Below the pieces are notes generated by a model. The model was given only the letters and a program-made list of their open reading frames with translations, did not search any database and was not told the origin of the DNA. Source: Bacteroides sp. (GTDB lineage: Bacteria; Bacteroidota; Bacteroidia; Bacteroidales; Muribaculaceae). Taken from it: a stretch of 64,000 nucleotides of DNA. The stretch's first letter is position 1. The number at the start of each line of letters is the position of its first letter. Location: positions 1-64,000 of the forward strand of contig JAAVDH010000035.1 of NCBI GenBank assembly GCA_014801865.1, given 5' to 3'. The position numbers and the translations under genes were made by a program. This document shows positions 1 through 64,000 of this stretch, piece after piece.

Positions 1-571
1 CATACAATAGTGGTAGCAATTGATGCCATAATCTTTCGTCTCCACCCTCATTGCCTCTCAAATCAATGATTAAATTTTGATAATTGCTATTTGAGAGTAA
101 ATTTACAACACTGTCGACCCATTCAACTGTAACAATATCTTCGTCAAAGGCAGGTATTCTTATAAGATATGTCTTGACTGATACTTCTTTGGCAACTAAT
201 TCTGGAGCGTAAGTCTCAATTTCATCGTAAGGCTTATATAGTCGCTTGGGTGACAAATATTTGGCTTGTATATGATATGGTAAAACAAGCCCAAGGTGTC
301 CGTCGTCAAACCATGAATATAGTTGCAATACTGCCTCCCATCCTGGAGTTCCTTTTTCTATTTGGGAGCGGAGCTTCTGAACTAATTGGTTGTATTCTTG
401 TCTGGTAGAATCGTTTACAAAGTAATCAAAGCCTGCATAACTTGACTCAAGCTCGTTAATAGCAAACTCGAGGTCTTCTAAATTCTCAGTTTGGCTAAGC
501 GAGTTATTTTGACCATATAATTGTAAGGTAAATGTGGCCAGTATTATTAAAAGAACTTTTTGAATTTTCAT
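1..571 (-). CDS. S41-family peptidase-like secreted protein, N-terminal part
   Basis: The gene starts with ATG at 571 and runs off the left edge, so only the first 190 residues are visible. It opens with a clear signal peptide (MKIQKVLLIILATFTLQLYG). Near the visible end comes LIIDLRGNEGGDE, which matches the strand-plus-GG motif that begins the C-terminal-processing peptidase (S41) catalytic domain. The stretch WEAVLQLYSWFDDGHLGL also fits this family, where a DGH(T/L) motif is typical. The catalytic serine would lie outside the window. The role is inferred: a periplasmic or surface protease-like protein of the type common in Bacteroidetes. A good promoter lies just upstream (606-636). Confidence 0.75.
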   Translation of the reverse strand, partial: MKIQKVLLIILATFTLQLYGQNNSLSQTENLEDLEFAINELESSYAGFDYFVNDSTRQEYNQLVQKLRSQIEKGTPGWEAVLQLYSWFDDGHLGLVLPYHIQAKYLSPKRLYKPYDEIETYAPELVAKEVSVKTYLIRIPAFDEDIVTVEWVDSVVNLLSNSNYQNLIIDLRGNEGGDERLWHQLLPLLY

Positions 572-605
572 AAGAGACAAGGTGTCGGTTGTAGTTTTGA
601 TAACG

Positions 606-636
606 TAAAGTTACGGATAATCCGCGAGAAATCAAA
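606..636 (-). promoter_or_regulatory. Bacteroidetes-type promoter for the S41-like gene
   Basis: Read on the minus strand, TTTG (633-636) is followed after 19 bases by TAACTTTA (606-613), close to the TTTG-N19-21-TAnnTTTG consensus of Bacteroidetes vegetative promoters. The expected leader to the ATG at 571 is about 30 bases. Confidence 0.55.
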
Positions 637-826
637 GGAATACTTCATTCTACATGGCTTCTGAAAAAGAGTAGGGCGGGGCGGAACATCATCGAAGCTA
701 TACATGAATCTCGGGACAGCTTCCGAGATACGAGACAGGTATGGATGCTTCGATGCAGAGGCATGGGTGTGACAGAAACTAAAACAGTCTCCTGTAATAG
801 CCGCTATGCGACACCCCAGTATTTTG

Positions 827-915
827 CGGAAGCAGAAAGATTCGAACTTTCGGAGCCTTTTGAGAGGCTCGGCCCCTTAGCAGAGGGCTGGTTTCGACCG
901 CTCGCCCATACTTCC
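827..915 (-). tRNA. tRNA-Ser (anticodon GCU)
   Basis: The minus strand folds as a class II tRNA. The 7-bp acceptor stem pairs GGAAGTA with TGCTTCC. The anticodon stem-loop has loop CTGCTAA, giving anticodon GCT. A long variable arm (GAGCCTCTCAAAAGGCTC) marks it as serine type, and the T-arm contains GTTCGAATC. The discriminator base is G and CCA is not encoded. No other tRNA gene is seen in the window. Confidence 0.93.
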
Positions 916-930
916 TTTTGTTTGACACTG

Positions 931-938
931 CAAAGTTA
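931..938 (-). promoter_or_regulatory. -7 element for the tRNA-Ser gene
   Basis: TAACTTTG on the minus strand, 16 bases before the tRNA 5' end, matches the -7 consensus exactly. No good TTTG -33 element was found at the usual spacing, so this is a partial promoter call. Confidence 0.4.
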
Positions 939-1096
939 GATAGCTCTTATGCAGCCTATCTGCGTAGCAAGAAAAACTTCCTAAAATTTTTTATTTGATA
1001 GGTTCGGCACAGTATTGGCGATGGCCGCCGTGGGTGCAGTGTTCTCTACGCCATACGCTGTCAAACTGCTCACAGACGGCCTCTATCAGAGTGGCT

Positions 1097-1264
1097 TCAT
1101 CGATTAGTATTCCAAGATAGAGTTCCAGATTTCTTATTCTGCGAGGAACAAATGCCGACCCACGACTTATTCCCATTACGCCCCTCAGCCTTCTCCCTCC
1201 ACTTCGAAGGGGTGTCGCTTGAATGGGTATTTAGCTGAGACATAATTTCTTCTCGTGTCCTCAT
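1097..1264 (-). pseudogene. Remnant of an XRE-type antitoxin-like gene
   Basis: A 55-residue reading frame starts with ATG at 1264 behind a good ribosome site (GGAGAC, 6 bases before). Its first 35 residues (MRTREEIMSQLNTHSSDTPS, then KWREKAEGRNGNKSW) resemble the N-terminal lead-in of Bacteroidetes helix-turn-helix antitoxins, which normally continue into a full HTH. Here the frame drifts into unrelated sequence and stops. A second open stretch on the same strand (991-1176, another frame) has no recognisable domain and may be scrambled debris. Family resemblance is from memory, not a search. Confidence 0.4.
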
Positions 1265-1336
1265 TTCAGTCTCCTTTCTTATCTGATTTATATAAGATAA
1301 TCATTAAAACGTACCTTTATTGAATTTCAGAAATTT

Positions 1337-1567
1337 TCATTGGAGCCATTTCAGCACCAAATAGAACAAGAACTTGGTTAATCTCATCCATTTACTGATT
1401 TCAGACTCTTTCTTACCAAGCATATTGGCAAGGTCCTTTTGTTTAAGGCCCCGTTCTTCCAATATGGCGTGTATTCTGTCCACAATAAGGAATGACAGGT
1501 TGACGCTTCTACGGACTTCAGGCGAAACTTTAGCCCGACGAGCTTCGATTATGCTACTTCTTTTCAT
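1337..1567 (-). pseudogene. Truncated XRE-family helix-turn-helix antitoxin
   Basis: The 76-residue protein begins MKRSSIIEARRAKVSPEVRR and contains a clear HTH: ILEERGLKQKDLANMLGKKE then SEISKWM. In intact family members SEISKWM is followed by G-T-H-N-F-T and about 20 more residues. Here it changes abruptly to RLTKFLFYLVLKWLQ and stops, so the third helix and C-terminus are missing. No toxin gene (RelE or HigB type) is seen beside it. It reads as the surviving half of a type II toxin-antitoxin pair. It may still bind DNA, but I treat it as broken. Confidence 0.6.
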
Positions 1568-1638
1568 ATTGGTTAAATCTCAATCAAATATATCGATTAT
1601 TTCAGCGTCTTACTTAACTTAAAATTATGGTTGTAAAG

Positions 1639-1788
1639 TTAGCAATTTATTACCAATAAAACTCCGAGAAGCACAACGGCCATAGCATATTTATCGCAAG
1701 CGAACATTACGAACAAGGCCAATGCCGTCACCGACATTCCGCAGGTTGCAATACACAGCCTCGTCTTTCCGGAACTGAACTGTACCAT
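1639..1788 (-). CDS. Small 49-residue membrane protein, unknown function
   Basis: A short frame starts with ATG at 1788, only three bases after the stop codon of the nucleotidyltransferase-like gene. The product has a short charged N-terminus (MVQFSSGKTRLC) followed by two hydrophobic stretches, roughly residues 13-30 and 35-49 (AMAVVLLGVLLVINC). The tight spacing implies translational coupling. I do not recognise the family. It could be chance, but the spacing and hydrophobic pattern favour a real gene. Confidence 0.45.
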   Translation of the reverse strand: MVQFSSGKTRLCIATCGMSVTALALFVMFACDKYAMAVVLLGVLLVINC

Positions 1789-1791
1789 TTT

Positions 1792-2382
1792 TTAGGGAAT
1801 CCAGTAATACATCGGTTTCTTTCTGTGGTCAGTAACCCATTCATCAAATTCTATCATATTTGATATTCCATCAGCAATCACTGCCTCATAATATTCTACG
1901 CCATGATAGTCTTTATCAGCAGGGGTCTCAAATTTCAGTCTAAGGATTGTCTCTTTCTGAGCAGGTGTCATTACTTCTACAATCCTGTCAGCCATCCGTT
2001 CAAAATAGCCATCATACTCAGTTCCCTCCTCTATATGAATCACATCAAACTGCCATATCTCGTCCTCATATCTATAGAATATGTGCCAAGCCATGCAGTG
2101 TTCTTCAGTGTGGAGTCCGTTAATACATTTAATCTCGGTAACATCCGGCAGTTTAGCTATTTGAGCCATAATAGCAAAACTGTTTTCTTCTGTAATGCCT
2201 TTTGAATAGACATGTAAGTCTATATCTCTATGAGAAGCCAATAATCCCATACGCAGGGAGCCTACGAGATTAACGCGGCATCCATTCTGTTCCCAGACTA
2301 TGGCTATTCCGGATTTATCCAGAACCCTTTTCGCCTTTTCCTGATTGGCTAATGCCAAATCGAATGTTTCCTGTTGATTCAT
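1792..2382 (-). CDS. Nucleotidyltransferase-superfamily protein
   Basis: I start the protein at ATG 2382 (196 residues, MNQQETFDLALANQEKAKRV). The frame is open further upstream to 2550, but that extension looks like intergenic sequence. Residues 41-55 (GSLRMGLLASHRDID) carry the GS...DxD signature of the polymerase beta-like nucleotidyltransferase fold: Gly41-Ser42 and the metal-binding Asp53 and Asp55. The C-terminal part (WQFDVIHIEEGTEYDGYFER) fits stand-alone nucleotidyltransferases whose substrates are unknown. It could modify a nucleotide, tRNA or a small molecule; nothing here decides which. A tiny membrane protein gene follows at once. Confidence 0.65.
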   Translation of the reverse strand: MNQQETFDLALANQEKAKRVLDKSGIAIVWEQNGCRVNLVGSLRMGLLASHRDIDLHVYSKGITEENSFAIMAQIAKLPDVTEIKCINGLHTEEHCMAWHIFYRYEDEIWQFDVIHIEEGTEYDGYFERMADRIVEVMTPAQKETILRLKFETPADKDYHGVEYYEAVIADGISNMIEFDEWVTDHRKKPMYYWIP

Positions 2383-2558
2383 CTTGATAGTATTTGACAA
2401 ATACAATATAACGCGACAGCCTGATAAATATTTTAATGAGGTAGAATTATTGTCTCCTTTGATTTTCAAAGCATAAATAAAAACATCCGATTTGTGCCCC
2501 ACCAAAAGGAAGAAATCGGATGAAAAAATAGTAAAATACTTGATTATCAAGCATTATA

Positions 2559-2576
2559 GTGGAGCTGGAGGGATTC
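2559..2576. repeat. 18-bp copy of the ssrA 3' end (att-like)
   Basis: GTGGAGCTGGAGGGATTC at 2559-2576 is repeated exactly at 2666-2683, where it forms the 3' acceptor/T-arm end of ssrA. The copies are direct repeats 107 bp apart. Integrating elements often use tmRNA 3' ends and leave such duplications; no integrase is present. Confidence 0.55.
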
Positions 2577-2629
2577 TTGCTTCGCAAGCGCTACGCGATA
2601 ACGAACCCGAGGGTTCTCATCCCTCATAC

Positions 2630-2669
2630 CACAACAAAAGCCCGCTTGCGGCGAGCTTTGATGTTGTGG
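2630..2669 (-). terminator. ssrA terminator hairpin
   Basis: Just past the ssrA 3' end, the minus strand reads AAAGCTCGCC-gcaa-GCGGGCTTTTG, a GC-rich stem ending in a T run. Flanking CCACAACA and TGTTGTGG can extend the stem. It is placed as expected for a Rho-independent terminator of ssrA. Confidence 0.6.
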
Positions 2670-3066
2670 AGCTGGAGGGATTCGAACCCTCGTCCAAACG
2701 TGGAACTAATAAGCTTTCTACATGCTTAGCTTCAACTTGGTTGTAGGGCCACGGCAGGCATGAAGCGACCAACCTTGGCCTTAGCCTCTAAAAATTTCGG
2801 ACGCCTCGCGAGGCACTTGGTGTCCTATTTCCGATCTATCTGCACCGCCTGATCGAGGAGTCTCGGAACGGGTAAACCCTCGGGCGATGTCTCGTCTGCG
2901 TCCCTGGGACGCGGATTAGGCTTAATTTACTGTACTTCGATTAAGCAGCGAGAGCGTAGTTGTTTTCGCCATTTAAAATTTTGATGTCCCATATTATAGA
3001 GCGTAGCCATCATTGCTCTGCATGCTTACTTACCACCTCTACACGCTGTCAAAACCGGTCAGCCCC
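2667..3066 (-). ncRNA. ssrA: tmRNA
   Basis: The minus strand begins GGGGCTGACCGGTTTTGACA, the usual tmRNA 5' end. Its first seven bases pair with CAGCTCC at the 3' end to form the acceptor stem. The tag reading frame (2941-2970) encodes GENNYALAA followed by TAA, the Bacteroidetes-type proteolysis tag. The T-arm is GGGTTCGAATCCC. The length of 400 bases is normal for the order. CCA is not encoded. tmRNA rescues ribosomes stalled on broken messages and tags the nascent chain for degradation. Confidence 0.95.
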
Positions 3067-3078
3067 GGATGATAAGAG

Positions 3079-3110
3079 TTTGCAAAGTTAGGGTTCTTTT
3101 TATACTTTTG
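3079..3110 (+). promoter_or_regulatory. Promoter for the patatin gene
   Basis: TTTG (3079-3082), 20 bases, then TACTTTTG (3103-3110): a full match to the consensus. It gives a leader of about 70-75 bases before the ATG at 3190. It overlaps the ssrA promoter almost completely on the opposite strand. Confidence 0.7.
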
Positions 3111-3114
3111 CAAT
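3083..3114 (-). promoter_or_regulatory. Promoter for ssrA
   Basis: Read on the minus strand, ATTG (3111-3114), 20 bases, then TAACTTTG (3083-3090). The -7 box lies 16 bases before the mature tmRNA 5' end. Each of its boxes directly abuts a box of the plus-strand patatin promoter. Confidence 0.7.
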
Positions 3115-3128
3115 AGTGAAGATGTTAA

Positions 3129-3164
3129 TCTTCGTTGCATTATTCTTCGTTGTATTCTTCGTTG
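3129..3164 (+). repeat. Three copies of TCTTCGTTG in the patatin leader
   Basis: TCTTCGTTG occurs at 3129-3137, 3144-3152 and 3156-3164, between the patatin transcription start and its ATG. It could be slipped-strand expansion or a binding site; function is unknown. Confidence 0.5.
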
Positions 3165-3189
3165 TGTACATTCACATTTGTCCGTACTC

Positions 3190-5559
3190 ATGAATCGTCT
3201 ACTTGCCTGCCTCACGATAGCTCTTGTTATGGCTGTCGGTAATATCTGTCCTGCTCATTGCTCCGCCTCAGAAATTGCTGACACTGTCACTGTTCATAAC
3301 TCTGATAAGGCTTCATGCCCTCAGTCAGTTGGATTGGTACTCAGTGGCGGTGGTGCCAAAGGCATAGCCCATATCGGGGTTATACAGGCGCTGGAAGACC
3401 ATAATATACCTATCGACTATATCGCCGGCACCTCTATGGGTGCTATCGTCGGAGGTCTGTATGCTTCGGGGTATACTCCGGCCGAGATGATGGAGCTGAT
3501 ACTGTCCAAGGGATTCGGCTATTGGTCAACGGGCACTATCGACCCCAAGCTCACCTACTTTTATTCCGAACCTGAAAAGACTCCGGCTTTCGTTACCATA
3601 CCCATAGGCAGACGCGACTCTACGGGAAATGCTGCTTCAATACTCCCCACGAGCCTCATCAATCCCCTGCCTATGAACTTTGCTTTCATGGAGCTGTTCT
3701 CGGCTATATCCGCACAGTGCGGTAATGATTTCAACAATCTCTTCGTGCCCTTCCGCTGCGTGACTTCCAACGTATATGCCAAGCATAAGATAGTGTGCCG
3801 CAACGGTGCGCTGGGTGATGCTATACGTGCGTCAATGAGTTTTCCACTGGTTTTCCATCCTATTGAGATGGATGGGGTGCTGGTCTACGACGGCGGCATA
3901 TACGACAATTTCCCTGTCGACGTAATGCGCGAAGATTTCGCACCGTCCATTATGATCGGTGTAGATGTGTCGGCTCCCGATAAGAAGCCCATGCGCAACG
4001 ACCTCATACAGCAGCTTGAGGACATGATAATACAGAACAATGACTACTCTCTGCCCGACGACGAGGGAATACGCATCAAGATTAACCTTCAGGAGTTCTC
4101 GCTGCTTGACTTTCCCAAGGCCAAGGCCATATATGACATAGGCTACAGGCGCGCTATGGAGATGATGGACTCGATAACTACGCGTGTCACTGCCCGTATC
4201 CCCTCCGAGGCTCGCTCTCTGCGCCGCGAGGTGTTCAAGTCACGCACCCCCTATCTGCGGTTCGACTCCGTGCATGTCACCGGTGGCACACCTTCGCAGG
4301 ACCGCTACCTGGCCCACATCTTTGAGTCGCACAATCATAGCGACACATTCGGCATCACTCATGCCCGCGACGCATATTACCGAGCCATCACCCCGGGTAC
4401 GTTGCGCAACTTCGTGCCCAACACCGTATATAATCCGCGTACAGGTCTCTTCGATCTCAACCTCCGCGCCTATGTGCGCGAGCCCTTCAGAGCCGGATTC
4501 GGAGGCTATATCTCATCATCCACATCAAGTATGCTCTTTGCATCGCTCAGCTACAACACCCTGAGTTTTCATTCCTTCGGCGCATCAATTAACGGTTGGC
4601 TGGGTCAAAGCTACATGGCCGCCACGGTCAATGCACGTATCAATTTCAATACCCACGTGCCCTCATATCTGCGTCTTGAGGGAGTTGTAAAGCGCAAGAA
4701 ATACTCTGAGAATGACCACCTGTTCTACGACTTCAATCAGCCAGCCTTCATCACCAATTCAGAAGTTTTCGCACGCCTCTTAGGCGGATGCGCCGTGGGC
4801 ACACGCGGCAAATTCGAGGCCGGGGCGGGTGTGGGTCACCTCACAGACCGCTTCTACCAGACCAATATCAAAGACTTCGTAAACACCGCGCGCGACCGCG
4901 ACATACGCGACCTCGGACAAGTAATAGCCCGCTACCACTACGAGACTCTCAACGACAAGGTATATCCCTCTGCCGGAGCCTCATATAAGCTCACTGCCAT
5001 GGGGGTATACGGCAACTCATCATACACATTCGCCCAACACACGGACACCGAGAGTGAAACCGATCACACCTACTGGGGACAAGTAGAAGCCGAGACGCGC
5101 AACTATTTCACCCTCGGTCGCCACTTCTCCTTGGGCCTCGAATGGTCAGCGCTCGTATCTACCCGCAAACTCTACGACAGCTACGTGCGCTCGCTCGTCG
5201 AAGCGCCGACTTTCAACCCCACTTCATCATCGTACAATTCATTCAACTCTGCATTCCGCGCCAACTCATTCACCACCCTCGGAGTTGTGCCCGTGGTAAG
5301 AGTCACCGACAACTTTCAGCTCCGTACCAATCTCCATCTTTTCCTCCCCCTGCGGGCTATAGAGGAGGCGCCAGACTTCTCGGCATGCTACGGACGTTGG
5401 CTCTACGACCCGGAATTCTTCGGCGAAGTGGCCGGCGTAGTCCATCTGCCCTCGGTAGCTATCACGGCCTATGCCAACTACATGACCGTCCAAGGCCGAA
5501 AATGGAACTTCGGACTCTCCCTCGGCTACTTCTTCACCGCCCCCCGCTTCCTACGCTAA
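3190..5559 (+). CDS. Patatin-like phospholipase with C-terminal outer membrane barrel
   Basis: The 789-residue protein is predicted to start at ATG 3190; the frame also allows TTG at 3178. A signal peptide (MNRLLACLTIALVMAVGNIC) leads into a patatin domain. The oxyanion motif GGGAKG is at about residues 53-58, the nucleophile elbow GTSMG at 80-84, and the catalytic DGG at 234-236. After about residue 330 comes a short linker domain and then a C-terminal region rich in alternating aromatic strands ending LGYFFTAPRFLR, as in BamA-like barrels. This is the layout of Bacteroidetes patatin/barrel proteins related to PlpD (type Vd). The likely role is an outer membrane lipase acting on phospholipids; whether the patatin domain faces the periplasm or outside is not decided here. 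It has its own promoter and no operon partners. Confidence 0.88.
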   Translation: MNRLLACLTIALVMAVGNICPAHCSASEIADTVTVHNSDKASCPQSVGLVLSGGGAKGIAHIGVIQALEDHNIPIDYIAGTSMGAIVGGLYASGYTPAEMMELILSKGFGYWSTGTIDPKLTYFYSEPEKTPAFVTIPIGRRDSTGNAASILPTSLINPLPMNFAFMELFSAISAQCGNDFNNLFVPFRCVTSNVYAKHKIVCRNGALGDAIRASMSFPLVFHPIEMDGVLVYDGGIYDNFPVDVMREDFAPSIMIGVDVSAPDKKPMRNDLIQQLEDMIIQNNDYSLPDDEGIRIKINLQEFSLLDFPKAKAIYDIGYRRAMEMMDSITTRVTARIPSEARSLRREVFKSRTPYLRFDSVHVTGGTPSQDRYLAHIFESHNHSDTFGITHARDAYYRAITPGTLRNFVPNTVYNPRTGLFDLNLRAYVREPFRAGFGGYISSSTSSMLFASLSYNTLSFHSFGASINGWLGQSYMAATVNARINFNTHVPSYLRLEGVVKRKKYSENDHLFYDFNQPAFITNSEVFARLLGGCAVGTRGKFEAGAGVGHLTDRFYQTNIKDFVNTARDRDIRDLGQVIARYHYETLNDKVYPSAGASYKLTAMGVYGNSSYTFAQHTDTESETDHTYWGQVEAETRNYFTLGRHFSLGLEWSALVSTRKLYDSYVRSLVEAPTFNPTSSSYNSFNSAFRANSFTTLGVVPVVRVTDNFQLRTNLHLFLPLRAIEEAPDFSACYGRWLYDPEFFGEVAGVVHLPSVAITAYANYMTVQGRKWNFGLSLGYFFTAPRFLR

Positions 5560-5630
5560 TCCCGTCCATCACCACCTCCCAGTCGGGCGTATTTCTCGCA
5601 CAGTGCTAACACATTGATTTACAGCGCTTA

Positions 5631-5641
5631 CCCCCCCCCCC
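5631..5641. repeat. Eleven-base C tract
   Basis: A C11 homopolymer lies 114 bases before the beta-helix gene and 75 bases after the patatin gene. Tracts of this length are prone to slippage; it is upstream of the predicted -7 box (5707-5714). Confidence 0.6.
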
Positions 5642-5706
5642 ATTTTAACATGGTTAAAATACTTTAAAAGAAGCATCCGCAATAATTTCTTCTAAACATT
5701 TTAAAC

Positions 5707-5714
5707 TACTTTTG
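5707..5714 (+). promoter_or_regulatory. -7 element for the beta-helix/BspA pair
   Basis: TACTTTTG matches the -7 consensus. No TTTG is found at the right distance upstream. It predicts transcription from about 5718-5721, 35 bases before the ATG at 5755. Confidence 0.4.
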
Positions 5715-5754
5715 CGTTTGACAATATATATTCATTTTTTATTTTTGTCTAATT

Positions 5755-8352
5755 ATGGCTACTCCATCATTTGCTACTGATATTGTCATTACTGATGCCT
5801 ATGTTTATCCATCCTCTTTCCCAGTTGGCTCACGCATCTTTGTTAAAGAGAATGTTAAAACCACCCTTCCTTCCGGTTTAGTTTTCAACCAAAACTGTAC
5901 GTTTATCTTAGGGAGCAATAGTGATGTAACCATTGAGACTGCATCATCCGTAACATTCCGTGATAATTGCGGCTTCATCATGCAACCTGGCAGCCAATTT
6001 ACCACAGGTGATGGTTCAACTCTCTCATTCGGAGCCGGATGCAAAGTTGATTTAAGTCAAGGCCTTGTATATTTAGGTTCCTACTATATCCCAGAGAACA
6101 GAGCCATTTTAAAACTTGGAAAAGATACATTGCTGAAAGCGGGATACCAAATACCTATCACCGGTACCGGTATAATTCAGGCACCCGAATTCAATCCCAA
6201 AGCCACCGTACAAGAGTACGCTATTTTTGAAGCGCCAGCCATACAAATCTTTGACGAAGAGATACAGATTACAGGAAACTGGCACATGGACCGTGCATAC
6301 CCTCAGTGGTTTGCACCGGAGAACTGTACAAACTGGGCAACTCCTATTCATAAAGCAATAGCTATGAAACGTACCGGGGAAGTCTTTCTTCAGAGAGGTC
6401 TTTATAAAATAAAAAGATCCATTCATATACCATATGGTATTCAGCTTGTAGGTGAAACCGGAAGAAGAGGATTCGACTATACAAATTGGCAATATAAGGA
6501 CACTCATGGTACCATCATAGCAGCATCACTTATGAGTGACCTTCCTGATCAGTATTCATGGAGGTATTTTGATTTTGGGTCTATGATATTGATAAACTTT
6601 AATCAGGATAAAATTCCTAGTTTTTCAAATAATAAACAGCCCTCAAACATGAAAAATGAAGGCAACCTGTGGGATAGAGCATTTCCTGTGGCAACGTGTA
6701 CGGCTTTACGACACATAGCTTTAGCGAATGGTTCTAAACTGGTAACCGATGAGGGACTTGATAAGAACAATGAAGTAGTACCGGAACTTACAGCTGTTTT
6801 CGTTGCAGGAGGTTGCGTGTTTGAAGACCTGACTTTCGGCGCTTTTAAGCAAGCTATTGTTAAGACTGCTGACTATGCTGACAATATGCAAATTTTTGAT
6901 TGTGCATTCTCAAAAAGCTACGAATTCAATAATTATCCGGCCTTATCAAATGGCTATAAAGAATCCGAAGAAGAAAATGATAGCCAAAATGCCCTCTATA
7001 TGGTGCAACTCAATGGAAGCGGCGATAATCTTATTTTCAGAGGGAATGCTTTTCACTCCGGAAATGAGTATAACTATGCGCTATCTATCGTTAGCTGTAA
7101 GGGTGGCACCATTTCAGACAATATAATTAACGAGCGAGTTCGTATTTCGAATTGCCGTGCTATAACATTTGCAAACAATCACATGGAGTCTGATGATAAT
7201 GACCTCTATGGTCCACAACTCCGTATTATAAATTCTCAAATTACAGTTTCATCTAATTTTTTCTATAAAAGTGATAAAAATAACATAGTGGTAAGAGGAT
7301 CTACTTCCGGTGAGGTATGTTCAGCAATATTAGAGAACAATACATTCTCTTGCCGCTTTTTTGAAATCCCCAAAAAGTATGTAACCGGAGTTGGAGAAAA
7401 TGATCAACATCTTGAAACTGACGAGGAATACACTCTTAGATACAATGGTATAGTTGAGAACTGGAAAAGAAGATCCAATTCTGCCGAGATTTGTATTAAT
7501 CCTGGGGCAGACGTACAACTAATAAAACAATTTCGTCAAATAAATGGGGTTAACTATATGACTTGGCCCACTCAAGTAGGCGTCTCATTTCGGATGATAG
7601 GAGCTACGGGTGGAGACTTAGATCCTGAATCAGTTGTCGATATACCATGGTTTACAATTCTGAAAAGGCTAACCACACTTTCGCCCTATCTTTCCTATCA
7701 AGGTTGCATTAAAACTGGTTTTAGGGTCGAGAATCTACTTAATACTCAGGCCATAACCAATATACAGATGAAATCATCTGATTCTAGTGGAAACGTACGA
7801 TGGTATGCTGAATCGGGTTACTATGATTACTATGCCCAAATTGTATTTGACCTTGAGAGAAAAATCATCGGGACAATTGATGGAAATAAAGTCAAACACT
7901 TGATGGCATCGCCTGAAGAACGGAAATCCTACTGTGAGTGTGTCATCGATGGAAAGATATCCAACTCAAGAGGGACTATTCTCAAACTTTACAATGAAAC
8001 TCTATCCATTGGATGGGATGCTACTCTACACGTATATCGTTCATATCGAAAATCAGCAGAAGGTAGTATTGAACGTTGGGATAAAGTTGCAATCCCCATA
8101 TGTGGCGCTGAGATTCTATATGATAATGGAATAACTTTGTCCGGATACCTTTGGGAAAAGCATACTGACAATAACATTCCCACAATTACCGATATTACGG
8201 ATGGGATTACTGCGGTAACCTTCCGTAATTCCAATGTGGAATGCCTGTCAACAGCTAATCCATCAACATTGCTTAAAGGAACGTGGCAAAATGGTGACAT
8301 TATCTATAATGTTGGCACTGATGAATCATGGAATATTTATATCAAGAAATAA
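5755..8352 (+). CDS. Right-handed beta-helix protein (pectate lyase-like fold), paralogue of 56315-58738
   Basis: The 865-residue protein has an N-terminal strand-rich region, then a segment AYPQWFAPENCTNWATPIHK followed by GEVFLQRGLYKIKRSIHIPY. This resembles the start of the tailspike/pectate lyase superfamily helix (WF..., A-I..A, G.V.L..G.Y.I). The middle (residues ~380-560) has short repeated strands rich in Asn and Gly, such as GGTISDNIINERV and ITFANNHMES, typical of parallel beta-helix rungs. The C-terminal third pairs with the second copy. The role may be polysaccharide binding or cleavage; no catalytic residues could be assigned. Taken from ATG 5755, it has no full signal peptide, but residues MATPSFATD look like the end of one (see findings). 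It lies 18 bases before a BspA-like gene and is probably co-transcribed with it. Confidence 0.7.
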   Translation: MATPSFATDIVITDAYVYPSSFPVGSRIFVKENVKTTLPSGLVFNQNCTFILGSNSDVTIETASSVTFRDNCGFIMQPGSQFTTGDGSTLSFGAGCKVDLSQGLVYLGSYYIPENRAILKLGKDTLLKAGYQIPITGTGIIQAPEFNPKATVQEYAIFEAPAIQIFDEEIQITGNWHMDRAYPQWFAPENCTNWATPIHKAIAMKRTGEVFLQRGLYKIKRSIHIPYGIQLVGETGRRGFDYTNWQYKDTHGTIIAASLMSDLPDQYSWRYFDFGSMILINFNQDKIPSFSNNKQPSNMKNEGNLWDRAFPVATCTALRHIALANGSKLVTDEGLDKNNEVVPELTAVFVAGGCVFEDLTFGAFKQAIVKTADYADNMQIFDCAFSKSYEFNNYPALSNGYKESEEENDSQNALYMVQLNGSGDNLIFRGNAFHSGNEYNYALSIVSCKGGTISDNIINERVRISNCRAITFANNHMESDDNDLYGPQLRIINSQITVSSNFFYKSDKNNIVVRGSTSGEVCSAILENNTFSCRFFEIPKKYVTGVGENDQHLETDEEYTLRYNGIVENWKRRSNSAEICINPGADVQLIKQFRQINGVNYMTWPTQVGVSFRMIGATGGDLDPESVVDIPWFTILKRLTTLSPYLSYQGCIKTGFRVENLLNTQAITNIQMKSSDSSGNVRWYAESGYYDYYAQIVFDLERKIIGTIDGNKVKHLMASPEERKSYCECVIDGKISNSRGTILKLYNETLSIGWDATLHVYRSYRKSAEGSIERWDKVAIPICGAEILYDNGITLSGYLWEKHTDNNIPTITDITDGITAVTFRNSNVECLSTANPSTLLKGTWQNGDIIYNVGTDESWNIYIKK

Positions 8353-8370
8353 TAAATCACATCTACACAA

Positions 8371-9372
8371 ATGAAACAAATTAAGATCAGGGTTAACTAC
8401 CTAAAGAACCTCTTTAACTTTATAGTCGCAGCTCTTTATGGAGCAGCGCTGTCTCAAGCGCAAGCGCCTGAGACAACCATAGCCGGTATAAAGTATATTC
8501 GTACAGGTGACGGAACTTGTAGGGCTTCGATGGTAAAGACTGATAACCCATTAAGTAATTATACTGTAAAATCTACCGTTACGATAGACGGAGAAGAATG
8601 TACAGTGACCTCCATAAGCGACATGGGCATTAATGCAGTCCTTGATAACGATGGAAGTGCATATGAACATTATTCCATCAAATACAAGATTTCCTTCCCT
8701 GAATTTGTCGATACCATCTGTTCTTACTGCTTCAAAGGTCCTGAAAAAATTTCGTATCATTTTACCAGATGGAAAGATTTTAGTTTCCCCAATGCAAGAG
8801 TCATAGAGTCATATGCTTTCGCTAATTGTGTAGGAGATATCATTATTCCAGAGGGTGTGGAAGAGATAGGATATAAGATTAACGGAGATTATCAATTCGG
8901 ACCTACAATAATAAGTCTCCCATCTACGCTTAAGCGAATGTCGGCACTTGCAGTTTCACACACTGATTTAACGGCAGCTCCAACTTTTTGGTCCACTACT
9001 CCTCCGGTAATAATACCTCTACCTGACGGAAATAGTTTTCCGCTAAATTTTGAAAACAATTTATACGCGTGTATTTATGTGCTTCCAGCCTCCTTGGATG
9101 TATATAAGAATGCCGTAGGATGGTGTAATGTCCCATATATTGAGCCTATAAGTGGATTGGATGCTATAGATAAAGTGGCGACTGGCGAAGATATCGCATT
9201 CGAGGTGAGTGACAGCGCTATTAGTGCGGTGAATTGCTTACAGCCCGTGGAGGTTTACACCACTGACGGACGATGTGTGGCTGTTGGAACTGACGGTACT
9301 GTATCAGGTCTTAATGCAGGGCTTTACATAGTGCGCTGCGGAGCGACAGTAAGCAAAGTCTACGTAAGATAA
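8371..9372 (+). CDS. BspA-like leucine-rich repeat protein with T9SS-type C-terminal signal
   Basis: The 333-residue protein has a signal peptide (NLFNFIVAALYGAALSQAQA) and a short BspA-type LRR region with units such as VIESYAFANCVGDIIIPEGV and TIISLPSTLKRMSALAVS. It ends with a C-terminal domain VEVYTTDGRCVAVG...GLNAGLYIVRCG...KVYVR. That ending matches the type A sorting domain used by type IX secretion (a GLYIV strand, then a short K-V-x-V end). The predicted location is the cell surface, attached after PorU processing. BspA-like proteins often bind host or bacterial partners; the ligand is unknown. It follows the beta-helix gene in one operon. A similar pair exists at 54.3-58.7 kb. Confidence 0.75.
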   Translation: MKQIKIRVNYLKNLFNFIVAALYGAALSQAQAPETTIAGIKYIRTGDGTCRASMVKTDNPLSNYTVKSTVTIDGEECTVTSISDMGINAVLDNDGSAYEHYSIKYKISFPEFVDTICSYCFKGPEKISYHFTRWKDFSFPNARVIESYAFANCVGDIIIPEGVEEIGYKINGDYQFGPTIISLPSTLKRMSALAVSHTDLTAAPTFWSTTPPVIIPLPDGNSFPLNFENNLYACIYVLPASLDVYKNAVGWCNVPYIEPISGLDAIDKVATGEDIAFEVSDSAISAVNCLQPVEVYTTDGRCVAVGTDGTVSGLNAGLYIVRCGATVSKVYVR

Positions 9373-9453
9373 GACGCTTACGACAGAGACCTACGTGTTT
9401 ATCACCGTGGATAATCGCATGGTGTGCACGGTTGATAAAGCTACATACACAAC

Positions 9454-9535
9454 ATGAGTCGCGGAGCGACGATATTGTCTGTAAGTCTTCGTTTTAAGAA
9501 TGACTGCACCACAATACCGTCGCTCCGCGACTCAT
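9454..9535. repeat. Inverted repeat with 25-bp arms
   Basis: The arms at 9454-9478 and 9511-9535 match at 24 of 25 positions in inverted orientation, around a 32-base centre. Each arm contains its own small palindrome GTCGC-GGA-GCGAC. It lies in the 454-base gap between convergent genes. It could be a bidirectional terminator or a REP-like element. Confidence 0.65.
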
Positions 9536-9540
9536 TGTTT

Positions 9541-9553
9541 AGAGAGTGTTTGA
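9541..9553 (+). repeat. Dispersed 13-mer AGAGAGTGTTTGA
   Basis: The same 13 bases occur at 9541-9553, 36418-36430 and 45236-45248, always on the plus strand and just after or beyond a gene end. The first two copies extend to TTAGAGAGTGTTTGAATT. Function is unknown. Confidence 0.5.
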
Positions 9554-9639
9554 ATTCAAACTATTGCTGTCGTACAATAAACTGTTTTGGACATCCGCAA
9601 ATTCTTAGTCGTTGCCTTAACGGTATCCATACAACATCG

Positions 9640-9745
9640 GCGGCCTCCGGGCGCCGTGCTCTCGGCTCCACAATATACCCCGAGCACCTCCCTGCGGTCG
9701 GTGATCGGGGCTACGTAAAAATCCGCGACCTTCGGGCGCGAATGC
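9640..9745. other. GC-rich structured intergenic element
   Basis: This stretch of the gap holds a hairpin CCCCGAGCACC...GGTGATCGGGG (9678-9710), flanked by two related motifs, GCCTCCGGGCGCCG and ACCTTCGGGCGCG. I see no convincing gene. It has the look of a mobile or repeated intergenic element, but only one copy is present in this window. Confidence 0.35.
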
Positions 9746-9780
9746 CGCATTATCTACGTGTAATCTATCAAATAACCATA

Positions 9781-9823
9781 TCATTGGATGTATCTGCGTA
9801 ACATATGCAGTTACATCCAATGA
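9781..9823. terminator. Hairpin at the end of the sialic acid operon
   Basis: TCATTGGATGTA (9781-9792) and TACATCCAATGA (9812-9823) form a perfect 12-bp stem with an inner CTGC/GCAG pair. It ends three bases beyond the stop codon of the creatininase-family gene. It is the likely 3' end of the nan transcript, though no strong T run follows. Confidence 0.55.
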
Positions 9824-9826
9824 TGG

Positions 9827-10585
9827 TCAATAGAGTGAGGGGGCGCAGAGGTCGCGGAGGAGGTCGGCGTAGCGGGCTACGACAGCTTCGGCAAAGCGGC
9901 GGCCTTTTTCGGGGGTGGCGAGAGCGGGATTGCCGACACCGGTATCGTCGCTGATGCTGTTCCAGTTGCGGGGCACCCATGCCACTCCGTCGCGGAGTGT
10001 TTCAGCGGCAAAAGTACGCGAATGTCCGTCACCGGCCTCTTCGAGTCGCACGAGTTCGGGATGATAATACATCATCACCGAGGTCTCGAGTTCATCGGCG
10101 TGATCACCTGGATCGTCAAAATAGTCTTTGCCGCGACACACTTTGAACCACTCGGAGGAGGCGATGAGCATATCGGGGAGTGTCACACAGAGATCGCGTA
10201 TCATTGACTTGAATGTGTTGCCTCCATGGCCATTGATAATCACAAGGCGGCGAATGCCCTGATGGTACAGGCTCTCGGCTATGTCAGTCAAGATGGCTTT
10301 CTGAGTTTCATAGCGGGTGTGCACACAGAAAGGTTGCTCCCTCTGACCGGGATTCTGCTGACCCATGGTGACAGGGGGCATCACCATGGACATAATTCCA
10401 TACTTCTCTTTTGCAAGACGGGCTGCATCGACGGCAATGTCGTGAGAGAGGATGCAGTCGGTCAGATAAGGTAGATGGAGATTATGGGGCTCGGTAGCTC
10501 CCCAGGGCAGAAGAGCGATATCGTAGTCGTGGCGGCGCGTTGTGCCGAGGTTTGATATGGAAAGGTCAAATGCTTTATTGTCCAT
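9827..10585 (-). CDS. Creatininase-family amidohydrolase
   Basis: The 252-residue length is normal for the family. Metal-binding signatures are visible: LLPWGATEPHNLHLPYLTD (E and H ligands, then D), INGHGGN at about residue 117, and an acidic HADELETS segment. Creatininase-family enzymes are zinc/manganese amidohydrolases that open cyclic or linear amides. The family includes creatininase and several deformylases or amidases in other pathways. Here it is the last gene of a sialic acid operon, 42 bases after the esterase/mutarotase gene, so it may act on an amide of a sialic acid derivative. That substrate is inference only. Confidence 0.85.
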   Translation of the reverse strand: MDNKAFDLSISNLGTTRRHDYDIALLPWGATEPHNLHLPYLTDCILSHDIAVDAARLAKEKYGIMSMVMPPVTMGQQNPGQREQPFCVHTRYETQKAILTDIAESLYHQGIRRLVIINGHGGNTFKSMIRDLCVTLPDMLIASSEWFKVCRGKDYFDDPGDHADELETSVMMYYHPELVRLEEAGDGHSRTFAAETLRDGVAWVPRNWNSISDDTGVGNPALATPEKGRRFAEAVVARYADLLRDLCAPSLY

Positions 10586-10627
10586 AGGATATTGTATAGA
10601 GCAATAGAACTATTGGAATGTGGGGGA

Positions 10628-13600
10628 TCAAAGCGACTGAATGAGTGTGGTCTGATTGGAGCGGATACGGGGCTTTAGTTCGCCGCCATACACCACCATA
10701 GAGCCATCGGGAAGGGCGAGGAATGTAGCTCCGGCGCGCGCCAGTTCTGCATCTTCGGGGCCTTTGGTCCACTCCCCTGTCGCGGGATTGAAGATGTAGA
10801 GCGCGGGATTAAAGCGATACCATTCGTTGGGGTGTTGCAGATAGTCGGGAGCCTGATTGCGCAGAGCTTCGAGGAACACATCTTTATTAACACCTCCTAT
10901 GACGGCAAATCGTCCGTCGGGGAGCACTGTCATAGCGCCACCGCCGAGTGATACGGCCTCACCTGCGGCATTACGGGGTCCGGCTACGGTGGTCCACTTG
11001 CCGCTCTTGGGCGAATACTTCAGTCCCTCGGTATCAAGTGAAGCCTCGCGCTTTTCGCCCTTACCGGCAAATCCGCCCCACAGGTACACGTCACCCTCGC
11101 TGTCGGCTGCCATCACGGGTTGCACACGAGGATTGCCGGGGAAGTCGCGGAGCTTCTTCCAACCGCCGTCAACCGCGTCAAGATCGAGCACATACATCGA
11201 ACGCGAAGGAACGCCGGCTACATTGCCGCCGGCTACATACACTTTGCTTCCGGCACGGCATGCGGCCATATTGTCGATAGCCACGGGGAGTGAGGGCAGC
11301 TTCTCGAAACGCACGGGATTGAGACGCAGCAGTTCGACATCGCTCAAAGGAGCGCCGTCACTGCCGGTGCCTCCGATAAAGAGCACAGCCGACGAGGCAT
11401 TGCCGCCTACTCCGGCAGGCACACTTACAGCAGCGCCGTAAGCCTTAGCCTCGTCCATGGCGCCAACAAGTTCCCACTTGAACCCGTCGCCATCGGGACA
11501 TCCGGTATACACGCCCTTGTAAAAGCGCTTTGAAGCACCCGGGCCAAGCGGGTCAAGAGTGGGGAAATTACATCCTCCGGCCACAACGGCGAGCCCGTCA
11601 ATTACTCCTCCGTAGGCCGCCGACACACCATATTCGATGCCGTCCTCGGGCTTGAACATTTCGAGATTACCTGCTTCCATCTTGAAGGTCGAAGCAGGAA
11701 GATTGTCACCATTAACCAGATTGGCCTCGGTGTAGGGTTGCCATCCGTAACGTACGTAGCGGGGTGAGGGAATATCCATAGAATAAACTTTTATACGATT
11801 GTCAGGTAAGATTTCTGCCGTAGCCGGACGATAGAGGCCGTCCGTCGAAGCCACCTCAAAGGTGGTAAGCGCATCGCCCGAATAGGGATGCAGCCCTGCG
11901 GCATTATTGAAAGTAATATAGATGGCTCCGTCAGCCGACACAGCCGCCACGGGTTCGGGTCCGGCGGGAGTAAGGTCGGTGAAACCGTAGAGACGGTTGA
12001 GAGCCTGACGCGCAAGACGCTCACCTACGGGGCGTTTATTGCGCGGATGTACGTCCCAAGGGTCGCCATGATCAGAGGTTACAGCCATGGCCGTGTTAGG
12101 TATGCGCTCGGCGAGCAGACGCTGACGATTGCGGAATTCCGGCCATGAGGGGCGGTTGATGCTACTGAGTTGTGCGAAGTAGAAAGGCATCTCAGGGTCG
12201 GCAAACTCACGTCGCCAACTATCCACGAGGCTCTCGAAGAGCTGATCGTGAATCATAGGATTGTGGGCATTTGACTCACCCTGATACCATATAACACCCT
12301 TAAGAGGATAACTTCCGAGAGGACGGATACCGGCGCCGAACAGATAGCCGGGTTCAAATGAGTGACGATGAGAGTAATCATCGGCTCCCATATTGACGAT
12401 GGCTCGTCCCTGAGCCCACGGCTGAATATAGTCGTTGGTAAGCCAATTGACCGTAGCCTCAGGTATATCGCGTTCGAGAGTAGCCATATCTATCCATGAG
12501 CATGTCGTGGAGCCTCCCACAGCATTGCTGATAATACCCACAGGCACATCAAGACTGTCGCGAAGCATCTTACCGAAGAAATAGCCTACGGCCGACATAT
12601 TGTCGACTGTTGCCGGATACGAGGTAGTCCAGTGTGTGGGACGATAGTAGTGGAGAGAGTCAACCTGAGCTTTCTCCTCTTCGCTCCACTCACTATTATT
12701 GCTGGTCAGCACGACTCTCTTCATGTCGAAGAATCGCAACTTCGGGTCAGCAAGTACCTTCTTCAGTTCCTCTGCCTCAATGCCTTCATTGATCATGAAA
12801 GCCATATTGCTCTGTCCGCTTGCCAGCCACACCTCGCCGGCCAGTATGTCGCGGATGGTGATAGTTGAGTCACCATCGCTTACCGTCATCTCATAAGGTC
12901 CTACGGCCGTAAGCGGAGCCGTGGTAACAGCCCATTGTCCACGGTTATCGGCCTGCGTACGATAAGTGTGCGAGTCAAGAGTCAGAGCTACCCGTGATCC
13001 GGCATTGGCCGTACCGGCTATCTTCAGCGGGCGATTGCGCTGTATCACCATCGAGTCAGTGTATATTATCGGCAGTTTCAGACCACCATATTCGCCCGTA
13101 AGACCACTGTAGACGGTCGACGCGAGTATCTTGGCACCATTCACATCGGGATGTACGGCATCACGGAAATAGTTGGGATAGTCGCGCAGGGGTGCCTCAA
13201 GATCTATCAGTTCTACTCCTGTAGCCTCGGCCACATTCTCGATAGCCTTCTGAATTTCAATGCGCCAATCGCGTGTGCCGCTGCGGAAACGTCGGTGACG
13301 TGCTGTCACCGGAGTAACGCGGGCTATGATTACTCTCACCTGCGGATTAATCTCACGATAAGAGTTTATCAGGTCAATGTAATCGCTCACAAACTCGTCA
13401 CCATAGTTGGGCCAGTTGAGCGGATCGGTATCATTGATTCCGAGAAGTATCACCACTATATCAGGAGCAAACTCCTTTGAAGCGGCATACTCAGGAGTCT
13501 TTACGTAGGGGTTGTGGCCTTTTTTCAGCAATGTAGCTCCGGAATGACCGAAGTTACCGACTTCATATGCATCGCCGAGAGTTTTCTGCAGCAACGAGGG

Positions 13601-13789
13601 ATATGACCGTGTCGCCCGGTCGGGCAGGCCGTAGCCAAACGTGATACTGTTGCCCACACACGCCACCTTTACAGGACGCGAGGGCGTGCCGTCAGAAGCT
13701 GCTACAGCAGTCAGAGCCGCTGAAAAAACAAAGGCGCTGAAGATACCCCGCAGCGCCTTTCCTATAGGTTTACTTTTTAAGTATCTCAT
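10628..13789 (-). CDS. Three-part SGNH esterase / sialate O-acetylesterase / kelch mutarotase
   Basis: The 1053-residue secreted protein has a signal peptide (about residues 1-32) followed by three modules. Residues ~38-230 are an SGNH hydrolase: GNSIT at 46-50, GIND at 117-120, and DAVH at 210-213 (catalytic Asp and His). Residues ~235-660 are a sialate O-acetylesterase: GEVWLASGQSNM with nucleophile Ser327 in GQSNM, then GVIWYQGESNAHN. Residues ~700-1053 are kelch repeats (VAGGCNF, LFIGGTG, VYVAGGNVAG, YLWGGFAG, FAVIGGVN), as in N-acetylneuraminate mutarotase NanM. The protein would strip O-acetyl groups from host sialic acids and speed anomer exchange before uptake, in the periplasm or on the surface. 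Its start overlaps the epimerase gene by 20 bases, so translation is coupled. Confidence 0.85.
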   Translation of the reverse strand: MRYLKSKPIGKALRGIFSAFVFSAALTAVAASDGTPSRPVKVACVGNSITFGYGLPDRATRSYPSLLQKTLGDAYEVGNFGHSGATLLKKGHNPYVKTPEYAASKEFAPDIVVILLGINDTDPLNWPNYGDEFVSDYIDLINSYREINPQVRVIIARVTPVTARHRRFRSGTRDWRIEIQKAIENVAEATGVELIDLEAPLRDYPNYFRDAVHPDVNGAKILASTVYSGLTGEYGGLKLPIIYTDSMVIQRNRPLKIAGTANAGSRVALTLDSHTYRTQADNRGQWAVTTAPLTAVGPYEMTVSDGDSTITIRDILAGEVWLASGQSNMAFMINEGIEAEELKKVLADPKLRFFDMKRVVLTSNNSEWSEEEKAQVDSLHYYRPTHWTTSYPATVDNMSAVGYFFGKMLRDSLDVPVGIISNAVGGSTTCSWIDMATLERDIPEATVNWLTNDYIQPWAQGRAIVNMGADDYSHRHSFEPGYLFGAGIRPLGSYPLKGVIWYQGESNAHNPMIHDQLFESLVDSWRREFADPEMPFYFAQLSSINRPSWPEFRNRQRLLAERIPNTAMAVTSDHGDPWDVHPRNKRPVGERLARQALNRLYGFTDLTPAGPEPVAAVSADGAIYITFNNAAGLHPYSGDALTTFEVASTDGLYRPATAEILPDNRIKVYSMDIPSPRYVRYGWQPYTEANLVNGDNLPASTFKMEAGNLEMFKPEDGIEYGVSAAYGGVIDGLAVVAGGCNFPTLDPLGPGASKRFYKGVYTGCPDGDGFKWELVGAMDEAKAYGAAVSVPAGVGGNASSAVLFIGGTGSDGAPLSDVELLRLNPVRFEKLPSLPVAIDNMAACRAGSKVYVAGGNVAGVPSRSMYVLDLDAVDGGWKKLRDFPGNPRVQPVMAADSEGDVYLWGGFAGKGEKREASLDTEGLKYSPKSGKWTTVAGPRNAAGEAVSLGGGAMTVLPDGRFAVIGGVNKDVFLEALRNQAPDYLQHPNEWYRFNPALYIFNPATGEWTKGPEDAELARAGATFLALPDGSMVVYGGELKPRIRSNQTTLIQSL

Positions 13790-14966
13790 TGATAAGCATG
13801 GATGACTTAATCATCATTCGTGGTATATGGAAGGGGCCCTTGAATAGGTTGCCCTTTGCAGGCTGAGCCACAGAGCCGTCGCGATGGAGATAGCCGAACC
13901 ACTCACCATAGACAGGATCGGGCAGATACTCGTAGGCCCAGTCGTTGGCCAGACGGTGCATCTCCATGTAGCGGTTGTCGCCGGTAGCGAGATAAGCATA
14001 AAGTGTGGCGATGACAGCCTCGGTCTGGGGCCACCAGAACTTCATGTCCTGTGAATAGTCCTGTGCGGGGAATCCCTTGCAGTCCTTGAAATTGATGATG
14101 CCTCCGAACTCCTCGTCCCAGCCCCATTCCCAACTCCAGTCGAGAATCTGAAGAGCCATGTCGGTGAGTTCCTTGTCCCAGCCGCGATAACAGCTCTCTT
14201 CGAGCAGGAACCATGCGGTCTCTATGCAGTGACCGGGATTGATAGTACGTCCTGCTATGGTATCTATGAGTTTACCGTCGGGAGTCACCATCTCCAGAAG
14301 AGCCTTATATTCGGGGTGGAGGAAGTAGCGGCGGATAGCGTCGATCGACTTCTCTATCTGCTCGTCGAGACAGGGGTCGGCGATAGCTTCGCGGATACGT
14401 GAGGCCGTGTTGATGAGAATCATGGTCACCGAGTGGCCTATGGCCTGCAGTGACGGCTCATACTTGGGCTGAAGTATGCCGGGAGTCGCGATAAAGCGCT
14501 GTATCTCCTTGAAGAGAGCGAGAGCCTTGCGGGCATATTCCTTGTCTCCGGTAGCCAGCGAGTATTCGCTCATAGCTATGGCAGCGAAACACTCGGAGAA
14601 CACATAGCGACGCTTACGCAGAGGGGTTCCGTCGGCCGTCACCTCAAAGTACATGCGTCCGTCCTCGGGGTCAAAGCAGTGGGCTTCGATAAAGTCGAGA
14701 CAGCTCTTGGCCATTTCGAGATATTCGGGACGCTTCTCCACATTATTGTATGCAAAGCTGTATGTAAAGGCGCAGCGACCCTGAAACCACACTGACTTGG
14801 TGGTATCCATCAGACGGCCCTCGCGGTCAACGCAGGTATACACACCTCCGTTCACGCGGTCAAGACCATGCTTGAGCCAGAAGGGAAGAATGTTGTCAAC
14901 GAGGTCTTTACGATATTTTTCACCCCACTCCTGAAGGTAGGGCACGATTAATTCATTCTTTGACAT
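13770..14966 (-). CDS. nanE: N-acylglucosamine 2-epimerase (AGE family)
   Basis: The 398-residue protein fits the AGE/renin-binding-protein family (about 390-420 residues). Characteristic segments are GRCAFTYSFAYNNVEKRPEY near the N-terminus, RTINPGHCIETAWFLLEES with a conserved His, and FWWPQTEAVIATLYAYLATG. These build the (alpha/alpha)6 barrel. The enzyme interconverts N-acetylmannosamine and N-acetylglucosamine, step two of sialic acid breakdown. This is the Bacteroides-type solution (NanE of the nanLET locus), not the enterobacterial NanE/NanK route. It lies between the lyase and the esterase gene. A nine-base C tract on the coding strand sits 18 bases before its ATG. Confidence 0.9.
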   Translation of the reverse strand: MSKNELIVPYLQEWGEKYRKDLVDNILPFWLKHGLDRVNGGVYTCVDREGRLMDTTKSVWFQGRCAFTYSFAYNNVEKRPEYLEMAKSCLDFIEAHCFDPEDGRMYFEVTADGTPLRKRRYVFSECFAAIAMSEYSLATGDKEYARKALALFKEIQRFIATPGILQPKYEPSLQAIGHSVTMILINTASRIREAIADPCLDEQIEKSIDAIRRYFLHPEYKALLEMVTPDGKLIDTIAGRTINPGHCIETAWFLLEESCYRGWDKELTDMALQILDWSWEWGWDEEFGGIINFKDCKGFPAQDYSQDMKFWWPQTEAVIATLYAYLATGDNRYMEMHRLANDWAYEYLPDPVYGEWFGYLHRDGSVAQPAKGNLFKGPFHIPRMMIKSSMLINEILKK

Positions 14967-14984
14967 TGTAGTAATGAGTTATTA

Positions 14985-14993
14985 GGGGGGGGG
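14985..14993. repeat. Nine-base G/C tract before the epimerase gene
   Basis: On the coding (minus) strand this is C9, 18 bases upstream of the epimerase ATG and just after the lyase stop codon. Length change here could alter ribosome access to the start codon. Confidence 0.6.
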
Positions 14994-15015
14994 AGTTAGA
15001 GAAGAGCGATCAGAA

Positions 15016-15933
15016 TCAGAGCTTGTTGCAGCGGTCGAAGAAGGTGATTGCTTCGAGTTCGGCCTTCATAGCTGCCTCTTCCTCATCAGTAAGGTTCTGG
15101 AAGGGTACGCGGTTGGGGCCCAGATCAAGACCTATGAGCTTCATGATGCGCTTGCCGCCCACGATATTGCCACGATAGCGGCAGATGACGTTGATAACCT
15201 CCTGCGAGAAGTTCTGCTTTTCACGTGCAGTCTCGATGTCTCCCTTTTCCCAAGCCTCGATAATGCCGGTAAGCTCGCGGCCATTGTAGTTTGTGGTACC
15301 ACCGATACCACCCTGAGCACCGCCCTGAGCCAGTGAGGGAAGAATAGTCTCGTCCTGACCGTGGAGCATGTCGTACTTACCGTCCTTATAGAGGCGACAC
15401 TGATTGTATTCATACAGGCTCTCGAAGGTATACTTGATACCGGCGAAGTTGGGTATGCGTCCGTCAACAGCCTCAAGAAGCTTCACCATGGGAAGGAATG
15501 CGCCGTTGAAAGCGGGAATATGATAGTAGTAGAAGGGCAGTGAGGGAGCTGCGGCAGCTATTTCCTCGCAGTACTTCACGAGCTCTTCAATACGTCCGAT
15601 TTTGGGGAAGGGAGGAGCCATAGAGCCGATACCCCAGGCACCGATCTTTTCGGCATGTGCGGCCAGCTTCACGCTATCGCGCAGGCAGCAGCTGCCTACA
15701 TGTACGATCACTTTGAATCCTTCGGGCACTGAAGCCACCCATTTTTCAGCCACAGCCATGCGTTCTTCGGGAGTAAGCATGTAGCCCTCGCCTGACGAAC
15801 CGTTGATAAACACGCCCTTGAGGCCGTTTTTCACCAGCATATCGGCGTATGCGGGTATGATGTCAAGATTAATGTCTCCATTGGGATGCATCGGGGTGAA
15901 GGGTGCATCTATAAGTCCTTTGATTTTTTCCAT
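15016..15933 (-). CDS. nanA: N-acetylneuraminate lyase
   Basis: The 305-residue protein has the DHDPS/NAL TIM barrel. The substrate-binding motif GSSGEG is at residues 45-50. Catalytic Tyr137 lies in FYYYHIPA, and the Schiff-base Lys167 lies in FAGIKYT. The tyrosine and lysine spacing matches E. coli NanA (Tyr137, Lys165) within two residues. It splits N-acetylneuraminate into N-acetylmannosamine and pyruvate in the cytoplasm. It is second in a minus-strand operon: transporter, lyase, epimerase, esterase/mutarotase, amidohydrolase. Confidence 0.92.
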   Translation of the reverse strand: MEKIKGLIDAPFTPMHPNGDINLDIIPAYADMLVKNGLKGVFINGSSGEGYMLTPEERMAVAEKWVASVPEGFKVIVHVGSCCLRDSVKLAAHAEKIGAWGIGSMAPPFPKIGRIEELVKYCEEIAAAAPSLPFYYYHIPAFNGAFLPMVKLLEAVDGRIPNFAGIKYTFESLYEYNQCRLYKDGKYDMLHGQDETILPSLAQGGAQGGIGGTTNYNGRELTGIIEAWEKGDIETAREKQNFSQEVINVICRYRGNIVGGKRIMKLIGLDLGPNRVPFQNLTDEEEAAMKAELEAITFFDRCNKL

Positions 15934-15982
15934 TGTAGTAGGTATGATAGATGTTAGTTATCGAAAGATATATAATAGGAAA

Positions 15983-17293
15983 TCAGGCGGCGGTGCCTAA
16001 CTCGCGTTCGCTGAATGCGTCCTCCATGTTGAGCGTAGTCGGACGGAGAACTGTCAGCTGCAGTATCACGGCCAGAACCAGGGCAGCGGCCATCATGGCG
16101 AATCCGAGACCCATATTACCCTCGGCGGCAAGCGAACCGAGGAAGTCGGTGGCAAGCGCTCCGATAAAGAGGCCCGACATATTCATGATACCATAGGCGG
16201 TGCCACGGTTACGGGCTGAGACAAACTGACAGAGGATAGGCATATTGTTGGCATCAAACAGTCCGTAGCCGAGTCCGAACAACAGTCCGGCTCCTACAGC
16301 GGCCACGATGGTAGTGCCGAAGCCCATGAGCACCAGCGCGGGCACCATCATGGTGAGACCTATGGCTGAGGTGTAGATTCGTCCCTTGAGGTTGCGGCGA
16401 GCCCAGTTGTCGGCCATCGGTCCACCCACCATCACACCTATAAATGATGACACGGCTATGGTTATCGTAGCCACGGGGCCGGCCTCGACCATGGATATGC
16501 CCAGCGAAGAGGCAAAGAGTTCGGGGAGCCAGTTCTTGGTAGACCATCCGGGGATGGAGCATGAGGCAAAGAAGAAGAGTATGGTCCAGAAGGCCACGTT
16601 ACCTAAGAGCATACCGAGTGACTTGACAATGCCGCGACAGCCCTGACGAAGAGTCTCTCCGAGGGGCAGACGCTCGCTGAGGAGTTCTTTGGCGGGTTCA
16701 AGCACACGCTTCTCACGCAGGAACACGGCCAGTACGACTGCATATACAATACCCACGATTCCGAACCAATGGAATGCAGACTGCCACGAGAGTTCCTGAG
16801 CGACAAATGCACCGAAACCACCTACGGCCTGGCCCATATAGAGACCTGTCATGTGTATGCCTATGGCGAGACTGAGCTGTTTGCCGGTAAAGTAGTCTGC
16901 TATAAGCGAGAGTGCCGCAGGAATATATAATGCCTCGCTTACACCCATCACGGCGCGCAGCCAGTAAACTTCTGTAAATGTAGTGGCATAACCGAGGAGC
17001 AGGGTCACGGTTGACCACACGATGAGTGACACGACGATGAGCCACTTGCGGTTCACACGGTCAGCCACGATACCGGATATCGGACTCATGATGCCGTATA
17101 TCCACATGAAGGCAGCCATGACCTTACCGAACATGATGGTGCTCTCGAGTTCGGTTATGTCAGCCGCCATGGAGTCACGCATGGTCGACAGCATCTGACG
17201 GTCCATATAATTCAGGAGAGCTACTACCCAGAGCAGCGCTACCACCACCCAGGGATAAATGTTGCGCTTCGCAGGCGCGGTGTCTGTTTTCAT
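15983..17293 (-). CDS. nanT: MFS transporter, probable sialic acid permease
   Basis: The 436-residue inner membrane protein has about 12 hydrophobic segments and MFS signatures: LNYMDRQMLS near the first helix, SGIVADRVNRKW in the 2-3 loop, and GGPMADNWARRNLKG in the 8-9 loop. It resembles the hexuronate/sialate branch of the superfamily. As first gene of the nan operon it probably imports free N-acetylneuraminate, like NanT of Bacteroides fragilis. The substrate is inferred from context, not from residues. Confidence 0.8.
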   Translation of the reverse strand: MKTDTAPAKRNIYPWVVVALLWVVALLNYMDRQMLSTMRDSMAADITELESTIMFGKVMAAFMWIYGIMSPISGIVADRVNRKWLIVVSLIVWSTVTLLLGYATTFTEVYWLRAVMGVSEALYIPAALSLIADYFTGKQLSLAIGIHMTGLYMGQAVGGFGAFVAQELSWQSAFHWFGIVGIVYAVVLAVFLREKRVLEPAKELLSERLPLGETLRQGCRGIVKSLGMLLGNVAFWTILFFFASCSIPGWSTKNWLPELFASSLGISMVEAGPVATITIAVSSFIGVMVGGPMADNWARRNLKGRIYTSAIGLTMMVPALVLMGFGTTIVAAVGAGLLFGLGYGLFDANNMPILCQFVSARNRGTAYGIMNMSGLFIGALATDFLGSLAAEGNMGLGFAMMAAALVLAVILQLTVLRPTTLNMEDAFSERELGTAA

Positions 17294-17368
17294 GATAGGG
17301 TTACGAGATAATTATTGGTAATAAATGATTGATTTTTGACGTATCTCAACGAGGCGCCATTGATAATG

Positions 17369-17376
17369 CAAAGATA
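17369..17376 (-). promoter_or_regulatory. -7 element for the nan operon
   Basis: TATCTTTG on the minus strand, 76 bases before the transporter ATG. No clear -33 box is present, which would fit an activator- or repressor-controlled catabolic promoter. Confidence 0.4.
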
Positions 17377-17419
17377 GTCGTTTTTTGTCAGTGGCCGCAT
17401 ATCCATTAGTATTTTATGT

Positions 17420-17427
17420 TAACTTTG
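17420..17427 (+). promoter_or_regulatory. -7 element for the alcohol dehydrogenase gene
   Basis: TAACTTTG lies 26 bases before the ATG at 17453. The -33 region is weak. It diverges from the nan operon promoter across about 45 bases. Confidence 0.4.
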
Positions 17428-17452
17428 CATCAAAGATTTTTTTTGACTTGAC

Positions 17453-18619
17453 ATGGAAAATTTCACCTACCATACCCCGACCAAGTATGTATTTGGACGC
17501 GGGGCCGAAGAAAAAGCCGGCGAAGAAGCTCTTGCAGCAGGAATGACCGACGTGCTCCTCTGCTACGGCGGCGGATCGGCTATACGCAGCGGAGTGCTCG
17601 GCCGTGTGGCTCACGCCCTTGACAGCGCAGGCGTCAACTACGTGGAATTCGGCGGAATACAACCCAACCCTACCGATGACAAAGTATATGAAGGTATCGA
17701 GATATGCCGTCGCGAGAGGCTGACGGCTCTCATTGCCGTAGGCGGCGGATCGGTAATAGATACAGCCAAGGCCATAGCGGCAGGAGTGCCTTACGAGGGT
17801 GACTTCTGGGATTTCTTTACAGGCAGGAAAGTGGAGAAAGCACTCCCGGTAGGAGTGGTGCTCACCATTCCGGCTGCCGGAAGCGAGGGTAGCGGAAATG
17901 CTGTCATAACAAAGCTTGACGGACTGCACAAAATCAGTATACGCACCGACTACGCTCTGCGCCCCAAGTTTGCGCTGATGAATCCGGAGCTCACCTTTAC
18001 CCTTCCGCCCTATCAGACCGCCAGCGGTATAGCCGACATGATGGCCCACATCATGGAACGCTACTTCTCTCCCTCCGAGGGAGTGGAGATAACCGACCGT
18101 GTGGCCGAAGGCGTGCTCAAAGCCATTATAGAGGAAGCGCCCAAGGTAATGGCCCGTCCCGACGACTATGATGCCCGCGCCAATATAATGTGGAGCGGCA
18201 CACTGGCTCACAACGGCATCTGCGGCACAGGCCGTAAGGAGGACTGGACCTCACACGCCATGGAGCATGAAATCAGTGCCGTGTACGGTGTGACCCACGG
18301 TGCCGGACTTGCGGTAGTATTTCCGGCCTGGATGACATATATGGCCGACCGTCAGCCGGCTAAGATTGCGCAGTTTGCCCGCAGAGTGTTCGGCGTGGAG
18401 AATCACGACGACCGCTCGGCAGCCATGGAAGGCATCATGATGCTCCGTGCTTTTTATGGCAGTATCGGTCTGCCCGTGACTTTCGCAGAACTTGGTGTGG
18501 CCAGCCCCGACATAGACCTGCTCGTAAAGAAGCTGCATGAAAACAAAGGTGAACGTATCGGAGGATACCGCACGCTCACAGCCGAAGATACAGCCGAGAT
18601 TTACCGCCTGATGCTCTGA
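17453..18619 (+). CDS. Iron-containing alcohol dehydrogenase
   Basis: The 388-residue protein belongs to the group III Fe-dependent alcohol dehydrogenases, closest in style to YqhD/BDH. It shows GGGSAIRSGVLGRV and the nucleotide-binding GGGSVIDTAKAIAAG. The metal-ligand region includes DMMAHIMERYF, the HAMEHEISA histidines, and HGAGLAVVFPAW. The ligand set (Asp plus three His) looks complete. It should reduce aldehydes to alcohols with NAD(P)H in the cytoplasm. The gene is divergent from the nan operon and five bases upstream of an acyltransferase gene; no functional link between them is clear. Confidence 0.88.
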   Translation: MENFTYHTPTKYVFGRGAEEKAGEEALAAGMTDVLLCYGGGSAIRSGVLGRVAHALDSAGVNYVEFGGIQPNPTDDKVYEGIEICRRERLTALIAVGGGSVIDTAKAIAAGVPYEGDFWDFFTGRKVEKALPVGVVLTIPAAGSEGSGNAVITKLDGLHKISIRTDYALRPKFALMNPELTFTLPPYQTASGIADMMAHIMERYFSPSEGVEITDRVAEGVLKAIIEEAPKVMARPDDYDARANIMWSGTLAHNGICGTGRKEDWTSHAMEHEISAVYGVTHGAGLAVVFPAWMTYMADRQPAKIAQFARRVFGVENHDDRSAAMEGIMMLRAFYGSIGLPVTFAELGVASPDIDLLVKKLHENKGERIGGYRTLTAEDTAEIYRLML

Positions 18620-18624
18620 TATTC

Positions 18625-19620
18625 ATGCGCCTCATACGCTATACCCCCGATAAAGCCGTTGTGTGGGACAGTTTCGTGACTGCCTCACGCAACGGCACAT
18701 TCCTTTTCAAACGGGGGTATATGGACTATCATTCCGACCGGTTTACCGATCACTCGCTCATGGCGTATGACGGTCGCGGTCGACTCATAGCACTGCTACC
18801 GGCATCGGCCGACGACAATACGCTTTCTTCTCATGCCGGACTGACTTACGGAGGATGGGTAACTTCTACGGAGCATTGCGGCCAGGCCGTGATGCTCGAT
18901 ATCTTCGATGCGCTCAGGAACTATATGTCAGCAAACGGCTTCAAGGAGCTCATCTACAAACCCGTGCCGCCGATATATCACCGATATCCCGCCGAGGACG
19001 ATATCTACGCGCTATTTCGCCAGGGAGCCGTGATGGACGGCTGTATGACATCGGCCACCATACCGCTTGACTCCCCTCTGCTCATCTCAGGCAACAATCG
19101 CCGCGATGCCGCCAAAGCCCGTCGCGAGGGATTTACGGTGGATGCCACGACCTCTGACGCCACCCTCGAAGAATTCTGGACGATACTCACCCTACGTCTG
19201 CGCGAGGCCCACGATGCAAGTCCCGTACACTCGCTTGATGAGATACGCCTGCTCCACTCGCGCTTTCCCGACAATATACGCCTCGTAGCGGCCCGCACAC
19301 CCGACGGAGAGATGGCAGGAGGCATGCTGCTGTATATCGCTCCACCGGTAGTACACACTCAGTATATAGCCACCACAGAAGAGGGTCGCCGCAATAGCTG
19401 CAACGCCCTCATACTCACCGACATCTACGACGCGCTGACCACCGGTCGGCACAGCCCGGACAATACCCTCAACATTGCCACCGACACTCCCCTGCGCTAC
19501 ATCGACTTCGGCACATCGTGCCAAGAGTGGGGACGCATACTCAACGCCCCTCTTGCCTCACAGAAAGAGCGTCTCGGAGGCCGCACAACCCTCTACACCC
19601 GCTATCGCCTAAGCCTCTGA
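18625..19620 (+). CDS. GNAT/FemAB-like acyltransferase
   Basis: The 331-residue protein contains FKRGYMDYHSDRFTDHSLMA and LIALLPAS early on, then GLTYGGWV. The second half has RLVAARTPDGEMAGGMLLYI, resembling a GNAT core strand and acetyl-CoA loop. This is the two-lobed FemAB-like layout common in Bacteroidetes proteins near polysaccharide genes. The acceptor is unknown. It starts five bases after the alcohol dehydrogenase stop codon and is probably in the same transcript. Confidence 0.7.
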   Translation: MRLIRYTPDKAVVWDSFVTASRNGTFLFKRGYMDYHSDRFTDHSLMAYDGRGRLIALLPASADDNTLSSHAGLTYGGWVTSTEHCGQAVMLDIFDALRNYMSANGFKELIYKPVPPIYHRYPAEDDIYALFRQGAVMDGCMTSATIPLDSPLLISGNNRRDAAKARREGFTVDATTSDATLEEFWTILTLRLREAHDASPVHSLDEIRLLHSRFPDNIRLVAARTPDGEMAGGMLLYIAPPVVHTQYIATTEEGRRNSCNALILTDIYDALTTGRHSPDNTLNIATDTPLRYIDFGTSCQEWGRILNAPLASQKERLGGRTTLYTRYRLSL

Positions 19621-19675
19621 TTAAATAGGCTTCATTACGTATGTTATTCTTGTGATGTGTTTTTCAGGCAGGATT

Positions 19676-19707
19676 TTTGGAAGGACGGTTAAAAAGAATT
19701 AATTTTG
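19676..19707 (+). promoter_or_regulatory. Promoter for frdCAB
   Basis: TTTG (19676-19679), 20 bases, TAATTTTG (19700-19707): a full consensus match. The leader to the ATG at 19783 is about 70 bases and is poor in G, as is usual for strongly translated Bacteroidetes genes. Confidence 0.75.
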
Positions 19708-19782
19708 CCGTAGGAAATAATAGCGCCTAAAATTAAGTATAATTATCAACAATAATCAAATTCAAACCAATCCTCAACTACT

Positions 19783-20688
19783 ATGTGGTTAACCAACTCA
19801 TCCGTGGGTAGGAAGGTGGTGATGTCAATCACAGGCCTTTGCCTTATCCTCTTTGTCACGTTTCATGCGGTGATGAACGGTGTGGCCATCTTCTGGCCGG
19901 CCGGCTATAACATGGTATGCGCATTTCTCGGTGCCAACTGGTATGCTCTCATAGCATCCATGGGCCTTGCAGCGCTCTTCATCATCCACATTATCTATGC
20001 CCTGTGGCTTACCGTACAGAATCGCAAAGCCCGTGGTAACGACCGCTACGCTGTAGTGCGCAAGCCCGAACAGGTAGAATGGTCTTCACAGAACATGCTC
20101 GTACTTGGCATCGTGGTACTCGCCTTCCTGTGTGTACACATGATTCAGTTCTGGGCAAAGATGCAGCTCGCCGAAATCATCGAGTGCAACTATGTTTACG
20201 AAGGTGTTCCCGTTCCTCCCCAGGCAGGCACATGGTTTATCCAGATTGCCTTCAGCCAGATCTGGACCCCCATCGTATACATCATCGGCTTCGTAGCCCT
20301 GTGGTTCCACATGACTCACGGCTTCTGGTCAATGTTCCAGTCAGCCGGTTGGAATAACGACACATGGCTTCCCCGCCTGAAGTGCATCGGCAACTGGTGG
20401 TGCACCATCGTTGTAGGTCTCTTCCTCGTTGAAGCTATCGTGTTTACCGTGCAGGCCAACAACGACGCTTACCTTACCAACCCCGCGCTCATCGAGCAGT
20501 ATGAAGAGTTTGCCATGGAGCAGGCTCACTGCAACGGCCCTGTTGCCGAAAGCGCTGAGGTAGTAATCGTAAACTGCGAAGAAAACTGCGCTCCCTGCAA
20601 CAACAACTGCGAGAGCAACTGCAACCCCTGCAGCAGCGACTGCAACGAATGTCAGTCAGAGTGTCAGGCAACTAATGTTAACGAATAA
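19783..20688 (+). CDS. frdC: Fumarate reductase/succinate dehydrogenase cytochrome b subunit with cysteine-rich tail
   Basis: The first ~235 residues form the five-helix diheme cytochrome b subunit of the Bacteroides/Wolinella type. Several conserved histidines lie in membrane segments ([41 protein letters not shown]). The protein anchors FrdA and FrdB to the inner membrane and passes electrons between menaquinone and fumarate. It is longer than usual at 301 residues. After the last helix there is an acidic linker and then nine cysteines between about residues 265 and 296, spaced C-x3-C-x2-C-x3 in two repeats and then C-x2-C-x3-C. Family members normally stop near residue 230. The tail could bind metal or an FeS cluster; its role is unknown. 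It is first of three frd genes. Confidence 0.92.
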
Positions 20689-20708
20689 AAAAGTCACACA
20701 CTATAGAT

Positions 20709-22736
20709 ATGGCAGACGTTAAGAATCTCGAGGGTATGATTGACTCTACCCCCATCATGAAGGATTTTGCCGACATCGAATCGTCAAAGCTCCCCGAATA
20801 TCAGATTGACTCTAAAATACCCGAAGGCCCCCTGGCTGAAAAGTGGACCAACTATAAGGCTCACCAGAAGCTCGTGAACCCCGCCAACAAGCGCCACCTC
20901 GACATCATCGTGGTAGGTACCGGTCTGGCAGGTGCTTCAGCAGCATCAACCCTTGCCGAACTGGGCTTCAACGTGTGGAACTTCTGCATCCAGGACTCAC
21001 CCCGCCGCGCTCACTCTATCGCAGCTCAGGGTGGTATCAATGCAGCCAAGGACTATCAGAACGACGGTGACTCCGTATATCGCCTGTTCTACGACACCAT
21101 CAAGGGCGGTGACTTCCGTTCACGCGAAGCCAACGTATATCGCCTTGCCGAAGTGTCAAACAATATCATCGACCAGTGCGTTGCTCAGGGCGTTCCCTTC
21201 GCCCGCGAATACGGCGGTCTGCTTGCCAACCGCTCATTCGGTGGTGCTCAGGTAAGCCGTACATTCTATGCCAAGGGCCAGACCGGCCAGCAGCTCCTGC
21301 TCGGTGCATACGCCTCACTCAACCGTCAGATCAAGAAGGGTCAGGTTCGCTCGTTCAACCGTCGCGAAATGCTCGACCTCGTTATCATCGACGGACGTTG
21401 CCGCGGTATCATCGTGCGCAACCTCATCACCGGCGAACTCGAACGCTACGCTGCTCACGCCGTAGTACTCGCTACCGGTGGTTATGGCCGCACATTCTTC
21501 CTTTCTACCAACGCCATGGGCTGCAACGGCTCTGCCGCCATCCAGGCCTTCAAGAAGGGTGCATACCTCAGTAACCTCGCTTTCACTCAGATTCACCCCA
21601 CATGTATCCCCGTTCACGGCGAAGACCAGAGCAAGCTCACCCTCATGAGCGAATCGCTGCGTAACGACGGTCGTATCTGGGTGCCCAAGAAGAAAGAAGA
21701 TGCCGAAGCCATCCGCGCCGGTAAGAAGCGTCCTACCGACATTCCCGACGAAGATCGCGACTTCTACCTCGAACGCCGCTATCCCGCCTTCGGTAACCTC
21801 TGCCCCCGTGACATCGCCTCACGTGCCGCTAAGGAACGTTGCGACGCAGGCTACGGTGTAGGTACCGGCAACGCCGTATATCTCGACTTCAAATATGCCA
21901 TCGAGCGTCTGGGTGCCGACGTGGTTCGCGACCGTTACGGCAACCTCTTCGACATGTATCAGATGATCTCTGATGACAACCCCTACGAGACCCCCATGAT
22001 GATCTTCCCCGCTAGCCACTACACCATGGGCGGCATCTGGGTTGACTACGAGCTCCAGACCTCTATCAAGGGTCTCTTCGCTATCGGCGAATGTAACTTC
22101 TCTGACCACGGCGCTAACCGCCTCGGTGCTTCCGCCCTCATGCAGGGTCTTGCCGACGGTTACTTCGTGCTCCCCTACACCATGCAGAACTACCTCAGCG
22201 ATCAGATCAAGGTGAAGCACCCCGGTACCGACCACCCCGAATTTGACAAGGTCGAGAAAGAGGTTAAGAACCGCATCGACCGCCTCATGGCCATCAAGGG
22301 TACACAGAGCCCCGATCAGCTCCACAAGAAACTGGGTCACGTTATGTGGGACCTCGTGGGCATGGGACGCACACTCCAGAGCCTCGTAAAGGCCGTGGAA
22401 GAAGTAGAGAAGGTACGCAAGGAATTCTACAGCGACCTGCGCATCGTAGGCAGCGCCAACGACCTCAACACCGAGCTCGAAAAGGCTCTACGTCTTGAAG
22501 ACTTCCTCGTTATGGCCAAGATGATGGCTATCGACGCCCTCCACCGCAACGAATCTTGCGGCGCACACTTCCGCGAGGAATATCAGACTGCCGACGGCGA
22601 GGCTGCACGTAACGACAAGGATTACATGTACGTAAGCTGCTGGAAGTATACCGGTGACAACGAAAAGCCCATCCTGCTCAAGGAGCCCCTCCACTACGAA
22701 GCCATCCAGGTGCAGACACGTAACTACAAGTCGTAA
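20709..22736 (+). CDS. frdA: Fumarate reductase/succinate dehydrogenase flavoprotein subunit
   Basis: The 675-residue protein has the FAD-binding [19 protein letters not shown] near residue 60 and the [18 protein letters not shown] segment around the covalent flavin site. Catalytic parts include [24 protein letters not shown] and [20 protein letters not shown]. It interconverts fumarate and succinate on the cytoplasmic face. This is the long Bacteroidetes form. It sits 20 bases after frdC and 42 bases before frdB. Codon use is strongly biased, as in a highly expressed core gene. Confidence 0.95.
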
Positions 22737-22778
22737 ACCGATTCACAAACCGCCTATTAAAACAGAAGATCATCCAAA

Positions 22779-23534
22779 ATGGAACATACTATAAGCGTTA
22801 ATCTCAAGATCTGGCGTCAGCGCGGTCCCAAGGAACCGGGCCAGTTCGTCAACTATCGCGTTGAAAATGTGTCCACCGGCAGCAGCTTCCTCGAAATGCT
22901 TGACATGCTCAATCAGCAGCTGGTCGATAAAAACGAAGAACCCGTAGTGTTTGACTCAGACTGCCGCGAAGGTATCTGCGGTATGTGCTCACTGTACATC
23001 AACGGACATCCCCACGGTCCCGTGCAGGGCATCACCACCTGTCAGCTCCACATGCGTAAGTTCAACGACGGCGACACCATCACCATCGAACCCTGGCGTT
23101 CAGCCGCCTTCCCCGTGGTTCGCGACCTGATGGTAAACCGTAACGCCTTCGACCAGATACAGCAGGCCGGCGGCTACGTATCATTCAACTGCGGTGGCGC
23201 ACAGGATGCCAACAACCTCCCCATCTCTAAGGAAGTTGCCGACACCGCCATGGACTCAGCCACATGTATCGGCTGCGGCGCATGCGTAGCAGCTTGTAAG
23301 AACGGCTCTGCCATGCTCTTCGTGTCAGCCAAGGTAAGCCAGTTTGCACTCCTGCCCCAGGGCCAGGTAGAACGCAAGCGTCGTGCCCGCGCCATGGTGG
23401 CCAAGATGGACGAACTCGGCTTCGGTAACTGCACCAACACCGGTGCCTGCGCCGCTGAGTGCCCCAAGAATGTGCCCCTGAGCAACATCGCTCGCCTCAA
23501 CCGCGAGTTCATCAAGGCCAAGTGCTCTGACTAA
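22779..23534 (+). CDS. frdB: Fumarate reductase/succinate dehydrogenase iron-sulfur subunit
   Basis: The 251-residue protein has the plant-type [2Fe-2S] motif [16 protein letters not shown] with a later TTCQLHM. The bacterial-ferredoxin part has [14 protein letters not shown] and [19 protein letters not shown], supplying the [4Fe-4S] and [3Fe-4S] ligands. It wires FrdA to the cytochrome b subunit. Its last 88 coding bases, stop codon and terminator are duplicated 8349 bp downstream at 31796-31997, on the far side of an Rhs toxin locus. This copy is intact. Confidence 0.95.
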
Positions 23535-23648
23535 TCCCACTCACACATGTGCGATGGTCACGTGACAACCGCCACTGACCATCCGCACCAATAACCCTAC
23601 TGAGGGCTGTGTCGCCAATCCGCGCGACACAGCCCTCAGCCTTTTTAT
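23447..23648 (+). repeat. Direct repeat, left copy: end of frdB plus terminator
   Basis: These 202 bases match 31796-31997 without gaps and with about six mismatches by eye. The repeat covers the last 29 codons of frdB, its stop codon, the spacer and the whole terminator. It bounds a segment carrying an Rhs toxin and two putative immunity genes. Confidence 0.9.
23600..23646 (+). terminator. Terminator of frdCAB
   Basis: CTGAGGGCTGTGTCG (23600-23614) pairs perfectly with CGACACAGCCCTCAG (23625-23639) around a 10-base loop, followed by CCTTTTT. It is a strong Rho-independent terminator, present again at 31949-31995. Confidence 0.9.
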
Positions 23649-23697
23649 CCCTCCACGCCTCACATTTCCCATACGAAAAAAACTTTCAATCTAATAC

Positions 23698-23729
23698 ATT
23701 GTACTTTGCTCAATAAATACTTATATTTG
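23698..23729 (+). promoter_or_regulatory. Promoter for the Rhs operon
   Basis: ATTG (23698-23701), 20 bases, TATATTTG (23722-23729). It lies just beyond the repeat end at 23648, so the cassette carries its own promoter downstream of the frd terminator. Confidence 0.6.
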
Positions 23730-23752
23730 CAGACCAATCATCACACCCACCA

Positions 23753-24805
23753 ATGAAAACTTGCACACTACTGCTTATATGTATTCTGTCGGCACTTAAT
23801 CTCTATGGATTAGAGCGACATCTGACACTTGAAGTCGAACCCGTCGATACATCTGACATTATGAATCTCCGTGTTTGGGATTTCTCCAAAGGTAAGATTC
23901 ATGGAAACTATAAGGGTGCAGAAATAATTCTACATGGTGACACGCTACTGAGTGAATCAATGGGACGTTTCAGACAATGGTACTTCATCAAGGACACATC
24001 TATATTTTATGCCGGAGAAGAGACTCCTGAACGCATTGTGACACCGTTATATCCAACACGTTGGTTCTCATTTCCTTTACAAAGCGGAGAACATAGTACA
24101 ACAACCTTACAAAACCACGGCAGAATATACTCTCGCTTTGACCTTGCCGAGGATGGCATGTATAGTATAGAAACAGGCACCAAAGGCATCGTGATATTAC
24201 CTCCCGGTGATACAATATATAATGTCATAATAACTAAAGAGTTCCGTAACGTCAAAGAAGGGATTGACAATCAGACTTCTTTCCCTTTGTCGGAATATGA
24301 CAGCCTCCCTGAAATCCATCATACGGTTTTTCGATGGTATTTGCCGAGTGATACTCTTCCCATAGCATTACAAATTGCCCGAGAGGTAAGGTCATTTGAA
24401 GGAACAGTTTTATCTAATGCCACAGCTGCCTATATACCTGATTTACTTGAAAATAATATGGATTTGTCCTACCTGTCACCCGGTATTGACGTAGAACATA
24501 ATATAAAGTCTATTCTTTCGACATTGACTGTAGAGTACCACGATGGTAACTTTGTAATTCTATTTCCCGGCATTCAGTCTTACAGTGATAAATCCATTAT
24601 ACAAAATAGATTTAATGTACAGACTCTGAATATCGACGTCATGGATATTCCCGGCAATCTCTATAAACATGCCGTCACCCTTCTCCCGGAAGAAGGGACG
24701 ATAAATATTCCCGTTTCCAGTCTACCGGCAGGAAAATATGTGGTAGGGATAAGAAGTGAAGCATACCCTGAATTTACCGAAAAGCGCTTTATAAATATCT
24801 TTTGA
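23753..24805 (+). CDS. Secreted partner protein upstream of the Rhs gene
   Basis: The 350-residue protein starts with a signal peptide (MKTCTLLLICILSALNLYG) and has no transmembrane segment afterwards. The body is beta-rich and I do not recognise it. The last ~60 residues (INIPVSSLPAGKYVVGI, then EFTEKRFINIF) look like a type IX secretion sorting domain, with the typical strand, SLPAGKY turn and short basic end. Its stop codon lies two bases before the Rhs start, so the two are almost certainly made together. It may help present or export the Rhs protein; that is inference. Confidence 0.55.
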   Translation: MKTCTLLLICILSALNLYGLERHLTLEVEPVDTSDIMNLRVWDFSKGKIHGNYKGAEIILHGDTLLSESMGRFRQWYFIKDTSIFYAGEETPERIVTPLYPTRWFSFPLQSGEHSTTTLQNHGRIYSRFDLAEDGMYSIETGTKGIVILPPGDTIYNVIITKEFRNVKEGIDNQTSFPLSEYDSLPEIHHTVFRWYLPSDTLPIALQIAREVRSFEGTVLSNATAAYIPDLLENNMDLSYLSPGIDVEHNIKSILSTLTVEYHDGNFVILFPGIQSYSDKSIIQNRFNVQTLNIDVMDIPGNLYKHAVTLLPEEGTINIPVSSLPAGKYVVGIRSEAYPEFTEKRFINIF

Positions 24806-24807
24806 CC

Positions 24808-27800
24808 ATGAACCGACTAATAGTTATATTCATTACCCTATTGGCGACTCTTGGAATACAAGGTTATGCACAATCGGAAAATACACCGGTAGCACCTCTC
24901 AACAGCAACTATGTTCCTGAGACACCGAGTATCTGGAAACACCATCAGGCTAATTTACCGACTCCTGCACTTCTTACAGGTGCTGCTACTTTCGAGGTAC
25001 CTCTGTACACTCTGAAATTCCATGATATTACGTTACCGTTTACACTGAGTTATCGTTCTAACGGCATACGACTCAATGATGATCCATATCCATGCGGCTA
25101 TGGATGGACTTTACTCCCATCTCTACGTATAACCCGCACTATTAAGGGACGTCCTGATGAGATTTATCCCAGATATAATTATGGTGGAGACATTGACAAC
25201 GAAACATTTTTCAATTGTATGATTGAAGACAAGTCAGGAAGTTCTCACAAGGATTACTGGGACTCACAACATGATATTTTTACCATTATTCTTCCGGACA
25301 AAACCATACCTATGCTATATGACGACGGTCATTTTTATGGGGTTGACTGTGATGAATACCTTGTAGAGTTCAAATATTTAGGAGATGATGTGCCTGATGG
25401 GATTGTCGTAAAAGATCCGCAAGGATATACATATTACTTTCAGGCTGAAGGAGGGGAATACTATATCAATGAAAAGAATCGCACCGAATGGCTTCTACAT
25501 TCAATCACAGCTCCATCCGGTGATGAACTTACGTTCGCATGGACGCAGTGGAACTATACAACGGGCCATAAGCATCTACGACAGAGAGCGCTCAATCCGG
25601 CTCAAGTACGTTGTACCAGCGAATGGAGAAATGGACAGGCTGCCACTCCTGATTTTTCAAATCCCATCGGTACTCTTTCTGCCCAAAACTACGGTGGATC
25701 AAATCTAGTAGAAGTCAGTGGTGCAGGTGTCACTCTGACATTTTCCTATAACACCGATATGTTAACCGGAATGAAAGTATCATTCTATAATCCGTTCGAT
25801 GACAGTCGCTCCGAAGACAACATTAATATCACATTTTCTTATAATAAAAATTCTAAATTTCTTCTTGATCAGGTAAACCACGATACAGACGGAGTATATC
25901 GATTTGACTACCATACTCCTAACAATTGTACTAATCGTTTTGATGCTGAAATCACCAATTCATTTGAAGTTTCTCCTTATCAGGATTGGTGGGGATACTA
26001 TAATTATAATCCCAACGAAGATTCAAATCCTACATTGAACACATCTAATCCTCAGCCGATAGTCAAGTTCAAAAATCTCGAAGGGCACACTTTTAAGAAA
26101 GGTTACTACGAAACTCCTGGTTCTCCAAGAGAACCCTACGAACCCTCTATGTTGGCGTATACACTTAAAAGCGCAACGATTCCTACCGGAGGAAAAATTG
26201 AATGGAAGTATGAAATGCATAGATTTCCCAAAACGACTACCTTAAACTATATTTCCGGATCCTTATATAAAGAACCGGAACTTAGTGAGGGTGGTGGCCT
26301 ACGCGTGAAGGAGATTCTTATGTACTCCCCAACAGACATACAACGCAGTACCAAAAGAACTTACAAATATGGTATAAACGGTGATGGAAACGCAGTATGT
26401 AAGATTGTGCCATCTCTATCAACATTCATAACACAGCAGACGTCTGTAAACTTCTATGAGGACAACTTTCCACTTATTGGTCTTCCAGAGACCTACGTAG
26501 AGAAAATGCCTGTTTATAACATCAGTGTAAATTCTGATTACTTGTCATATCTTGGTGGCACGATGCCGATTTGGTATCAGGAGGTAACAGAAATCTATGA
26601 TGAAGGTAAGACTGTCACTTCATACGACTACCAAATAACTGATAATGAGGTACAAAACGACACATATTACACTTACCTTAAAAAATCGAGTAGACTACTC
26701 TCTAAAGGTCCACAGATAACAAAACGCGTTACATACAAGAATGATGATTCAAATCAATATGTACCAGTTACGACTGAAATATATGAATATGATGTAACTT
26801 CCGGTAATACTCTTCCGGACTTGTCTATTACACGAGATTATTATCAGATTCAATGTCCCACGACGGCTCCTGATTTAAGTGCAACCAGCCCATTCGTATT
26901 TGATACCCATACCGTTCCTTATGAGGGATGTCCCGCAGAGGGAGAGAAAGGTAAATCATTCTACTTCGATAAATATTTCTTTTTATACAAATACGGTGAG
27001 ACCTATGTCATTCCTTGTCGCGAACGTCTTTCAAAAAAGACAGTGACTTTACACACCGACAATGGTGACTACACAACGTGGGAGAAATACGGCTACGTCA
27101 ATGGCACATCACTCATAAGCAAAATCGAACGCTCTATGAGTGACACTACAGCACAATACTCACAGGCAATTAGCTACACACCTGATGACGTTACTGTTGC
27201 CACCGCAATGAAGAAACTGAACATGACGGGTATACCTGTAAAGACTACCACAAATTACGGTAATGCGGTAACCTCTGAATCCTATACCATGCACAATCCT
27301 TTCGAGGGCATAATTGTACCACGGGCATTCACTCTTACACGTGGAGGAACATCATATACCCCGGCTACATATCGCCATGACCTAAACGGCAACCTCATCG
27401 AGACTCTGCGAGAAGACCAAACTGTCACTTCGTGCATATGGGGATATGCAGGTCTTTATCCTGTCCATCAGGTTGAGGGGTTGAATATAGCATCACTTAC
27501 TTCCCAACTTCGTACTTCCGGCGTTGACACTGACCCCATCCTATTCGGCGAAGGTGAGTTGCTCAATCTTGACGGGATTAAGAATCAGGCACTCATCACA
27601 TCAATGAAGTGGTTGCCAGGAGAAGGAGTTACATCCATCCGGTATCCGACAGGAATAACCCATGGCTTTGGATACGATACCCAGGGGCGACTTAACCGGA
27701 CATGGATCAACAGTGATACATTGACGACCACGGCCTATAATATCGGTTTGAAAAATGGTTCATGGTATGACCAACGCAAGTGGCTTGACCGCAGCGGAAC

Positions 27801-30800
27801 AAACAATATCATCACCATAGAGAATCTTGATGCCCTCGGACGCTCCTCCACTACTGTTACGCAAGCCAATGGTGAGTATATAGCCACTCTAAAGACCTAC
27901 GACCGTATGGGGCGTCAGGTTCAGGATTGGAATGCCACACCGGTCGGCTCATTGCATCCTTCGGAAAACGAGGTGTATGCTTCCGCTACTGAGTTTTATG
28001 GAGATAACGCACCGTATATGACCACTCTCTACGAGAAGTCATCAAGGGAACAGGCTGTCGGTTATATCAAACAGGGGGCCGAGTGGGCTACACATCCTTC
28101 AACTGTAAGACAGTTGACAAATACAGGTTCCGAGGTCAGAAACACAGATTATCGTGCACCGCGATATACAGTTACATCTGATGGTATAACCTATGCAAAA
28201 CCCTATCCGACAGGCACACTTTTGGTAAAGGAAGAAATTGACGAAGATGGAGTTACCCTCCAGACCTATACCGACATGCGTGGTCTCAAAGTTCTTGAGC
28301 GACGTGGCAAAAAAGGCAGTTGGCTTGATACACGTTATATCTATAACGATTACGGTGAACTATGCTACATTCTTCCTCCGGCAGTGAGCGCCAACAAAAG
28401 TCTCAAGCGCACTGACTCCGAGATGAGAGATTACGCATACTGGTACGACTACGATACCCGTGGCAATGTCACACTTCGCAAATTACCCGGTCGTGATGCA
28501 ATTAAGTACACTTACGACCCGGCAGGTCGCCTTGTATTCATGCAGGATGGTAATATGAGCGCCAAAGGAGAGCGAATCGTTTATCTCTACGACCGTTATG
28601 GCCGTAAGGTTGTTACCGCGCGTGTCGGCTGGACCGAAAGTCAGATAAAAACTTTCCTTGAGAAAGTTCGTACAGCCACATGGTCTGGGAACCGCTATAT
28701 CGGTCAGGGTTATACTATTCCGGATTTTAAGGAAACACTCGAGATGGTCTCATACAACGACGCCGGACAGGTAAATTCCCGTACAAACGGTGTTGTTACA
28801 ACCCAGTATACATATGACTCCCGCGGTCGGGTAAGTAAGACTTACGAAATCAATAATACCGTCGGTTTTAGCATCACTCGTGAGTATGCCTACTCTTATA
28901 CTGACAAGCCACTTACATGCCTGACGACATACGATGCATCTTCATTTAGTATACGTCCGACCCTTACGGAATTCATATATGACAGCGCTGACCGTTTGAT
29001 TACCACACGAGTGCGCCAGGGGACATCATTCAAGCCATTCCCTGCGGCACCATCATCGCCCGGAGATACCGTAAGTATTATTAACAATACATACGATGCT
29101 ATCGGACGTCTTACTGATATCCGGCTCGGCTCCTCTATAAACCGTAAACAATCTTACGATGTTCATGGTTGGCAAACTTCATTGCTGACCAAATGCGGTT
29201 CAACAGACATTGCTGCATTTGATGAATCACTAACTATTCCATTCCGAAGCGAGATATCGGAGATTGACACTACGGAGAAGAAAATCGAAGATACGGCTGA
29301 TAATAACGGCGTCGTTATAGGTCCTGTTGATTTCCTGTCACCCTTTAGCATCAATGAAACACTTGAATATGCTTCAGGCTCAGAGCCTCGTTACAACGGT
29401 AATATATCGTCGCGCACTCTCTCCGAGGGTTCATATAACTACACGTACGACATTCATAACCGACTGCAGCGTGCCACTTTCAAGGCATCTGGAAACAACA
29501 CTGCGAACTATTCTACCTCATACTCCTACGACTCAAATTCTAACCTCACTTCGCTGACTCGCAGCGGTGTTACCGACATAACCGGTACAGTCCGCACCTA
29601 CGGGTCTCACGAAGAACTATATTACATGCGTTCAGGCAACCAACTGACAGCCATAGGAGCAAGTGTTGCAGGCGCAGCCTATGAAGGTCGTACAGGTATA
29701 GGTGAAGATGGCACATGGGATATATCATATGATGCAAACGGCAATGTCAGTGTAGATGGCACACGCGACATCGCCTCAATAACTTATAATCATCTTGACC
29801 AACCGGAAACCATTTCTTTCGGTAACGGCACAAAACTGATAAACTCCTATGACGGAGCAGGACGTAAATTCCGCACTATTCTAACCGACGCAACAGGACG
29901 CACGGTACTGACACGCGATTATGTCGGCGATGCTATAGTTGATAACGGACGTGTAGTGATGACCCGTTTTTCCGGAGGTTATTTTGACAGCTCCGGTAAG
30001 GTCAACTATTACATAACAGACTATCAGAACAATATCATACGTACTGTAAGGCCCAACGGCATAATAGTACAGGATGCGGACTATTACCCCGACGGAGAAC
30101 TGTGGGAAGAACCCTCGGCGGAAAATCCATATCTATTCGGCGGAAAAGAGCGTGTAACACTTGGGGGACTTCGCATGGATGATTTCGGTGCACGCATCTA
30201 CCACTCGGCCATCGCCACATGGATGCAACCAGACCCCATGTGTGAACACACACCCCACATCTCACCCTATACCTACTGCAACGGTAACCCTATAATGCTT
30301 ATCGACCCAACAGGACGTCTCGTTGAAGCCGCCAACGACAGCGTAAACATGACTACTACAAAAAAAGGCGTTGAATACCATCACCTAAACACAATTACTA
30401 CTAAAAGGATTCCAATTATATCTGATATTCACGATTTTATTTTCCCTGATCATAATGATAATCATGCTGAGGACATAAAAGATGCCGGAACAGTTGCAGG
30501 AGCTGCTTCAGGACAGGCATCAATGAGAGAAAGTATGATGAATCGGACTTCACAAAAATCGACAGGCGCAACTATATCGAATAGTAATAGCGAAGGAGAG
30601 ATAGTAAATTCATATGGAAGAGGGAAAATTAAGGCTATTAATTATATAGGAAAAGTTGCCAATGGTGTAGCGCTAGTGTCTTCTCTTGACAGATTGTATC
30701 ATGATATTACAGACAGAGATCAGATTATAGTTCCAATAATCAGAACAAGCACTGATATTGTTATGATGCTAATTCCAGTAGCAGGGCCGTATGGAATTGC

Positions 30801-30891
30801 AATAAGTGTTGGATATCAGATTTTCGATATTAAATATGGAGATAAGGTATGGCATAGTTTAGAGAAGCCTACCAACACTCCAAACTATTGA
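24808..30891 (+). CDS. Rhs-repeat polymorphic toxin with a membrane-type C-terminal tip
   Basis: The predicted start is ATG 24808 (2027 residues). A Sec signal peptide (MNRLIVIFITLLATLGIQGY) is followed by the DUF6443-like N-terminal region common in Bacteroidetes Rhs proteins (FHDITLPFTLSYRSNGIRL). Many YD repeats follow, for example TYDPAGRLVFMQDG, YDRYGRKVV, YTYDSRGRVSKTY and YDANGNV. The conserved core ends around residue 1837 with DDFGARIYHSAIATW, QPDP and GNPIMLIDPTGR. After PTGR the sequence changes to a ~190-residue tip that is AT-rich and has a hydrophobic segment (IVMMLIPVAGPYGIAISVGY). This is the toxin position. Two small membrane proteins follow. There is no VgrG, PAAR or T6SS gene, so export is probably Sec plus an outer membrane route. 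The function is inferred as contact-dependent killing of competitors. Confidence 0.85.
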   Translation: MNRLIVIFITLLATLGIQGYAQSENTPVAPLNSNYVPETPSIWKHHQANLPTPALLTGAATFEVPLYTLKFHDITLPFTLSYRSNGIRLNDDPYPCGYGWTLLPSLRITRTIKGRPDEIYPRYNYGGDIDNETFFNCMIEDKSGSSHKDYWDSQHDIFTIILPDKTIPMLYDDGHFYGVDCDEYLVEFKYLGDDVPDGIVVKDPQGYTYYFQAEGGEYYINEKNRTEWLLHSITAPSGDELTFAWTQWNYTTGHKHLRQRALNPAQVRCTSEWRNGQAATPDFSNPIGTLSAQNYGGSNLVEVSGAGVTLTFSYNTDMLTGMKVSFYNPFDDSRSEDNINITFSYNKNSKFLLDQVNHDTDGVYRFDYHTPNNCTNRFDAEITNSFEVSPYQDWWGYYNYNPNEDSNPTLNTSNPQPIVKFKNLEGHTFKKGYYETPGSPREPYEPSMLAYTLKSATIPTGGKIEWKYEMHRFPKTTTLNYISGSLYKEPELSEGGGLRVKEILMYSPTDIQRSTKRTYKYGINGDGNAVCKIVPSLSTFITQQTSVNFYEDNFPLIGLPETYVEKMPVYNISVNSDYLSYLGGTMPIWYQEVTEIYDEGKTVTSYDYQITDNEVQNDTYYTYLKKSSRLLSKGPQITKRVTYKNDDSNQYVPVTTEIYEYDVTSGNTLPDLSITRDYYQIQCPTTAPDLSATSPFVFDTHTVPYEGCPAEGEKGKSFYFDKYFFLYKYGETYVIPCRERLSKKTVTLHTDNGDYTTWEKYGYVNGTSLISKIERSMSDTTAQYSQAISYTPDDVTVATAMKKLNMTGIPVKTTTNYGNAVTSESYTMHNPFEGIIVPRAFTLTRGGTSYTPATYRHDLNGNLIETLREDQTVTSCIWGYAGLYPVHQVEGLNIASLTSQLRTSGVDTDPILFGEGELLNLDGIKNQALITSMKWLPGEGVTSIRYPTGITHGFGYDTQGRLNRTWINSDTLTTTAYNIGLKNGSWYDQRKWLDRSGTNNIITIENLDALGRSSTTVTQANGEYIATLKTYDRMGRQVQDWNATPVGSLHPSENEVYASATEFYGDNAPYMTTLYEKSSREQAVGYIKQGAEWATHPSTVRQLTNTGSEVRNTDYRAPRYTVTSDGITYAKPYPTGTLLVKEEIDEDGVTLQTYTDMRGLKVLERRGKKGSWLDTRYIYNDYGELCYILPPAVSANKSLKRTDSEMRDYAYWYDYDTRGNVTLRKLPGRDAIKYTYDPAGRLVFMQDGNMSAKGERIVYLYDRYGRKVVTARVGWTESQIKTFLEKVRTATWSGNRYIGQGYTIPDFKETLEMVSYNDAGQVNSRTNGVVTTQYTYDSRGRVSKTYEINNTVGFSITREYAYSYTDKPLTCLTTYDASSFSIRPTLTEFIYDSADRLITTRVRQGTSFKPFPAAPSSPGDTVSIINNTYDAIGRLTDIRLGSSINRKQSYDVHGWQTSLLTKCGSTDIAAFDESLTIPFRSEISEIDTTEKKIEDTADNNGVVIGPVDFLSPFSINETLEYASGSEPRYNGNISSRTLSEGSYNYTYDIHNRLQRATFKASGNNTANYSTSYSYDSNSNLTSLTRSGVTDITGTVRTYGSHEELYYMRSGNQLTAIGASVAGAAYEGRTGIGEDGTWDISYDANGNVSVDGTRDIASITYNHLDQPETISFGNGTKLINSYDGAGRKFRTILTDATGRTVLTRDYVGDAIVDNGRVVMTRFSGGYFDSSGKVNYYITDYQNNIIRTVRPNGIIVQDADYYPDGELWEEPSAENPYLFGGKERVTLGGLRMDDFGARIYHSAIATWMQPDPMCEHTPHISPYTYCNGNPIMLIDPTGRLVEAANDSVNMTTTKKGVEYHHLNTITTKRIPIISDIHDFIFPDHNDNHAEDIKDAGTVAGAASGQASMRESMMNRTSQKSTGATISNSNSEGEIVNSYGRGKIKAINYIGKVANGVALVSSLDRLYHDITDRDQIIVPIIRTSTDIVMMLIPVAGPYGIAISVGYQIFDIKYGDKVWHSLEKPTNTPNY

Positions 30892-30903
30892 TAACCTTAG
30901 AAC

Positions 30904-31314
30904 ATGTTTATATTAAAATTGCTAAAATACTATTTCTGCTGCATTTACTGCTATAGGTCTAAATACCGTCCTTTCGAAGATGCCTTAGATACTTTAATGT
31001 ATGGAGGATTTGTATTTTTCTTATCAACTGTACCATTTGCGGTTGGGTTAGCTGTAATATTGCCTGAACAGTTTGAGACCACAGTCGGTATCTTCTATGG
31101 ATGTTTTTTCTTATTTGTTTTAATTTATTGGTTAATCTCTATGGTATTCAAGAAAGGATGCCTTAATTTAATTTCAGATCCATCCTTTAACCGAAGAAAA
31201 GCTGCACTTATAGGTGTTGTTCTATATAATTTCCCATTCTTCTCAATTATTGGGAGCATTCTTATCGATGATTTTATTAACTGGTATTCGTATTCTTTTA
31301 ATCAATTACGATAA
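30904..31314 (+). CDS. Small membrane protein, putative immunity protein 1
   Basis: The 136-residue protein begins 12 bases after the Rhs stop codon. It has an N-terminal YYFCCIYCYRSKYR segment and three or four hydrophobic helices. A conserved block CLNLISDPSFNRRKAALIG is shared with the three other small proteins nearby. Position directly behind the toxin tip and a membrane location fit an immunity protein against a membrane-acting toxin. The coding region is AT-rich compared with frdCAB. No named family recognised. Confidence 0.65.
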   Translation: MFILKLLKYYFCCIYCYRSKYRPFEDALDTLMYGGFVFFLSTVPFAVGLAVILPEQFETTVGIFYGCFFLFVLIYWLISMVFKKGCLNLISDPSFNRRKAALIGVVLYNFPFFSIIGSILIDDFINWYSYSFNQLR

Positions 31315-31347
31315 CCCCTATATTTTCATAAGTAAGTTTCTTGTAAG

Positions 31348-31782
31348 ATGAAAGTGCTTGAATATATTTTTGGTAAAATGTGGTGCTACCAATCAACTAC
31401 TTGTTGGAAAAGCGAACCACTATATACCTGTTATAAAATGTATTGGACAATACTTCTATATTTCTCATATCCGATAATGATGACAATATATACTTGGGGA
31501 ATAAAGTATTCTCAAGGCATGATTTTACCCACATGGCTTGCGGGTGGTCTAACCCTATTAATTCCAATACCATTTTCACTTATAACATATTATAAGTTAG
31601 TCAAGAATGGACGATACAAAGAAGTAATATCTCATCCTGATAGCGCACCCAAGTGGTCAAAATTTGTCGGGTGGTGCTTTTATTGGGGAGGAGTAATTAA
31701 TGTGATTATCTGGATAGTACTTCCTGCATGGAGTTTCCAGTTCTTTGAACCATTTATACATATAATCTTCCAAAAAATATGA
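31348..31782 (+). CDS. Small membrane protein, putative immunity protein 2
   Basis: The 144-residue protein shares the N-terminal Y-C-Y-x-S pattern (KMWCYQSTTCW) and the block NGRYKEVISHPDSAPKWSK with its neighbours. Several hydrophobic helices make it a membrane protein. It ends 13 bases before the second copy of the frdB tail. Two different immunity-like genes behind one toxin suggest that one is cognate and the other was retained from an earlier toxin. Confidence 0.6.
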   Translation: MKVLEYIFGKMWCYQSTTCWKSEPLYTCYKMYWTILLYFSYPIMMTIYTWGIKYSQGMILPTWLAGGLTLLIPIPFSLITYYKLVKNGRYKEVISHPDSAPKWSKFVGWCFYWGGVINVIIWIVLPAWSFQFFEPFIHIIFQKI

Positions 31783-31795
31783 TGGTAAGCTGGGA

Positions 31796-31883
31796 CTGCG
31801 CCGCTGAGTGCCCCAAGAATGTGCCCCTGAGCAACATCGCCCTTCTCAAGCGCGAGTTCATCAAAGCCAAGTGCTCTGACTAA
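31796..31883 (+). pseudogene. Displaced fragment: last 28 codons and stop of frdB
   Basis: This fragment reads [14 protein letters not shown], then [14 protein letters not shown] and stop, in the frdB frame. It differs from the intact gene at Arg-to-Leu and Asn-to-Lys (ARLNR versus ALLKR). An ATG at 31783 in the same frame would make a 33-residue peptide, but there is no reason to think it is used. It is the coding part of the 202-bp repeat. Confidence 0.85.
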
Positions 31884-31948
31884 TCCCACTCACACATGTG
31901 CGATGGTCACGTGACAACCGCCACTAACCATCCGCACCAATAACCCTA

Positions 31949-31995
31949 CTGAGGGCTGTGTCGCCAATCCGCGCGACACAGCCCTCAGCCTTTTT
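31949..31995 (+). terminator. Second copy of the frd terminator
   Basis: Same 15-bp perfect stem and T run as 23600-23646. Here it would end the Rhs/immunity transcript. Confidence 0.85.
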
Positions 31996-31997
31996 AT

Positions 31998-32257
31998 ACA
32001 TCTGCCCGGATATTAAATTCCCGACACCCATCTGACATCGGTAGCCGCCGTGCTCCCCTACGGCCATTGAGAATGTGTCAGTATTATGTATCACACTATC
32101 CAAGAAGAGATTCCGTAGGGGATGTGCTGGAGGGTGGAGCAATTACGTTAACACATGTTAGGAAATCTTTATGCTTAAACAATTGTTTTAGATATATAAA
32201 TGTAAAACAGAGGCCTATAACAAAATTCATAATCGAGGTTATTAAAAAACGTGTTCT
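31998..32257. other. Gap between the repeat and the third membrane protein gene
   Basis: The 260 bases hold spaced inverted arms CCCCTACGG and CCGTAGGGG and become very AT-rich after 32150. An open frame (ending RPITKFIIEVIKKRVL) stops in an ATGA overlap with the next gene. It could be the vestige of an older toxin tip, but it is too short to identify. No convincing promoter is seen. Confidence 0.3.
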
Positions 32258-32671
32258 ATGAGAATCATTGATGATTTGTTTGGTTATTTATATTGTTATA
32301 TGAGCGTAATGAATATTGATCGTGGATTAAGCTATATTTACACAGCTCTCATACCTACGACATTATTGTTCTTTCTTCTCCCTCTTTTGATGCCGCTACA
32401 TTTCCTTTATCCTGAGAGGATAACAACAGACAATCTATTAGCTGGAGTAGTGATATTTTCATATTTGATTGGAATAATAGCTTGGATTAGTCTGGGTCGT
32501 AACGATAGATATGAGCAGGTAATATCCCAACCTAAATTTAAGAGAAGACGTGCTATCTTTATCGGAGCATTAATCCGACTTGGTAGCGCTGTGTTCTTTG
32601 TACTGTATGTAAATAATGGTGTTTGGATAATGAAGACAGTGTTTAATCTTGACATTCAAAGTGTTTTTTAA
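32258..32671 (+). CDS. Small membrane protein, putative orphan immunity protein 3
   Basis: The 137-residue protein shares the N-terminal LYCYMS motif and the block NDRYEQVISQPKFKRRRAIF with the two genes before the repeat. It has three or four hydrophobic helices. No toxin precedes it: upstream is only the frdB tail copy and a degenerate gap. It is best explained as an immunity gene left behind when a newer cassette entered at frdB. It is AT-rich. Confidence 0.6.
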   Translation: MRIIDDLFGYLYCYMSVMNIDRGLSYIYTALIPTTLLFFLLPLLMPLHFLYPERITTDNLLAGVVIFSYLIGIIAWISLGRNDRYEQVISQPKFKRRRAIFIGALIRLGSAVFFVLYVNNGVWIMKTVFNLDIQSVF

Positions 32672-32680
32672 GAATCAATC

Positions 32681-33064
32681 ATGATAAAGTATATATTTGC
32701 AGTCATTTACAACTGTCAAAAAAATCCTCCAAGTGAGGGAAACGAGAATATCACACTTAGGGTACTGTTCTTTTCTACCGTATGTACTATTCTCATAGGA
32801 TTAATTTTATGGGGTTATATTTTTGATATCACACCCACTGATCGAGTGTATAATCTGGCCATACTGGCCATGGGCGTAATTGGGTTTGCAGTTGATTATT
32901 GGGCATATTTAACATGTGTCCGCAATAATCAGTATAAGTCCTTTGTAAAGGAGAGTATATACAACACAAAAACAACAAAAGTAGTTGGTCAGATAATACG
33001 TAAGGTTCCGTTTGGGCTACTGATTATATATGTATTTTACTTCCGATTCTTTGTTTGCGAATGA
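32681..33064 (+). CDS. Small membrane protein, putative orphan immunity protein 4
   Basis: The 127-residue protein starts nine bases after the previous gene. It keeps the family pattern in weaker form (N-terminal KYIFAVIYNCQ, then NNQYKSFVKESIYNTKTTK) and has three or four hydrophobic segments. It is the most divergent of the four. A role in toxin immunity is inferred from the shared motif and location only. Confidence 0.55.
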   Translation: MIKYIFAVIYNCQKNPPSEGNENITLRVLFFSTVCTILIGLILWGYIFDITPTDRVYNLAILAMGVIGFAVDYWAYLTCVRNNQYKSFVKESIYNTKTTKVVGQIIRKVPFGLLIIYVFYFRFFVCE

Positions 33065-33105
33065 TCAATTAAGGGAGGTGATAAGGCAGCGGTAGTACTA
33101 TTAGA

Positions 33106-33137
33106 TTTGTCAGAGACGCGGGTTTTGTGTAGTTTTG
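33106..33137 (+). promoter_or_regulatory. Promoter for the nonulosonate operon
   Basis: TTTG (33106-33109), 20 bases, TAGTTTTG (33130-33137). The -7 box ends only seven bases before the ATG at 33145, so the message would be nearly leaderless if that start is used. Confidence 0.7.
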
Positions 33138-33144
33138 CATTATT

Positions 33145-34773
33145 ATGGCTATACAGGATAAGATACAGAGATTTGCGTCCGACCTTCAGCAGACGCTACT
33201 GAGTTGCGTGAAGATACCCCTCATGTCGCGCCGCGCCACAAAACTGCCGTCGGAGTTTTCGAACGCCGATGAGCTGGTGATACTGGCCAACGGACCGTCG
33301 CTAAACAAGACTGTGAAGGAGCATGGCGAGTTTCTGCGCACACGTACGCTGCTGGCCGTAAACTTCTGCGCGGTATCAGACATGTTCACTCAGCTACGCC
33401 CCGAACTTTATCTGATAGCAGACCCCCTGTTCTGGATAGTTGACGAGAAGCGCGAGTCGCTCTTCGGCGCACTCGCCGAGAAGACTACCTGGCGGCTGCA
33501 TCTTATGATACCGGTCAGAGCCATGGTCGATAAGAAGTGGAGCAAAATCATTGCCGGAAATCCCAACATCAAGGTGCATCTCTACAATACCACTCCCCTC
33601 GAAGGATTCCGCGGGTTTACCAACTTCGTCTATCGCCGCGGCCTGGGTATGCCACGCCCCCACAATGTGCTGATACCCTCCATAGCCACCGCCCTGCGCC
33701 TCCCCTTCAAGAAGATATATCTCGCCGGGGCCGACCACTCATGGCTTCCTGAAATCTCGGTGACCGACTCCAACGAAGTGCTCATGCATCAGAAGCACTT
33801 CTACGACCGCGGCACCTCAAAAGCCGACACCGTAAAGCAGGAGAACCTCAACACGGCCCGACTGCACACCATACTCTACCACATGTACGTGGCGTTTAAG
33901 TCATATTTCACGCTGCGCGACTACGCCTCCACCCTCGGGAAGGAGATTATCAACATTACCCCCGGAAGTTTTATAGACGCATTTGACCGCATGACCCTGC
34001 CCAACGAGAAGCAGACCGGAAAGCGCGACGGCATAGTGATACAGGCGCGCTCCGGCTCAACACGTATGCCCGCCAAGATATTGCGCCCCTTTGACGGCGA
34101 CACACGCATAATCGACATCATACTGGAGCGCATAAAGAAGTCGTGTTCCGACACCCCTATCGTACTCGCCACCACCACCTCTGAAGCCGATGACACGTTG
34201 GAAGAGGTGGCACGAAAGTATGGTGTGCTCTGCTGGCGCGGTAGCGAAAACGATGTGCTCGACCGATTCATCGGCGCCGCCGAACACTTCGGCTTTGACC
34301 GCATAGTGCGTGTATGCTCTGACAATCCCTTCCTCCAGACCGACACTTTCACCACACTCTTTGACCGTCAGACCGAGACCGGAGCCGACTACGTAGGATT
34401 CGGATTCCCCGACGGACGCCCCACAATAAAGTCACATCTCGGACTGTATGCCGAACTGGCCACCGTCGATGCCCTGCGTCGTGCCGCAAAGGCCACCTCC
34501 GAACCGCTTTTCCACGAGCATGTGACGAATTACCTCTACTCCCACCCAGAGGACTTTTCGGTAAGCCTCATAGACCTTCCCGACTTCCTCAGAGAGCGTA
34601 CCGACCTGCGCCTAACCCTCGACACACCCGAAGACTTCGCCCTACTGAGCGAGCTTTACCGCCGCCACCGCGATGAGACCGACGGCACTGTCCGCTCGCT
34701 CGTGCAGTTGGTTGACAGCAATCCGGCATACGGAACCATCATGAAACAGAATATCGAAAAAAACGAAAAATAA
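33145..34773 (+). CDS. Fused glycosyltransferase-like domain and CMP-sugar cytidylyltransferase-like domain
   Basis: The 542-residue protein has two parts. Residues ~40-285 begin with LVILANGPSLNKT and contain LYLIADPLFWI and KKIYLAGADHSWLP. This is the pattern of DUF115/GT42-like proteins, which include bacterial sialyltransferases. Residues ~298-530 contain IVIQARSGSTRMPAKIL (nucleotide loop with conserved R, S, R, K) and RIVRVCSDNPFLQTD, matching the SpsF/NeuA-like cytidylyltransferases. It could therefore both activate a nonulosonic acid with CTP and transfer it. It is first in an operon with a NeuB-type synthase and a HAD phosphatase. A start at Met27 (33223) is possible. Function is inferred from domains and neighbours. 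Confidence 0.7.
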   Translation: MAIQDKIQRFASDLQQTLLSCVKIPLMSRRATKLPSEFSNADELVILANGPSLNKTVKEHGEFLRTRTLLAVNFCAVSDMFTQLRPELYLIADPLFWIVDEKRESLFGALAEKTTWRLHLMIPVRAMVDKKWSKIIAGNPNIKVHLYNTTPLEGFRGFTNFVYRRGLGMPRPHNVLIPSIATALRLPFKKIYLAGADHSWLPEISVTDSNEVLMHQKHFYDRGTSKADTVKQENLNTARLHTILYHMYVAFKSYFTLRDYASTLGKEIINITPGSFIDAFDRMTLPNEKQTGKRDGIVIQARSGSTRMPAKILRPFDGDTRIIDIILERIKKSCSDTPIVLATTTSEADDTLEEVARKYGVLCWRGSENDVLDRFIGAAEHFGFDRIVRVCSDNPFLQTDTFTTLFDRQTETGADYVGFGFPDGRPTIKSHLGLYAELATVDALRRAAKATSEPLFHEHVTNYLYSHPEDFSVSLIDLPDFLRERTDLRLTLDTPEDFALLSELYRRHRDETDGTVRSLVQLVDSNPAYGTIMKQNIEKNEK

Positions 34774-34816
34774 AAACTCTCACTCACTTTATAAACTCTC
34801 ACTCACTACCTGCATA

Positions 34817-35857
34817 ATGAATCATACATATATCATAGGCGAGATAGGCCAGAACCATAATGGATCGGTAGATATAGCGAAACTCATAGTCGACCTCGTG
34901 GCACGTCCTGTTCGCGACGAAGCCAGCGACCTTGACCTCGAACCGATGGACGCCGTGAAGCTCACCAAGCGTGACCTCTCGGAAGAACTCGCCGCCTCGC
35001 AGATGAATCGTCCTTATGATTCGCCACACTCCTTCGGACGTACCTACGGCGAGCACCGCGCCTTTCTGGAGCTGACCGACGAACAGCACTTCGAGATATA
35101 CCGCCACGCCAAGAGCCTGGGGCTTGACTTCGTGGAGACCCTCTGCTCCGAAGGATGCCTGTCGCTGCTGCGCCTCTTCACCCCCGACCGCCTTAAGGTG
35201 GCCAGCCGCGACCTCACCAACCTGCCTCTGCTTCAGGCCATGGCCGAGACCAAGATACCTATCATACTCTCGACAGGCATGGGAGGCAAAGAGGAACTTG
35301 ACGCCGCCCTCGACGTAATCACGCGCTACCACTCCGACATAGCCATACTCCACTGTGTGAGCCAGTATCCTACGCGCCCAGACAATCTCAACCTGCGCAC
35401 ACTGACATATCTCCAGCGTCATTATCCGCAGTATACCATAGGCTTCTCCGACCATACCATAGGCATAGCTGCCCCGGCCGTAGCCGTAGGTATGGGCGCA
35501 CGTATCATCGAAAAGCATATCACCATTGACCGACGCATGAAGGGCACAGACCAGCAAGGCTCACTCGGTCCCGACGGCGTGAACCGTATGGTGCGCGACA
35601 TACGTGTGGCCGAGCGATGGATGGGCCGCGACGACCTCTTCATCGACTCCTCGGTGAGCAGTGCCAAAGTAAAACTCGAACGCTCCATAGCCACCCGCCG
35701 CGACATGCAGGCCGGCGAAGTCGTGACCGAGAATGATATACATCTCCTCAGTCCCGGCGACGGATTCCGCTGGGTACAGCGCGACCAAGTGATAGGCCAT
35801 CGCCTCACCGCACCCTTGGGAGCCAACGAGATTATCTACCCCTCATCCCTATCCTAA
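34817..35857 (+). CDS. NeuB-family nonulosonic acid synthase (probably KDN-9-phosphate type)
   Basis: The 346-residue protein has the NeuB barrel motifs YIIGEIGQNHNGS, PIILSTGMGGKEEL, HCVSQYPTRPDNLNL, GFSDHTIGIAA and EKHITIDRRMKGTDQQGSLG. A C-terminal SAF/antifreeze-like domain follows (about residues 285-346, RSIATRRDMQAGEVVTENDI). It condenses phosphoenolpyruvate with a hexose or hexosamine (phosphate). Bacteroides thetaiotaomicron has a characterised KDN route of synthase, HAD phosphatase and cytidylyltransferase. The same three activities are adjacent here, so a 9-phosphate product is likely. No UDP-GlcNAc 2-epimerase gene is present. Confidence 0.82.
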   Translation: MNHTYIIGEIGQNHNGSVDIAKLIVDLVARPVRDEASDLDLEPMDAVKLTKRDLSEELAASQMNRPYDSPHSFGRTYGEHRAFLELTDEQHFEIYRHAKSLGLDFVETLCSEGCLSLLRLFTPDRLKVASRDLTNLPLLQAMAETKIPIILSTGMGGKEELDAALDVITRYHSDIAILHCVSQYPTRPDNLNLRTLTYLQRHYPQYTIGFSDHTIGIAAPAVAVGMGARIIEKHITIDRRMKGTDQQGSLGPDGVNRMVRDIRVAERWMGRDDLFIDSSVSSAKVKLERSIATRRDMQAGEVVTENDIHLLSPGDGFRWVQRDQVIGHRLTAPLGANEIIYPSSLS

Positions 35858-35870
35858 TCCTTACCAAACT

Positions 35871-36374
35871 ATGTTACCCAAACTGTTTATTACCGATATT
35901 GACGGAGTGTGGACCGACGGAGGCATGTATTACACCGCCGAGGGCGATGTGATGAAGCGTTTCTGCGTCAAAGACGGATGGGGAGTCATCTTCCTGCGCC
36001 ATTTAGGAGTGCCTGTGGCCATAATGACGGGTGAAAACACTCAGATAGTGGCCCGACGCGCCGCCAAACTGAAAATCGAGGAGTGCCACCTCGGGGTAAA
36101 AGACAAACTCACTCTTGCCCGTGAGGTCTGTGACCGTATGGGCATCACACTTGACGACGTGGCCTTCATAGGCGACGACATCAATGACCTGCCACTGCTC
36201 AAAGCCGTGGGATGCAGCGGATGTCCCTCAAACACCCCCGACTACGTCAAGGCACAAGTAGACTACGTTGGCACCGTCCATGGCGGCGAGGGAGCCTTCC
36301 GGGAGTTTGTGGAGACAATACTCAAGCGCGAAAATCTGCTATTTTCAACCATCGAAGCCTGCGCAACTAAGTAG
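35871..36374 (+). CDS. KdsC-type HAD phosphatase (probable nonulosonate-9-phosphate phosphatase)
   Basis: The 167-residue C0-type HAD protein has motif I FITDIDGVWTDGG (nucleophile Asp and +2 Asp), motif II MTGEN, motif III Lys in VKDKL, and motif IV IGDDINDLPLL. This small tetrameric family includes KDO-8-phosphate phosphatase and KDN-9-phosphate phosphatase. Its place 13 bases after a NeuB-type synthase argues for the second role. It ends the operon; a hairpin lies about 40 bases downstream. Confidence 0.82.
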   Translation: MLPKLFITDIDGVWTDGGMYYTAEGDVMKRFCVKDGWGVIFLRHLGVPVAIMTGENTQIVARRAAKLKIEECHLGVKDKLTLAREVCDRMGITLDDVAFIGDDINDLPLLKAVGCSGCPSNTPDYVKAQVDYVGTVHGGEGAFREFVETILKRENLLFSTIEACATK

Positions 36375-36413
36375 TTTTCAATTTATCAACCCTTTCACCA
36401 TATAAATACATAC

Positions 36414-36449
36414 ACTTAGAGAGTGTTTGAATTTAAATACTCTCTAAGT
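36414..36449 (+). terminator. Hairpin after the nonulosonate operon
   Basis: ACTTAGAGAGT (36414-36424) and ACTCTCTAAGT (36439-36449) form a perfect 11-bp stem with a 14-base loop, followed by a T-rich stretch. Its left arm carries one copy of the dispersed 13-mer AGAGAGTGTTTGA. Confidence 0.5.
36418..36430 (+). repeat. Dispersed 13-mer AGAGAGTGTTTGA (second copy)
   Basis: Identical to 9541-9553 and 45236-45248; it lies in the left arm of a hairpin here. Confidence 0.5.
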
Positions 36450-36559
36450 CACTCTTTCTTTGTTTTCATTACGTCAATCCAAAAATTGGTGGAATTGTTA
36501 ACTGATGGATTAGGTGTAGTTGTCCGAACGCTTCTTTTAACGTGTTTTAACAGTGTTTT

Positions 36560-36592
36560 TTTGTCGTTAACTCTACAAATATCGTAATTTTG
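36560..36592 (+). promoter_or_regulatory. Promoter of the pilus operon with a ~300-base leader
   Basis: TTTG (36560-36563), 21 bases, TAATTTTG (36585-36592). The first gene starts at 36902 at the earliest recognised codon, leaving a leader of about 300 bases that is AT-rich and holds only imperfect inverted repeats and a C7 tract at 36850-36856. No gene is seen in the leader. Confidence 0.65.
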
Positions 36593-36901
36593 TAGACGTT
36601 TAGGAGTAAACCACCGCTTATCACTGGTGCATTTTGCTATTTTATATTTTTTTAATCTCTAAAAATAAACGATAGTGATTTAGCAGCAAGTTTGTCATAT
36701 AATTTTCGTATATCTATAAATACACTACTATTAACTTTATGAAAATAAATGACTGACGACCTCTTATTCGTTGTTATTTATATTTAGAGATAAATACCTT
36801 AATAAACACATGTCGAAGTCATATGACCGCCAATATATCACATCATTTACCCCCCCGATTCGGATGGTAAATGTCATTATATCAGCCTTTTAGCAAGACT
36901 G

Positions 36902-38275
36902 GTGTGTTTTGTGGCGTTTCTTCAGACGGCCTTCGCTTCTGTAGCTATTCAGAACGATAACTCCGTCCGGGGCGACCGCGTCATCATGACAGATTCTGCG
37001 GAGATTCACTTTAGCATATCAAGTTCCGGGTTGGATATCGTTAGGGATGTTAACGGAGTCAAGCTTGAGAAACTCAAGCAACAGCTCCACGATATGCCTG
37101 CTACAGACACTCTGATAATTATCAATTCACTGAAGATTATCGGTTCATCATCGCCCGAAGGTTCGGTAGAGTACAACCGTTCGTTGTCCAAAAAGCGTGC
37201 CGATGCTGTATATGATTACCTGACAGAATTTGTCTCTATTCCTGATTCTATAACAACTATCGAGTATCTCGGACGAAACTGGAAAGGACTGTATAATCTT
37301 GTAGCTTCAGACCCGGCTGTTCCGTCACATCCGGAGGTACTTGCCCTGCTGCGTAAGGCTGTGACAAGCTCCGGACTGTCACCCGCCGAGAGTAACAACC
37401 TGCTCTACCAGCTCAAAAAGCTTAAGAACGGCGAGCCCTATTTCTATATGTATCGCCGGCTGTTCCCTGCGTTAAGAGCTTCGTATGTTTATGTAGAGTA
37501 TGAGAAACGTTCCAATCTCGAATTAGACTGCAAGATAATTGAAATAACCGACACTGCAACCCCGCAGCCTGTCGACCCCGTTGTAACAGATTCTGAAGAA
37601 ATAGAGTCTTCTTTCTGCCCAACGACAGACTTAGACACAGTGGTTCCCCCCACGCCTGTCATAGATAAAAGTACGTATATCGAGGCCACGGATGATATCA
37701 GAAGACCTCTGTATATGGATCTCCGCACCAACATGCTCTATGACATTGCGGCCGTGCCCAATATCGGAGCTGAATTTTACGTCGGTAAAAACATTTCAGT
37801 CTATGGAAACTGGATGTACGGATGGTGGGACAAAGATGACCGTCATCGCTACTGGCGCATATACGGCGGAGAACTCGGCGCACGATGGTGGTTCGGCAGA
37901 AAGGCGCATGCAAAGCCTCTTACAGGTCATCATATAGGCCTTTACGGCGGATTGCTCACCTTCGACTTTGAATGGGGAGAGACAGGATATATGGGCGGAC
38001 GTCCGGGAGGCACCCTTTGGGACCGCTCACTTGTCAATGCCGGAATCGAGTATGGCTACTCACTGCCTGTCAGCCGCCGTCTTAATATCGACTTCTCGAT
38101 CGGATTTGGTTATCTTGGTGGTAATTACATCAAGTATTTCCCCTTCGACAACGAATACTATCGTGAGAAAGAGTATAAAATGCACTTTTTTGGTCCTACA
38201 AAGTTAGAAGTGTCACTCGTATGGCTTATAGGAAGCTGCAACTACAATAGTCGGAAAGGAGGTGATGCACGATGA
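36902..38275 (+). CDS. DUF3575-type outer membrane protein of the pilus locus
   Basis: The protein has ~457 residues from GTG 36902. The N-terminus (VCFVAFLQTAFA) is the end of a signal peptide, and no ATG is found in frame before it. Residues ~20-170 hold an OmpA-like fold (LIIINSLKIIGSSSPEGSVE, SLSKKRADAVYDYL). The C-terminal ~190 residues (DLRTNMLYDIAAVPNIGAEF through SLVWLIGSC) are a barrel-like DUF3575 domain. Proteins of this kind lead many Bacteroidetes pilus operons; the role is probably outer membrane anchoring or assembly. It overlaps the next gene by four bases (ATGA). The true start is uncertain and a frame-altering C7 tract lies just upstream. Confidence 0.75.
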   Translation: MCFVAFLQTAFASVAIQNDNSVRGDRVIMTDSAEIHFSISSSGLDIVRDVNGVKLEKLKQQLHDMPATDTLIIINSLKIIGSSSPEGSVEYNRSLSKKRADAVYDYLTEFVSIPDSITTIEYLGRNWKGLYNLVASDPAVPSHPEVLALLRKAVTSSGLSPAESNNLLYQLKKLKNGEPYFYMYRRLFPALRASYVYVEYEKRSNLELDCKIIEITDTATPQPVDPVVTDSEEIESSFCPTTDLDTVVPPTPVIDKSTYIEATDDIRRPLYMDLRTNMLYDIAAVPNIGAEFYVGKNISVYGNWMYGWWDKDDRHRYWRIYGGELGARWWFGRKAHAKPLTGHHIGLYGGLLTFDFEWGETGYMGGRPGGTLWDRSLVNAGIEYGYSLPVSRRLNIDFSIGFGYLGGNYIKYFPFDNEYYREKEYKMHFFGPTKLEVSLVWLIGSCNYNSRKGGDAR

Positions 38276-39246
38276 AACCATCATTATTTTCGATCATATC
38301 GCTGACCCTTACCATGCTTTTATCGGGCAGTTGCACTCATAAGGACCTCAACGAAGATGCGCCTAAAATTATCGCCGACAATGTAGATGTGGTTTTCGAC
38401 TGGAGCAAAGTTCCTGACGCAAAAGCCTCGTCCATGATACTCTATCTCTACCCTGAAAGTCACGACGTGATGAACTACTGGTTCAACAATAGCAAGGGCG
38501 GCATCATCAGAACATACAGCGGAAAGCATACCGCGGTGTGTCACAGCAATGATGACCCCTATATCCACTGTCTGCGCAATCAGGATTCGCACGATGAGAT
38601 AGAGATCTATACCGATGAAACGGCTCTGCTTGTCGGACAAGGCATCTCGACTAAAGGTATCCCCCGTGCCGAAGGCACGGAAGACGAACCGCTGCGCGTG
38701 ACTCCGTCGATGATCTACGGCGATCAGAGGAGAGACATCTCCTTTAAGGCCACGAGCGATCGCCAGACACTGACGTTCTACCCCGAAGAACTTGTGTGTC
38801 ACTACACGGTTGAATTCGTCAATGTAGAGAATATTCAGAGTGCCGACCTGAGAATCGACGCGACCATATCGTCGCTTGCCGGAGGTTACTACCCGGGCCT
38901 GATGAAGCCAAACTCTGAGGTCGTGTCACACACGTTCACTCTTACACCCGATATCGAACAGAGCTCCATGCATTCGGAGTTCCTGACGTTCGGCGTACCT
39001 GACGGAGAAAGCAGGCCGCATAAAATCAGCCTGTATATCGCACTGAGAAACAGAACCGGTAATTTCTACACCTTCGATGTTTCCGACCAAGTCAACACGG
39101 CTCCCGATCCGAGAAATGTCAACATCAGGATATACGGTCTGAAGTTGCCTGAACTTCCTCCCGATCCACCCACTCCACCGGAGCAAGGCGGACTTAGTGT
39201 GGAAGTAGACACATGGGACACCATCCATTTGGATATAAAAGTATAA
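38272..39246 (+). CDS. Mfa2/FimB-like pilus anchor lipoprotein (DUF5119 type)
   Basis: The 324-residue lipoprotein has the lipobox LLSGSC at about residue 21. It lacks the Arg processing site seen in the pilins, as expected for an anchor that stays lipidated. Segments such as YLYPESHDVMNYW, TFYPEELVCHYTVEFVNVEN and SLYIALRNRTGNFYTFDVS fit the two transthyretin-like domains of Mfa2/FimB proteins. It ends with GGLSVEVDTWDTIHLDIKV. It would cap the pilus base on the outer membrane. It is coupled to the preceding gene by an ATGA overlap. Confidence 0.75.
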   Translation: MKPSLFSIISLTLTMLLSGSCTHKDLNEDAPKIIADNVDVVFDWSKVPDAKASSMILYLYPESHDVMNYWFNNSKGGIIRTYSGKHTAVCHSNDDPYIHCLRNQDSHDEIEIYTDETALLVGQGISTKGIPRAEGTEDEPLRVTPSMIYGDQRRDISFKATSDRQTLTFYPEELVCHYTVEFVNVENIQSADLRIDATISSLAGGYYPGLMKPNSEVVSHTFTLTPDIEQSSMHSEFLTFGVPDGESRPHKISLYIALRNRTGNFYTFDVSDQVNTAPDPRNVNIRIYGLKLPELPPDPPTPPEQGGLSVEVDTWDTIHLDIKV

Positions 39247-39376
39247 TCTCTATCACTTAATCATTTTACCAATCAATTAATCAGCTTACCTTCAATCAAT
39301 TAATCAATCAGCACATCATTCCAACCAAAAAAATCAACAAATCAACAATCATAATCACTTTAATGCTCTTAAATTT
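39247..39376 (+). promoter_or_regulatory. G-depleted leader before the first pilin gene
   Basis: These 130 bases contain only three G residues and two copies of AATCAATTAATCA. Such sequence stays unfolded in mRNA and is seen before highly translated Bacteroidetes genes. No consensus promoter is visible inside it. Confidence 0.5.
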
Positions 39377-40882
39377 ATGAACAAGCTATTTTTAACTGCA
39401 GTTGCAGGGGGTATGTTAGCATTCTCTTCCTGCACACAAGAAGATGTGACTCCTGTAAAGCCAATAGGAGACCGCACCATCTCATTTCGCGCAGGTGTAG
39501 CGAGCCGTGTCAATCCCGAGCTCGATTACACGGGCAATCCTTCGACATTCTATGTGTCAGCTTACGCCAACAGCCACAAAGCTGTCGACGGTGTGAAGCC
39601 TGACTCGCTCTTCTGGGACGAACCCTTCTACCTGATGGGTGCCGGTATCTATGCCAGCACAAGCAACAAGAAGTGGCCCACTCGCGAACAGGCCGACTCG
39701 GTAGAATTCTTTGCCTATGCACCCTCGCTTAAAGAAATTCGAGATGCAGCTTTGACCCAGCTTGATCCAACCGACGTCAACAACTACGACACTCAAAGAG
39801 ACAACTACCTCTACGGTATGCAGTTCTTTAATCTGTGCCAGGACGGAGTGTCTCTCGACCCGTTAAACATGGAAACAACTATGTTCGGTGGCGTTCAGCT
39901 CTACAAGGGTTTCAAACTCGGCCGATTCTATGTAGCCACTGACATCTCTAAGCAGGTTGACTTCATCACCGCCCACATAGCCGCAGAAACCCCCGAAAGT
40001 GAGGACGAGGCAAACTTAGGCGTCGAACTCAAATTCAAGCACCAGCTTTCAAACATCGAGCTTCGTGGCTTCGCTAACAATAAGGACTTCAACATCGAAA
40101 TCGCAGGTGTGAGAATCGGTCGCCCCTATACCGGCAGCGCTATCTTCAACTTCTGTGATGCAGAAGGCCATCTCAGCAACAAAGACGGCGGTCAATGGGG
40201 TATCGCCAAAGATCCTCAGCGTCTCGCGGTAGAGTATATCTATGGCAATGGCGATGATATTTACCGAATGGGACAGTTCTACAACCTTAACGGCATCGCG
40301 AATAATGATCACCTTGACGCAGGCCAGGCTAAATCCATTATGGGTAAGGGCGGCAACGCTATGGTGCTCCCCACTAAGAATGGTGCATGGTCCGGCGAGG
40401 GCAACCCCTGGATTGCGCCCAAATATAAGGGCATCAAAGAGCTAAAGAGCTGGAGCGCAGATAGTGAAGAAGGCGATATGTACTTCAGTATCCTTCTCCG
40501 CGTGACTCTCAAACCTACGAACAAGGAGACATCCACTGCCCAGATCTATCCTTACGGCAACAACACCACAATGAACGTGGTACTTTTTGAAAAGGAGAAG
40601 AATAGCACTAAGATCGTCGGTAGAGTAGCCTCCAAGGATGCAAGCATCGGTAGAGACAACGAGATCGTAGAGTTCGGTTGGGCAGCTGTGCCTGTCGGTG
40701 TAAACTGGGAGCGTGGCAAGAAGTACATCTATACTCTCGACTTCTCTAATGGCGTAGGTATCCAGGATCCCGAAGATCCCAAACCCGGCACCCCGATCAT
40801 CGGCGGCGGCATCAAATTCTCGGTATCAGTTGAAGACTGGACTGAAAACCCGAGCAACGTCGACGTGCCTAAGGAACTTTAA
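39377..40882 (+). CDS. Fimbrillin family lipoprotein 1
   Basis: The 501-residue Mfa1/FimA-like (Fimbrillin-like) protein has lipobox FSSC at Cys19. The first strand ISFRAGVASR has Arg44 as the candidate processing site. It carries blocks common to pilins 1-4: the DFITAHIA region, LKFKHQLSNIELRGF, EIAGVRIGRPYTGSAIFNF, SIMGKGGNAMVLP, MYFSILLRV, EFGWAAVPVGVNWERG, and a final strand SVSVEDWTENPSNVDVP. In type V pili, cleavage after Arg exposes a groove filled by the C-terminal strand of the next subunit. First in a run of five and preceded by a special leader, it is the best candidate for the main subunit. Confidence 0.82.
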   Translation: MNKLFLTAVAGGMLAFSSCTQEDVTPVKPIGDRTISFRAGVASRVNPELDYTGNPSTFYVSAYANSHKAVDGVKPDSLFWDEPFYLMGAGIYASTSNKKWPTREQADSVEFFAYAPSLKEIRDAALTQLDPTDVNNYDTQRDNYLYGMQFFNLCQDGVSLDPLNMETTMFGGVQLYKGFKLGRFYVATDISKQVDFITAHIAAETPESEDEANLGVELKFKHQLSNIELRGFANNKDFNIEIAGVRIGRPYTGSAIFNFCDAEGHLSNKDGGQWGIAKDPQRLAVEYIYGNGDDIYRMGQFYNLNGIANNDHLDAGQAKSIMGKGGNAMVLPTKNGAWSGEGNPWIAPKYKGIKELKSWSADSEEGDMYFSILLRVTLKPTNKETSTAQIYPYGNNTTMNVVLFEKEKNSTKIVGRVASKDASIGRDNEIVEFGWAAVPVGVNWERGKKYIYTLDFSNGVGIQDPEDPKPGTPIIGGGIKFSVSVEDWTENPSNVDVPKEL

Positions 40883-40920
40883 AGAATCTCTCCCGGAGGG
40901 GGATGTACCTCATCACCCCT

Positions 40921-40928
40921 CCCCCCCC
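40921..40928. repeat. Eight-base C tract before pilin gene 2
   Basis: C8 preceded by CCCCT, 21 bases before the ATG at 40950. Its position relative to the start codon is like that of the C9 tract before the epimerase gene. Confidence 0.55.
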
Positions 40929-40949
40929 TATCAACTGTATTAAAAGTAT

Positions 40950-42383
40950 ATGAATATAATAAGAGTGACATGTTTTGCTCTTGGAGCGTTTGTCTTCGCC
41001 GCCACCTCATGTTCGGAGGAGGCGGCGAAGCCGGACGTTTACGATTGGGAGTACGGTCAGATATATTTCAAGTCCTCTCTATCTTCCATTGCATCGTCAA
41101 GAGCTGACGATATGACGCTTGAACACCTTGAATCCTTCCAGGTGACATGCTTTAATACCGGTGATATAAAGAGAGATACCCTCGGCTTCGTATCTCCATA
41201 TTTTGAGGACGCCACATTTATCAGAAGTGTCAGCCCATCGGCAGGACAGGTCTACATTTCGTCTCCTGAAGAGGAGCCGCGCGATTGGCCCGATAATGGC
41301 GGACAACTCAAATTCTTCGCCTTCTCTCCATCCCGCACTGAAATGGCAGCCGACAACAAGGCTGTTGAAAATCAGAGCGGCGTAATATTCTACAATCTTA
41401 TCAACAACACTACCGACCTCACCACTCTGTCTGATATCGAGTACGGTCTGTGTCGGGTACGTGTCAATCCGGATATATCACGACAATTTGACTTCGTGAC
41501 AGCTGAGGCCGCAGGTGAAAGATGGAAAGATTTCATCAACGGTATCGATCTCGCTTTTCGTCATCAGATGGCGCAAGTGGAGCTTCGAGCCTGGGGCGCG
41601 TCGGACAGCTACGATTACGAAATAGCCGGTGTACGCATAGGCAATCCGGTAGTTGACGGTACCTTTGTTTTCTCCGGCGCTCAGACTTCCACAAATCACT
41701 GGCAGACGGAGACACATACGGTTAAAGATAAGGTTGAATACCTTTATGGTAATTCACAAGATATGCTCGATGATATTACCACCGGTGACAAAATCTACCA
41801 CATCAATCATGACGAGCATAACACATATAATGATGCCGGGTCTATAATGGGGCTCGGAGGCTGTGCGATGGTAATCCCCACTGTCAACAGTGCGTGGGAA
41901 GGCCTCGCCGACAGCAATATCTCCTCTATCCCATATACTACAGACAAGATGTACTTCAGTGTACTGATAAGAGTATCTGAGTCTGATTCGGGTGAACAGG
42001 TCTATCCATATACAGGCAATCCCTATGGTATGACTGTCGTACCCTACGCCGTAGATAAGTCAGGCACTATATTAGCCCGTCTTTATCCCGGAGAAAAAGA
42101 AAACGAATACTACAGCGACGCAGCCCTGACCAAGCCTTATATAGCAGGCGAAGAGACTACGGTCAAAGAATTTGGCTGGGCCGCAATACCTGTCGATGCA
42201 GACTGGAAAGCAGGGAAGCGCTATGTCTACACCCTGAATTATACAGAAGGTATCGGATTGCATGATCCTCAGGATCCCCTGCCGGGAAAGCCAATCAGAG
42301 GTAAAGCCACCATATCATGGGGCGTTACCGTAAGTGATTGGGGAGCCGGCTCAAATACCGATGTCTCCGTTCCAAGAAAATAA
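40950..42383 (+). CDS. Fimbrillin family lipoprotein 2
   Basis: The 477-residue protein is clearly paralogous to its neighbours. The lipobox ATSC places the lipidated cysteine at 21. The first strand IYFKSSLSSIASSR ends at Arg51. Shared blocks are FDFVTAEAAG, LAFRHQMAQVELRAWGASDS, YEIAGVRIGNPVVDGTFVF, SIMGLGGCAMVIP, MYFSVLIRVS and FGWAAIPVDADWKAGKRYVY. It ends in SWGVTVSDWGAGSNTDVSVP. It could be an accessory or alternative shaft subunit. It sits 67 bases after pilin 1. Confidence 0.8.
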   Translation: MNIIRVTCFALGAFVFAATSCSEEAAKPDVYDWEYGQIYFKSSLSSIASSRADDMTLEHLESFQVTCFNTGDIKRDTLGFVSPYFEDATFIRSVSPSAGQVYISSPEEEPRDWPDNGGQLKFFAFSPSRTEMAADNKAVENQSGVIFYNLINNTTDLTTLSDIEYGLCRVRVNPDISRQFDFVTAEAAGERWKDFINGIDLAFRHQMAQVELRAWGASDSYDYEIAGVRIGNPVVDGTFVFSGAQTSTNHWQTETHTVKDKVEYLYGNSQDMLDDITTGDKIYHINHDEHNTYNDAGSIMGLGGCAMVIPTVNSAWEGLADSNISSIPYTTDKMYFSVLIRVSESDSGEQVYPYTGNPYGMTVVPYAVDKSGTILARLYPGEKENEYYSDAALTKPYIAGEETTVKEFGWAAIPVDADWKAGKRYVYTLNYTEGIGLHDPQDPLPGKPIRGKATISWGVTVSDWGAGSNTDVSVPRK

Positions 42384-42408
42384 AGAATACAACTGAGCAT
42401 ATATCTAT

Positions 42409-43770
42409 ATGAACACCAAGATAAAATATCCACTCTACCTACTCGGTGCCGGGCTGCTTTTAGCTGCCTGTTCTGAAGAGGATATTGTCCATATCAGCGA
42501 TGGCGGTAATACTCCCATAAAATTCCGCACATCGCTCCCTTCTCTCTCAAGCCGAGCTCAGATTGTCACAAAAGGTAATCTTCCTCACTTTTATGTCACA
42601 GCATTCAATCCTGCCGACCACGACCTTGTGACTCCAGCGGGCGTGATGAAGGAGCATATCTGCAATGTACGCATAACTAATGACGCCGGTCAGGAATTAC
42701 TGACCTCAGAGGATTGTCTGTGGCCCGCTCCCGGCAAAGACGGTGAAAATCTGACCTTCTTCGCATACTATCCCGAAGTGAGCGGCGCCAAGCTGGTTAA
42801 TGCGACAACTCTCGGCGGTAATGAACTCGCTATTGACTACAAACTGACCGATTTCCGCGTGGCTGACGATATAGCCGACCAGCAGGACTTCATCACCGCA
42901 TACGCCACCGGGTCTATTGAAGAGAACCTGTTCACGGGCATTACTTTCAACTTCGAGCATCAACTCAGCCGTATCGAATTGCAAGCCCGGGGTGAGAACA
43001 AAAGTTGCGACATAGAGATAGCCGGCGTACGTATGGGCGGAGTCGGTGTCAACGGCACATTTGACTTCCGTCCCACCGAAGGCGGCGGCAGCTGGGTAGG
43101 CGATGTTGACAAAGGCATAGTCGAATATATTTATCGCAAAGGCGACCAGATAGTTTCGCTCGGCAAAACAGCCGGCTCAGCCCTCACTGCCAAGGATGCC
43201 GTATCTATCATGGGCAGCAAGATAGGCGATGACAACAACTGCGCGATGCTTCTGCCCGCGACGTATACCGCATGGGACTATTCCGGCGATGGTAAGAATG
43301 AAAGAAATCAGATGTACATCAGTGTGCTTCTCAGAGTAATCGATGCTACACCCACAGACGGTTACGGTCAGCAGCGATATCCCTATACGCAAAATACCGG
43401 CGGCGCTGACGCGTCAGATATTTCGAGAGTATACTTAGCTGTCGACAAGGCGACAGGAAGAAACGTCAGCTCACGCCTGTATAAAAATAATAACAACTAC
43501 TTCACTGACGCAGCCTTCACTTCGGCCTACACATTGTCTGACAATGAGGAGGTAAAAGAATTCGGCTGGGCCGCGCTCCCCGTAACGGGCCAATGGGAGC
43601 CGGGCTGTATCTATACCTACACGCTCGATTATACCTCCGGCGTCGGCCTTCATGACCCCGAGAATCCTGACGCCGGCAAGCCCATCATAAGTGACAAGGT
43701 CGGTGTATCAGTCACCGTGAAAGAATGGCAGACGAAAACGCCTTCGGACGTTGTCGTTCCCGGTTCATAA
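42409..43770 (+). CDS. Fimbrillin family lipoprotein 3
   Basis: The 453-residue protein has lipobox LLAAC (Cys21) and first strand IKFRTSLPSLSSR ending at Arg49. It keeps the paralogue blocks QDFITAYATG, ITFNFEHQLSRIELQARGEN, DIEIAGVRMGGVGVNGTFDF, MYISVLLRV and EFGWAALPVTGQWEPG, with a final strand VSVTVKEWQTKTPSDVVVP. It is the shortest of the four close paralogues. It lies 25 bases after pilin 2 and 17 bases before pilin 4. Confidence 0.8.
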   Translation: MNTKIKYPLYLLGAGLLLAACSEEDIVHISDGGNTPIKFRTSLPSLSSRAQIVTKGNLPHFYVTAFNPADHDLVTPAGVMKEHICNVRITNDAGQELLTSEDCLWPAPGKDGENLTFFAYYPEVSGAKLVNATTLGGNELAIDYKLTDFRVADDIADQQDFITAYATGSIEENLFTGITFNFEHQLSRIELQARGENKSCDIEIAGVRMGGVGVNGTFDFRPTEGGGSWVGDVDKGIVEYIYRKGDQIVSLGKTAGSALTAKDAVSIMGSKIGDDNNCAMLLPATYTAWDYSGDGKNERNQMYISVLLRVIDATPTDGYGQQRYPYTQNTGGADASDISRVYLAVDKATGRNVSSRLYKNNNNYFTDAAFTSAYTLSDNEEVKEFGWAALPVTGQWEPGCIYTYTLDYTSGVGLHDPENPDAGKPIISDKVGVSVTVKEWQTKTPSDVVVPGS

Positions 43771-43787
43771 TATATATCCCACTCCTC

Positions 43788-45236
43788 GTGAATAAGAAAA
43801 CACTTATATATCTTGCAATTCTGTCTCTGCACGCTGTAGTGATGTCATCATGCAGCCAGGATGATATGCCCGGCCGTCAGTCAGCAGCAGATGACATCAT
43901 ATCCTTTCAGGTATCGCTGCCCGGCGTCAATAGTCGCTCGGCGGATAAGGATATCCTCGGCGCTCTCGCCTCAGGATTTGACGTCACGGCTTTCTGCACT
44001 GAAGATGAATCATACATCTCTGACGCCGGAACTCTTGACGAATACTTCAGCGAGCAAAGAGTGACACGCTACGGTGACGGCAAATTTCGCTCTGAATCAT
44101 GTCGTTGGCCCGGTAATAAAGATGATAAAGAGGGACGCCTGAAGTTCTATGCATTCTATCCCTCGCGCGTAGATCTCCGACAGAGTGTCGATGAAGATGA
44201 ATCATCCACACGCTTCGTGCTCGCCAATCATTCGTCGGTATCCACGTCGGCAATTACCTACGACTACCGACTTGAGAATTTCAAAATCAATAAAGACATC
44301 TCCCGCCACGTTGATTTCGTAGCAGCCTCAGCCGACGGCACTAAGAGCGATAATATCTATTCAGGCGTTAACCTCGACTTTCAGCATCAGATGACTCGTG
44401 TGGCTCTGCGCGCATGGGGAACCAACGCCTCCTACAACGTAGAAATCGCCGGTGTGAGAATCGGGTGTCCCGTTATAGAGGGCACTTTCAGCTTCTCTGC
44501 CGTGCCTGATGCTTCGGAGGAAGGCGATAACAGTGTCGGCGGTTGGATTCTCGGTGAATCACCCGAGAGAAACTGCGTTGAATATATTTTCCGTGAGTCA
44601 GGCGATGTAGTTATCCCGATCGACGGACACAGTAACAACTCTGAGAATACAGCTTCATCGATAATGGGCAATGGCGGATGGTCCATGGTGATTCCTTACA
44701 ATCATAAGGCATGGAATCATCACGACGACGCACCCAATACTCTGAAGGGCATGTATTTCAGCGTACTGCTGCGCATCACCGATAAATCCGGTATCCGGCT
44801 CTATCCTTATCCCGGATATTCCGCTCTCGATGATTCTGACGAACAGAAGATGACCGTGATATATCTGGCGGTGGAGAAAGCATCAGGTCGCGTCATGAAA
44901 CGTCTTTATAAGAGCGGCAACCGCTATTATACTGACACTGATTTTATCGCCGGCTCTGGATATGTACTTCCCGCGACACAGGAAATCCGAGAGTATGGCT
45001 GGGCGGCTCTTCCTATCGCAACCGATTGGAAAGCAGGATATGAATACACTTACCTGCTTGACTATTCCAAGGGCGTAGGAGTCCATGACCCGGACGATCC
45101 TAATCCCGGAACACCGATTTTGAATGAAGTCACAGTCTCTACAACAACAAAAGATCTGTGGAAAGATCCTGTCGGCGAACATAAAGTCATAGAACTGACC
45201 GTAATTGACAACTCCACTATAATTATCGGTAAGTAA
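43788..45236 (+). CDS. Fimbrillin family lipoprotein 4 (GTG start)
   Basis: I place the start at GTG 43788, 17 bases after the preceding stop. It gives a proper lipoprotein signal ending VVMSSC (Cys22) in a 482-residue protein. Using the ATG at 43725 would add 21 residues encoded inside pilin 3 and spoil the signal peptide. The first strand IISFQVSLPGVNSR ends at Arg50. Shared blocks are VDFVAASADG, LDFQHQMTRVALRAWGTNAS, VEIAGVRIGCPVIEGTFSF, SIMGNGGWSMVIP and EYGWAALPIATDWKAG. It ends differently from pilins 1-3 (VIELTVIDNSTIIIGK), which may mark an end-of-shaft position. Confidence 0.8.
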   Translation: MNKKTLIYLAILSLHAVVMSSCSQDDMPGRQSAADDIISFQVSLPGVNSRSADKDILGALASGFDVTAFCTEDESYISDAGTLDEYFSEQRVTRYGDGKFRSESCRWPGNKDDKEGRLKFYAFYPSRVDLRQSVDEDESSTRFVLANHSSVSTSAITYDYRLENFKINKDISRHVDFVAASADGTKSDNIYSGVNLDFQHQMTRVALRAWGTNASYNVEIAGVRIGCPVIEGTFSFSAVPDASEEGDNSVGGWILGESPERNCVEYIFRESGDVVIPIDGHSNNSENTASSIMGNGGWSMVIPYNHKAWNHHDDAPNTLKGMYFSVLLRITDKSGIRLYPYPGYSALDDSDEQKMTVIYLAVEKASGRVMKRLYKSGNRYYTDTDFIAGSGYVLPATQEIREYGWAALPIATDWKAGYEYTYLLDYSKGVGVHDPDDPNPGTPILNEVTVSTTTKDLWKDPVGEHKVIELTVIDNSTIIIGK

Positions 45237-45248
45237 GAGAGTGTTTGA
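45236..45248 (+). repeat. Dispersed 13-mer AGAGAGTGTTTGA (third copy)
   Basis: It begins at the last base of the pilin 4 stop codon, in the 36-base gap before pilin 5. The same bases occur at 9541-9553 and 36418-36430. Confidence 0.5.
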
Positions 45249-45272
45249 GACTTACTTAAATAATCAATCGCA

Positions 45273-46460
45273 ATGATTAATAACCCCAATATAATAATTG
45301 GCAATCTGAGGTATTTGATATTATGCTGCGCATACGCCCTTACCGGGCTGATGGTATCATGCTCGTCGGAGGATTCTGAGCCACTGTGTGACGGATACGA
45401 TGAGCTGGTATTTGTCACCGGCAAACAGTCGCGCGCGGCAGAGTCAACTACTGCCAATCTCACCTCAAAGCCTTTCGCGCTATATGGCAACGTATGCCTC
45501 GCAAACGACGAAAGCGATATCACCGAGCTTATGAACGGGCGCCAGGCCACATACTCCTCCGGCAAGTGGAATTATGGCACGACGATTTACTGGTTTCCTA
45601 ATCATATCCACACCTTTCTGGCTCTTCATCCGATTGAAGCTGTAAATAATACCCGTACGGTTACAGATGTCAAATACGATAATAGCCGGCTGAGCTTCAA
45701 ATATACCCATCCCGCCAATTACAAAAATGCCTCCGATCTTCTGATAGCCACCCACCGTCGCCGATATGACCAGGTAATGGGTAAGATTGAAGATCCTGTA
45801 TCATTTACTTTCGAACATATCCTTTCGGTGCTTGATATCCGCGTCAAATATAACGAGGAGTTAGCGTATAACAACTGGAACAACCGTATCGTAATCACTG
45901 AAATTGTTCTTGACACAATCAACGTGTCAGGCACATACAGTGTGCATCCCGATAATCTCACTGAGGCCAACGCCCGCGTCGGTACCGATGCCCACAGTGA
46001 AAGCGGCTGGAGCAACCTTACATCCGGAAGCCGTAGCTTCAAGGGAGATGCTTACACCACTCATAACACAGGACACATGAATCAGTACGGTGTGCAACCC
46101 GGTGAATTTAAACCGGTGTTCCAGAATGCGGATGCCATCACAGTCTTACCTAAGGCTCCGGGCAATGTGAAACTCACCATGAAGTTCATGCTATACGTTA
46201 ACGGAACTTATGCGGCTGACCACACTCTCTCCACTGTGCTTGAAAACGTAGAATGGAAAGCCGGACAGAAGATTACTTACAATCTGCAGGTAAGTATCGG
46301 AGAACTCTTGCAAGGCGAATGCACGGTCGAGAAATGGAACGACATCTCCGGGGAGAACGTTACAGAAACTATCACCGATACGTCCAGCGACCATGATGCC
46401 GGAAAAGGCGACCTCAACTTAGGAGAAGGTTGGTCAAATATTAAACATGACTGGCAATAA
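45273..46460 (+). CDS. Fimbrillin-like lipoprotein 5 (divergent)
   Basis: The 395-residue lipoprotein has lipobox LMVSC at Cys30 and LVFVTGKQSR with Arg54 at the pilin processing position. The body differs from pilins 1-4: SDLLIATHRRRYDQVM, VSFTFEHILSVLDIRVKYNE and VILDTINVSGTYSVHPDN-like strands. These still match the general fimbrillin pattern (F-x-H-x-L-S...G-T-Y). It ends near GECTVEKWNDISGENVTE plus a short tail. Position between shaft-type and tip-type genes suggests an adaptor or accessory subunit. Confidence 0.7.
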   Translation: MINNPNIIIGNLRYLILCCAYALTGLMVSCSSEDSEPLCDGYDELVFVTGKQSRAAESTTANLTSKPFALYGNVCLANDESDITELMNGRQATYSSGKWNYGTTIYWFPNHIHTFLALHPIEAVNNTRTVTDVKYDNSRLSFKYTHPANYKNASDLLIATHRRRYDQVMGKIEDPVSFTFEHILSVLDIRVKYNEELAYNNWNNRIVITEIVLDTINVSGTYSVHPDNLTEANARVGTDAHSESGWSNLTSGSRSFKGDAYTTHNTGHMNQYGVQPGEFKPVFQNADAITVLPKAPGNVKLTMKFMLYVNGTYAADHTLSTVLENVEWKAGQKITYNLQVSIGELLQGECTVEKWNDISGENVTETITDTSSDHDAGKGDLNLGEGWSNIKHDWQ

Positions 46461-46496
46461 GTAATTTCGGAAACACGTTTTACTGCAATAATCATT

Positions 46497-48950
46497 ATGT
46501 TTTCAATAAACAACCAATATATCACAGGCATTCGTCATACGTTCATTCCGTTGATACTCGCGTTGCTGACAATCTCATGTAACGACGAGATTGTGTTATC
46601 ACCGGTGGATGGGTGCGAAGGTATCGAACGCACCGTATCGCTCAATCTCCGTTCCGAAGGATTCAGCGGTGACGCCTCCGGCTCCTCGCGTTCATTCGCT
46701 GATGGATTCGTTGAAGAGAACACTATCAAGGACTACTGGCTGATAGAATACGATCAAGACGGCAACCGAATAGGCTTCCCCCGCTATTACGAATATAACG
46801 AGGCAAACAATAACGTGCGTATTATCGTGCCGACAGATGCCTCCCACATTTTCAAAGGGGTGATTCTTGTCAACACCCATAATAAGGATCTCTTCGATCA
46901 GGAAAACGATATGTCAATGTCGGAAGATCGCCTGAAAACCATGTATACCGAAATCCGTCAGGAGGAAGAGATATATACCACTTGGGTTGACGATGATGGC
47001 AAGGAACATCACTATCTTCCCATGAGCTGTGTGTTTGACATACCGGCATCAAAAAACGGAGAAATCCCGGACTTTAATTGTGTACTGCGCCGCAACGTGG
47101 CGAAAGTAATCATGCGCCTTAAAACCAAGAGCGTAAAGATTGACAAAGTGATTTGGCGTAATGTACCCGAAAAAAGTTACACAGCCGAACAACTTTACAC
47201 TGTTCACGGACTGGACGCTACCTCGTTTGAAGAAGCTTATCGCAACGCTATGGAGCCGTCAGTCAAAGTCCTTGACTGGGATCAGGAAGCGATCACCGAC
47301 GCGCAGAACAAGCTTGCCGCCGGACCCGATGACAGCTATCTTGAACTGGTCTATTATCTTCCGCGCAGTTGCTGGGGCAAGGCCGGCGATGCTACTCTGG
47401 CCAAGGATAAGAACCGTGCCGCGCCGGAGAAAGCCACTTATTACGAGATTGATGCGACGAATACAAAGACTGCCGGCTCAGGAGCACTTCGCTATCGCAT
47501 CTATCCCGGAACTGATGTCACCCGCGATTTCAATCTTATTGCCAACTGCTGTTATACGGTGCCGGTTGTTTTAGACGCAAACGCTATTACGAATGACAGC
47601 CGCGTGGAGGATATGAACAGAATCCGTCTTGCTGAATCAAATTCTTACATCATTGACCACCTGAATCCCGTCACATACGAGATTCCGATATCACGTATCA
47701 ACAGATACTGGTCAAACGAGAATGCAGCCAATGTTCTCGCAGATAAAGACGAATGGATCGCAGAAGTAATCTGGCAGGATCAGGCTACACCGATGATTCA
47801 GTTCTCTTCGGCCGACTCTGACACCGGTATGAGTTCCTATACCGGCACAGGATCTACATCATTCTATATCCGACCTGTTAACAAGATAGCCGGCAACGTC
47901 GTTATCGGTGTGAGAAAAAAGCCCGCAGCCGGCACGACCGACCCATCGCCCAAGAATCGTTTATATCTGTGGAGTTGGCATCTATGGCTTACAGACTATA
48001 ACCCTGATGAGTGGAGCCATGCATGGGTGGATGGTCAATATGCCTATCCGGTTACCGGCGGTGAAGTACATCGCTATGAATCAAGTTATTGGCAGACGAC
48101 GTTCCATAATAAGTACATGATGGACCGCAACCTGGGTGCATCGACCTATGATCCGGGGCCAAATAACGAGAATCTGGTGAATACTTTCGGCATGTATTAT
48201 CAGTACGGTCGTCATGCACCGTTGCCATATCCCTTGCTTAAGAACGTCTACGACGTGAACGGTACGGTCATAAGTGATTTTACTTTGAATAGTTCAAATG
48301 TCAATATGGTGCGCCAGCAGTATGCCACTTCGCATGCCGAAGCTGTCACAAAACCGCACACTTACTTCTATTGTCTGAGTAATAAGGTGCCCCCTCTGAA
48401 CTACACTATTCGCCGTTGGATCTCCGATAAATATACCAATCCCTACGAAAGAAATGTGTGGGATAACCCCGACTGGTACTCTGATACGAAGAGCCTTTTC
48501 GACCCGTGTCCTCCGGGATGGGAAGTGCCTGATTATGGCGTTTATGAGGGCTTCGCATCCTATGAGGTGAGTTATAGAAATAACACAAATCTCGTAAAGA
48601 GTTATTTCAAGACAAATTCGGTAGAAAAGAACAACACCGGGTCAAAAAGTATCGCCGGAAACGATGCTTCTGTAAAGGGCTATCACTTATATCTTAACCC
48701 TGAGGATACAAGTAAAGGTGTTGCGTGGTTTCCACTTGAAGGATGTAAAAGCTCTACCGCCGGAAATTTCTACGTAGGTCCCACAGAGTCACATAACAGT
48801 GGTCCGGAAGGAATGTACTGGATGAGTGTACCCATCAATTCTGACTACTGCAACCGCATGGATATGACACGAGCCGGCATACAGCTCACCCCAAGTTTTG
48901 ACCGTGGCAGCCGCAGTGCAGCTTGCGCGGTACGTTGCATACGTCAGTAG
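46497..48950 (+). CDS. Large pilus tip-type lipoprotein A (DUF4906-like plus FISUMP domain)
   Basis: The 817-residue protein has a lipoprotein signal (LALLTISC, Cys28), then SSRSFADGFVEENTIKDYWL with an Arg at the pilin-like processing position. The N-terminal two-thirds match DUF4906-type surface proteins (LIEYDQDGNRIGFPRYYEY, RNVAKVIMRL, VYYLPRSCWG). The last ~270 residues form a domain of the Fibrobacter major paralogous type: HRYESSYWQTTFHNKYMMD, RNLGAS, YYQYGRHAPLPY, LFDPCPPGWEVP, ACAVRCIRQ. Such multi-domain proteins sit at the end of type V pilus operons, where tip adhesins are expected. The ligand is unknown. It is closely related to the next gene. Confidence 0.72.
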   Translation: MFSINNQYITGIRHTFIPLILALLTISCNDEIVLSPVDGCEGIERTVSLNLRSEGFSGDASGSSRSFADGFVEENTIKDYWLIEYDQDGNRIGFPRYYEYNEANNNVRIIVPTDASHIFKGVILVNTHNKDLFDQENDMSMSEDRLKTMYTEIRQEEEIYTTWVDDDGKEHHYLPMSCVFDIPASKNGEIPDFNCVLRRNVAKVIMRLKTKSVKIDKVIWRNVPEKSYTAEQLYTVHGLDATSFEEAYRNAMEPSVKVLDWDQEAITDAQNKLAAGPDDSYLELVYYLPRSCWGKAGDATLAKDKNRAAPEKATYYEIDATNTKTAGSGALRYRIYPGTDVTRDFNLIANCCYTVPVVLDANAITNDSRVEDMNRIRLAESNSYIIDHLNPVTYEIPISRINRYWSNENAANVLADKDEWIAEVIWQDQATPMIQFSSADSDTGMSSYTGTGSTSFYIRPVNKIAGNVVIGVRKKPAAGTTDPSPKNRLYLWSWHLWLTDYNPDEWSHAWVDGQYAYPVTGGEVHRYESSYWQTTFHNKYMMDRNLGASTYDPGPNNENLVNTFGMYYQYGRHAPLPYPLLKNVYDVNGTVISDFTLNSSNVNMVRQQYATSHAEAVTKPHTYFYCLSNKVPPLNYTIRRWISDKYTNPYERNVWDNPDWYSDTKSLFDPCPPGWEVPDYGVYEGFASYEVSYRNNTNLVKSYFKTNSVEKNNTGSKSIAGNDASVKGYHLYLNPEDTSKGVAWFPLEGCKSSTAGNFYVGPTESHNSGPEGMYWMSVPINSDYCNRMDMTRAGIQLTPSFDRGSRSAACAVRCIRQ

Positions 48951-48969
48951 TTATTCAAATAGACTGATC

Positions 48970-51363
48970 ATGAATATATATAAACGGTTAAAAATATTAC
49001 TCCTGCCTCTGACACTAATCGTTGCTTCATGCAGCGATATAATGACAGATGAAGGTGATTTATCGATTGACAATCCCGAGGCAGGCACTGAGTGTACTAT
49101 CTCGCTGCGACTTTCTGTCAGCGATGGTTTTGAAGGCGATAAGGCCGGCAGCCGTGCATTTGGCGTCGGGGACGTTGATGAAAATACCGTCAAAGACATC
49201 TGGTTCATAGAGTATAACGAGCAAGGCCGGCGTATAGGTTGGCCCCAATATTATGCACTCGAAAGTCAGGACGAGCTGAAAGATCTTCAAGTGATTGTGC
49301 CTAACCGCCCGGGGGTATATTTCAGCGGTCTGATTATCGCCAATACCCATGACCCGGATTTGCTTGACAGGAAAAATCAAGTAAACCTTGATATATGTAA
49401 TTACATCAAGGACTTCAGCACAGCATTCTATAAGGACATAGACGGGCCAAACAGCTGTATAACAACCGGACCCGACAGCATACATTACCTGCCGATGAGC
49501 GGATCGTTTGAGATTCACAAAAATGCAGGGGATGTGAACAATCAGGTCAGCTGCCGGCTCCGGCGCAACGTAGTAAAGATGGTGTTGCAGATTGAAGTTC
49601 CATCGGCCGAGGTCAAGCTGATCAACGGTCTTTGGCGCAATGTGCCTGACAGAGTGTGTTTTCTCGAACACTTTAATCACCCTGATTACGACATTACAAA
49701 AGTCAACGACGCTGCATATAAGTCAGTCTACTCCACTTATGAGAGTTTTTACAGTAAAGCAATGGGGGTGACTGATAATATTCCTGAGATAACAGTAAAG
49801 AACTGGACTGAAGATAAATTAGACCATATAGGAGCCAACCCTGAAAGTCTGGTGTATTACCTTCCGCGCAATGTGAGCGGTATACACGGTAACGCCGATG
49901 ACGAGCGAGACAAAAATCTTGCGGCCACGGATCTTAAAGCTACCTTTTTTGAGATTAATGCCAATGCCGGCAACTATCAGCTCCGTTACCGACTGTATCC
50001 GGGCAAAGACAAATTCTCTGACTTCAATCTGCTGCCTAATTACTGCTACACGATGCCGATTATAGTCAGAGCGCCGGGTGATCCGAACTCCGACTCGCGA
50101 GTGACAAATATGAATAAAATGAGACTCGATGAATCAAACTCATACATGATCAATCCGAGAATCAGAAATACATACGCCATACCTATTTCGCGAATCAATT
50201 ACTTCTGGCAAAACGAAGAGGGTACGAGCTCACCTAATGTCATCAATGAGTCAGACGAATGGATAGCGGAGGTTATCTGGCAGGATCAGCCGAGACCTCT
50301 CATAAGCTTCTATTCTTATGACAACGACCCCCTTTCAGGAAATTATGAGGGTAAGGGTGATGCGGCTTTCTATTTCCGACCTTTGGAAAATGCTGTGGGT
50401 AATGTTGTAATCGGTGTACGCAAAAAAACATCTCCCACTCCAGCCAGAGGCGAAAGAGAATATCTGTGGAGCTGGCATATCTGGCTCACAGACTATGAGC
50501 CGGATGATAATATATCCTCATGGGAGGATGGTAAATATATCTATCCCGTAACCGGGGGAGAGATCCATCGTTACGAGTCAAGCTTCTGGGATAAATCTTA
50601 TCTCAATAAGTATATCATGGATCGCAATCTTGGGGCCTCCGTAGCCAAACCGTCAACCGATCCGGCGGAGAACGCGCGTTCTTTCGGACTATACTATCAA
50701 TTCGGACGTTTCGCACCTATGCCTTACGCCAATGCAGAAGTCTATGATATGTCAGGAAAGGTCATATCTGAATTCAGCAACGGTGACATCAATATGATAG
50801 TTGTGCCACCTGCCGAAAACATCAGATATGCCGTCAAAAGGCCATACATGTTTTTTAAGCGTTCGGCCACAAATACCGATGAAAAAAGATGGCTGGCAAA
50901 CAATAGCTATGACAAGAACTCCTGGAACAATCCCGGCTGGCATACCTCAGGCACAAAAAGCCTTTTTGATCCGTGTCCTCCCGGGTGGTGTATCCCCGGA
51001 GATGCAGTGTGGGAAAGCTTCCGATCGTTTACAGTATCGGATGGTGTGAATGCGACTACACGATTCGAGGCATTATCTGATCCGGAGTATCCTTTCGGGA
51101 CTTATAACGGATATTATTTCTACCTTGATCCGAACACCCATGCCGTCGGTAAGACATGGTATCCCGCAGCCGGTGAAAGAGCCGGATCAAACGGCGCTAT
51201 GGCTGAGGTAAATAATAAGGGTGTATACTGGATGACTCTGCCGGCAAGTGCTAATTTCGGACAATGTATGGATATGAATTCAAAAGGTGTCCAGCTTACA
51301 GCAAACTATACTGACCACGGCGAACGAAGCGCGGCATCCTCAGTAAGATGTATCCGTCAATAA
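48970..51363 (+). CDS. Large pilus tip-type lipoprotein B (paralogue of A)
   Basis: I start this 797-residue protein at ATG 48970, which gives the lipoprotein signal LLPLTLIVASC (Cys21). An upstream ATG at 48898 lies inside gene A and gives no signal peptide. Layout is as in A: AGSRAFGVGDVDENTVKDIW, FIEYNEQGRRIGWPQYYAL, RRNVVKMVLQIEV, LVYYLPRNVSG. The C-terminal domain has HRYESSFWDKSYLNKYIMD, RNLGAS, YYQFGRFAPMPY, LFDPCPPGWCIP and SSVRCIRQ. Two tandem tip-type genes may give alternative binding specificities. It is 19 bases after gene A. Confidence 0.72.
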   Translation: MNIYKRLKILLLPLTLIVASCSDIMTDEGDLSIDNPEAGTECTISLRLSVSDGFEGDKAGSRAFGVGDVDENTVKDIWFIEYNEQGRRIGWPQYYALESQDELKDLQVIVPNRPGVYFSGLIIANTHDPDLLDRKNQVNLDICNYIKDFSTAFYKDIDGPNSCITTGPDSIHYLPMSGSFEIHKNAGDVNNQVSCRLRRNVVKMVLQIEVPSAEVKLINGLWRNVPDRVCFLEHFNHPDYDITKVNDAAYKSVYSTYESFYSKAMGVTDNIPEITVKNWTEDKLDHIGANPESLVYYLPRNVSGIHGNADDERDKNLAATDLKATFFEINANAGNYQLRYRLYPGKDKFSDFNLLPNYCYTMPIIVRAPGDPNSDSRVTNMNKMRLDESNSYMINPRIRNTYAIPISRINYFWQNEEGTSSPNVINESDEWIAEVIWQDQPRPLISFYSYDNDPLSGNYEGKGDAAFYFRPLENAVGNVVIGVRKKTSPTPARGEREYLWSWHIWLTDYEPDDNISSWEDGKYIYPVTGGEIHRYESSFWDKSYLNKYIMDRNLGASVAKPSTDPAENARSFGLYYQFGRFAPMPYANAEVYDMSGKVISEFSNGDINMIVVPPAENIRYAVKRPYMFFKRSATNTDEKRWLANNSYDKNSWNNPGWHTSGTKSLFDPCPPGWCIPGDAVWESFRSFTVSDGVNATTRFEALSDPEYPFGTYNGYYFYLDPNTHAVGKTWYPAAGERAGSNGAMAEVNNKGVYWMTLPASANFGQCMDMNSKGVQLTANYTDHGERSAASSVRCIRQ

Positions 51364-51377
51364 AATTTGCATATTGG

Positions 51378-52244
51378 ATGAAATCAGGCTTAGGAGTCGT
51401 TTTGGCTGCATCAATGATTATGTCGGCCTCATGCTCAAGCACAAACAACAATGCTGATACACAAAGCGAGGCAAGCGAAGAACTATCTCCGCTCGCCTCG
51501 CTTTGCCGTAGCATAGATTATTCCGACACGGTATCGCTGAGCGACGAAGGTGTCATGACTCGTCGAATGATTGACATTGTGAAACTTATGCCTTACACTG
51601 ACAGTCTGACTACGAGCCAGGAACTGACAGCGTTTTTCAACAACATAAGCTCCGTACCCCGAAGTGTAGCTATCGTTGATAGTCTGGGAGACCTTTACCT
51701 CAATAATCCTGCTTCGCCGGTGAGGAACAATGAGCTTTATATCCGCTTCCTCCAAGCCATGCTTTCTGCCGATTCTATCGCAGACTACATGAGGCTGAGG
51801 AGTGAAGAGAATCTTCGCATTGCAAACCTCAATCGGACGGGAATTACAGCCAATAATTTTTCAATTCTTGACAGCAACGGCCTCACCCTGGAATTATTCT
51901 CAATCAAAGCACCTCATATCCTTCTTATCTTCTACGATCCGGAATGTTCGCATTGCACCGCCCAGTTGTCTGAGATTGCAGACTGCGAAAAGATAAACGA
52001 GTTAATCCAAAAAGACGAGCTTGTGATTGTCGCTGTTTATGCCGAAGGCAAGCGCTTAGTCTGGGAAAAGTCAAAAGCCGATATGCCCGGCAATTGGATA
52101 GTAGGCTATGACATGAGCGGGGTGCTGGACAACGACCTCTACAGCCTCCCCGCAATGCCTGTAATGTACCTCCTCGACAGCGACCATCGCGTAATGCTTA
52201 AAGACCCCGAATTCTCCTCTGTAGTCCAATGGCTCAGCAGATAA
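51378..52244 (+). CDS. Thioredoxin-like lipoprotein at the end of the pilus operon
   Basis: The 288-residue protein from ATG 51378 has signal MKSGLGVVLAASMIMSASC. An alternative ATG at 51348 overlaps the preceding gene by 16 bases and adds ten residues. The N-terminal ~140 residues are helical (DUF5106-like). The C-terminal part has a thioredoxin fold with LLIFYDPECSHCTAQLSE (CxxC = C-S-H-C), AVYAEGKRLVW and the cis-Pro strand LPAMPVMYLLDSDH. It may form or reshuffle disulfides in envelope proteins. The two tip proteins have several cysteines (CPPGW, VRCIRQ), so a link to their folding is possible. Confidence 0.7.
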   Translation: MKSGLGVVLAASMIMSASCSSTNNNADTQSEASEELSPLASLCRSIDYSDTVSLSDEGVMTRRMIDIVKLMPYTDSLTTSQELTAFFNNISSVPRSVAIVDSLGDLYLNNPASPVRNNELYIRFLQAMLSADSIADYMRLRSEENLRIANLNRTGITANNFSILDSNGLTLELFSIKAPHILLIFYDPECSHCTAQLSEIADCEKINELIQKDELVIVAVYAEGKRLVWEKSKADMPGNWIVGYDMSGVLDNDLYSLPAMPVMYLLDSDHRVMLKDPEFSSVVQWLSR

Positions 52245-52381
52245 TCGCTTATCTAATGCGCTCTCCTACCCTCTCTACAGTCATCGTCTTTGCAACTGAG
52301 AAACACCGCTATAGGTCTCTTGGGGCTTGGTTTATGTGAAAAAATTAAGATGTACGGTCGGCCATATTATCAAATGAATTG

Positions 52382-52410
52382 TTGTATCTTTGTAAGATTG
52401 TAAGATACAA
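52382..52410 (+). promoter_or_regulatory. Inverted repeat over the helicase promoter and leader
   Basis: TTGTATCTT (52382-52390) and AAGATACAA (52402-52410) form a perfect 9-bp inverted repeat. The left arm contains most of the -7 box TATCTTTG (52385-52392) and the right arm ends three bases before the ATG. It could be a repressor operator or an RNA hairpin that hides the start codon. Confidence 0.55.
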
Positions 52411-52413
52411 AAT

Positions 52414-54192
52414 ATGAAGACATTTGAAGAACTTGGCGTAATCCCCGAGCTGCGCCGTGCCATAGAAGAGCTTGGATTTGAATCCCCGATGCCTGTGCAG
52501 GAGAAGGTTATACCCCATCTACTCTCAGAGCCGGGCGATGTGGTAGCCCTTGCTCAGACAGGTACAGGCAAAACTGCAGCTTTCGGTTTGCCTATTCTGC
52601 AACGTGTTGATCCCGCACTCCATAAGCCTCAGGCACTGATTATATCTCCCACGCGTGAACTGTGTCTGCAAATAGGCAGTGACCTGGCCGACTTTTCAAA
52701 ATATCTGCCCGAGATAAGGGTGCTTCCCGTATATGGCGGTTCAAGCATAGAAAGCCAGATACGCAGCCTGCGCAAGGGTGTGCAGATTATCGTGGCCACC
52801 CCTGGACGTCTGATAGACCTCATCAACCGTGGAGTCGTAGATATGAGCAATGTCCACACCGTGGTGCTTGACGAGGCTGATGAAATGCTCAACATGGGCT
52901 TCCTTGATTCGATTGATGCCATCCTCAGCCACGTTCCCGATGAGCGTAAGATGCTCATGTTCTCAGCTACTATGCCTAATGAGATAGCGCGTATAGCCAA
53001 GAAGTATATGAAGAATGCTCAGGAATTCGTGGTAGGCAACCGCAATGAAGGTTCCAAAAACGTGAAGCATGTATACTACATGGTACACGCCAAGGATAAA
53101 TACCTTGCACTCAAACGTATTGCCGACGATTCTCCATCGATATACGCTATTATCTTCTGTCGCACACGCCGCGACACTCAGGAGATAGCCGACAAACTGA
53201 TTCAGGACGGATATAACGCCGACGCACTGCATGGCGACCTGTCGCAGCAGCAGCGTGACCTCGTGATGAAGAAATTCCGCGACAAAGTGATAACCATGCT
53301 CGTGGCTACCGACGTGGCCGCTCGTGGACTTGACGTGGATGATCTCACCCACGTAATCAATTACGGACTACCCGATGATACCGCAGTATATACCCACCGC
53401 TCAGGTCGTACAGGCCGCGCCGGAAAGACCGGTGTATCTGTAGCCATCATCCACTCGCGCGAGCGTAATAAACTGCGTGAGATCGAACGAGCCATAGGCA
53501 AAACATTCGAGCGTAAGGACGTGCCTACTCCTCAGCATATTATTGAAAAGCAGATTTACAATCTGGCCGACAAACTTGAACGTGTAGAGGTTGACGAGAC
53601 CGAAATTGCAAAATATCTACCCGGCGTAAGCCGTAAGCTCAGCTGGCTGTCAGACGAAGACCTGCTGAAGCGAGTTGTATCACTTGAGTTCAATCGTCTG
53701 CTTGACTACTATAAGGATGCGCCCACTATCGACTATATCGACGAGAAACCACGTAAGGAGCGTAAGGACCGTCCGGAACGCGACGACCGCCCCCGCACCG
53801 AAGCCGAGAAAGACCGCCGCACGGCTGCCAGAGGTATGGCCCGACTGTATGTCAATGTAGGCAAGAGCGACGGATTCTTCGCAGGCAACCTCATAGACCT
53901 GCTCAACAACGTAGTCAATGGTCCACGAGTAGATGTGGGCCGCATAGACCTCATGCCCGGATACTCACTCTTCGATGTGTCAAAGAAAGACGCACGCCGC
54001 GTGATAGAAGGCATCACGGGTAGCGAATTTGCCGGTAAGCGCCTCTACAGCGAGGTAGCCGACCCCGACAAGAACTATGCCCGCGCCTCAGCACGCAAAA
54101 ATAAGCATAGCGATGACACCCAGACCACTGCCGACTACTTCAAGGCCAAACACTCAAAGAAGAGCGGCAAGAAATCCTACCACAGAAAGTAA
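52414..54192 (+). CDS. DEAD-box RNA helicase
   Basis: The 592-residue protein has all helicase motifs: AQTGTGKTAAF (I), PTRELC (Ia), VLDEADEML (II), SAT (III), ATDVAARGLDVDDL (V) and HRSGRTGRAGKTG (VI). A C-terminal DbpA/CsdA-type RNA-binding domain (RLYVNVGKSDGFFAGNLIDL) and a basic tail (KHSKKSGKKSYHRK) follow. It matches the DeaD/CsdA-like helicases of Bacteroidetes, which help ribosome assembly and mRNA unwinding, often at low temperature. It is monocistronic, with an inverted repeat at its promoter and a strong terminator after it. Confidence 0.92.
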   Translation: MKTFEELGVIPELRRAIEELGFESPMPVQEKVIPHLLSEPGDVVALAQTGTGKTAAFGLPILQRVDPALHKPQALIISPTRELCLQIGSDLADFSKYLPEIRVLPVYGGSSIESQIRSLRKGVQIIVATPGRLIDLINRGVVDMSNVHTVVLDEADEMLNMGFLDSIDAILSHVPDERKMLMFSATMPNEIARIAKKYMKNAQEFVVGNRNEGSKNVKHVYYMVHAKDKYLALKRIADDSPSIYAIIFCRTRRDTQEIADKLIQDGYNADALHGDLSQQQRDLVMKKFRDKVITMLVATDVAARGLDVDDLTHVINYGLPDDTAVYTHRSGRTGRAGKTGVSVAIIHSRERNKLREIERAIGKTFERKDVPTPQHIIEKQIYNLADKLERVEVDETEIAKYLPGVSRKLSWLSDEDLLKRVVSLEFNRLLDYYKDAPTIDYIDEKPRKERKDRPERDDRPRTEAEKDRRTAARGMARLYVNVGKSDGFFAGNLIDLLNNVVNGPRVDVGRIDLMPGYSLFDVSKKDARRVIEGITGSEFAGKRLYSEVADPDKNYARASARKNKHSDDTQTTADYFKAKHSKKSGKKSYHRK

Positions 54193-54206
54193 TCCCGCTC
54201 TTATAT

Positions 54207-54253
54207 AATAATCAGGCCGTATTATCCATTTTGGATAATACGGCCTGATTATT
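54207..54253. terminator. Perfect 21-bp terminator hairpin
   Basis: Arms 54207-54227 and 54233-54253 are exact inverted copies around a five-base loop. It lies between the helicase gene and the convergent BspA-like gene and, being symmetrical with A/T ends, can stop transcription from both sides. Confidence 0.88.
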
Positions 54254-54273
54254 ATCAGATAGGTTTCTTTAGA

Positions 54274-56169
54274 TCAATTGATGGCAATCTTAACTACATT
54301 ACTACCCTGACGCACAATGTACAGTCCGGTAGGAAGATTATCAATAGAGTTGCTCACCCTCATACCGGAGATACTGTAAACCTCCATTGGAGCAGCCTGA
54401 TCAATAATAGGCCGTGAATCGACTATCGGACTATCAATACCTGAAAAATCTTCCTTGACGATATTTGAGAACAGCATCCACGGCATCATAGAATCGTAGA
54501 GCTCGTACGATTCGGCAGGAACATGAAGTATCACATTTCTATATTGCTCTTGCGAAAAAGTAGACTCGGATGTTTCGGGACTGTGTACTGCCTTAGGAGG
54601 TCTTGCTGCCATCACATATAGTTCTTTTAACCCACTTCCAGTAAAGACATTGGACGCTATATTATTAATATTCGGAGGAAGGATAAGTGACTCAAGACTC
54701 TCACAATTATAGAACATCTTCTTCGGCAAAGTCATGACTCCGGATGTCAGAGTAACATCCTTAAGGGAGCTACATCCCGAGAATGTCTCGGGCTCCAAAC
54801 TATTTATGTTTGGAGGTATAACAATTGATTGGATATACTCATTGCCGGCAAAATAATCCGGCAGAGATGTAAGAACAGGACCAATCTTTACCATTTCAAT
54901 AGGAGAAGTAGTGAAGAGTTCCAATGGTTGAGAAACATATCTTCCAAGGTACAAATATCTAACAGAATGAACTGGCGGATACCCTGACCAGTTACCCATT
55001 CTTTCAACAGTCAAGACATTGTCGCTATCTTCGAAAACAAGATGTTCTATATTTGAGTCCAGGAGGAAGAAAATGCTAACAGTCATTACATCACCAGGTA
55101 TGGAAAGTGACTTAAGACTATCGCAGTTCTTGAACACCTTGCTTTCTATAGTTCTCATTGAATGAGGTAATTGAATGGACGTAAGCGAAGTACAGTCACT
55201 GAAAGCCTCTGATTCAATTGTAGCGAATCCTTCAGGTATTTCAATAGATTCAATCTCTTTACAACTTATATACGCGTTATTGATTACCCCCATAGCCATA
55301 GGCCACTTTGGTTCGGAGACTTTGCTATCCTTAAATGCGGCTGCACCTATCTTTTTGAGATTGGGTCCAATCTCAACCTTAGCTACAGCTGTATAACTAA
55401 AAGCATAATCACCTATTTCTACCAAGGAGGCCGGAAAACCTCCCATAGAAAAATTATTACACCCGTAAAATGCCTCTTTTCCGATTGTTTCAAGCCCATC
55501 CGATGAGAATTTTACAGCCTTGAGTTTCTTACACATTTTGAAAATTCTGTCCGGAAGCTGCTTTACCATAGGGCCGATAGTCACATCATCCAGTTGTGAA
55601 TCATAAAACAACACTTGCTGGTCAGTTGACGATTGATTCTCAGCTTTCGTCGTCATGTTTCTTCCAAGATAAATCTTCTTAACATTGGAGTTAAAACGTG
55701 TAGGTACGTGAAGCGCTTCATCCCCGTCCTCAAATACAAATTCCTCTATATCAACATAGTCTTTATTATAAGTTCCGCCATTACTACAAAACGAACCACA
55801 TATAGATGTAACGGAAGGTGGAATTATCAACTTCTTTATTCCGACGCAACCTGAAATGGCATTTGCATTAAATGTCGTTAAAGTAGAAGGTAACTCTATG
55901 TTCTTAATTAACGTATCGCCTGCAAAGCACCCATTCTCAAGCTCGGTCACATTATAAGTGCGACTATAGTATTGGACTGTCGGGAGAATCTTTATATTAG
56001 CCCTCTCTTCAGCTGGCAATGTAACGCCTGCCACACTCGCATAACTGCTCGTTCCCATGTCATGAATAGTATATACTATCCCATCAATCTTTACTCCGTT
56101 CTGAGCACTTACAATCAAGGAGCCCCATAACGCTCCTAATAATACCAATAAGCTCTTCTTCATAATCAA
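54274..56169 (-). CDS. BspA-like leucine-rich repeat surface protein with T9SS-type C-terminal signal
   Basis: The 631-residue protein has a signal peptide (MIMKKSLLVLLGALWGSLIV then SAQNG). It has many BspA-type LRR_5 units, such as IGKEAFYGCNNFSMGGFPAS, IESEAFSDCTSLTSIQLPHS, IESKVFKNCDSLKSLSIPGD and LPKKMFYNCESLESLILPPN. A C-terminal sorting domain follows (MEVYSISGMRVSNSIDNLPT then GLYIVRQGSNVVKIAIN). It should be carried out by type IX secretion and fixed to the surface. The ending closely parallels that of the protein at 8371-9372. It is divergent from the beta-helix gene at 56315. Confidence 0.85.
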   Translation of the reverse strand: MIMKKSLLVLLGALWGSLIVSAQNGVKIDGIVYTIHDMGTSSYASVAGVTLPAEERANIKILPTVQYYSRTYNVTELENGCFAGDTLIKNIELPSTLTTFNANAISGCVGIKKLIIPPSVTSICGSFCSNGGTYNKDYVDIEEFVFEDGDEALHVPTRFNSNVKKIYLGRNMTTKAENQSSTDQQVLFYDSQLDDVTIGPMVKQLPDRIFKMCKKLKAVKFSSDGLETIGKEAFYGCNNFSMGGFPASLVEIGDYAFSYTAVAKVEIGPNLKKIGAAAFKDSKVSEPKWPMAMGVINNAYISCKEIESIEIPEGFATIESEAFSDCTSLTSIQLPHSMRTIESKVFKNCDSLKSLSIPGDVMTVSIFFLLDSNIEHLVFEDSDNVLTVERMGNWSGYPPVHSVRYLYLGRYVSQPLELFTTSPIEMVKIGPVLTSLPDYFAGNEYIQSIVIPPNINSLEPETFSGCSSLKDVTLTSGVMTLPKKMFYNCESLESLILPPNINNIASNVFTGSGLKELYVMAARPPKAVHSPETSESTFSQEQYRNVILHVPAESYELYDSMMPWMLFSNIVKEDFSGIDSPIVDSRPIIDQAAPMEVYSISGMRVSNSIDNLPTGLYIVRQGSNVVKIAIN

Positions 56170-56185
56170 TGCATATATTATTTCT

Positions 56186-56217
56186 CAAAGTTAGGATGAA
56201 ATTACAAGCAAATCAAA
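56186..56217 (-). promoter_or_regulatory. Promoter for the BspA-like gene
   Basis: On the minus strand TTTG (56214-56217), 20 bases, TAACTTTG (56186-56193): full consensus, with a leader of only about 12-15 bases. Confidence 0.7.
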
Positions 56218-56278
56218 CATAAATACATTATTATATTCTTTTAACAACATTTTAACAACTCAACCATGTGCACATATG

Positions 56279-56286
56279 TTATACTT
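56279..56286 (+). promoter_or_regulatory. -7 element for the second beta-helix gene
   Basis: TATACTTG resembles TAnnTTTG with one change. If used, transcription starts near 56290, after the ATG at 56276, so translation would begin at ATG 56315. Confidence 0.35.
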
Positions 56287-56314
56287 GCATATTTTTCTAC
56301 TACATAACTTTTTT

Positions 56315-58738
56315 ATGTCAAAAATTACCATTCCCGCAGGTAGCACACTCGAATTCTCAGAAGAATTAAGCGCTATTACATCAAGTATTGAAGCAAAAGA
56401 AGGCAGTACTATAATCCTTAGGAGTGCTGACCTGTATCTTACCAGCATCAAAGCCGGTCCTAAATGTAGAATTTTAGGAAATGGCTCTATTAGAGTTACC
56501 GATACTTTTAGTTTCGGGAAGGATTCAGTTATTGATTTAAGTAGTATATCCCTTACATTAGATCTCAATTCACTCGACAAAGAAGAAAAGGTGATGATCG
56601 GTCACCATTCAACACTTGTATTGCGTGATTACCCTATTACAGGAATAGGAGACTTTGTTTATTTTACTTTTGAGGAAACCACGACAACCACAAACAACAA
56701 CAATACTACAGTTACTACACTAAATCCTGACGGAGTCAGTACAACATTGGTAGCGCCATGTCGCCAGATATTCAAAAATGTAAAGGTTAAAGGTAAAGTC
56801 GCCACAGAAGAGGCCTATCCTGAATGGTTTGTTGATGAAGCAGATTATTCCACTTCTGACACACAGGGCAAGTGTGATGATTGGGCTCCGGCTATTAATA
56901 AGGTCTTTGACTTGTCTGCTAATGGTATCGTAAGATTGCAAAGCCGCCGCTATATGGTAAAGTCTACTATATGGGTTCCAACTAAGGGGCAACTTCTCGG
57001 TACCGGCAGTGGTATATGGCGAACCGTTGAAACCTCTCAAAGCTCGGGAGAAAAGAACGTAGATGTACAAAAAGCCGGAACTACAATTGATATAGGAAAA
57101 GATCCTTCCTTTACCGCTGGCTGTGTAATACTCGTTAACTACGACAAGTCTAAAGTTAATGCTATATCATCGTCAACGAGTGATGATACAAGTCTATACA
57201 ACATATTACGTAACCCCAGTGATAGTACTGACGTATATCAGTGTCTATTTGTCTACCCAGGCGGTAAGATTGCAAACCTCAACTTTATAAATACAGCGTA
57301 TTCTACATCTAAAGATCCAAACACATTTAAAAGCGGAGACTACACGTGTATCTTAGTAACCGGATGTATGGAATTTGATCAACTTTGTTTCCAGCTTTTC
57401 CCAAGAGGAATAGTTTGGTCAAGGGCGTACGCTGACCAGAAAAAGGTTACACGTTGTAAGTTTATGTATGACCGAGCCCAATCCGATAGTGATTATCAAC
57501 TGGATTTTAACAATGTAGGGGATGCGCTGGTATGTACTGGAAATTCATTTGATAGTGATGCGAGCAATGAATCTACTCATATTCGTATCTGCCAATGTTT
57601 CGGAGGGACCATTGCCGATAATATTATTAATGGCCATATATTGATAACTGGATGCAAGGCGATAGATTTCACAGGAAATCACCTGGAGAATGGTGCATTG
57701 ATGACAATTCGTAATTCTGCAGTAAATATCAATAACAACTTCTTTCAGAAAGGTATAACACCGAATATCTTAATACAATCTGATATTAACTATGATGCAT
57801 CTGTTGTAAATCTCACAAATAATTCTTTTGTTTATGTAGGTAACGAGGATTTCAAGTTGCTTAAAGATGGTAAATGGCAGTCAGGCTTACTTCCTGAAAT
57901 CAGTGACTATGATATAGAGTTGAGAGGAGTTGCTGTGCAAGGTACCGACGGGAAATATTATCCTCACGGTCCTATGGCGACATTAAACATTTCTAATTCG
58001 TTTCGATTCTTTGTCACAAGAGAACAGGCAGCACACGTTTATCCTACAGGAATAAAAATTTGCAAGAGTTATACAAACTTGGAACAGGATGCCGAATCAT
58101 TAGAAGAATTTAACCAAAGGAGTCAATTATACTCAACGCAAAGTGCTCTTAATGTTAGTAACGGAGTAGTCATCACTTCTCCTTGCGTAACTCTTAAGAA
58201 CTTAAATTCTGCATCAATGTCTGTATTTGGAACGACATCAAATACTCAATGGTTCTTAAACTCAAAGACGGCTACTACCGAAAATGGACGTGCTCGTATT
58301 TATACTTACTATGCTCAATTTATTTGGGATTTAGAAAAAAAATTAGTGACACCTGCGCCAACCATCTACACTGTTTTAGCTAACATCGGAAAAGGAGAAC
58401 CTAAAAATTCTACTGTAGACAAAGATGGTAATTTTATTCCGTCTAAGGGGGTGTTACTTCAAATTGGTCAGAATCCAGGATTTGCTGCTACGGCAATGGT
58501 TAGAATCATCAGACAACCCTCAGCTATAAGAGCCTCCAGAAATGATAATGCGCCTAATGACGGTGTGGACTATGTTGATATTCCACTAGTAAATTGCCGC
58601 ATACTACTTGACAATGGATACACTCTTAACGGATTTAAGTGGGCTGAAGCTAATTTACTGAGCGATATTGTAATAAATAAAGGGACGTCTCCTTCAAAAA
58701 TGACGTTTATGGGAGAAACATCTATTCTTGAAGAGTAG
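56315..58738 (+). CDS. Right-handed beta-helix protein, paralogue of 5755-8352
   Basis: The 807-residue protein is taken from ATG 56315 (MSKITIPAGSTLEFSEELSA). The frame is open to another ATG at 56276 that would add a hydrophobic 13-residue stretch. It has an N-terminal strand-rich part, a Thr/Asn run (TTTTTNNNNTTVTT), then EEAYPEWFVDEADYST and DDWAPAINKVFDLSANGIVR, which align with the same region of the first beta-helix protein. Rung-like strands follow (GGTIADNIINGHILITGCKA, AIDFTGNHLENGALMTIRNS). The C-terminus also matches the paralogue (NCRILLDNGYTLNGFKWAEA). The polysaccharide-related role is inferred; no catalytic residues assigned. It is paired divergently with a BspA-like gene. Confidence 0.7.
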   Translation: MSKITIPAGSTLEFSEELSAITSSIEAKEGSTIILRSADLYLTSIKAGPKCRILGNGSIRVTDTFSFGKDSVIDLSSISLTLDLNSLDKEEKVMIGHHSTLVLRDYPITGIGDFVYFTFEETTTTTNNNNTTVTTLNPDGVSTTLVAPCRQIFKNVKVKGKVATEEAYPEWFVDEADYSTSDTQGKCDDWAPAINKVFDLSANGIVRLQSRRYMVKSTIWVPTKGQLLGTGSGIWRTVETSQSSGEKNVDVQKAGTTIDIGKDPSFTAGCVILVNYDKSKVNAISSSTSDDTSLYNILRNPSDSTDVYQCLFVYPGGKIANLNFINTAYSTSKDPNTFKSGDYTCILVTGCMEFDQLCFQLFPRGIVWSRAYADQKKVTRCKFMYDRAQSDSDYQLDFNNVGDALVCTGNSFDSDASNESTHIRICQCFGGTIADNIINGHILITGCKAIDFTGNHLENGALMTIRNSAVNINNNFFQKGITPNILIQSDINYDASVVNLTNNSFVYVGNEDFKLLKDGKWQSGLLPEISDYDIELRGVAVQGTDGKYYPHGPMATLNISNSFRFFVTREQAAHVYPTGIKICKSYTNLEQDAESLEEFNQRSQLYSTQSALNVSNGVVITSPCVTLKNLNSASMSVFGTTSNTQWFLNSKTATTENGRARIYTYYAQFIWDLEKKLVTPAPTIYTVLANIGKGEPKNSTVDKDGNFIPSKGVLLQIGQNPGFAATAMVRIIRQPSAIRASRNDNAPNDGVDYVDIPLVNCRILLDNGYTLNGFKWAEANLLSDIVINKGTSPSKMTFMGETSILEE

Positions 58739-58810
58739 TATTCCTATTGGAATATCATTACAATTTTACCACCTCTACCCATATCTATCGTAACAAGGTA
58801 ACATTATTGG

Positions 58811-58846
58811 ACGGATTGACGTTGCGGAAAACGCGTGTCGATCCGT
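58811..58846 (+). terminator. Possible terminator after the second beta-helix gene
   Basis: ACGGATTGAC (58811-58820) and GTCGATCCGT (58837-58846) pair with one G-T mismatch, followed by a modest T stretch. It lies 73 bases after the stop codon. Confidence 0.35.
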
Positions 58847-58878
58847 CTTCGAGATTTTATCAGACGGATTAAATTTGT

Positions 58879-58953
58879 TACTTTTGCATTTGACTATTTA
58901 GAATTAAAGATGTCTAAGATAAGTAAGGCTAAAACTATCAGACTTACTTATCT
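58879..58953 (+). promoter_or_regulatory. -7 element and leader hairpin of the xse operon
   Basis: TACTTTTG (58879-58886) is a good -7 box. In the predicted leader, AGATAAGTAAG (58917-58927) and CTTACTTATCT (58943-58953) form a perfect 11-bp inverted repeat with a 15-base loop, 24 bases before the first ATG. It may be an operator or an RNA structure. Confidence 0.5.
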
Positions 58954-58977
58954 ATTCAACAACCTCAAGTAACGATT

Positions 58978-59601
58978 ATGAGACTACTCAACTCCATAAT
59001 AGCACTGATGATAGCGTCGAAGGCCATGGCTTTTGACGCATCGGAGGCATTTGTCAATGCGCCGGCCAATGTGTTTCCCCTGCTGGACTATAACACCAGG
59101 CTCGATATGGTCGACTATTTCAACAGCGGCTCGTCAACAGCCTCTACAAATTCACTGTCGGGCAAGAGCCGCATCACAGCCCTCAGCCCCGATAAAGTAG
59201 ACATAGATATGTCTGACGCATCGGATTATTCCGTATTCCTACTTCCGGACGGTAAGGATGGTGCGATAGGAGTTATATCCACCGTGGCCACTCCAGTTGC
59301 TGACAGTAATCTGAGGATGTTCACGTCAGACTGGTCCAATGATATCACGTCCAAGTCATTCACCGCTCCTACGCTTACCGACTGGCTTACTCCGGCGGGC
59401 AAAAAAAACATTGATGAAGTAGAGGCGATAGTGCCATTCATGACCACATCATACGCCTATAATCCGTCGACAAAGACACTCACCGTCACCAACAATACAG
59501 AATCGTTCCTGACCTCGGATGTCTATGACACCGTGCGCGATTATCTGCTCAACACCCTAACCTATAAGTGGGACGGCAAACGATTCACTCTTAGCAAATG
59601 A
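58978..59601 (+). CDS. DUF3256-like exported protein
   Basis: The 207-residue protein has a signal peptide (MRLLNSIIALMIASKAMAFD). The segment FVNAPANVFPLLDYNTRLDM then VDYFNSGS is the hallmark opening of DUF3256 proteins in Bacteroidales. The rest is beta-rich (VFLLPDGKDGAIGVISTVAT, AYNPSTKTLTVTNNTE). Function is unknown. It overlaps xseA by four bases (ATGA), a linkage that recurs in this order, as far as I recall, and suggests a shared transcript rather than a shared function. Confidence 0.8.
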   Translation: MRLLNSIIALMIASKAMAFDASEAFVNAPANVFPLLDYNTRLDMVDYFNSGSSTASTNSLSGKSRITALSPDKVDIDMSDASDYSVFLLPDGKDGAIGVISTVATPVADSNLRMFTSDWSNDITSKSFTAPTLTDWLTPAGKKNIDEVEAIVPFMTTSYAYNPSTKTLTVTNNTESFLTSDVYDTVRDYLLNTLTYKWDGKRFTLSK

Positions 59602-60947
59602 ACCTCTCAGCCTACGCCGATGATGATTCCGTGAGCCGCCCGGTCGGTCTCACTGCCCTGACAGCCGCCATAACACGACGTCTCTCCGTGCCTGAGCTGC
59701 AAAACGTGTGGCTCACGGCCGAATTGAGCGACGTGAATGTGCGCGGAGGCCACTGCTACATGGAGCTGCTTGAAAAGAATCCGTCAAGCGGTCAGCCTGT
59801 GGCCAAAGCAAGAGCGGTAATCTGGGCCAATTACTTCACGCGCATCAATGCGGAATTCCGCGCTGCCACCGGTCAACCCTTCACAAGCGGCATGAAAGTC
59901 ATGCTACGCGGGTCTGTCAGCTTCCATTCGCTCTATGGGCTATCGATAGTGGTATCAGCTGTCAATCCGGCATACACCATGGGTGACCTCGAACAGCGTC
60001 GCCGCGAGATACTGATGCGCCTGAAACGTGAAGGCGTGCTTGAGCTCAACCGTTCACTAACGTGCCCGACCGTACCGCTACGTATAGCCGTTGTGTCAGC
60101 TCCTACGGCAGCCGGCTTCGGCGACTTTGCCAATCAGCTCTTCACCCACCCCTCGCATCTGCGCTTCACATGTCGCCTGTTTCCGGCCGTAATGCAGGGC
60201 GAGCAAGCCCCCGGAAGCATAATGGCCGCACTTGACGCCATAGCCGGCGAGTATGACCTCTGGGACTGCGCTGTAATCATACGCGGTGGTGGAGCATCAA
60301 GCGACCTCGCGGCATTTGACAACTATGATCTGGCATCGCATATAGCCCAGTTTCCCCTTCCCGTCATAGTGGGTATAGGTCACGAACGCGATGTGACAGT
60401 GCTTGACTACGTGGCCAATATGCGCGTCAAAACCCCGACGGCTGCCGCCGAATGGCTCATAGCACGCGGCACCGAGGCTCTCGGACGCCTGCAGTTCATA
60501 GCATCGTCCATGCTTCAGAGCCTTACTGACCGTATAGCGGGATGTCGCAGTCAGCTCGCCCACTATAGCGCAATGCTTCCCATGGCTCCGACCAACGCCA
60601 TAGCCCGCTGCGACTCACGCCTGCGCCAGGCAACAATGACGCTCGCCGGCATAGGAGGCAGGCGTATAGCCCCCGAACTGACACGACTCACCCATAAGGC
60701 AGAGGCCATAAAAGTGGCCGCCGACAATCTAATAGCGCGTCAGAAAGATCGCCTCAACAATCGCGAGGGGCTCATTGACGCTTACTCTCCGATGGCCACC
60801 CTGCGCCGAGGCTACTCCATAACCTCGGTTGACGGCCACGCTCTCACCTCTGTCAACGATCTCACCACCGGCAGAACCATAACGACCACTCTTGCCGACG
60901 GCACCATCACATCATCCATAACAAACATCCATGTCACAGAATCATAA
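59598..60947 (+). CDS. xseA: Exodeoxyribonuclease VII large subunit
   Basis: The 449-residue protein has an N-terminal OB fold (NVWLTAELSDVNVRGGHCYM) and the catalytic core with APTAAGFGDFANQL, VIIRGGGASSDLAAFDNYDL, PVIVGIGHERDVTVLDYVAN and KTPTAAAEWLI. A coiled region and a C-terminal segment (SPMATLRRGYSITSVDGHAL) follow. With XseB it forms the nuclease that trims single-stranded DNA ends into oligonucleotides in repair. Starts overlap on both sides show tight coupling. Confidence 0.95.
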   Translation: MNLSAYADDDSVSRPVGLTALTAAITRRLSVPELQNVWLTAELSDVNVRGGHCYMELLEKNPSSGQPVAKARAVIWANYFTRINAEFRAATGQPFTSGMKVMLRGSVSFHSLYGLSIVVSAVNPAYTMGDLEQRRREILMRLKREGVLELNRSLTCPTVPLRIAVVSAPTAAGFGDFANQLFTHPSHLRFTCRLFPAVMQGEQAPGSIMAALDAIAGEYDLWDCAVIIRGGGASSDLAAFDNYDLASHIAQFPLPVIVGIGHERDVTVLDYVANMRVKTPTAAAEWLIARGTEALGRLQFIASSMLQSLTDRIAGCRSQLAHYSAMLPMAPTNAIARCDSRLRQATMTLAGIGGRRIAPELTRLTHKAEAIKVAADNLIARQKDRLNNREGLIDAYSPMATLRRGYSITSVDGHALTSVNDLTTGRTITTTLADGTITSSITNIHVTES

Positions 60948-61161
60948 AGACTTCACACCGGTAAGCGAACTTACCTATAATCAGGCCGTAAGCGAACTTG
61001 ACTCAATACTGCGCATGATGCAGAGCGACCAGTGCGACATAGACCGCCTCACGGCCTACACACGCCGCGCCTCCGAACTGCTTCGCGAATGCCGCAGTCG
61101 ACTCACCGCCACCGACGAAGAACTGCGCGGCATATTGGCAGACCTCACCGAAAACGTCTGA
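60931..61161 (+). CDS. xseB: Exodeoxyribonuclease VII small subunit
   Basis: The 76-residue protein matches the small subunit in size and sequence (LTYNQAVSELDSILRMMQSD, then ASELLRECRSRLTATDEEL). It is helical and wraps the XseA coiled coils. It overlaps xseA by 17 bases and its TGA shares one base with the next gene's ATG. Confidence 0.93.
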   Translation: MSQNHKDFTPVSELTYNQAVSELDSILRMMQSDQCDIDRLTAYTRRASELLRECRSRLTATDEELRGILADLTENV

Positions 61162-61880
61162 TGTCGCACAGCCCCACATACCGCCCTCTTCTATATCATT
61201 TGCTCAATGGAGCCATTCTGGCGTGGCTAATGCTGTCATGCACCCACTCAAAGCCGGCTCCTACAGTAGAATATCCCGTAACGGGCGTCGACATATCGGC
61301 TCATAACGGAGATATCGACTTTGATGCGATGAGCCGGGAGGGAGTGGAATTTGTGCTGATAAAAGCCACCGAAGGGGTGAGTCATAAAGATGCCAACTTT
61401 CACACCAACTATCTTAAGGCCCGACGCGCGGGCATGAAAATTGGAGCATATCACTTCTTCCGCTTCGACTGCACGGGATATATGCAGGCTCTCAACATCC
61501 TGCACTCCATACGCGGCAAACATCTCGACCTGCCGGTAGTGATCGATGTTGAGGAGTGGACCAACTCCGTGACACAACCTACGGAAGGTGTGGTAGACGG
61601 ACTGAGACGCATGATAACGTGTCTCGAGGAACACGGTTACCGCGTGATGCTCTACAGCAATAAGAACGGATACGAGCGCTTCATCCGCTCACGCTTAGAG
61701 AGTTATCCAGTATGGTTATGTTCATTCTCGCCTCCTGACGATACTCATCGCTGGGTCATCTGGCAATACTCCCATCAGGGTCGGCTTGAGGGCACCCGCG
61801 GCCCCATTGACCTCAACGCATTCCGCGGCACCCGCGAAGAATGGGAAAAATGGGCTTCAGGAGCACGCCACGCACAATAA
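61161..61880 (+). CDS. GH25 lysozyme lipoprotein
   Basis: Using ATG 61161 the protein has 239 residues and a lipoprotein signal ending AWLMLSC (Cys23). The frame extends upstream inside xseB, but that part is not a signal peptide. The GH25 fold is clear: GVDISAHNGDIDFDAMSREG, FVLIKATEGVSHKDANFHTN, GAYHFFRF, then LPVVIDVEEW holding the catalytic Asp-x-Glu pair, and WVIWQYSHQG. It cleaves muramic-acid linkages in peptidoglycan. The lipid anchor places it in the periplasm or on the outer membrane, so it may act on the cell's own wall or on neighbours. It is the last gene of the DUF3256-xseA-xseB unit. Confidence 0.9.
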   Translation: MSHSPTYRPLLYHLLNGAILAWLMLSCTHSKPAPTVEYPVTGVDISAHNGDIDFDAMSREGVEFVLIKATEGVSHKDANFHTNYLKARRAGMKIGAYHFFRFDCTGYMQALNILHSIRGKHLDLPVVIDVEEWTNSVTQPTEGVVDGLRRMITCLEEHGYRVMLYSNKNGYERFIRSRLESYPVWLCSFSPPDDTHRWVIWQYSHQGRLEGTRGPIDLNAFRGTREEWEKWASGARHAQ

Positions 61881-61988
61881 CCAATCATTGCAATCCGTTA
61901 TATAATAACCATTACTATACATAAGAGTAAGTTTTTTCTTGCGACTACTTATCATCATTTGCGATCTACTTATCATTATTTCAGCAAT

Positions 61989-64000
61989 ATGACTCTCTTC
62001 CACCGAGTGACAACATATCTCCTCAGACTGTGTGCCCTCTCCACGATTATATTTGCGGGCACATCCTCTCTGTATGCATTCCCCACTGATACCTACGCCT
62101 CCAAATCGGTGCTTGCCGAAGGACGATGGGTGAAAATCAGTGTCGATGAAACAGGAATGTACTGCATCAGCGATGCCGAACTGAAAAGAAGAGGTTTTGC
62201 CGACCCTTCGAAAGTAAAGGTTTATGGCTACGGAGGACAACGTATCAGCGATATTCTGTCACAGGAGAACTATATTGATGACCTGCCGCAGGTACAGAGC
62301 GAACACACATCAAAGGGACTCGTGTTCTATGGCGTAGGCCCCGCCTCATGGTCGCTCGTATCAAGCCGTTGGCACCATACGCTCAACCCCTTCTCGGAGT
62401 TGGGCTACTACTATTTGAGCGACAGAGAAATGGAGACCCGAGCCATACCTGAGGAAAACAGCGCGCGCAAGAGCGTAATGGCCGCCACCACCTTTATAGA
62501 TCGCATGTATCATGAAGTAGACCGTACTTCTCTGGGCTTCACAGGGCATCTGCTCCTTGGCGAAGATCTGCGTCGCAACCCCAATCTTACGCTATCGTTC
62601 AATCTGCCGGGAAGAGTTACAGGCACTCCAGTGTGGATGAAAACCACAATAGTAACCAAAGCTACATCTGCATCTACGGTAGTATTCACGGCCAACGGTA
62701 ATAATATCGAAGAGAACGTAAATACAATTGCCGCCGCCTCATCGAAGAATTACGGCCGCACAGCCACATTTACCAAGACCTTTACCATTGACAGCGACAA
62801 ACTTCAATTAGGTATAGCCCTTAACGCACCTGCCGCTGCTACGGCTGCATACCTTGACTATGTGACCATCAACTATACCCGAGAGATGCGCATGATTGAC
62901 AATCTGCTTCAATTTCGTCTCACCACTACCGGTGGACGTCTGACATCGGGCAATGCAAACACACGCGTGTGGGACGTGACCGACCCTCTTGACATACGCG
63001 CCATGGCCACTCTCAAAGAGAACGATAACCTCTACTGGATCAATCCTTACAGCGGTTCACGCTCGTATGTGGCATGGAGTGAGTCGGCGTCTTTCCTCAC
63101 CCCGAAATATGTAGAAACTGTAACCAACCAGAATCTGCACGACCTCTCTATATCGCCCGAGATGGTTATCTTCACCCATTCGGAATGGGCTGCACAGGCT
63201 CAGCGTCTGGCCGACTTCCACAGTCAGAATGACAAGATGGAGGTACTCGTAGTGACAATGGACAAAGTGTACAATGAATTCTCTTCAGGCACACGCGACG
63301 TAAACTCTATGCGTAAACTTCTGAAGATGTACTACGACCGTGGTCTTGAATCAGGCAAACCCCTGCGCTATGCCCTCATCATGGGGCGTCCGACATTTGA
63401 CAACCGTCGCCTTACCGATGAAATAAAGAATATCACTTATCCCCTTATGCCTACGTGGGAGAGTGACGAAGGTCTCGTCAGTACCGAATCATACACTACC
63501 GACGATGTATTCGCTTTCCTTGAGGATAACTCCGGCTCACGAATGGGCAGTGACCGTCTGTGTATAGCCGTAGGACGTGCTCCGGCACGCTCCGTAGGTG
63601 AAGCCCGCAACTTCGTTGACAAAGTGATAGCTTACTCCACCGAATCGCCCAAGACGGGATGGAAGAATCATGTGATGCTCATTGCCGACGATGGCGACCG
63701 TGGCGAACACATGAACCAGACCGAAAAGATGGTCAAGAATATGATGGCCGATCCTTCGGGAAGCAACATGACCTATAGCAAAATCTATGTGGATGCCTAC
63801 GACGAAATCGGTGGCATGTCGCAGGAGGGTTACAACCTCATGCACCGCTATCTTGACGAGGGCGTGATGCTGTGGACATACGTGGGCCACGCACACCAGA
63901 CTATGCTTGGCAGCGAGGGCCTGCTCAACTATGCCGACATCGACAAACTGTCACTCAGTCACTACCCCATATTCTACGGTGCCACCTGCCTGTACTTCGA
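61989..64000 (+). CDS. porU: Type IX secretion system sortase PorU, N-terminal part
   Basis: The gene starts at ATG 61989 and leaves the right edge after ~670 residues. A signal peptide (LLRLCALSTIIFAGTSSLYA) is followed by EGRWVKISVDETGMYCISDA, the standard opening of PorU. A gingipain-like C25 peptidase domain follows, with candidate catalytic His in WTYVGHAHQTMLGSEG and Cys in FYGATCLYF at the very edge. PorU removes the C-terminal signals of T9SS cargo and joins the cargo to lipid-linked polysaccharide on the surface. Full length is normally over 1100 residues. Its presence supports the reading of T9SS-type endings on the proteins at 8371, 23753 and 54274. Confidence 0.88.
   Translation, partial: MTLFHRVTTYLLRLCALSTIIFAGTSSLYAFPTDTYASKSVLAEGRWVKISVDETGMYCISDAELKRRGFADPSKVKVYGYGGQRISDILSQENYIDDLPQVQSEHTSKGLVFYGVGPASWSLVSSRWHHTLNPFSELGYYYLSDREMETRAIPEENSARKSVMAATTFIDRMYHEVDRTSLGFTGHLLLGEDLRRNPNLTLSFNLPGRVTGTPVWMKTTIVTKATSASTVVFTANGNNIEENVNTIAAASSKNYGRTATFTKTFTIDSDKLQLGIALNAPAAATAAYLDYVTINYTREMRMIDNLLQFRLTTTGGRLTSGNANTRVWDVTDPLDIRAMATLKENDNLYWINPYSGSRSYVAWSESASFLTPKYVETVTNQNLHDLSISPEMVIFTHSEWAAQAQRLADFHSQNDKMEVLVVTMDKVYNEFSSGTRDVNSMRKLLKMYYDRGLESGKPLRYALIMGRPTFDNRRLTDEIKNITYPLMPTWESDEGLVSTESYTTDDVFAFLEDNSGSRMGSDRLCIAVGRAPARSVGEARNFVDKVIAYSTESPKTGWKNHVMLIADDGDRGEHMNQTEKMVKNMMADPSGSNMTYSKIYVDAYDEIGGMSQEGYNLMHRYLDEGVMLWTYVGHAHQTMLGSEGLLNYADIDKLSLSHYPIFYGATCLYF

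Follow-up and report, generated by a model that had tools for sequence, protein, structure and literature searches.

The window (the whole stretch of 64,000 nucleotides analysed here) contains two pairs of neighbouring genes, A and B, each consisting of a beta-helix gene whose product resembles phage tailspikes (the spike) and a gene for a BspA-like LRR protein. A first-pass annotation had reported both pairs, and both are real. The features of pair A are as follows.

5707..5714, + strand: Bacteroidetes-type -7 box TACTTTTG, candidate promoter of pair A (pattern match)
5755..8352, + strand: tailspike-like beta-helix protein A, 865 aa, without signal peptide (ORF, profile and structure evidence)
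6289..6312, + strand: codons of the family motif DRAYPQWF in protein A (conserved in family alignments; served as scan pattern)
7177..7188, + strand: codons of the NHxE motif (NHME) in protein A (N475, H476, and E478 invariant in the alignment)
8119..8130, + strand: YDNG codons of the C-terminal motif YDNG..G(Y/F).W in protein A (motif common to a phage spike)
8371..9372, + strand: BspA-like LRR protein A, 333 aa, with a signal peptide, one LRR_5 module, and a T9SS-like C-terminal tail

Gene pair A

Both genes of pair A (5755-9372) are read from the + strand, beta-helix A first, with a gap of 18 bp before LRR A. The short spacing, together with the lack of any terminator-like site in a search between the two genes, suggests that they are co-transcribed. 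The putative promoter was recognized by the Bacteroidetes -7 consensus, TAnnTTTG. In protein A, the nearest in-frame stop 5' of the start is just 11 codons away, and in most family members the stops 5' of the gene are too close for a signal peptide to fit in.

LRR A matched Pfam LRR_5 (PF13306) with an E-value of 5.5e-6 at 26.7 bits, slightly below the Pfam cut-off of 27.7. Its signal peptide is present by inspection. The match of its tail to the T9SS model was weak (E 0.038, 14 bits against a cut-off of 23); the tail is near-identical to those of two paralogues on contig C20 of the same genome, which are 60% identical to LRR A and have one LRR module more.

Downstream of pair A, hairpins were found at 9454-9535 (25-nt arms, 96% complementary, 32 nt between) and at 9780-9824 (21-nt arms, 90% complementary, 3 nt between); they may represent a small repeat element and a terminator. 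A tmRNA gene (2666-3066, tag GENNYALAA) lies about 2.7 kb from the pair; such genes are frequent integration sites, and no integrase was seen. In the empty-site comparison for pair A, patatin was not near the creatininase gene in nine relatives, several of these sequences being short.

Gene pair B

The second pair is divergent, as the first-pass annotation had stated, and its beta-helix protein is homologous to protein A over the full length (24% identity, E 3e-38).

54193..58977, no strand: segment containing pair B, missing at the syntenic site of relatives
54274..56169, - strand: BspA-like LRR protein B, 631 aa, with a signal peptide, LRR_5 repeats, and a T9SS-like tail
56186..56193, - strand: -7 box TAACTTTG 5' of LRR B, within the divergent intergenic region (pattern match)
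56276..58738, + strand: tailspike-like beta-helix protein B, 820 aa, without signal peptide

For beta-helix B, a start at 56315 (807 aa) is likelier than the one at 56276. LRR B matched LRR_5 with an E-value of 6.6e-66. Pair B is flanked by genes for a DEAD-box helicase (52414-54192) and a DUF3256 protein (58978-59601), which directly adjoin in 11 out of 11 congeners, i.e. without the pair. The genes inside the segment have a GC content of 38-40%, compared to 49-52% for the flanks. Pair B is thus a clean insertion, i.e. additional DNA at a site where relatives have none. A search for terminal repeats or a common boundary sequence around the pairs yielded nothing except local hairpins.

In another AT-rich part of the window (24802-33064), an Rhs-like gene (43.6% GC) codes for a signal-peptide-bearing protein of 2029 aa. 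Four small hydrophobic proteins, potentially immunity proteins, are encoded after it; for the two that were measured, the GC content is 31-34%.

Fold and phage relatives of the beta-helix protein

The first-pass annotation mentioned neither the phage-tailspike relationship, nor the insertion of pair B as a cassette, nor the missing signal peptides of the paired spikes. Pfam Pect-lyase_RHGA_epim was detected in 18 of 21 family members at an E-value of 0.01 or better (best 6.5e-8). The single-chain AlphaFold model of protein A (pLDDT 74.6, pTM 0.76) shows a long beta-helix with a beta domain C-terminal to it. Among solved structures, the top Foldseek matches of this model were phage tailspikes (6w4q_A, E 4.1e-5; 8iqe_A, E 1.6e-4), with WceF further down; the TM-scores were low (about 0.2, normalised by query) and support the fold class only, so that an active site is not transferable from the solved tailspikes. 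Among viral predictions, the best match reached an E-value of 2.4e-18. The conserved NHxE and Y/D positions are candidate glycan-binding or depolymerase residues only.

On the sequence level, the family profile matched the spike of a viral contig (L108, E 1e-31), including the motif YDNG..GY.W. With single members as queries, tblastn retrieved a tail-module gene of Acinetobacter phage Silvergun and the crAss001 tailspike gp23; the match to crAss-like spikes spans only about 120 aa. No match was obtained by tblastn for protein A against phages or for the homologue from G194 against plasmids, and a PHROGs search gave borderline matches only. A collection of 2.9 million viral contigs held only two weak relatives of the family. 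Other phage genes, including tail structural genes, were not recognized at the loci inspected, where the neighbours are housekeeping genes. The beta-helix protein is best described as a domesticated, chromosomal tailspike-like protein.

Distribution of the family and adjacency to LRR genes

Since the beta-helix proteins diverge fast, scans of the genome and of viral contigs with single proteins gave no matches. For pattern scans, the diversity of alignments A1 and A2 was too high, and the DRAYPQWF subset was used instead. Family profiles matched in 26 of 397 genomes of the window's family, and the named records among the matches were mostly Muribaculaceae. A sample of 393 genomes from the wider order added two genomes, both from another family, and the beta-helix family also occurs in Bacteroides sp. 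214. Its distribution is rare and patchy.

Adjacency was counted at 26 full-length loci with assessable flanks from Muribaculaceae and relatives. At 19 of these, the beta-helix gene directly adjoins a gene for an exported protein, mostly of the LRR_5 type; seven loci lack an LRR partner. The partner gene is located downstream on the same strand in 12 cases, upstream on the same strand in two, and in divergent orientation in five. The first-pass annotation had proposed that beta-helix and BspA-like proteins go together and had named in advance, as evidence against this, homologues usually standing without a BspA-like neighbour; the neighbourhood survey bears the proposal out.

LRR_5 was found at an E-value of 0.01 or better in 24 of 26 partner proteins scanned, a set that includes both C20 genes and the partners of distant or broken members. 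The partner in G023 is one of the two without a match. Some partner proteins also carry dockerin or Big_2 domains.

About 14 ORFs of the window's own genome are of the LRR_5 type, counting LRR A and the C20 copies. This is less than 1% of its genes, and the expected share of adjacent loci is therefore below 2%. With a background of 1.7%, taken from the LRR_5 frequency in this genome, the binomial P for 19 out of 26 is about 1e-28; at 5% it is 9e-20. Since some of the loci are related by descent, these values overstate the case, and the changes on the family tree described below are the better argument for coupling. Even so, a chance neighbourhood of two common gene types is rejected by the census and has a negligible probability, although LRR_5 proteins are numerous in Bacteroidales and two pairs in one window could be conceived as luck. 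None of the other LRR_5 genes examined in the own genome lies beside a spike gene; LRR genes without a spike are far commoner than spikes without an LRR gene. As for an independent replicate, a second spike family (A5) yielded only its two known members, both paired.

Several other neighbours were recorded. In Bacteroides sp. 214, two spike-like genes stand back to back in divergent orientation (L094, 7247-9226 and 10052-11935) without an LRR gene. A CotH gene (Pfam, E 2.3e-35) is found near a spike gene at L056 4734-6164; the genes at L022 873-2000 and L017 13438-14991, also near spike genes, appear CotH-like by eye and had no NCBIfam match. In G172 and G392 (L062 10729-13139 and L065 5518-7856), a small secreted protein of 130-152 aa is conserved upstream of the pair, as is a BT3442-family-like gene.

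Rearrangement and partner exchange

On the family tree, which has several long branches and 10 of 25 inner branches starred, the arrangement of spike and partner changed about 10 times. The pairing thus survives changes of orientation, as the first-pass annotation had surmised from two pairs, and at one locus it also survives an exchange of the partner. Specifically, in the species pair G603 and G748, the spike genes are 79% identical at a shared locus with collinear flanks, and their dN/dS (omega) of 0.08, with dS near saturation, shows purifying selection on this spike gene. The divergent LRR genes beside them have no nucleotide alignment and 29% protein identity, i.e. the LRR partner was exchanged beside a conserved spike. 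The reverse pattern was observed in G172 and G392, where the nucleotide similarity of the spike genes is lost (38% protein identity), whereas the LRR ends and the flanks are still about 72-81% alike. That either gene may be exchanged or diverge fast while the two remain paired indicates a functional link.

The two beta-helix genes of the window are not sisters on the tree, and a simple duplication of one pair into the other was rejected on this ground. A third locus was found on contig C20 of the own genome, where the C-terminal remnant of a beta-helix gene lies directly upstream of the two BspA-like genes mentioned above. Here, the spike gene has decayed and the LRR genes are still open. We also considered the spike as an antidote to a toxic LRR protein; this was rejected, as the LRR genes outlast the dead spike gene at C20.

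Secretion and glycan context

To assign signal peptides and tails, we used a hydrophobicity rule and motifs rather than a trained predictor. By this rule, a signal peptide is missing from 18 of the 19 paired spikes (the exception is in G101), whereas their LRR partners have one. TIGR04183 was detected at an E-value of 0.05 or better in 12 of 26 partner proteins, and several partners carry a dockerin tail in place of a T9SS tail. The own genome has a porQ gene (E 3.6e-103, L023 10083-11108), which lies on contig C20 beside the decayed pair. A porV gene (E 3.3e-140) was seen at L073 11575-12747 in G132, downstream of a distant spike-LRR pair.

Three unpaired homologues that do bear a signal peptide adjoin genes for glycosyltransferases or a chain-length determinant, in polysaccharide-synthesis clusters. 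This is also the setting of WceF of Pantoea stewartii, a Tat-exported, tailspike-like stewartan hydrolase (PMC7949094; PDB 6TGF), and by this analogy it suggests that the family may act in glycan binding or cleavage. Unlike such an exopolysaccharide hydrolase, beta-helix A and B have neither a signal peptide nor an EPS neighbour.

The first-pass annotation had offered a surface binding complex as the role of the pair. For the LRR partner, with its signal peptide and T9SS-like or dockerin tail, a surface location fits. The paired spikes, most of them signal-less, should remain cytoplasmic; a joint surface location would need a further export route, and a co-secreted complex is a conjecture. No export route for the signal-less spikes was found.

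Discussion

The identity of the parts and their coupling are well supported. We are highly confident that the loci represent a mobile two-gene module, in which a chromosomal, domesticated phage-tailspike-like beta-helix protein is coupled to an exported BspA-like LRR protein, and the two proteins probably work together. What they would do together is a tentative proposal, namely the recognition of surface glycans. Like tailspikes and WceF, the spike domain may bind a glycan or cleave it slowly. Sec and T9SS would bring the LRR protein to the surface, where it could dock the spike or bind the same target in its own right. The spike would have to exit without a signal peptide, most simply by release from lysed cells or vesicles. 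Together, spike and LRR protein might form a variable glycan-recognition layer on the cell. For the mobile module and this mechanism taken as a whole, our best explanation, we put the chances at slightly under even.

Alternatively, the two genes could be co-transferred and functionally separate cargo, both useful accessory genes on the same short segments and not one system. This would account for relatives lacking the whole of pair B at the site, for the AT-rich genes, and for the solitary LRR genes of the own genome, including those that outlived their spike at C20. Linkage alone, however, hardly explains three relative orientations with about 10 changes between them, or a partner exchanged at a conserved locus, and mobility genes were not recognized beside the pairs inspected. 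Separate cargo is therefore unlikely, but carries an appreciable share of the probability. A remnant of a prophage or tailocin, i.e. a leftover tailspike gene accompanied by an accessory cargo gene, or an orphan spike that particles acquire in trans, would fit the homology to spikes, the missing signal peptide, and the phage-type tails such as MIWWTGSSWKDAMGN in distant members. The scarcity of viral relatives and the lack of recognizable phage genes at the loci make it quite improbable, as do the purifying selection on a spike gene and the exported LRR partner kept in several orientations.

An anti-phage module is only slightly less improbable. Here, the LRR protein would shield the surface, while the cytoplasmic spike would act as a decoy or dominant-negative form, built into incoming phage tails or blocking them. 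Such a role agrees with the signal-less spike, its kinship to spikes of Bacteroides crAss-like phages, the patchy, cassette-like distribution, and a variable LRR partner beside a conserved spike. On the other hand, no PADLOC model of a known defence system matched, the loci lie among housekeeping genes and not defence genes, the signal-bearing homologues in polysaccharide clusters fit an action on the envelope, and the crAss-like match is short. A related and equally improbable idea is a swappable Muribaculaceae cassette, in which an orphan, phage-type intracellular spike and an exchangeable surface LRR protein would guard against phages or mark kin. The coupled module with a possible role in glycan recognition is thus the reading that we prefer.

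Comparison with known systems

The module consists of known parts in a pairing that is apparently undescribed; a literature search, which scarcely covered subscription papers, found no paper on such a pair. Among the surface proteins of gut Bacteroidales, BspA-like proteins are common, and to our knowledge few have a known partner. With a recurring spike-like partner that is gained and exchanged as a cassette, the question of what some of them bind becomes concrete and testable.

Phage tailspikes (CBA120 TSP2, K2-2 TSP, crAss001 gp23) share with the beta-helix protein a right-handed beta-helix, a pectate-lyase-like stretch, a C-terminal beta domain, and the absence of a signal peptide, and they are its best Foldseek matches. 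In contrast, the spike described here is chromosomal, stands without tail genes beside an exported LRR gene, and is hardly present in viral contigs. Compared by fold, WceF is likewise a bacterial protein with a tailspike-like fold, encoded in an exopolysaccharide cluster, and is comparable to the signal-bearing homologues; it differs in its Tat signal and P22-like head domain, and the accessible part of its report describes no LRR partner (PMC7949094). The mosaic adhesive trimer (MAT) fibres of Bdellovibrio, likened here by description and not by sequence, are phage-fibre-like proteins adopted for surface recognition; they have another architecture, and no LRR partner is reported in the part of the paper available (PMC10769870). 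Beside WceF and these fibres, the module adds a case of bacteria adopting tailspike-like proteins. Finally, BspA-like LRR_5 proteins such as BspA of Tannerella forsythia and HupY have in common with the LRR partners the LRR_5 repeats, a signal peptide, and often a T9SS-type tail, whereas the partners described here are coupled to a spike-like gene and several bear a dockerin instead of the T9SS tail.
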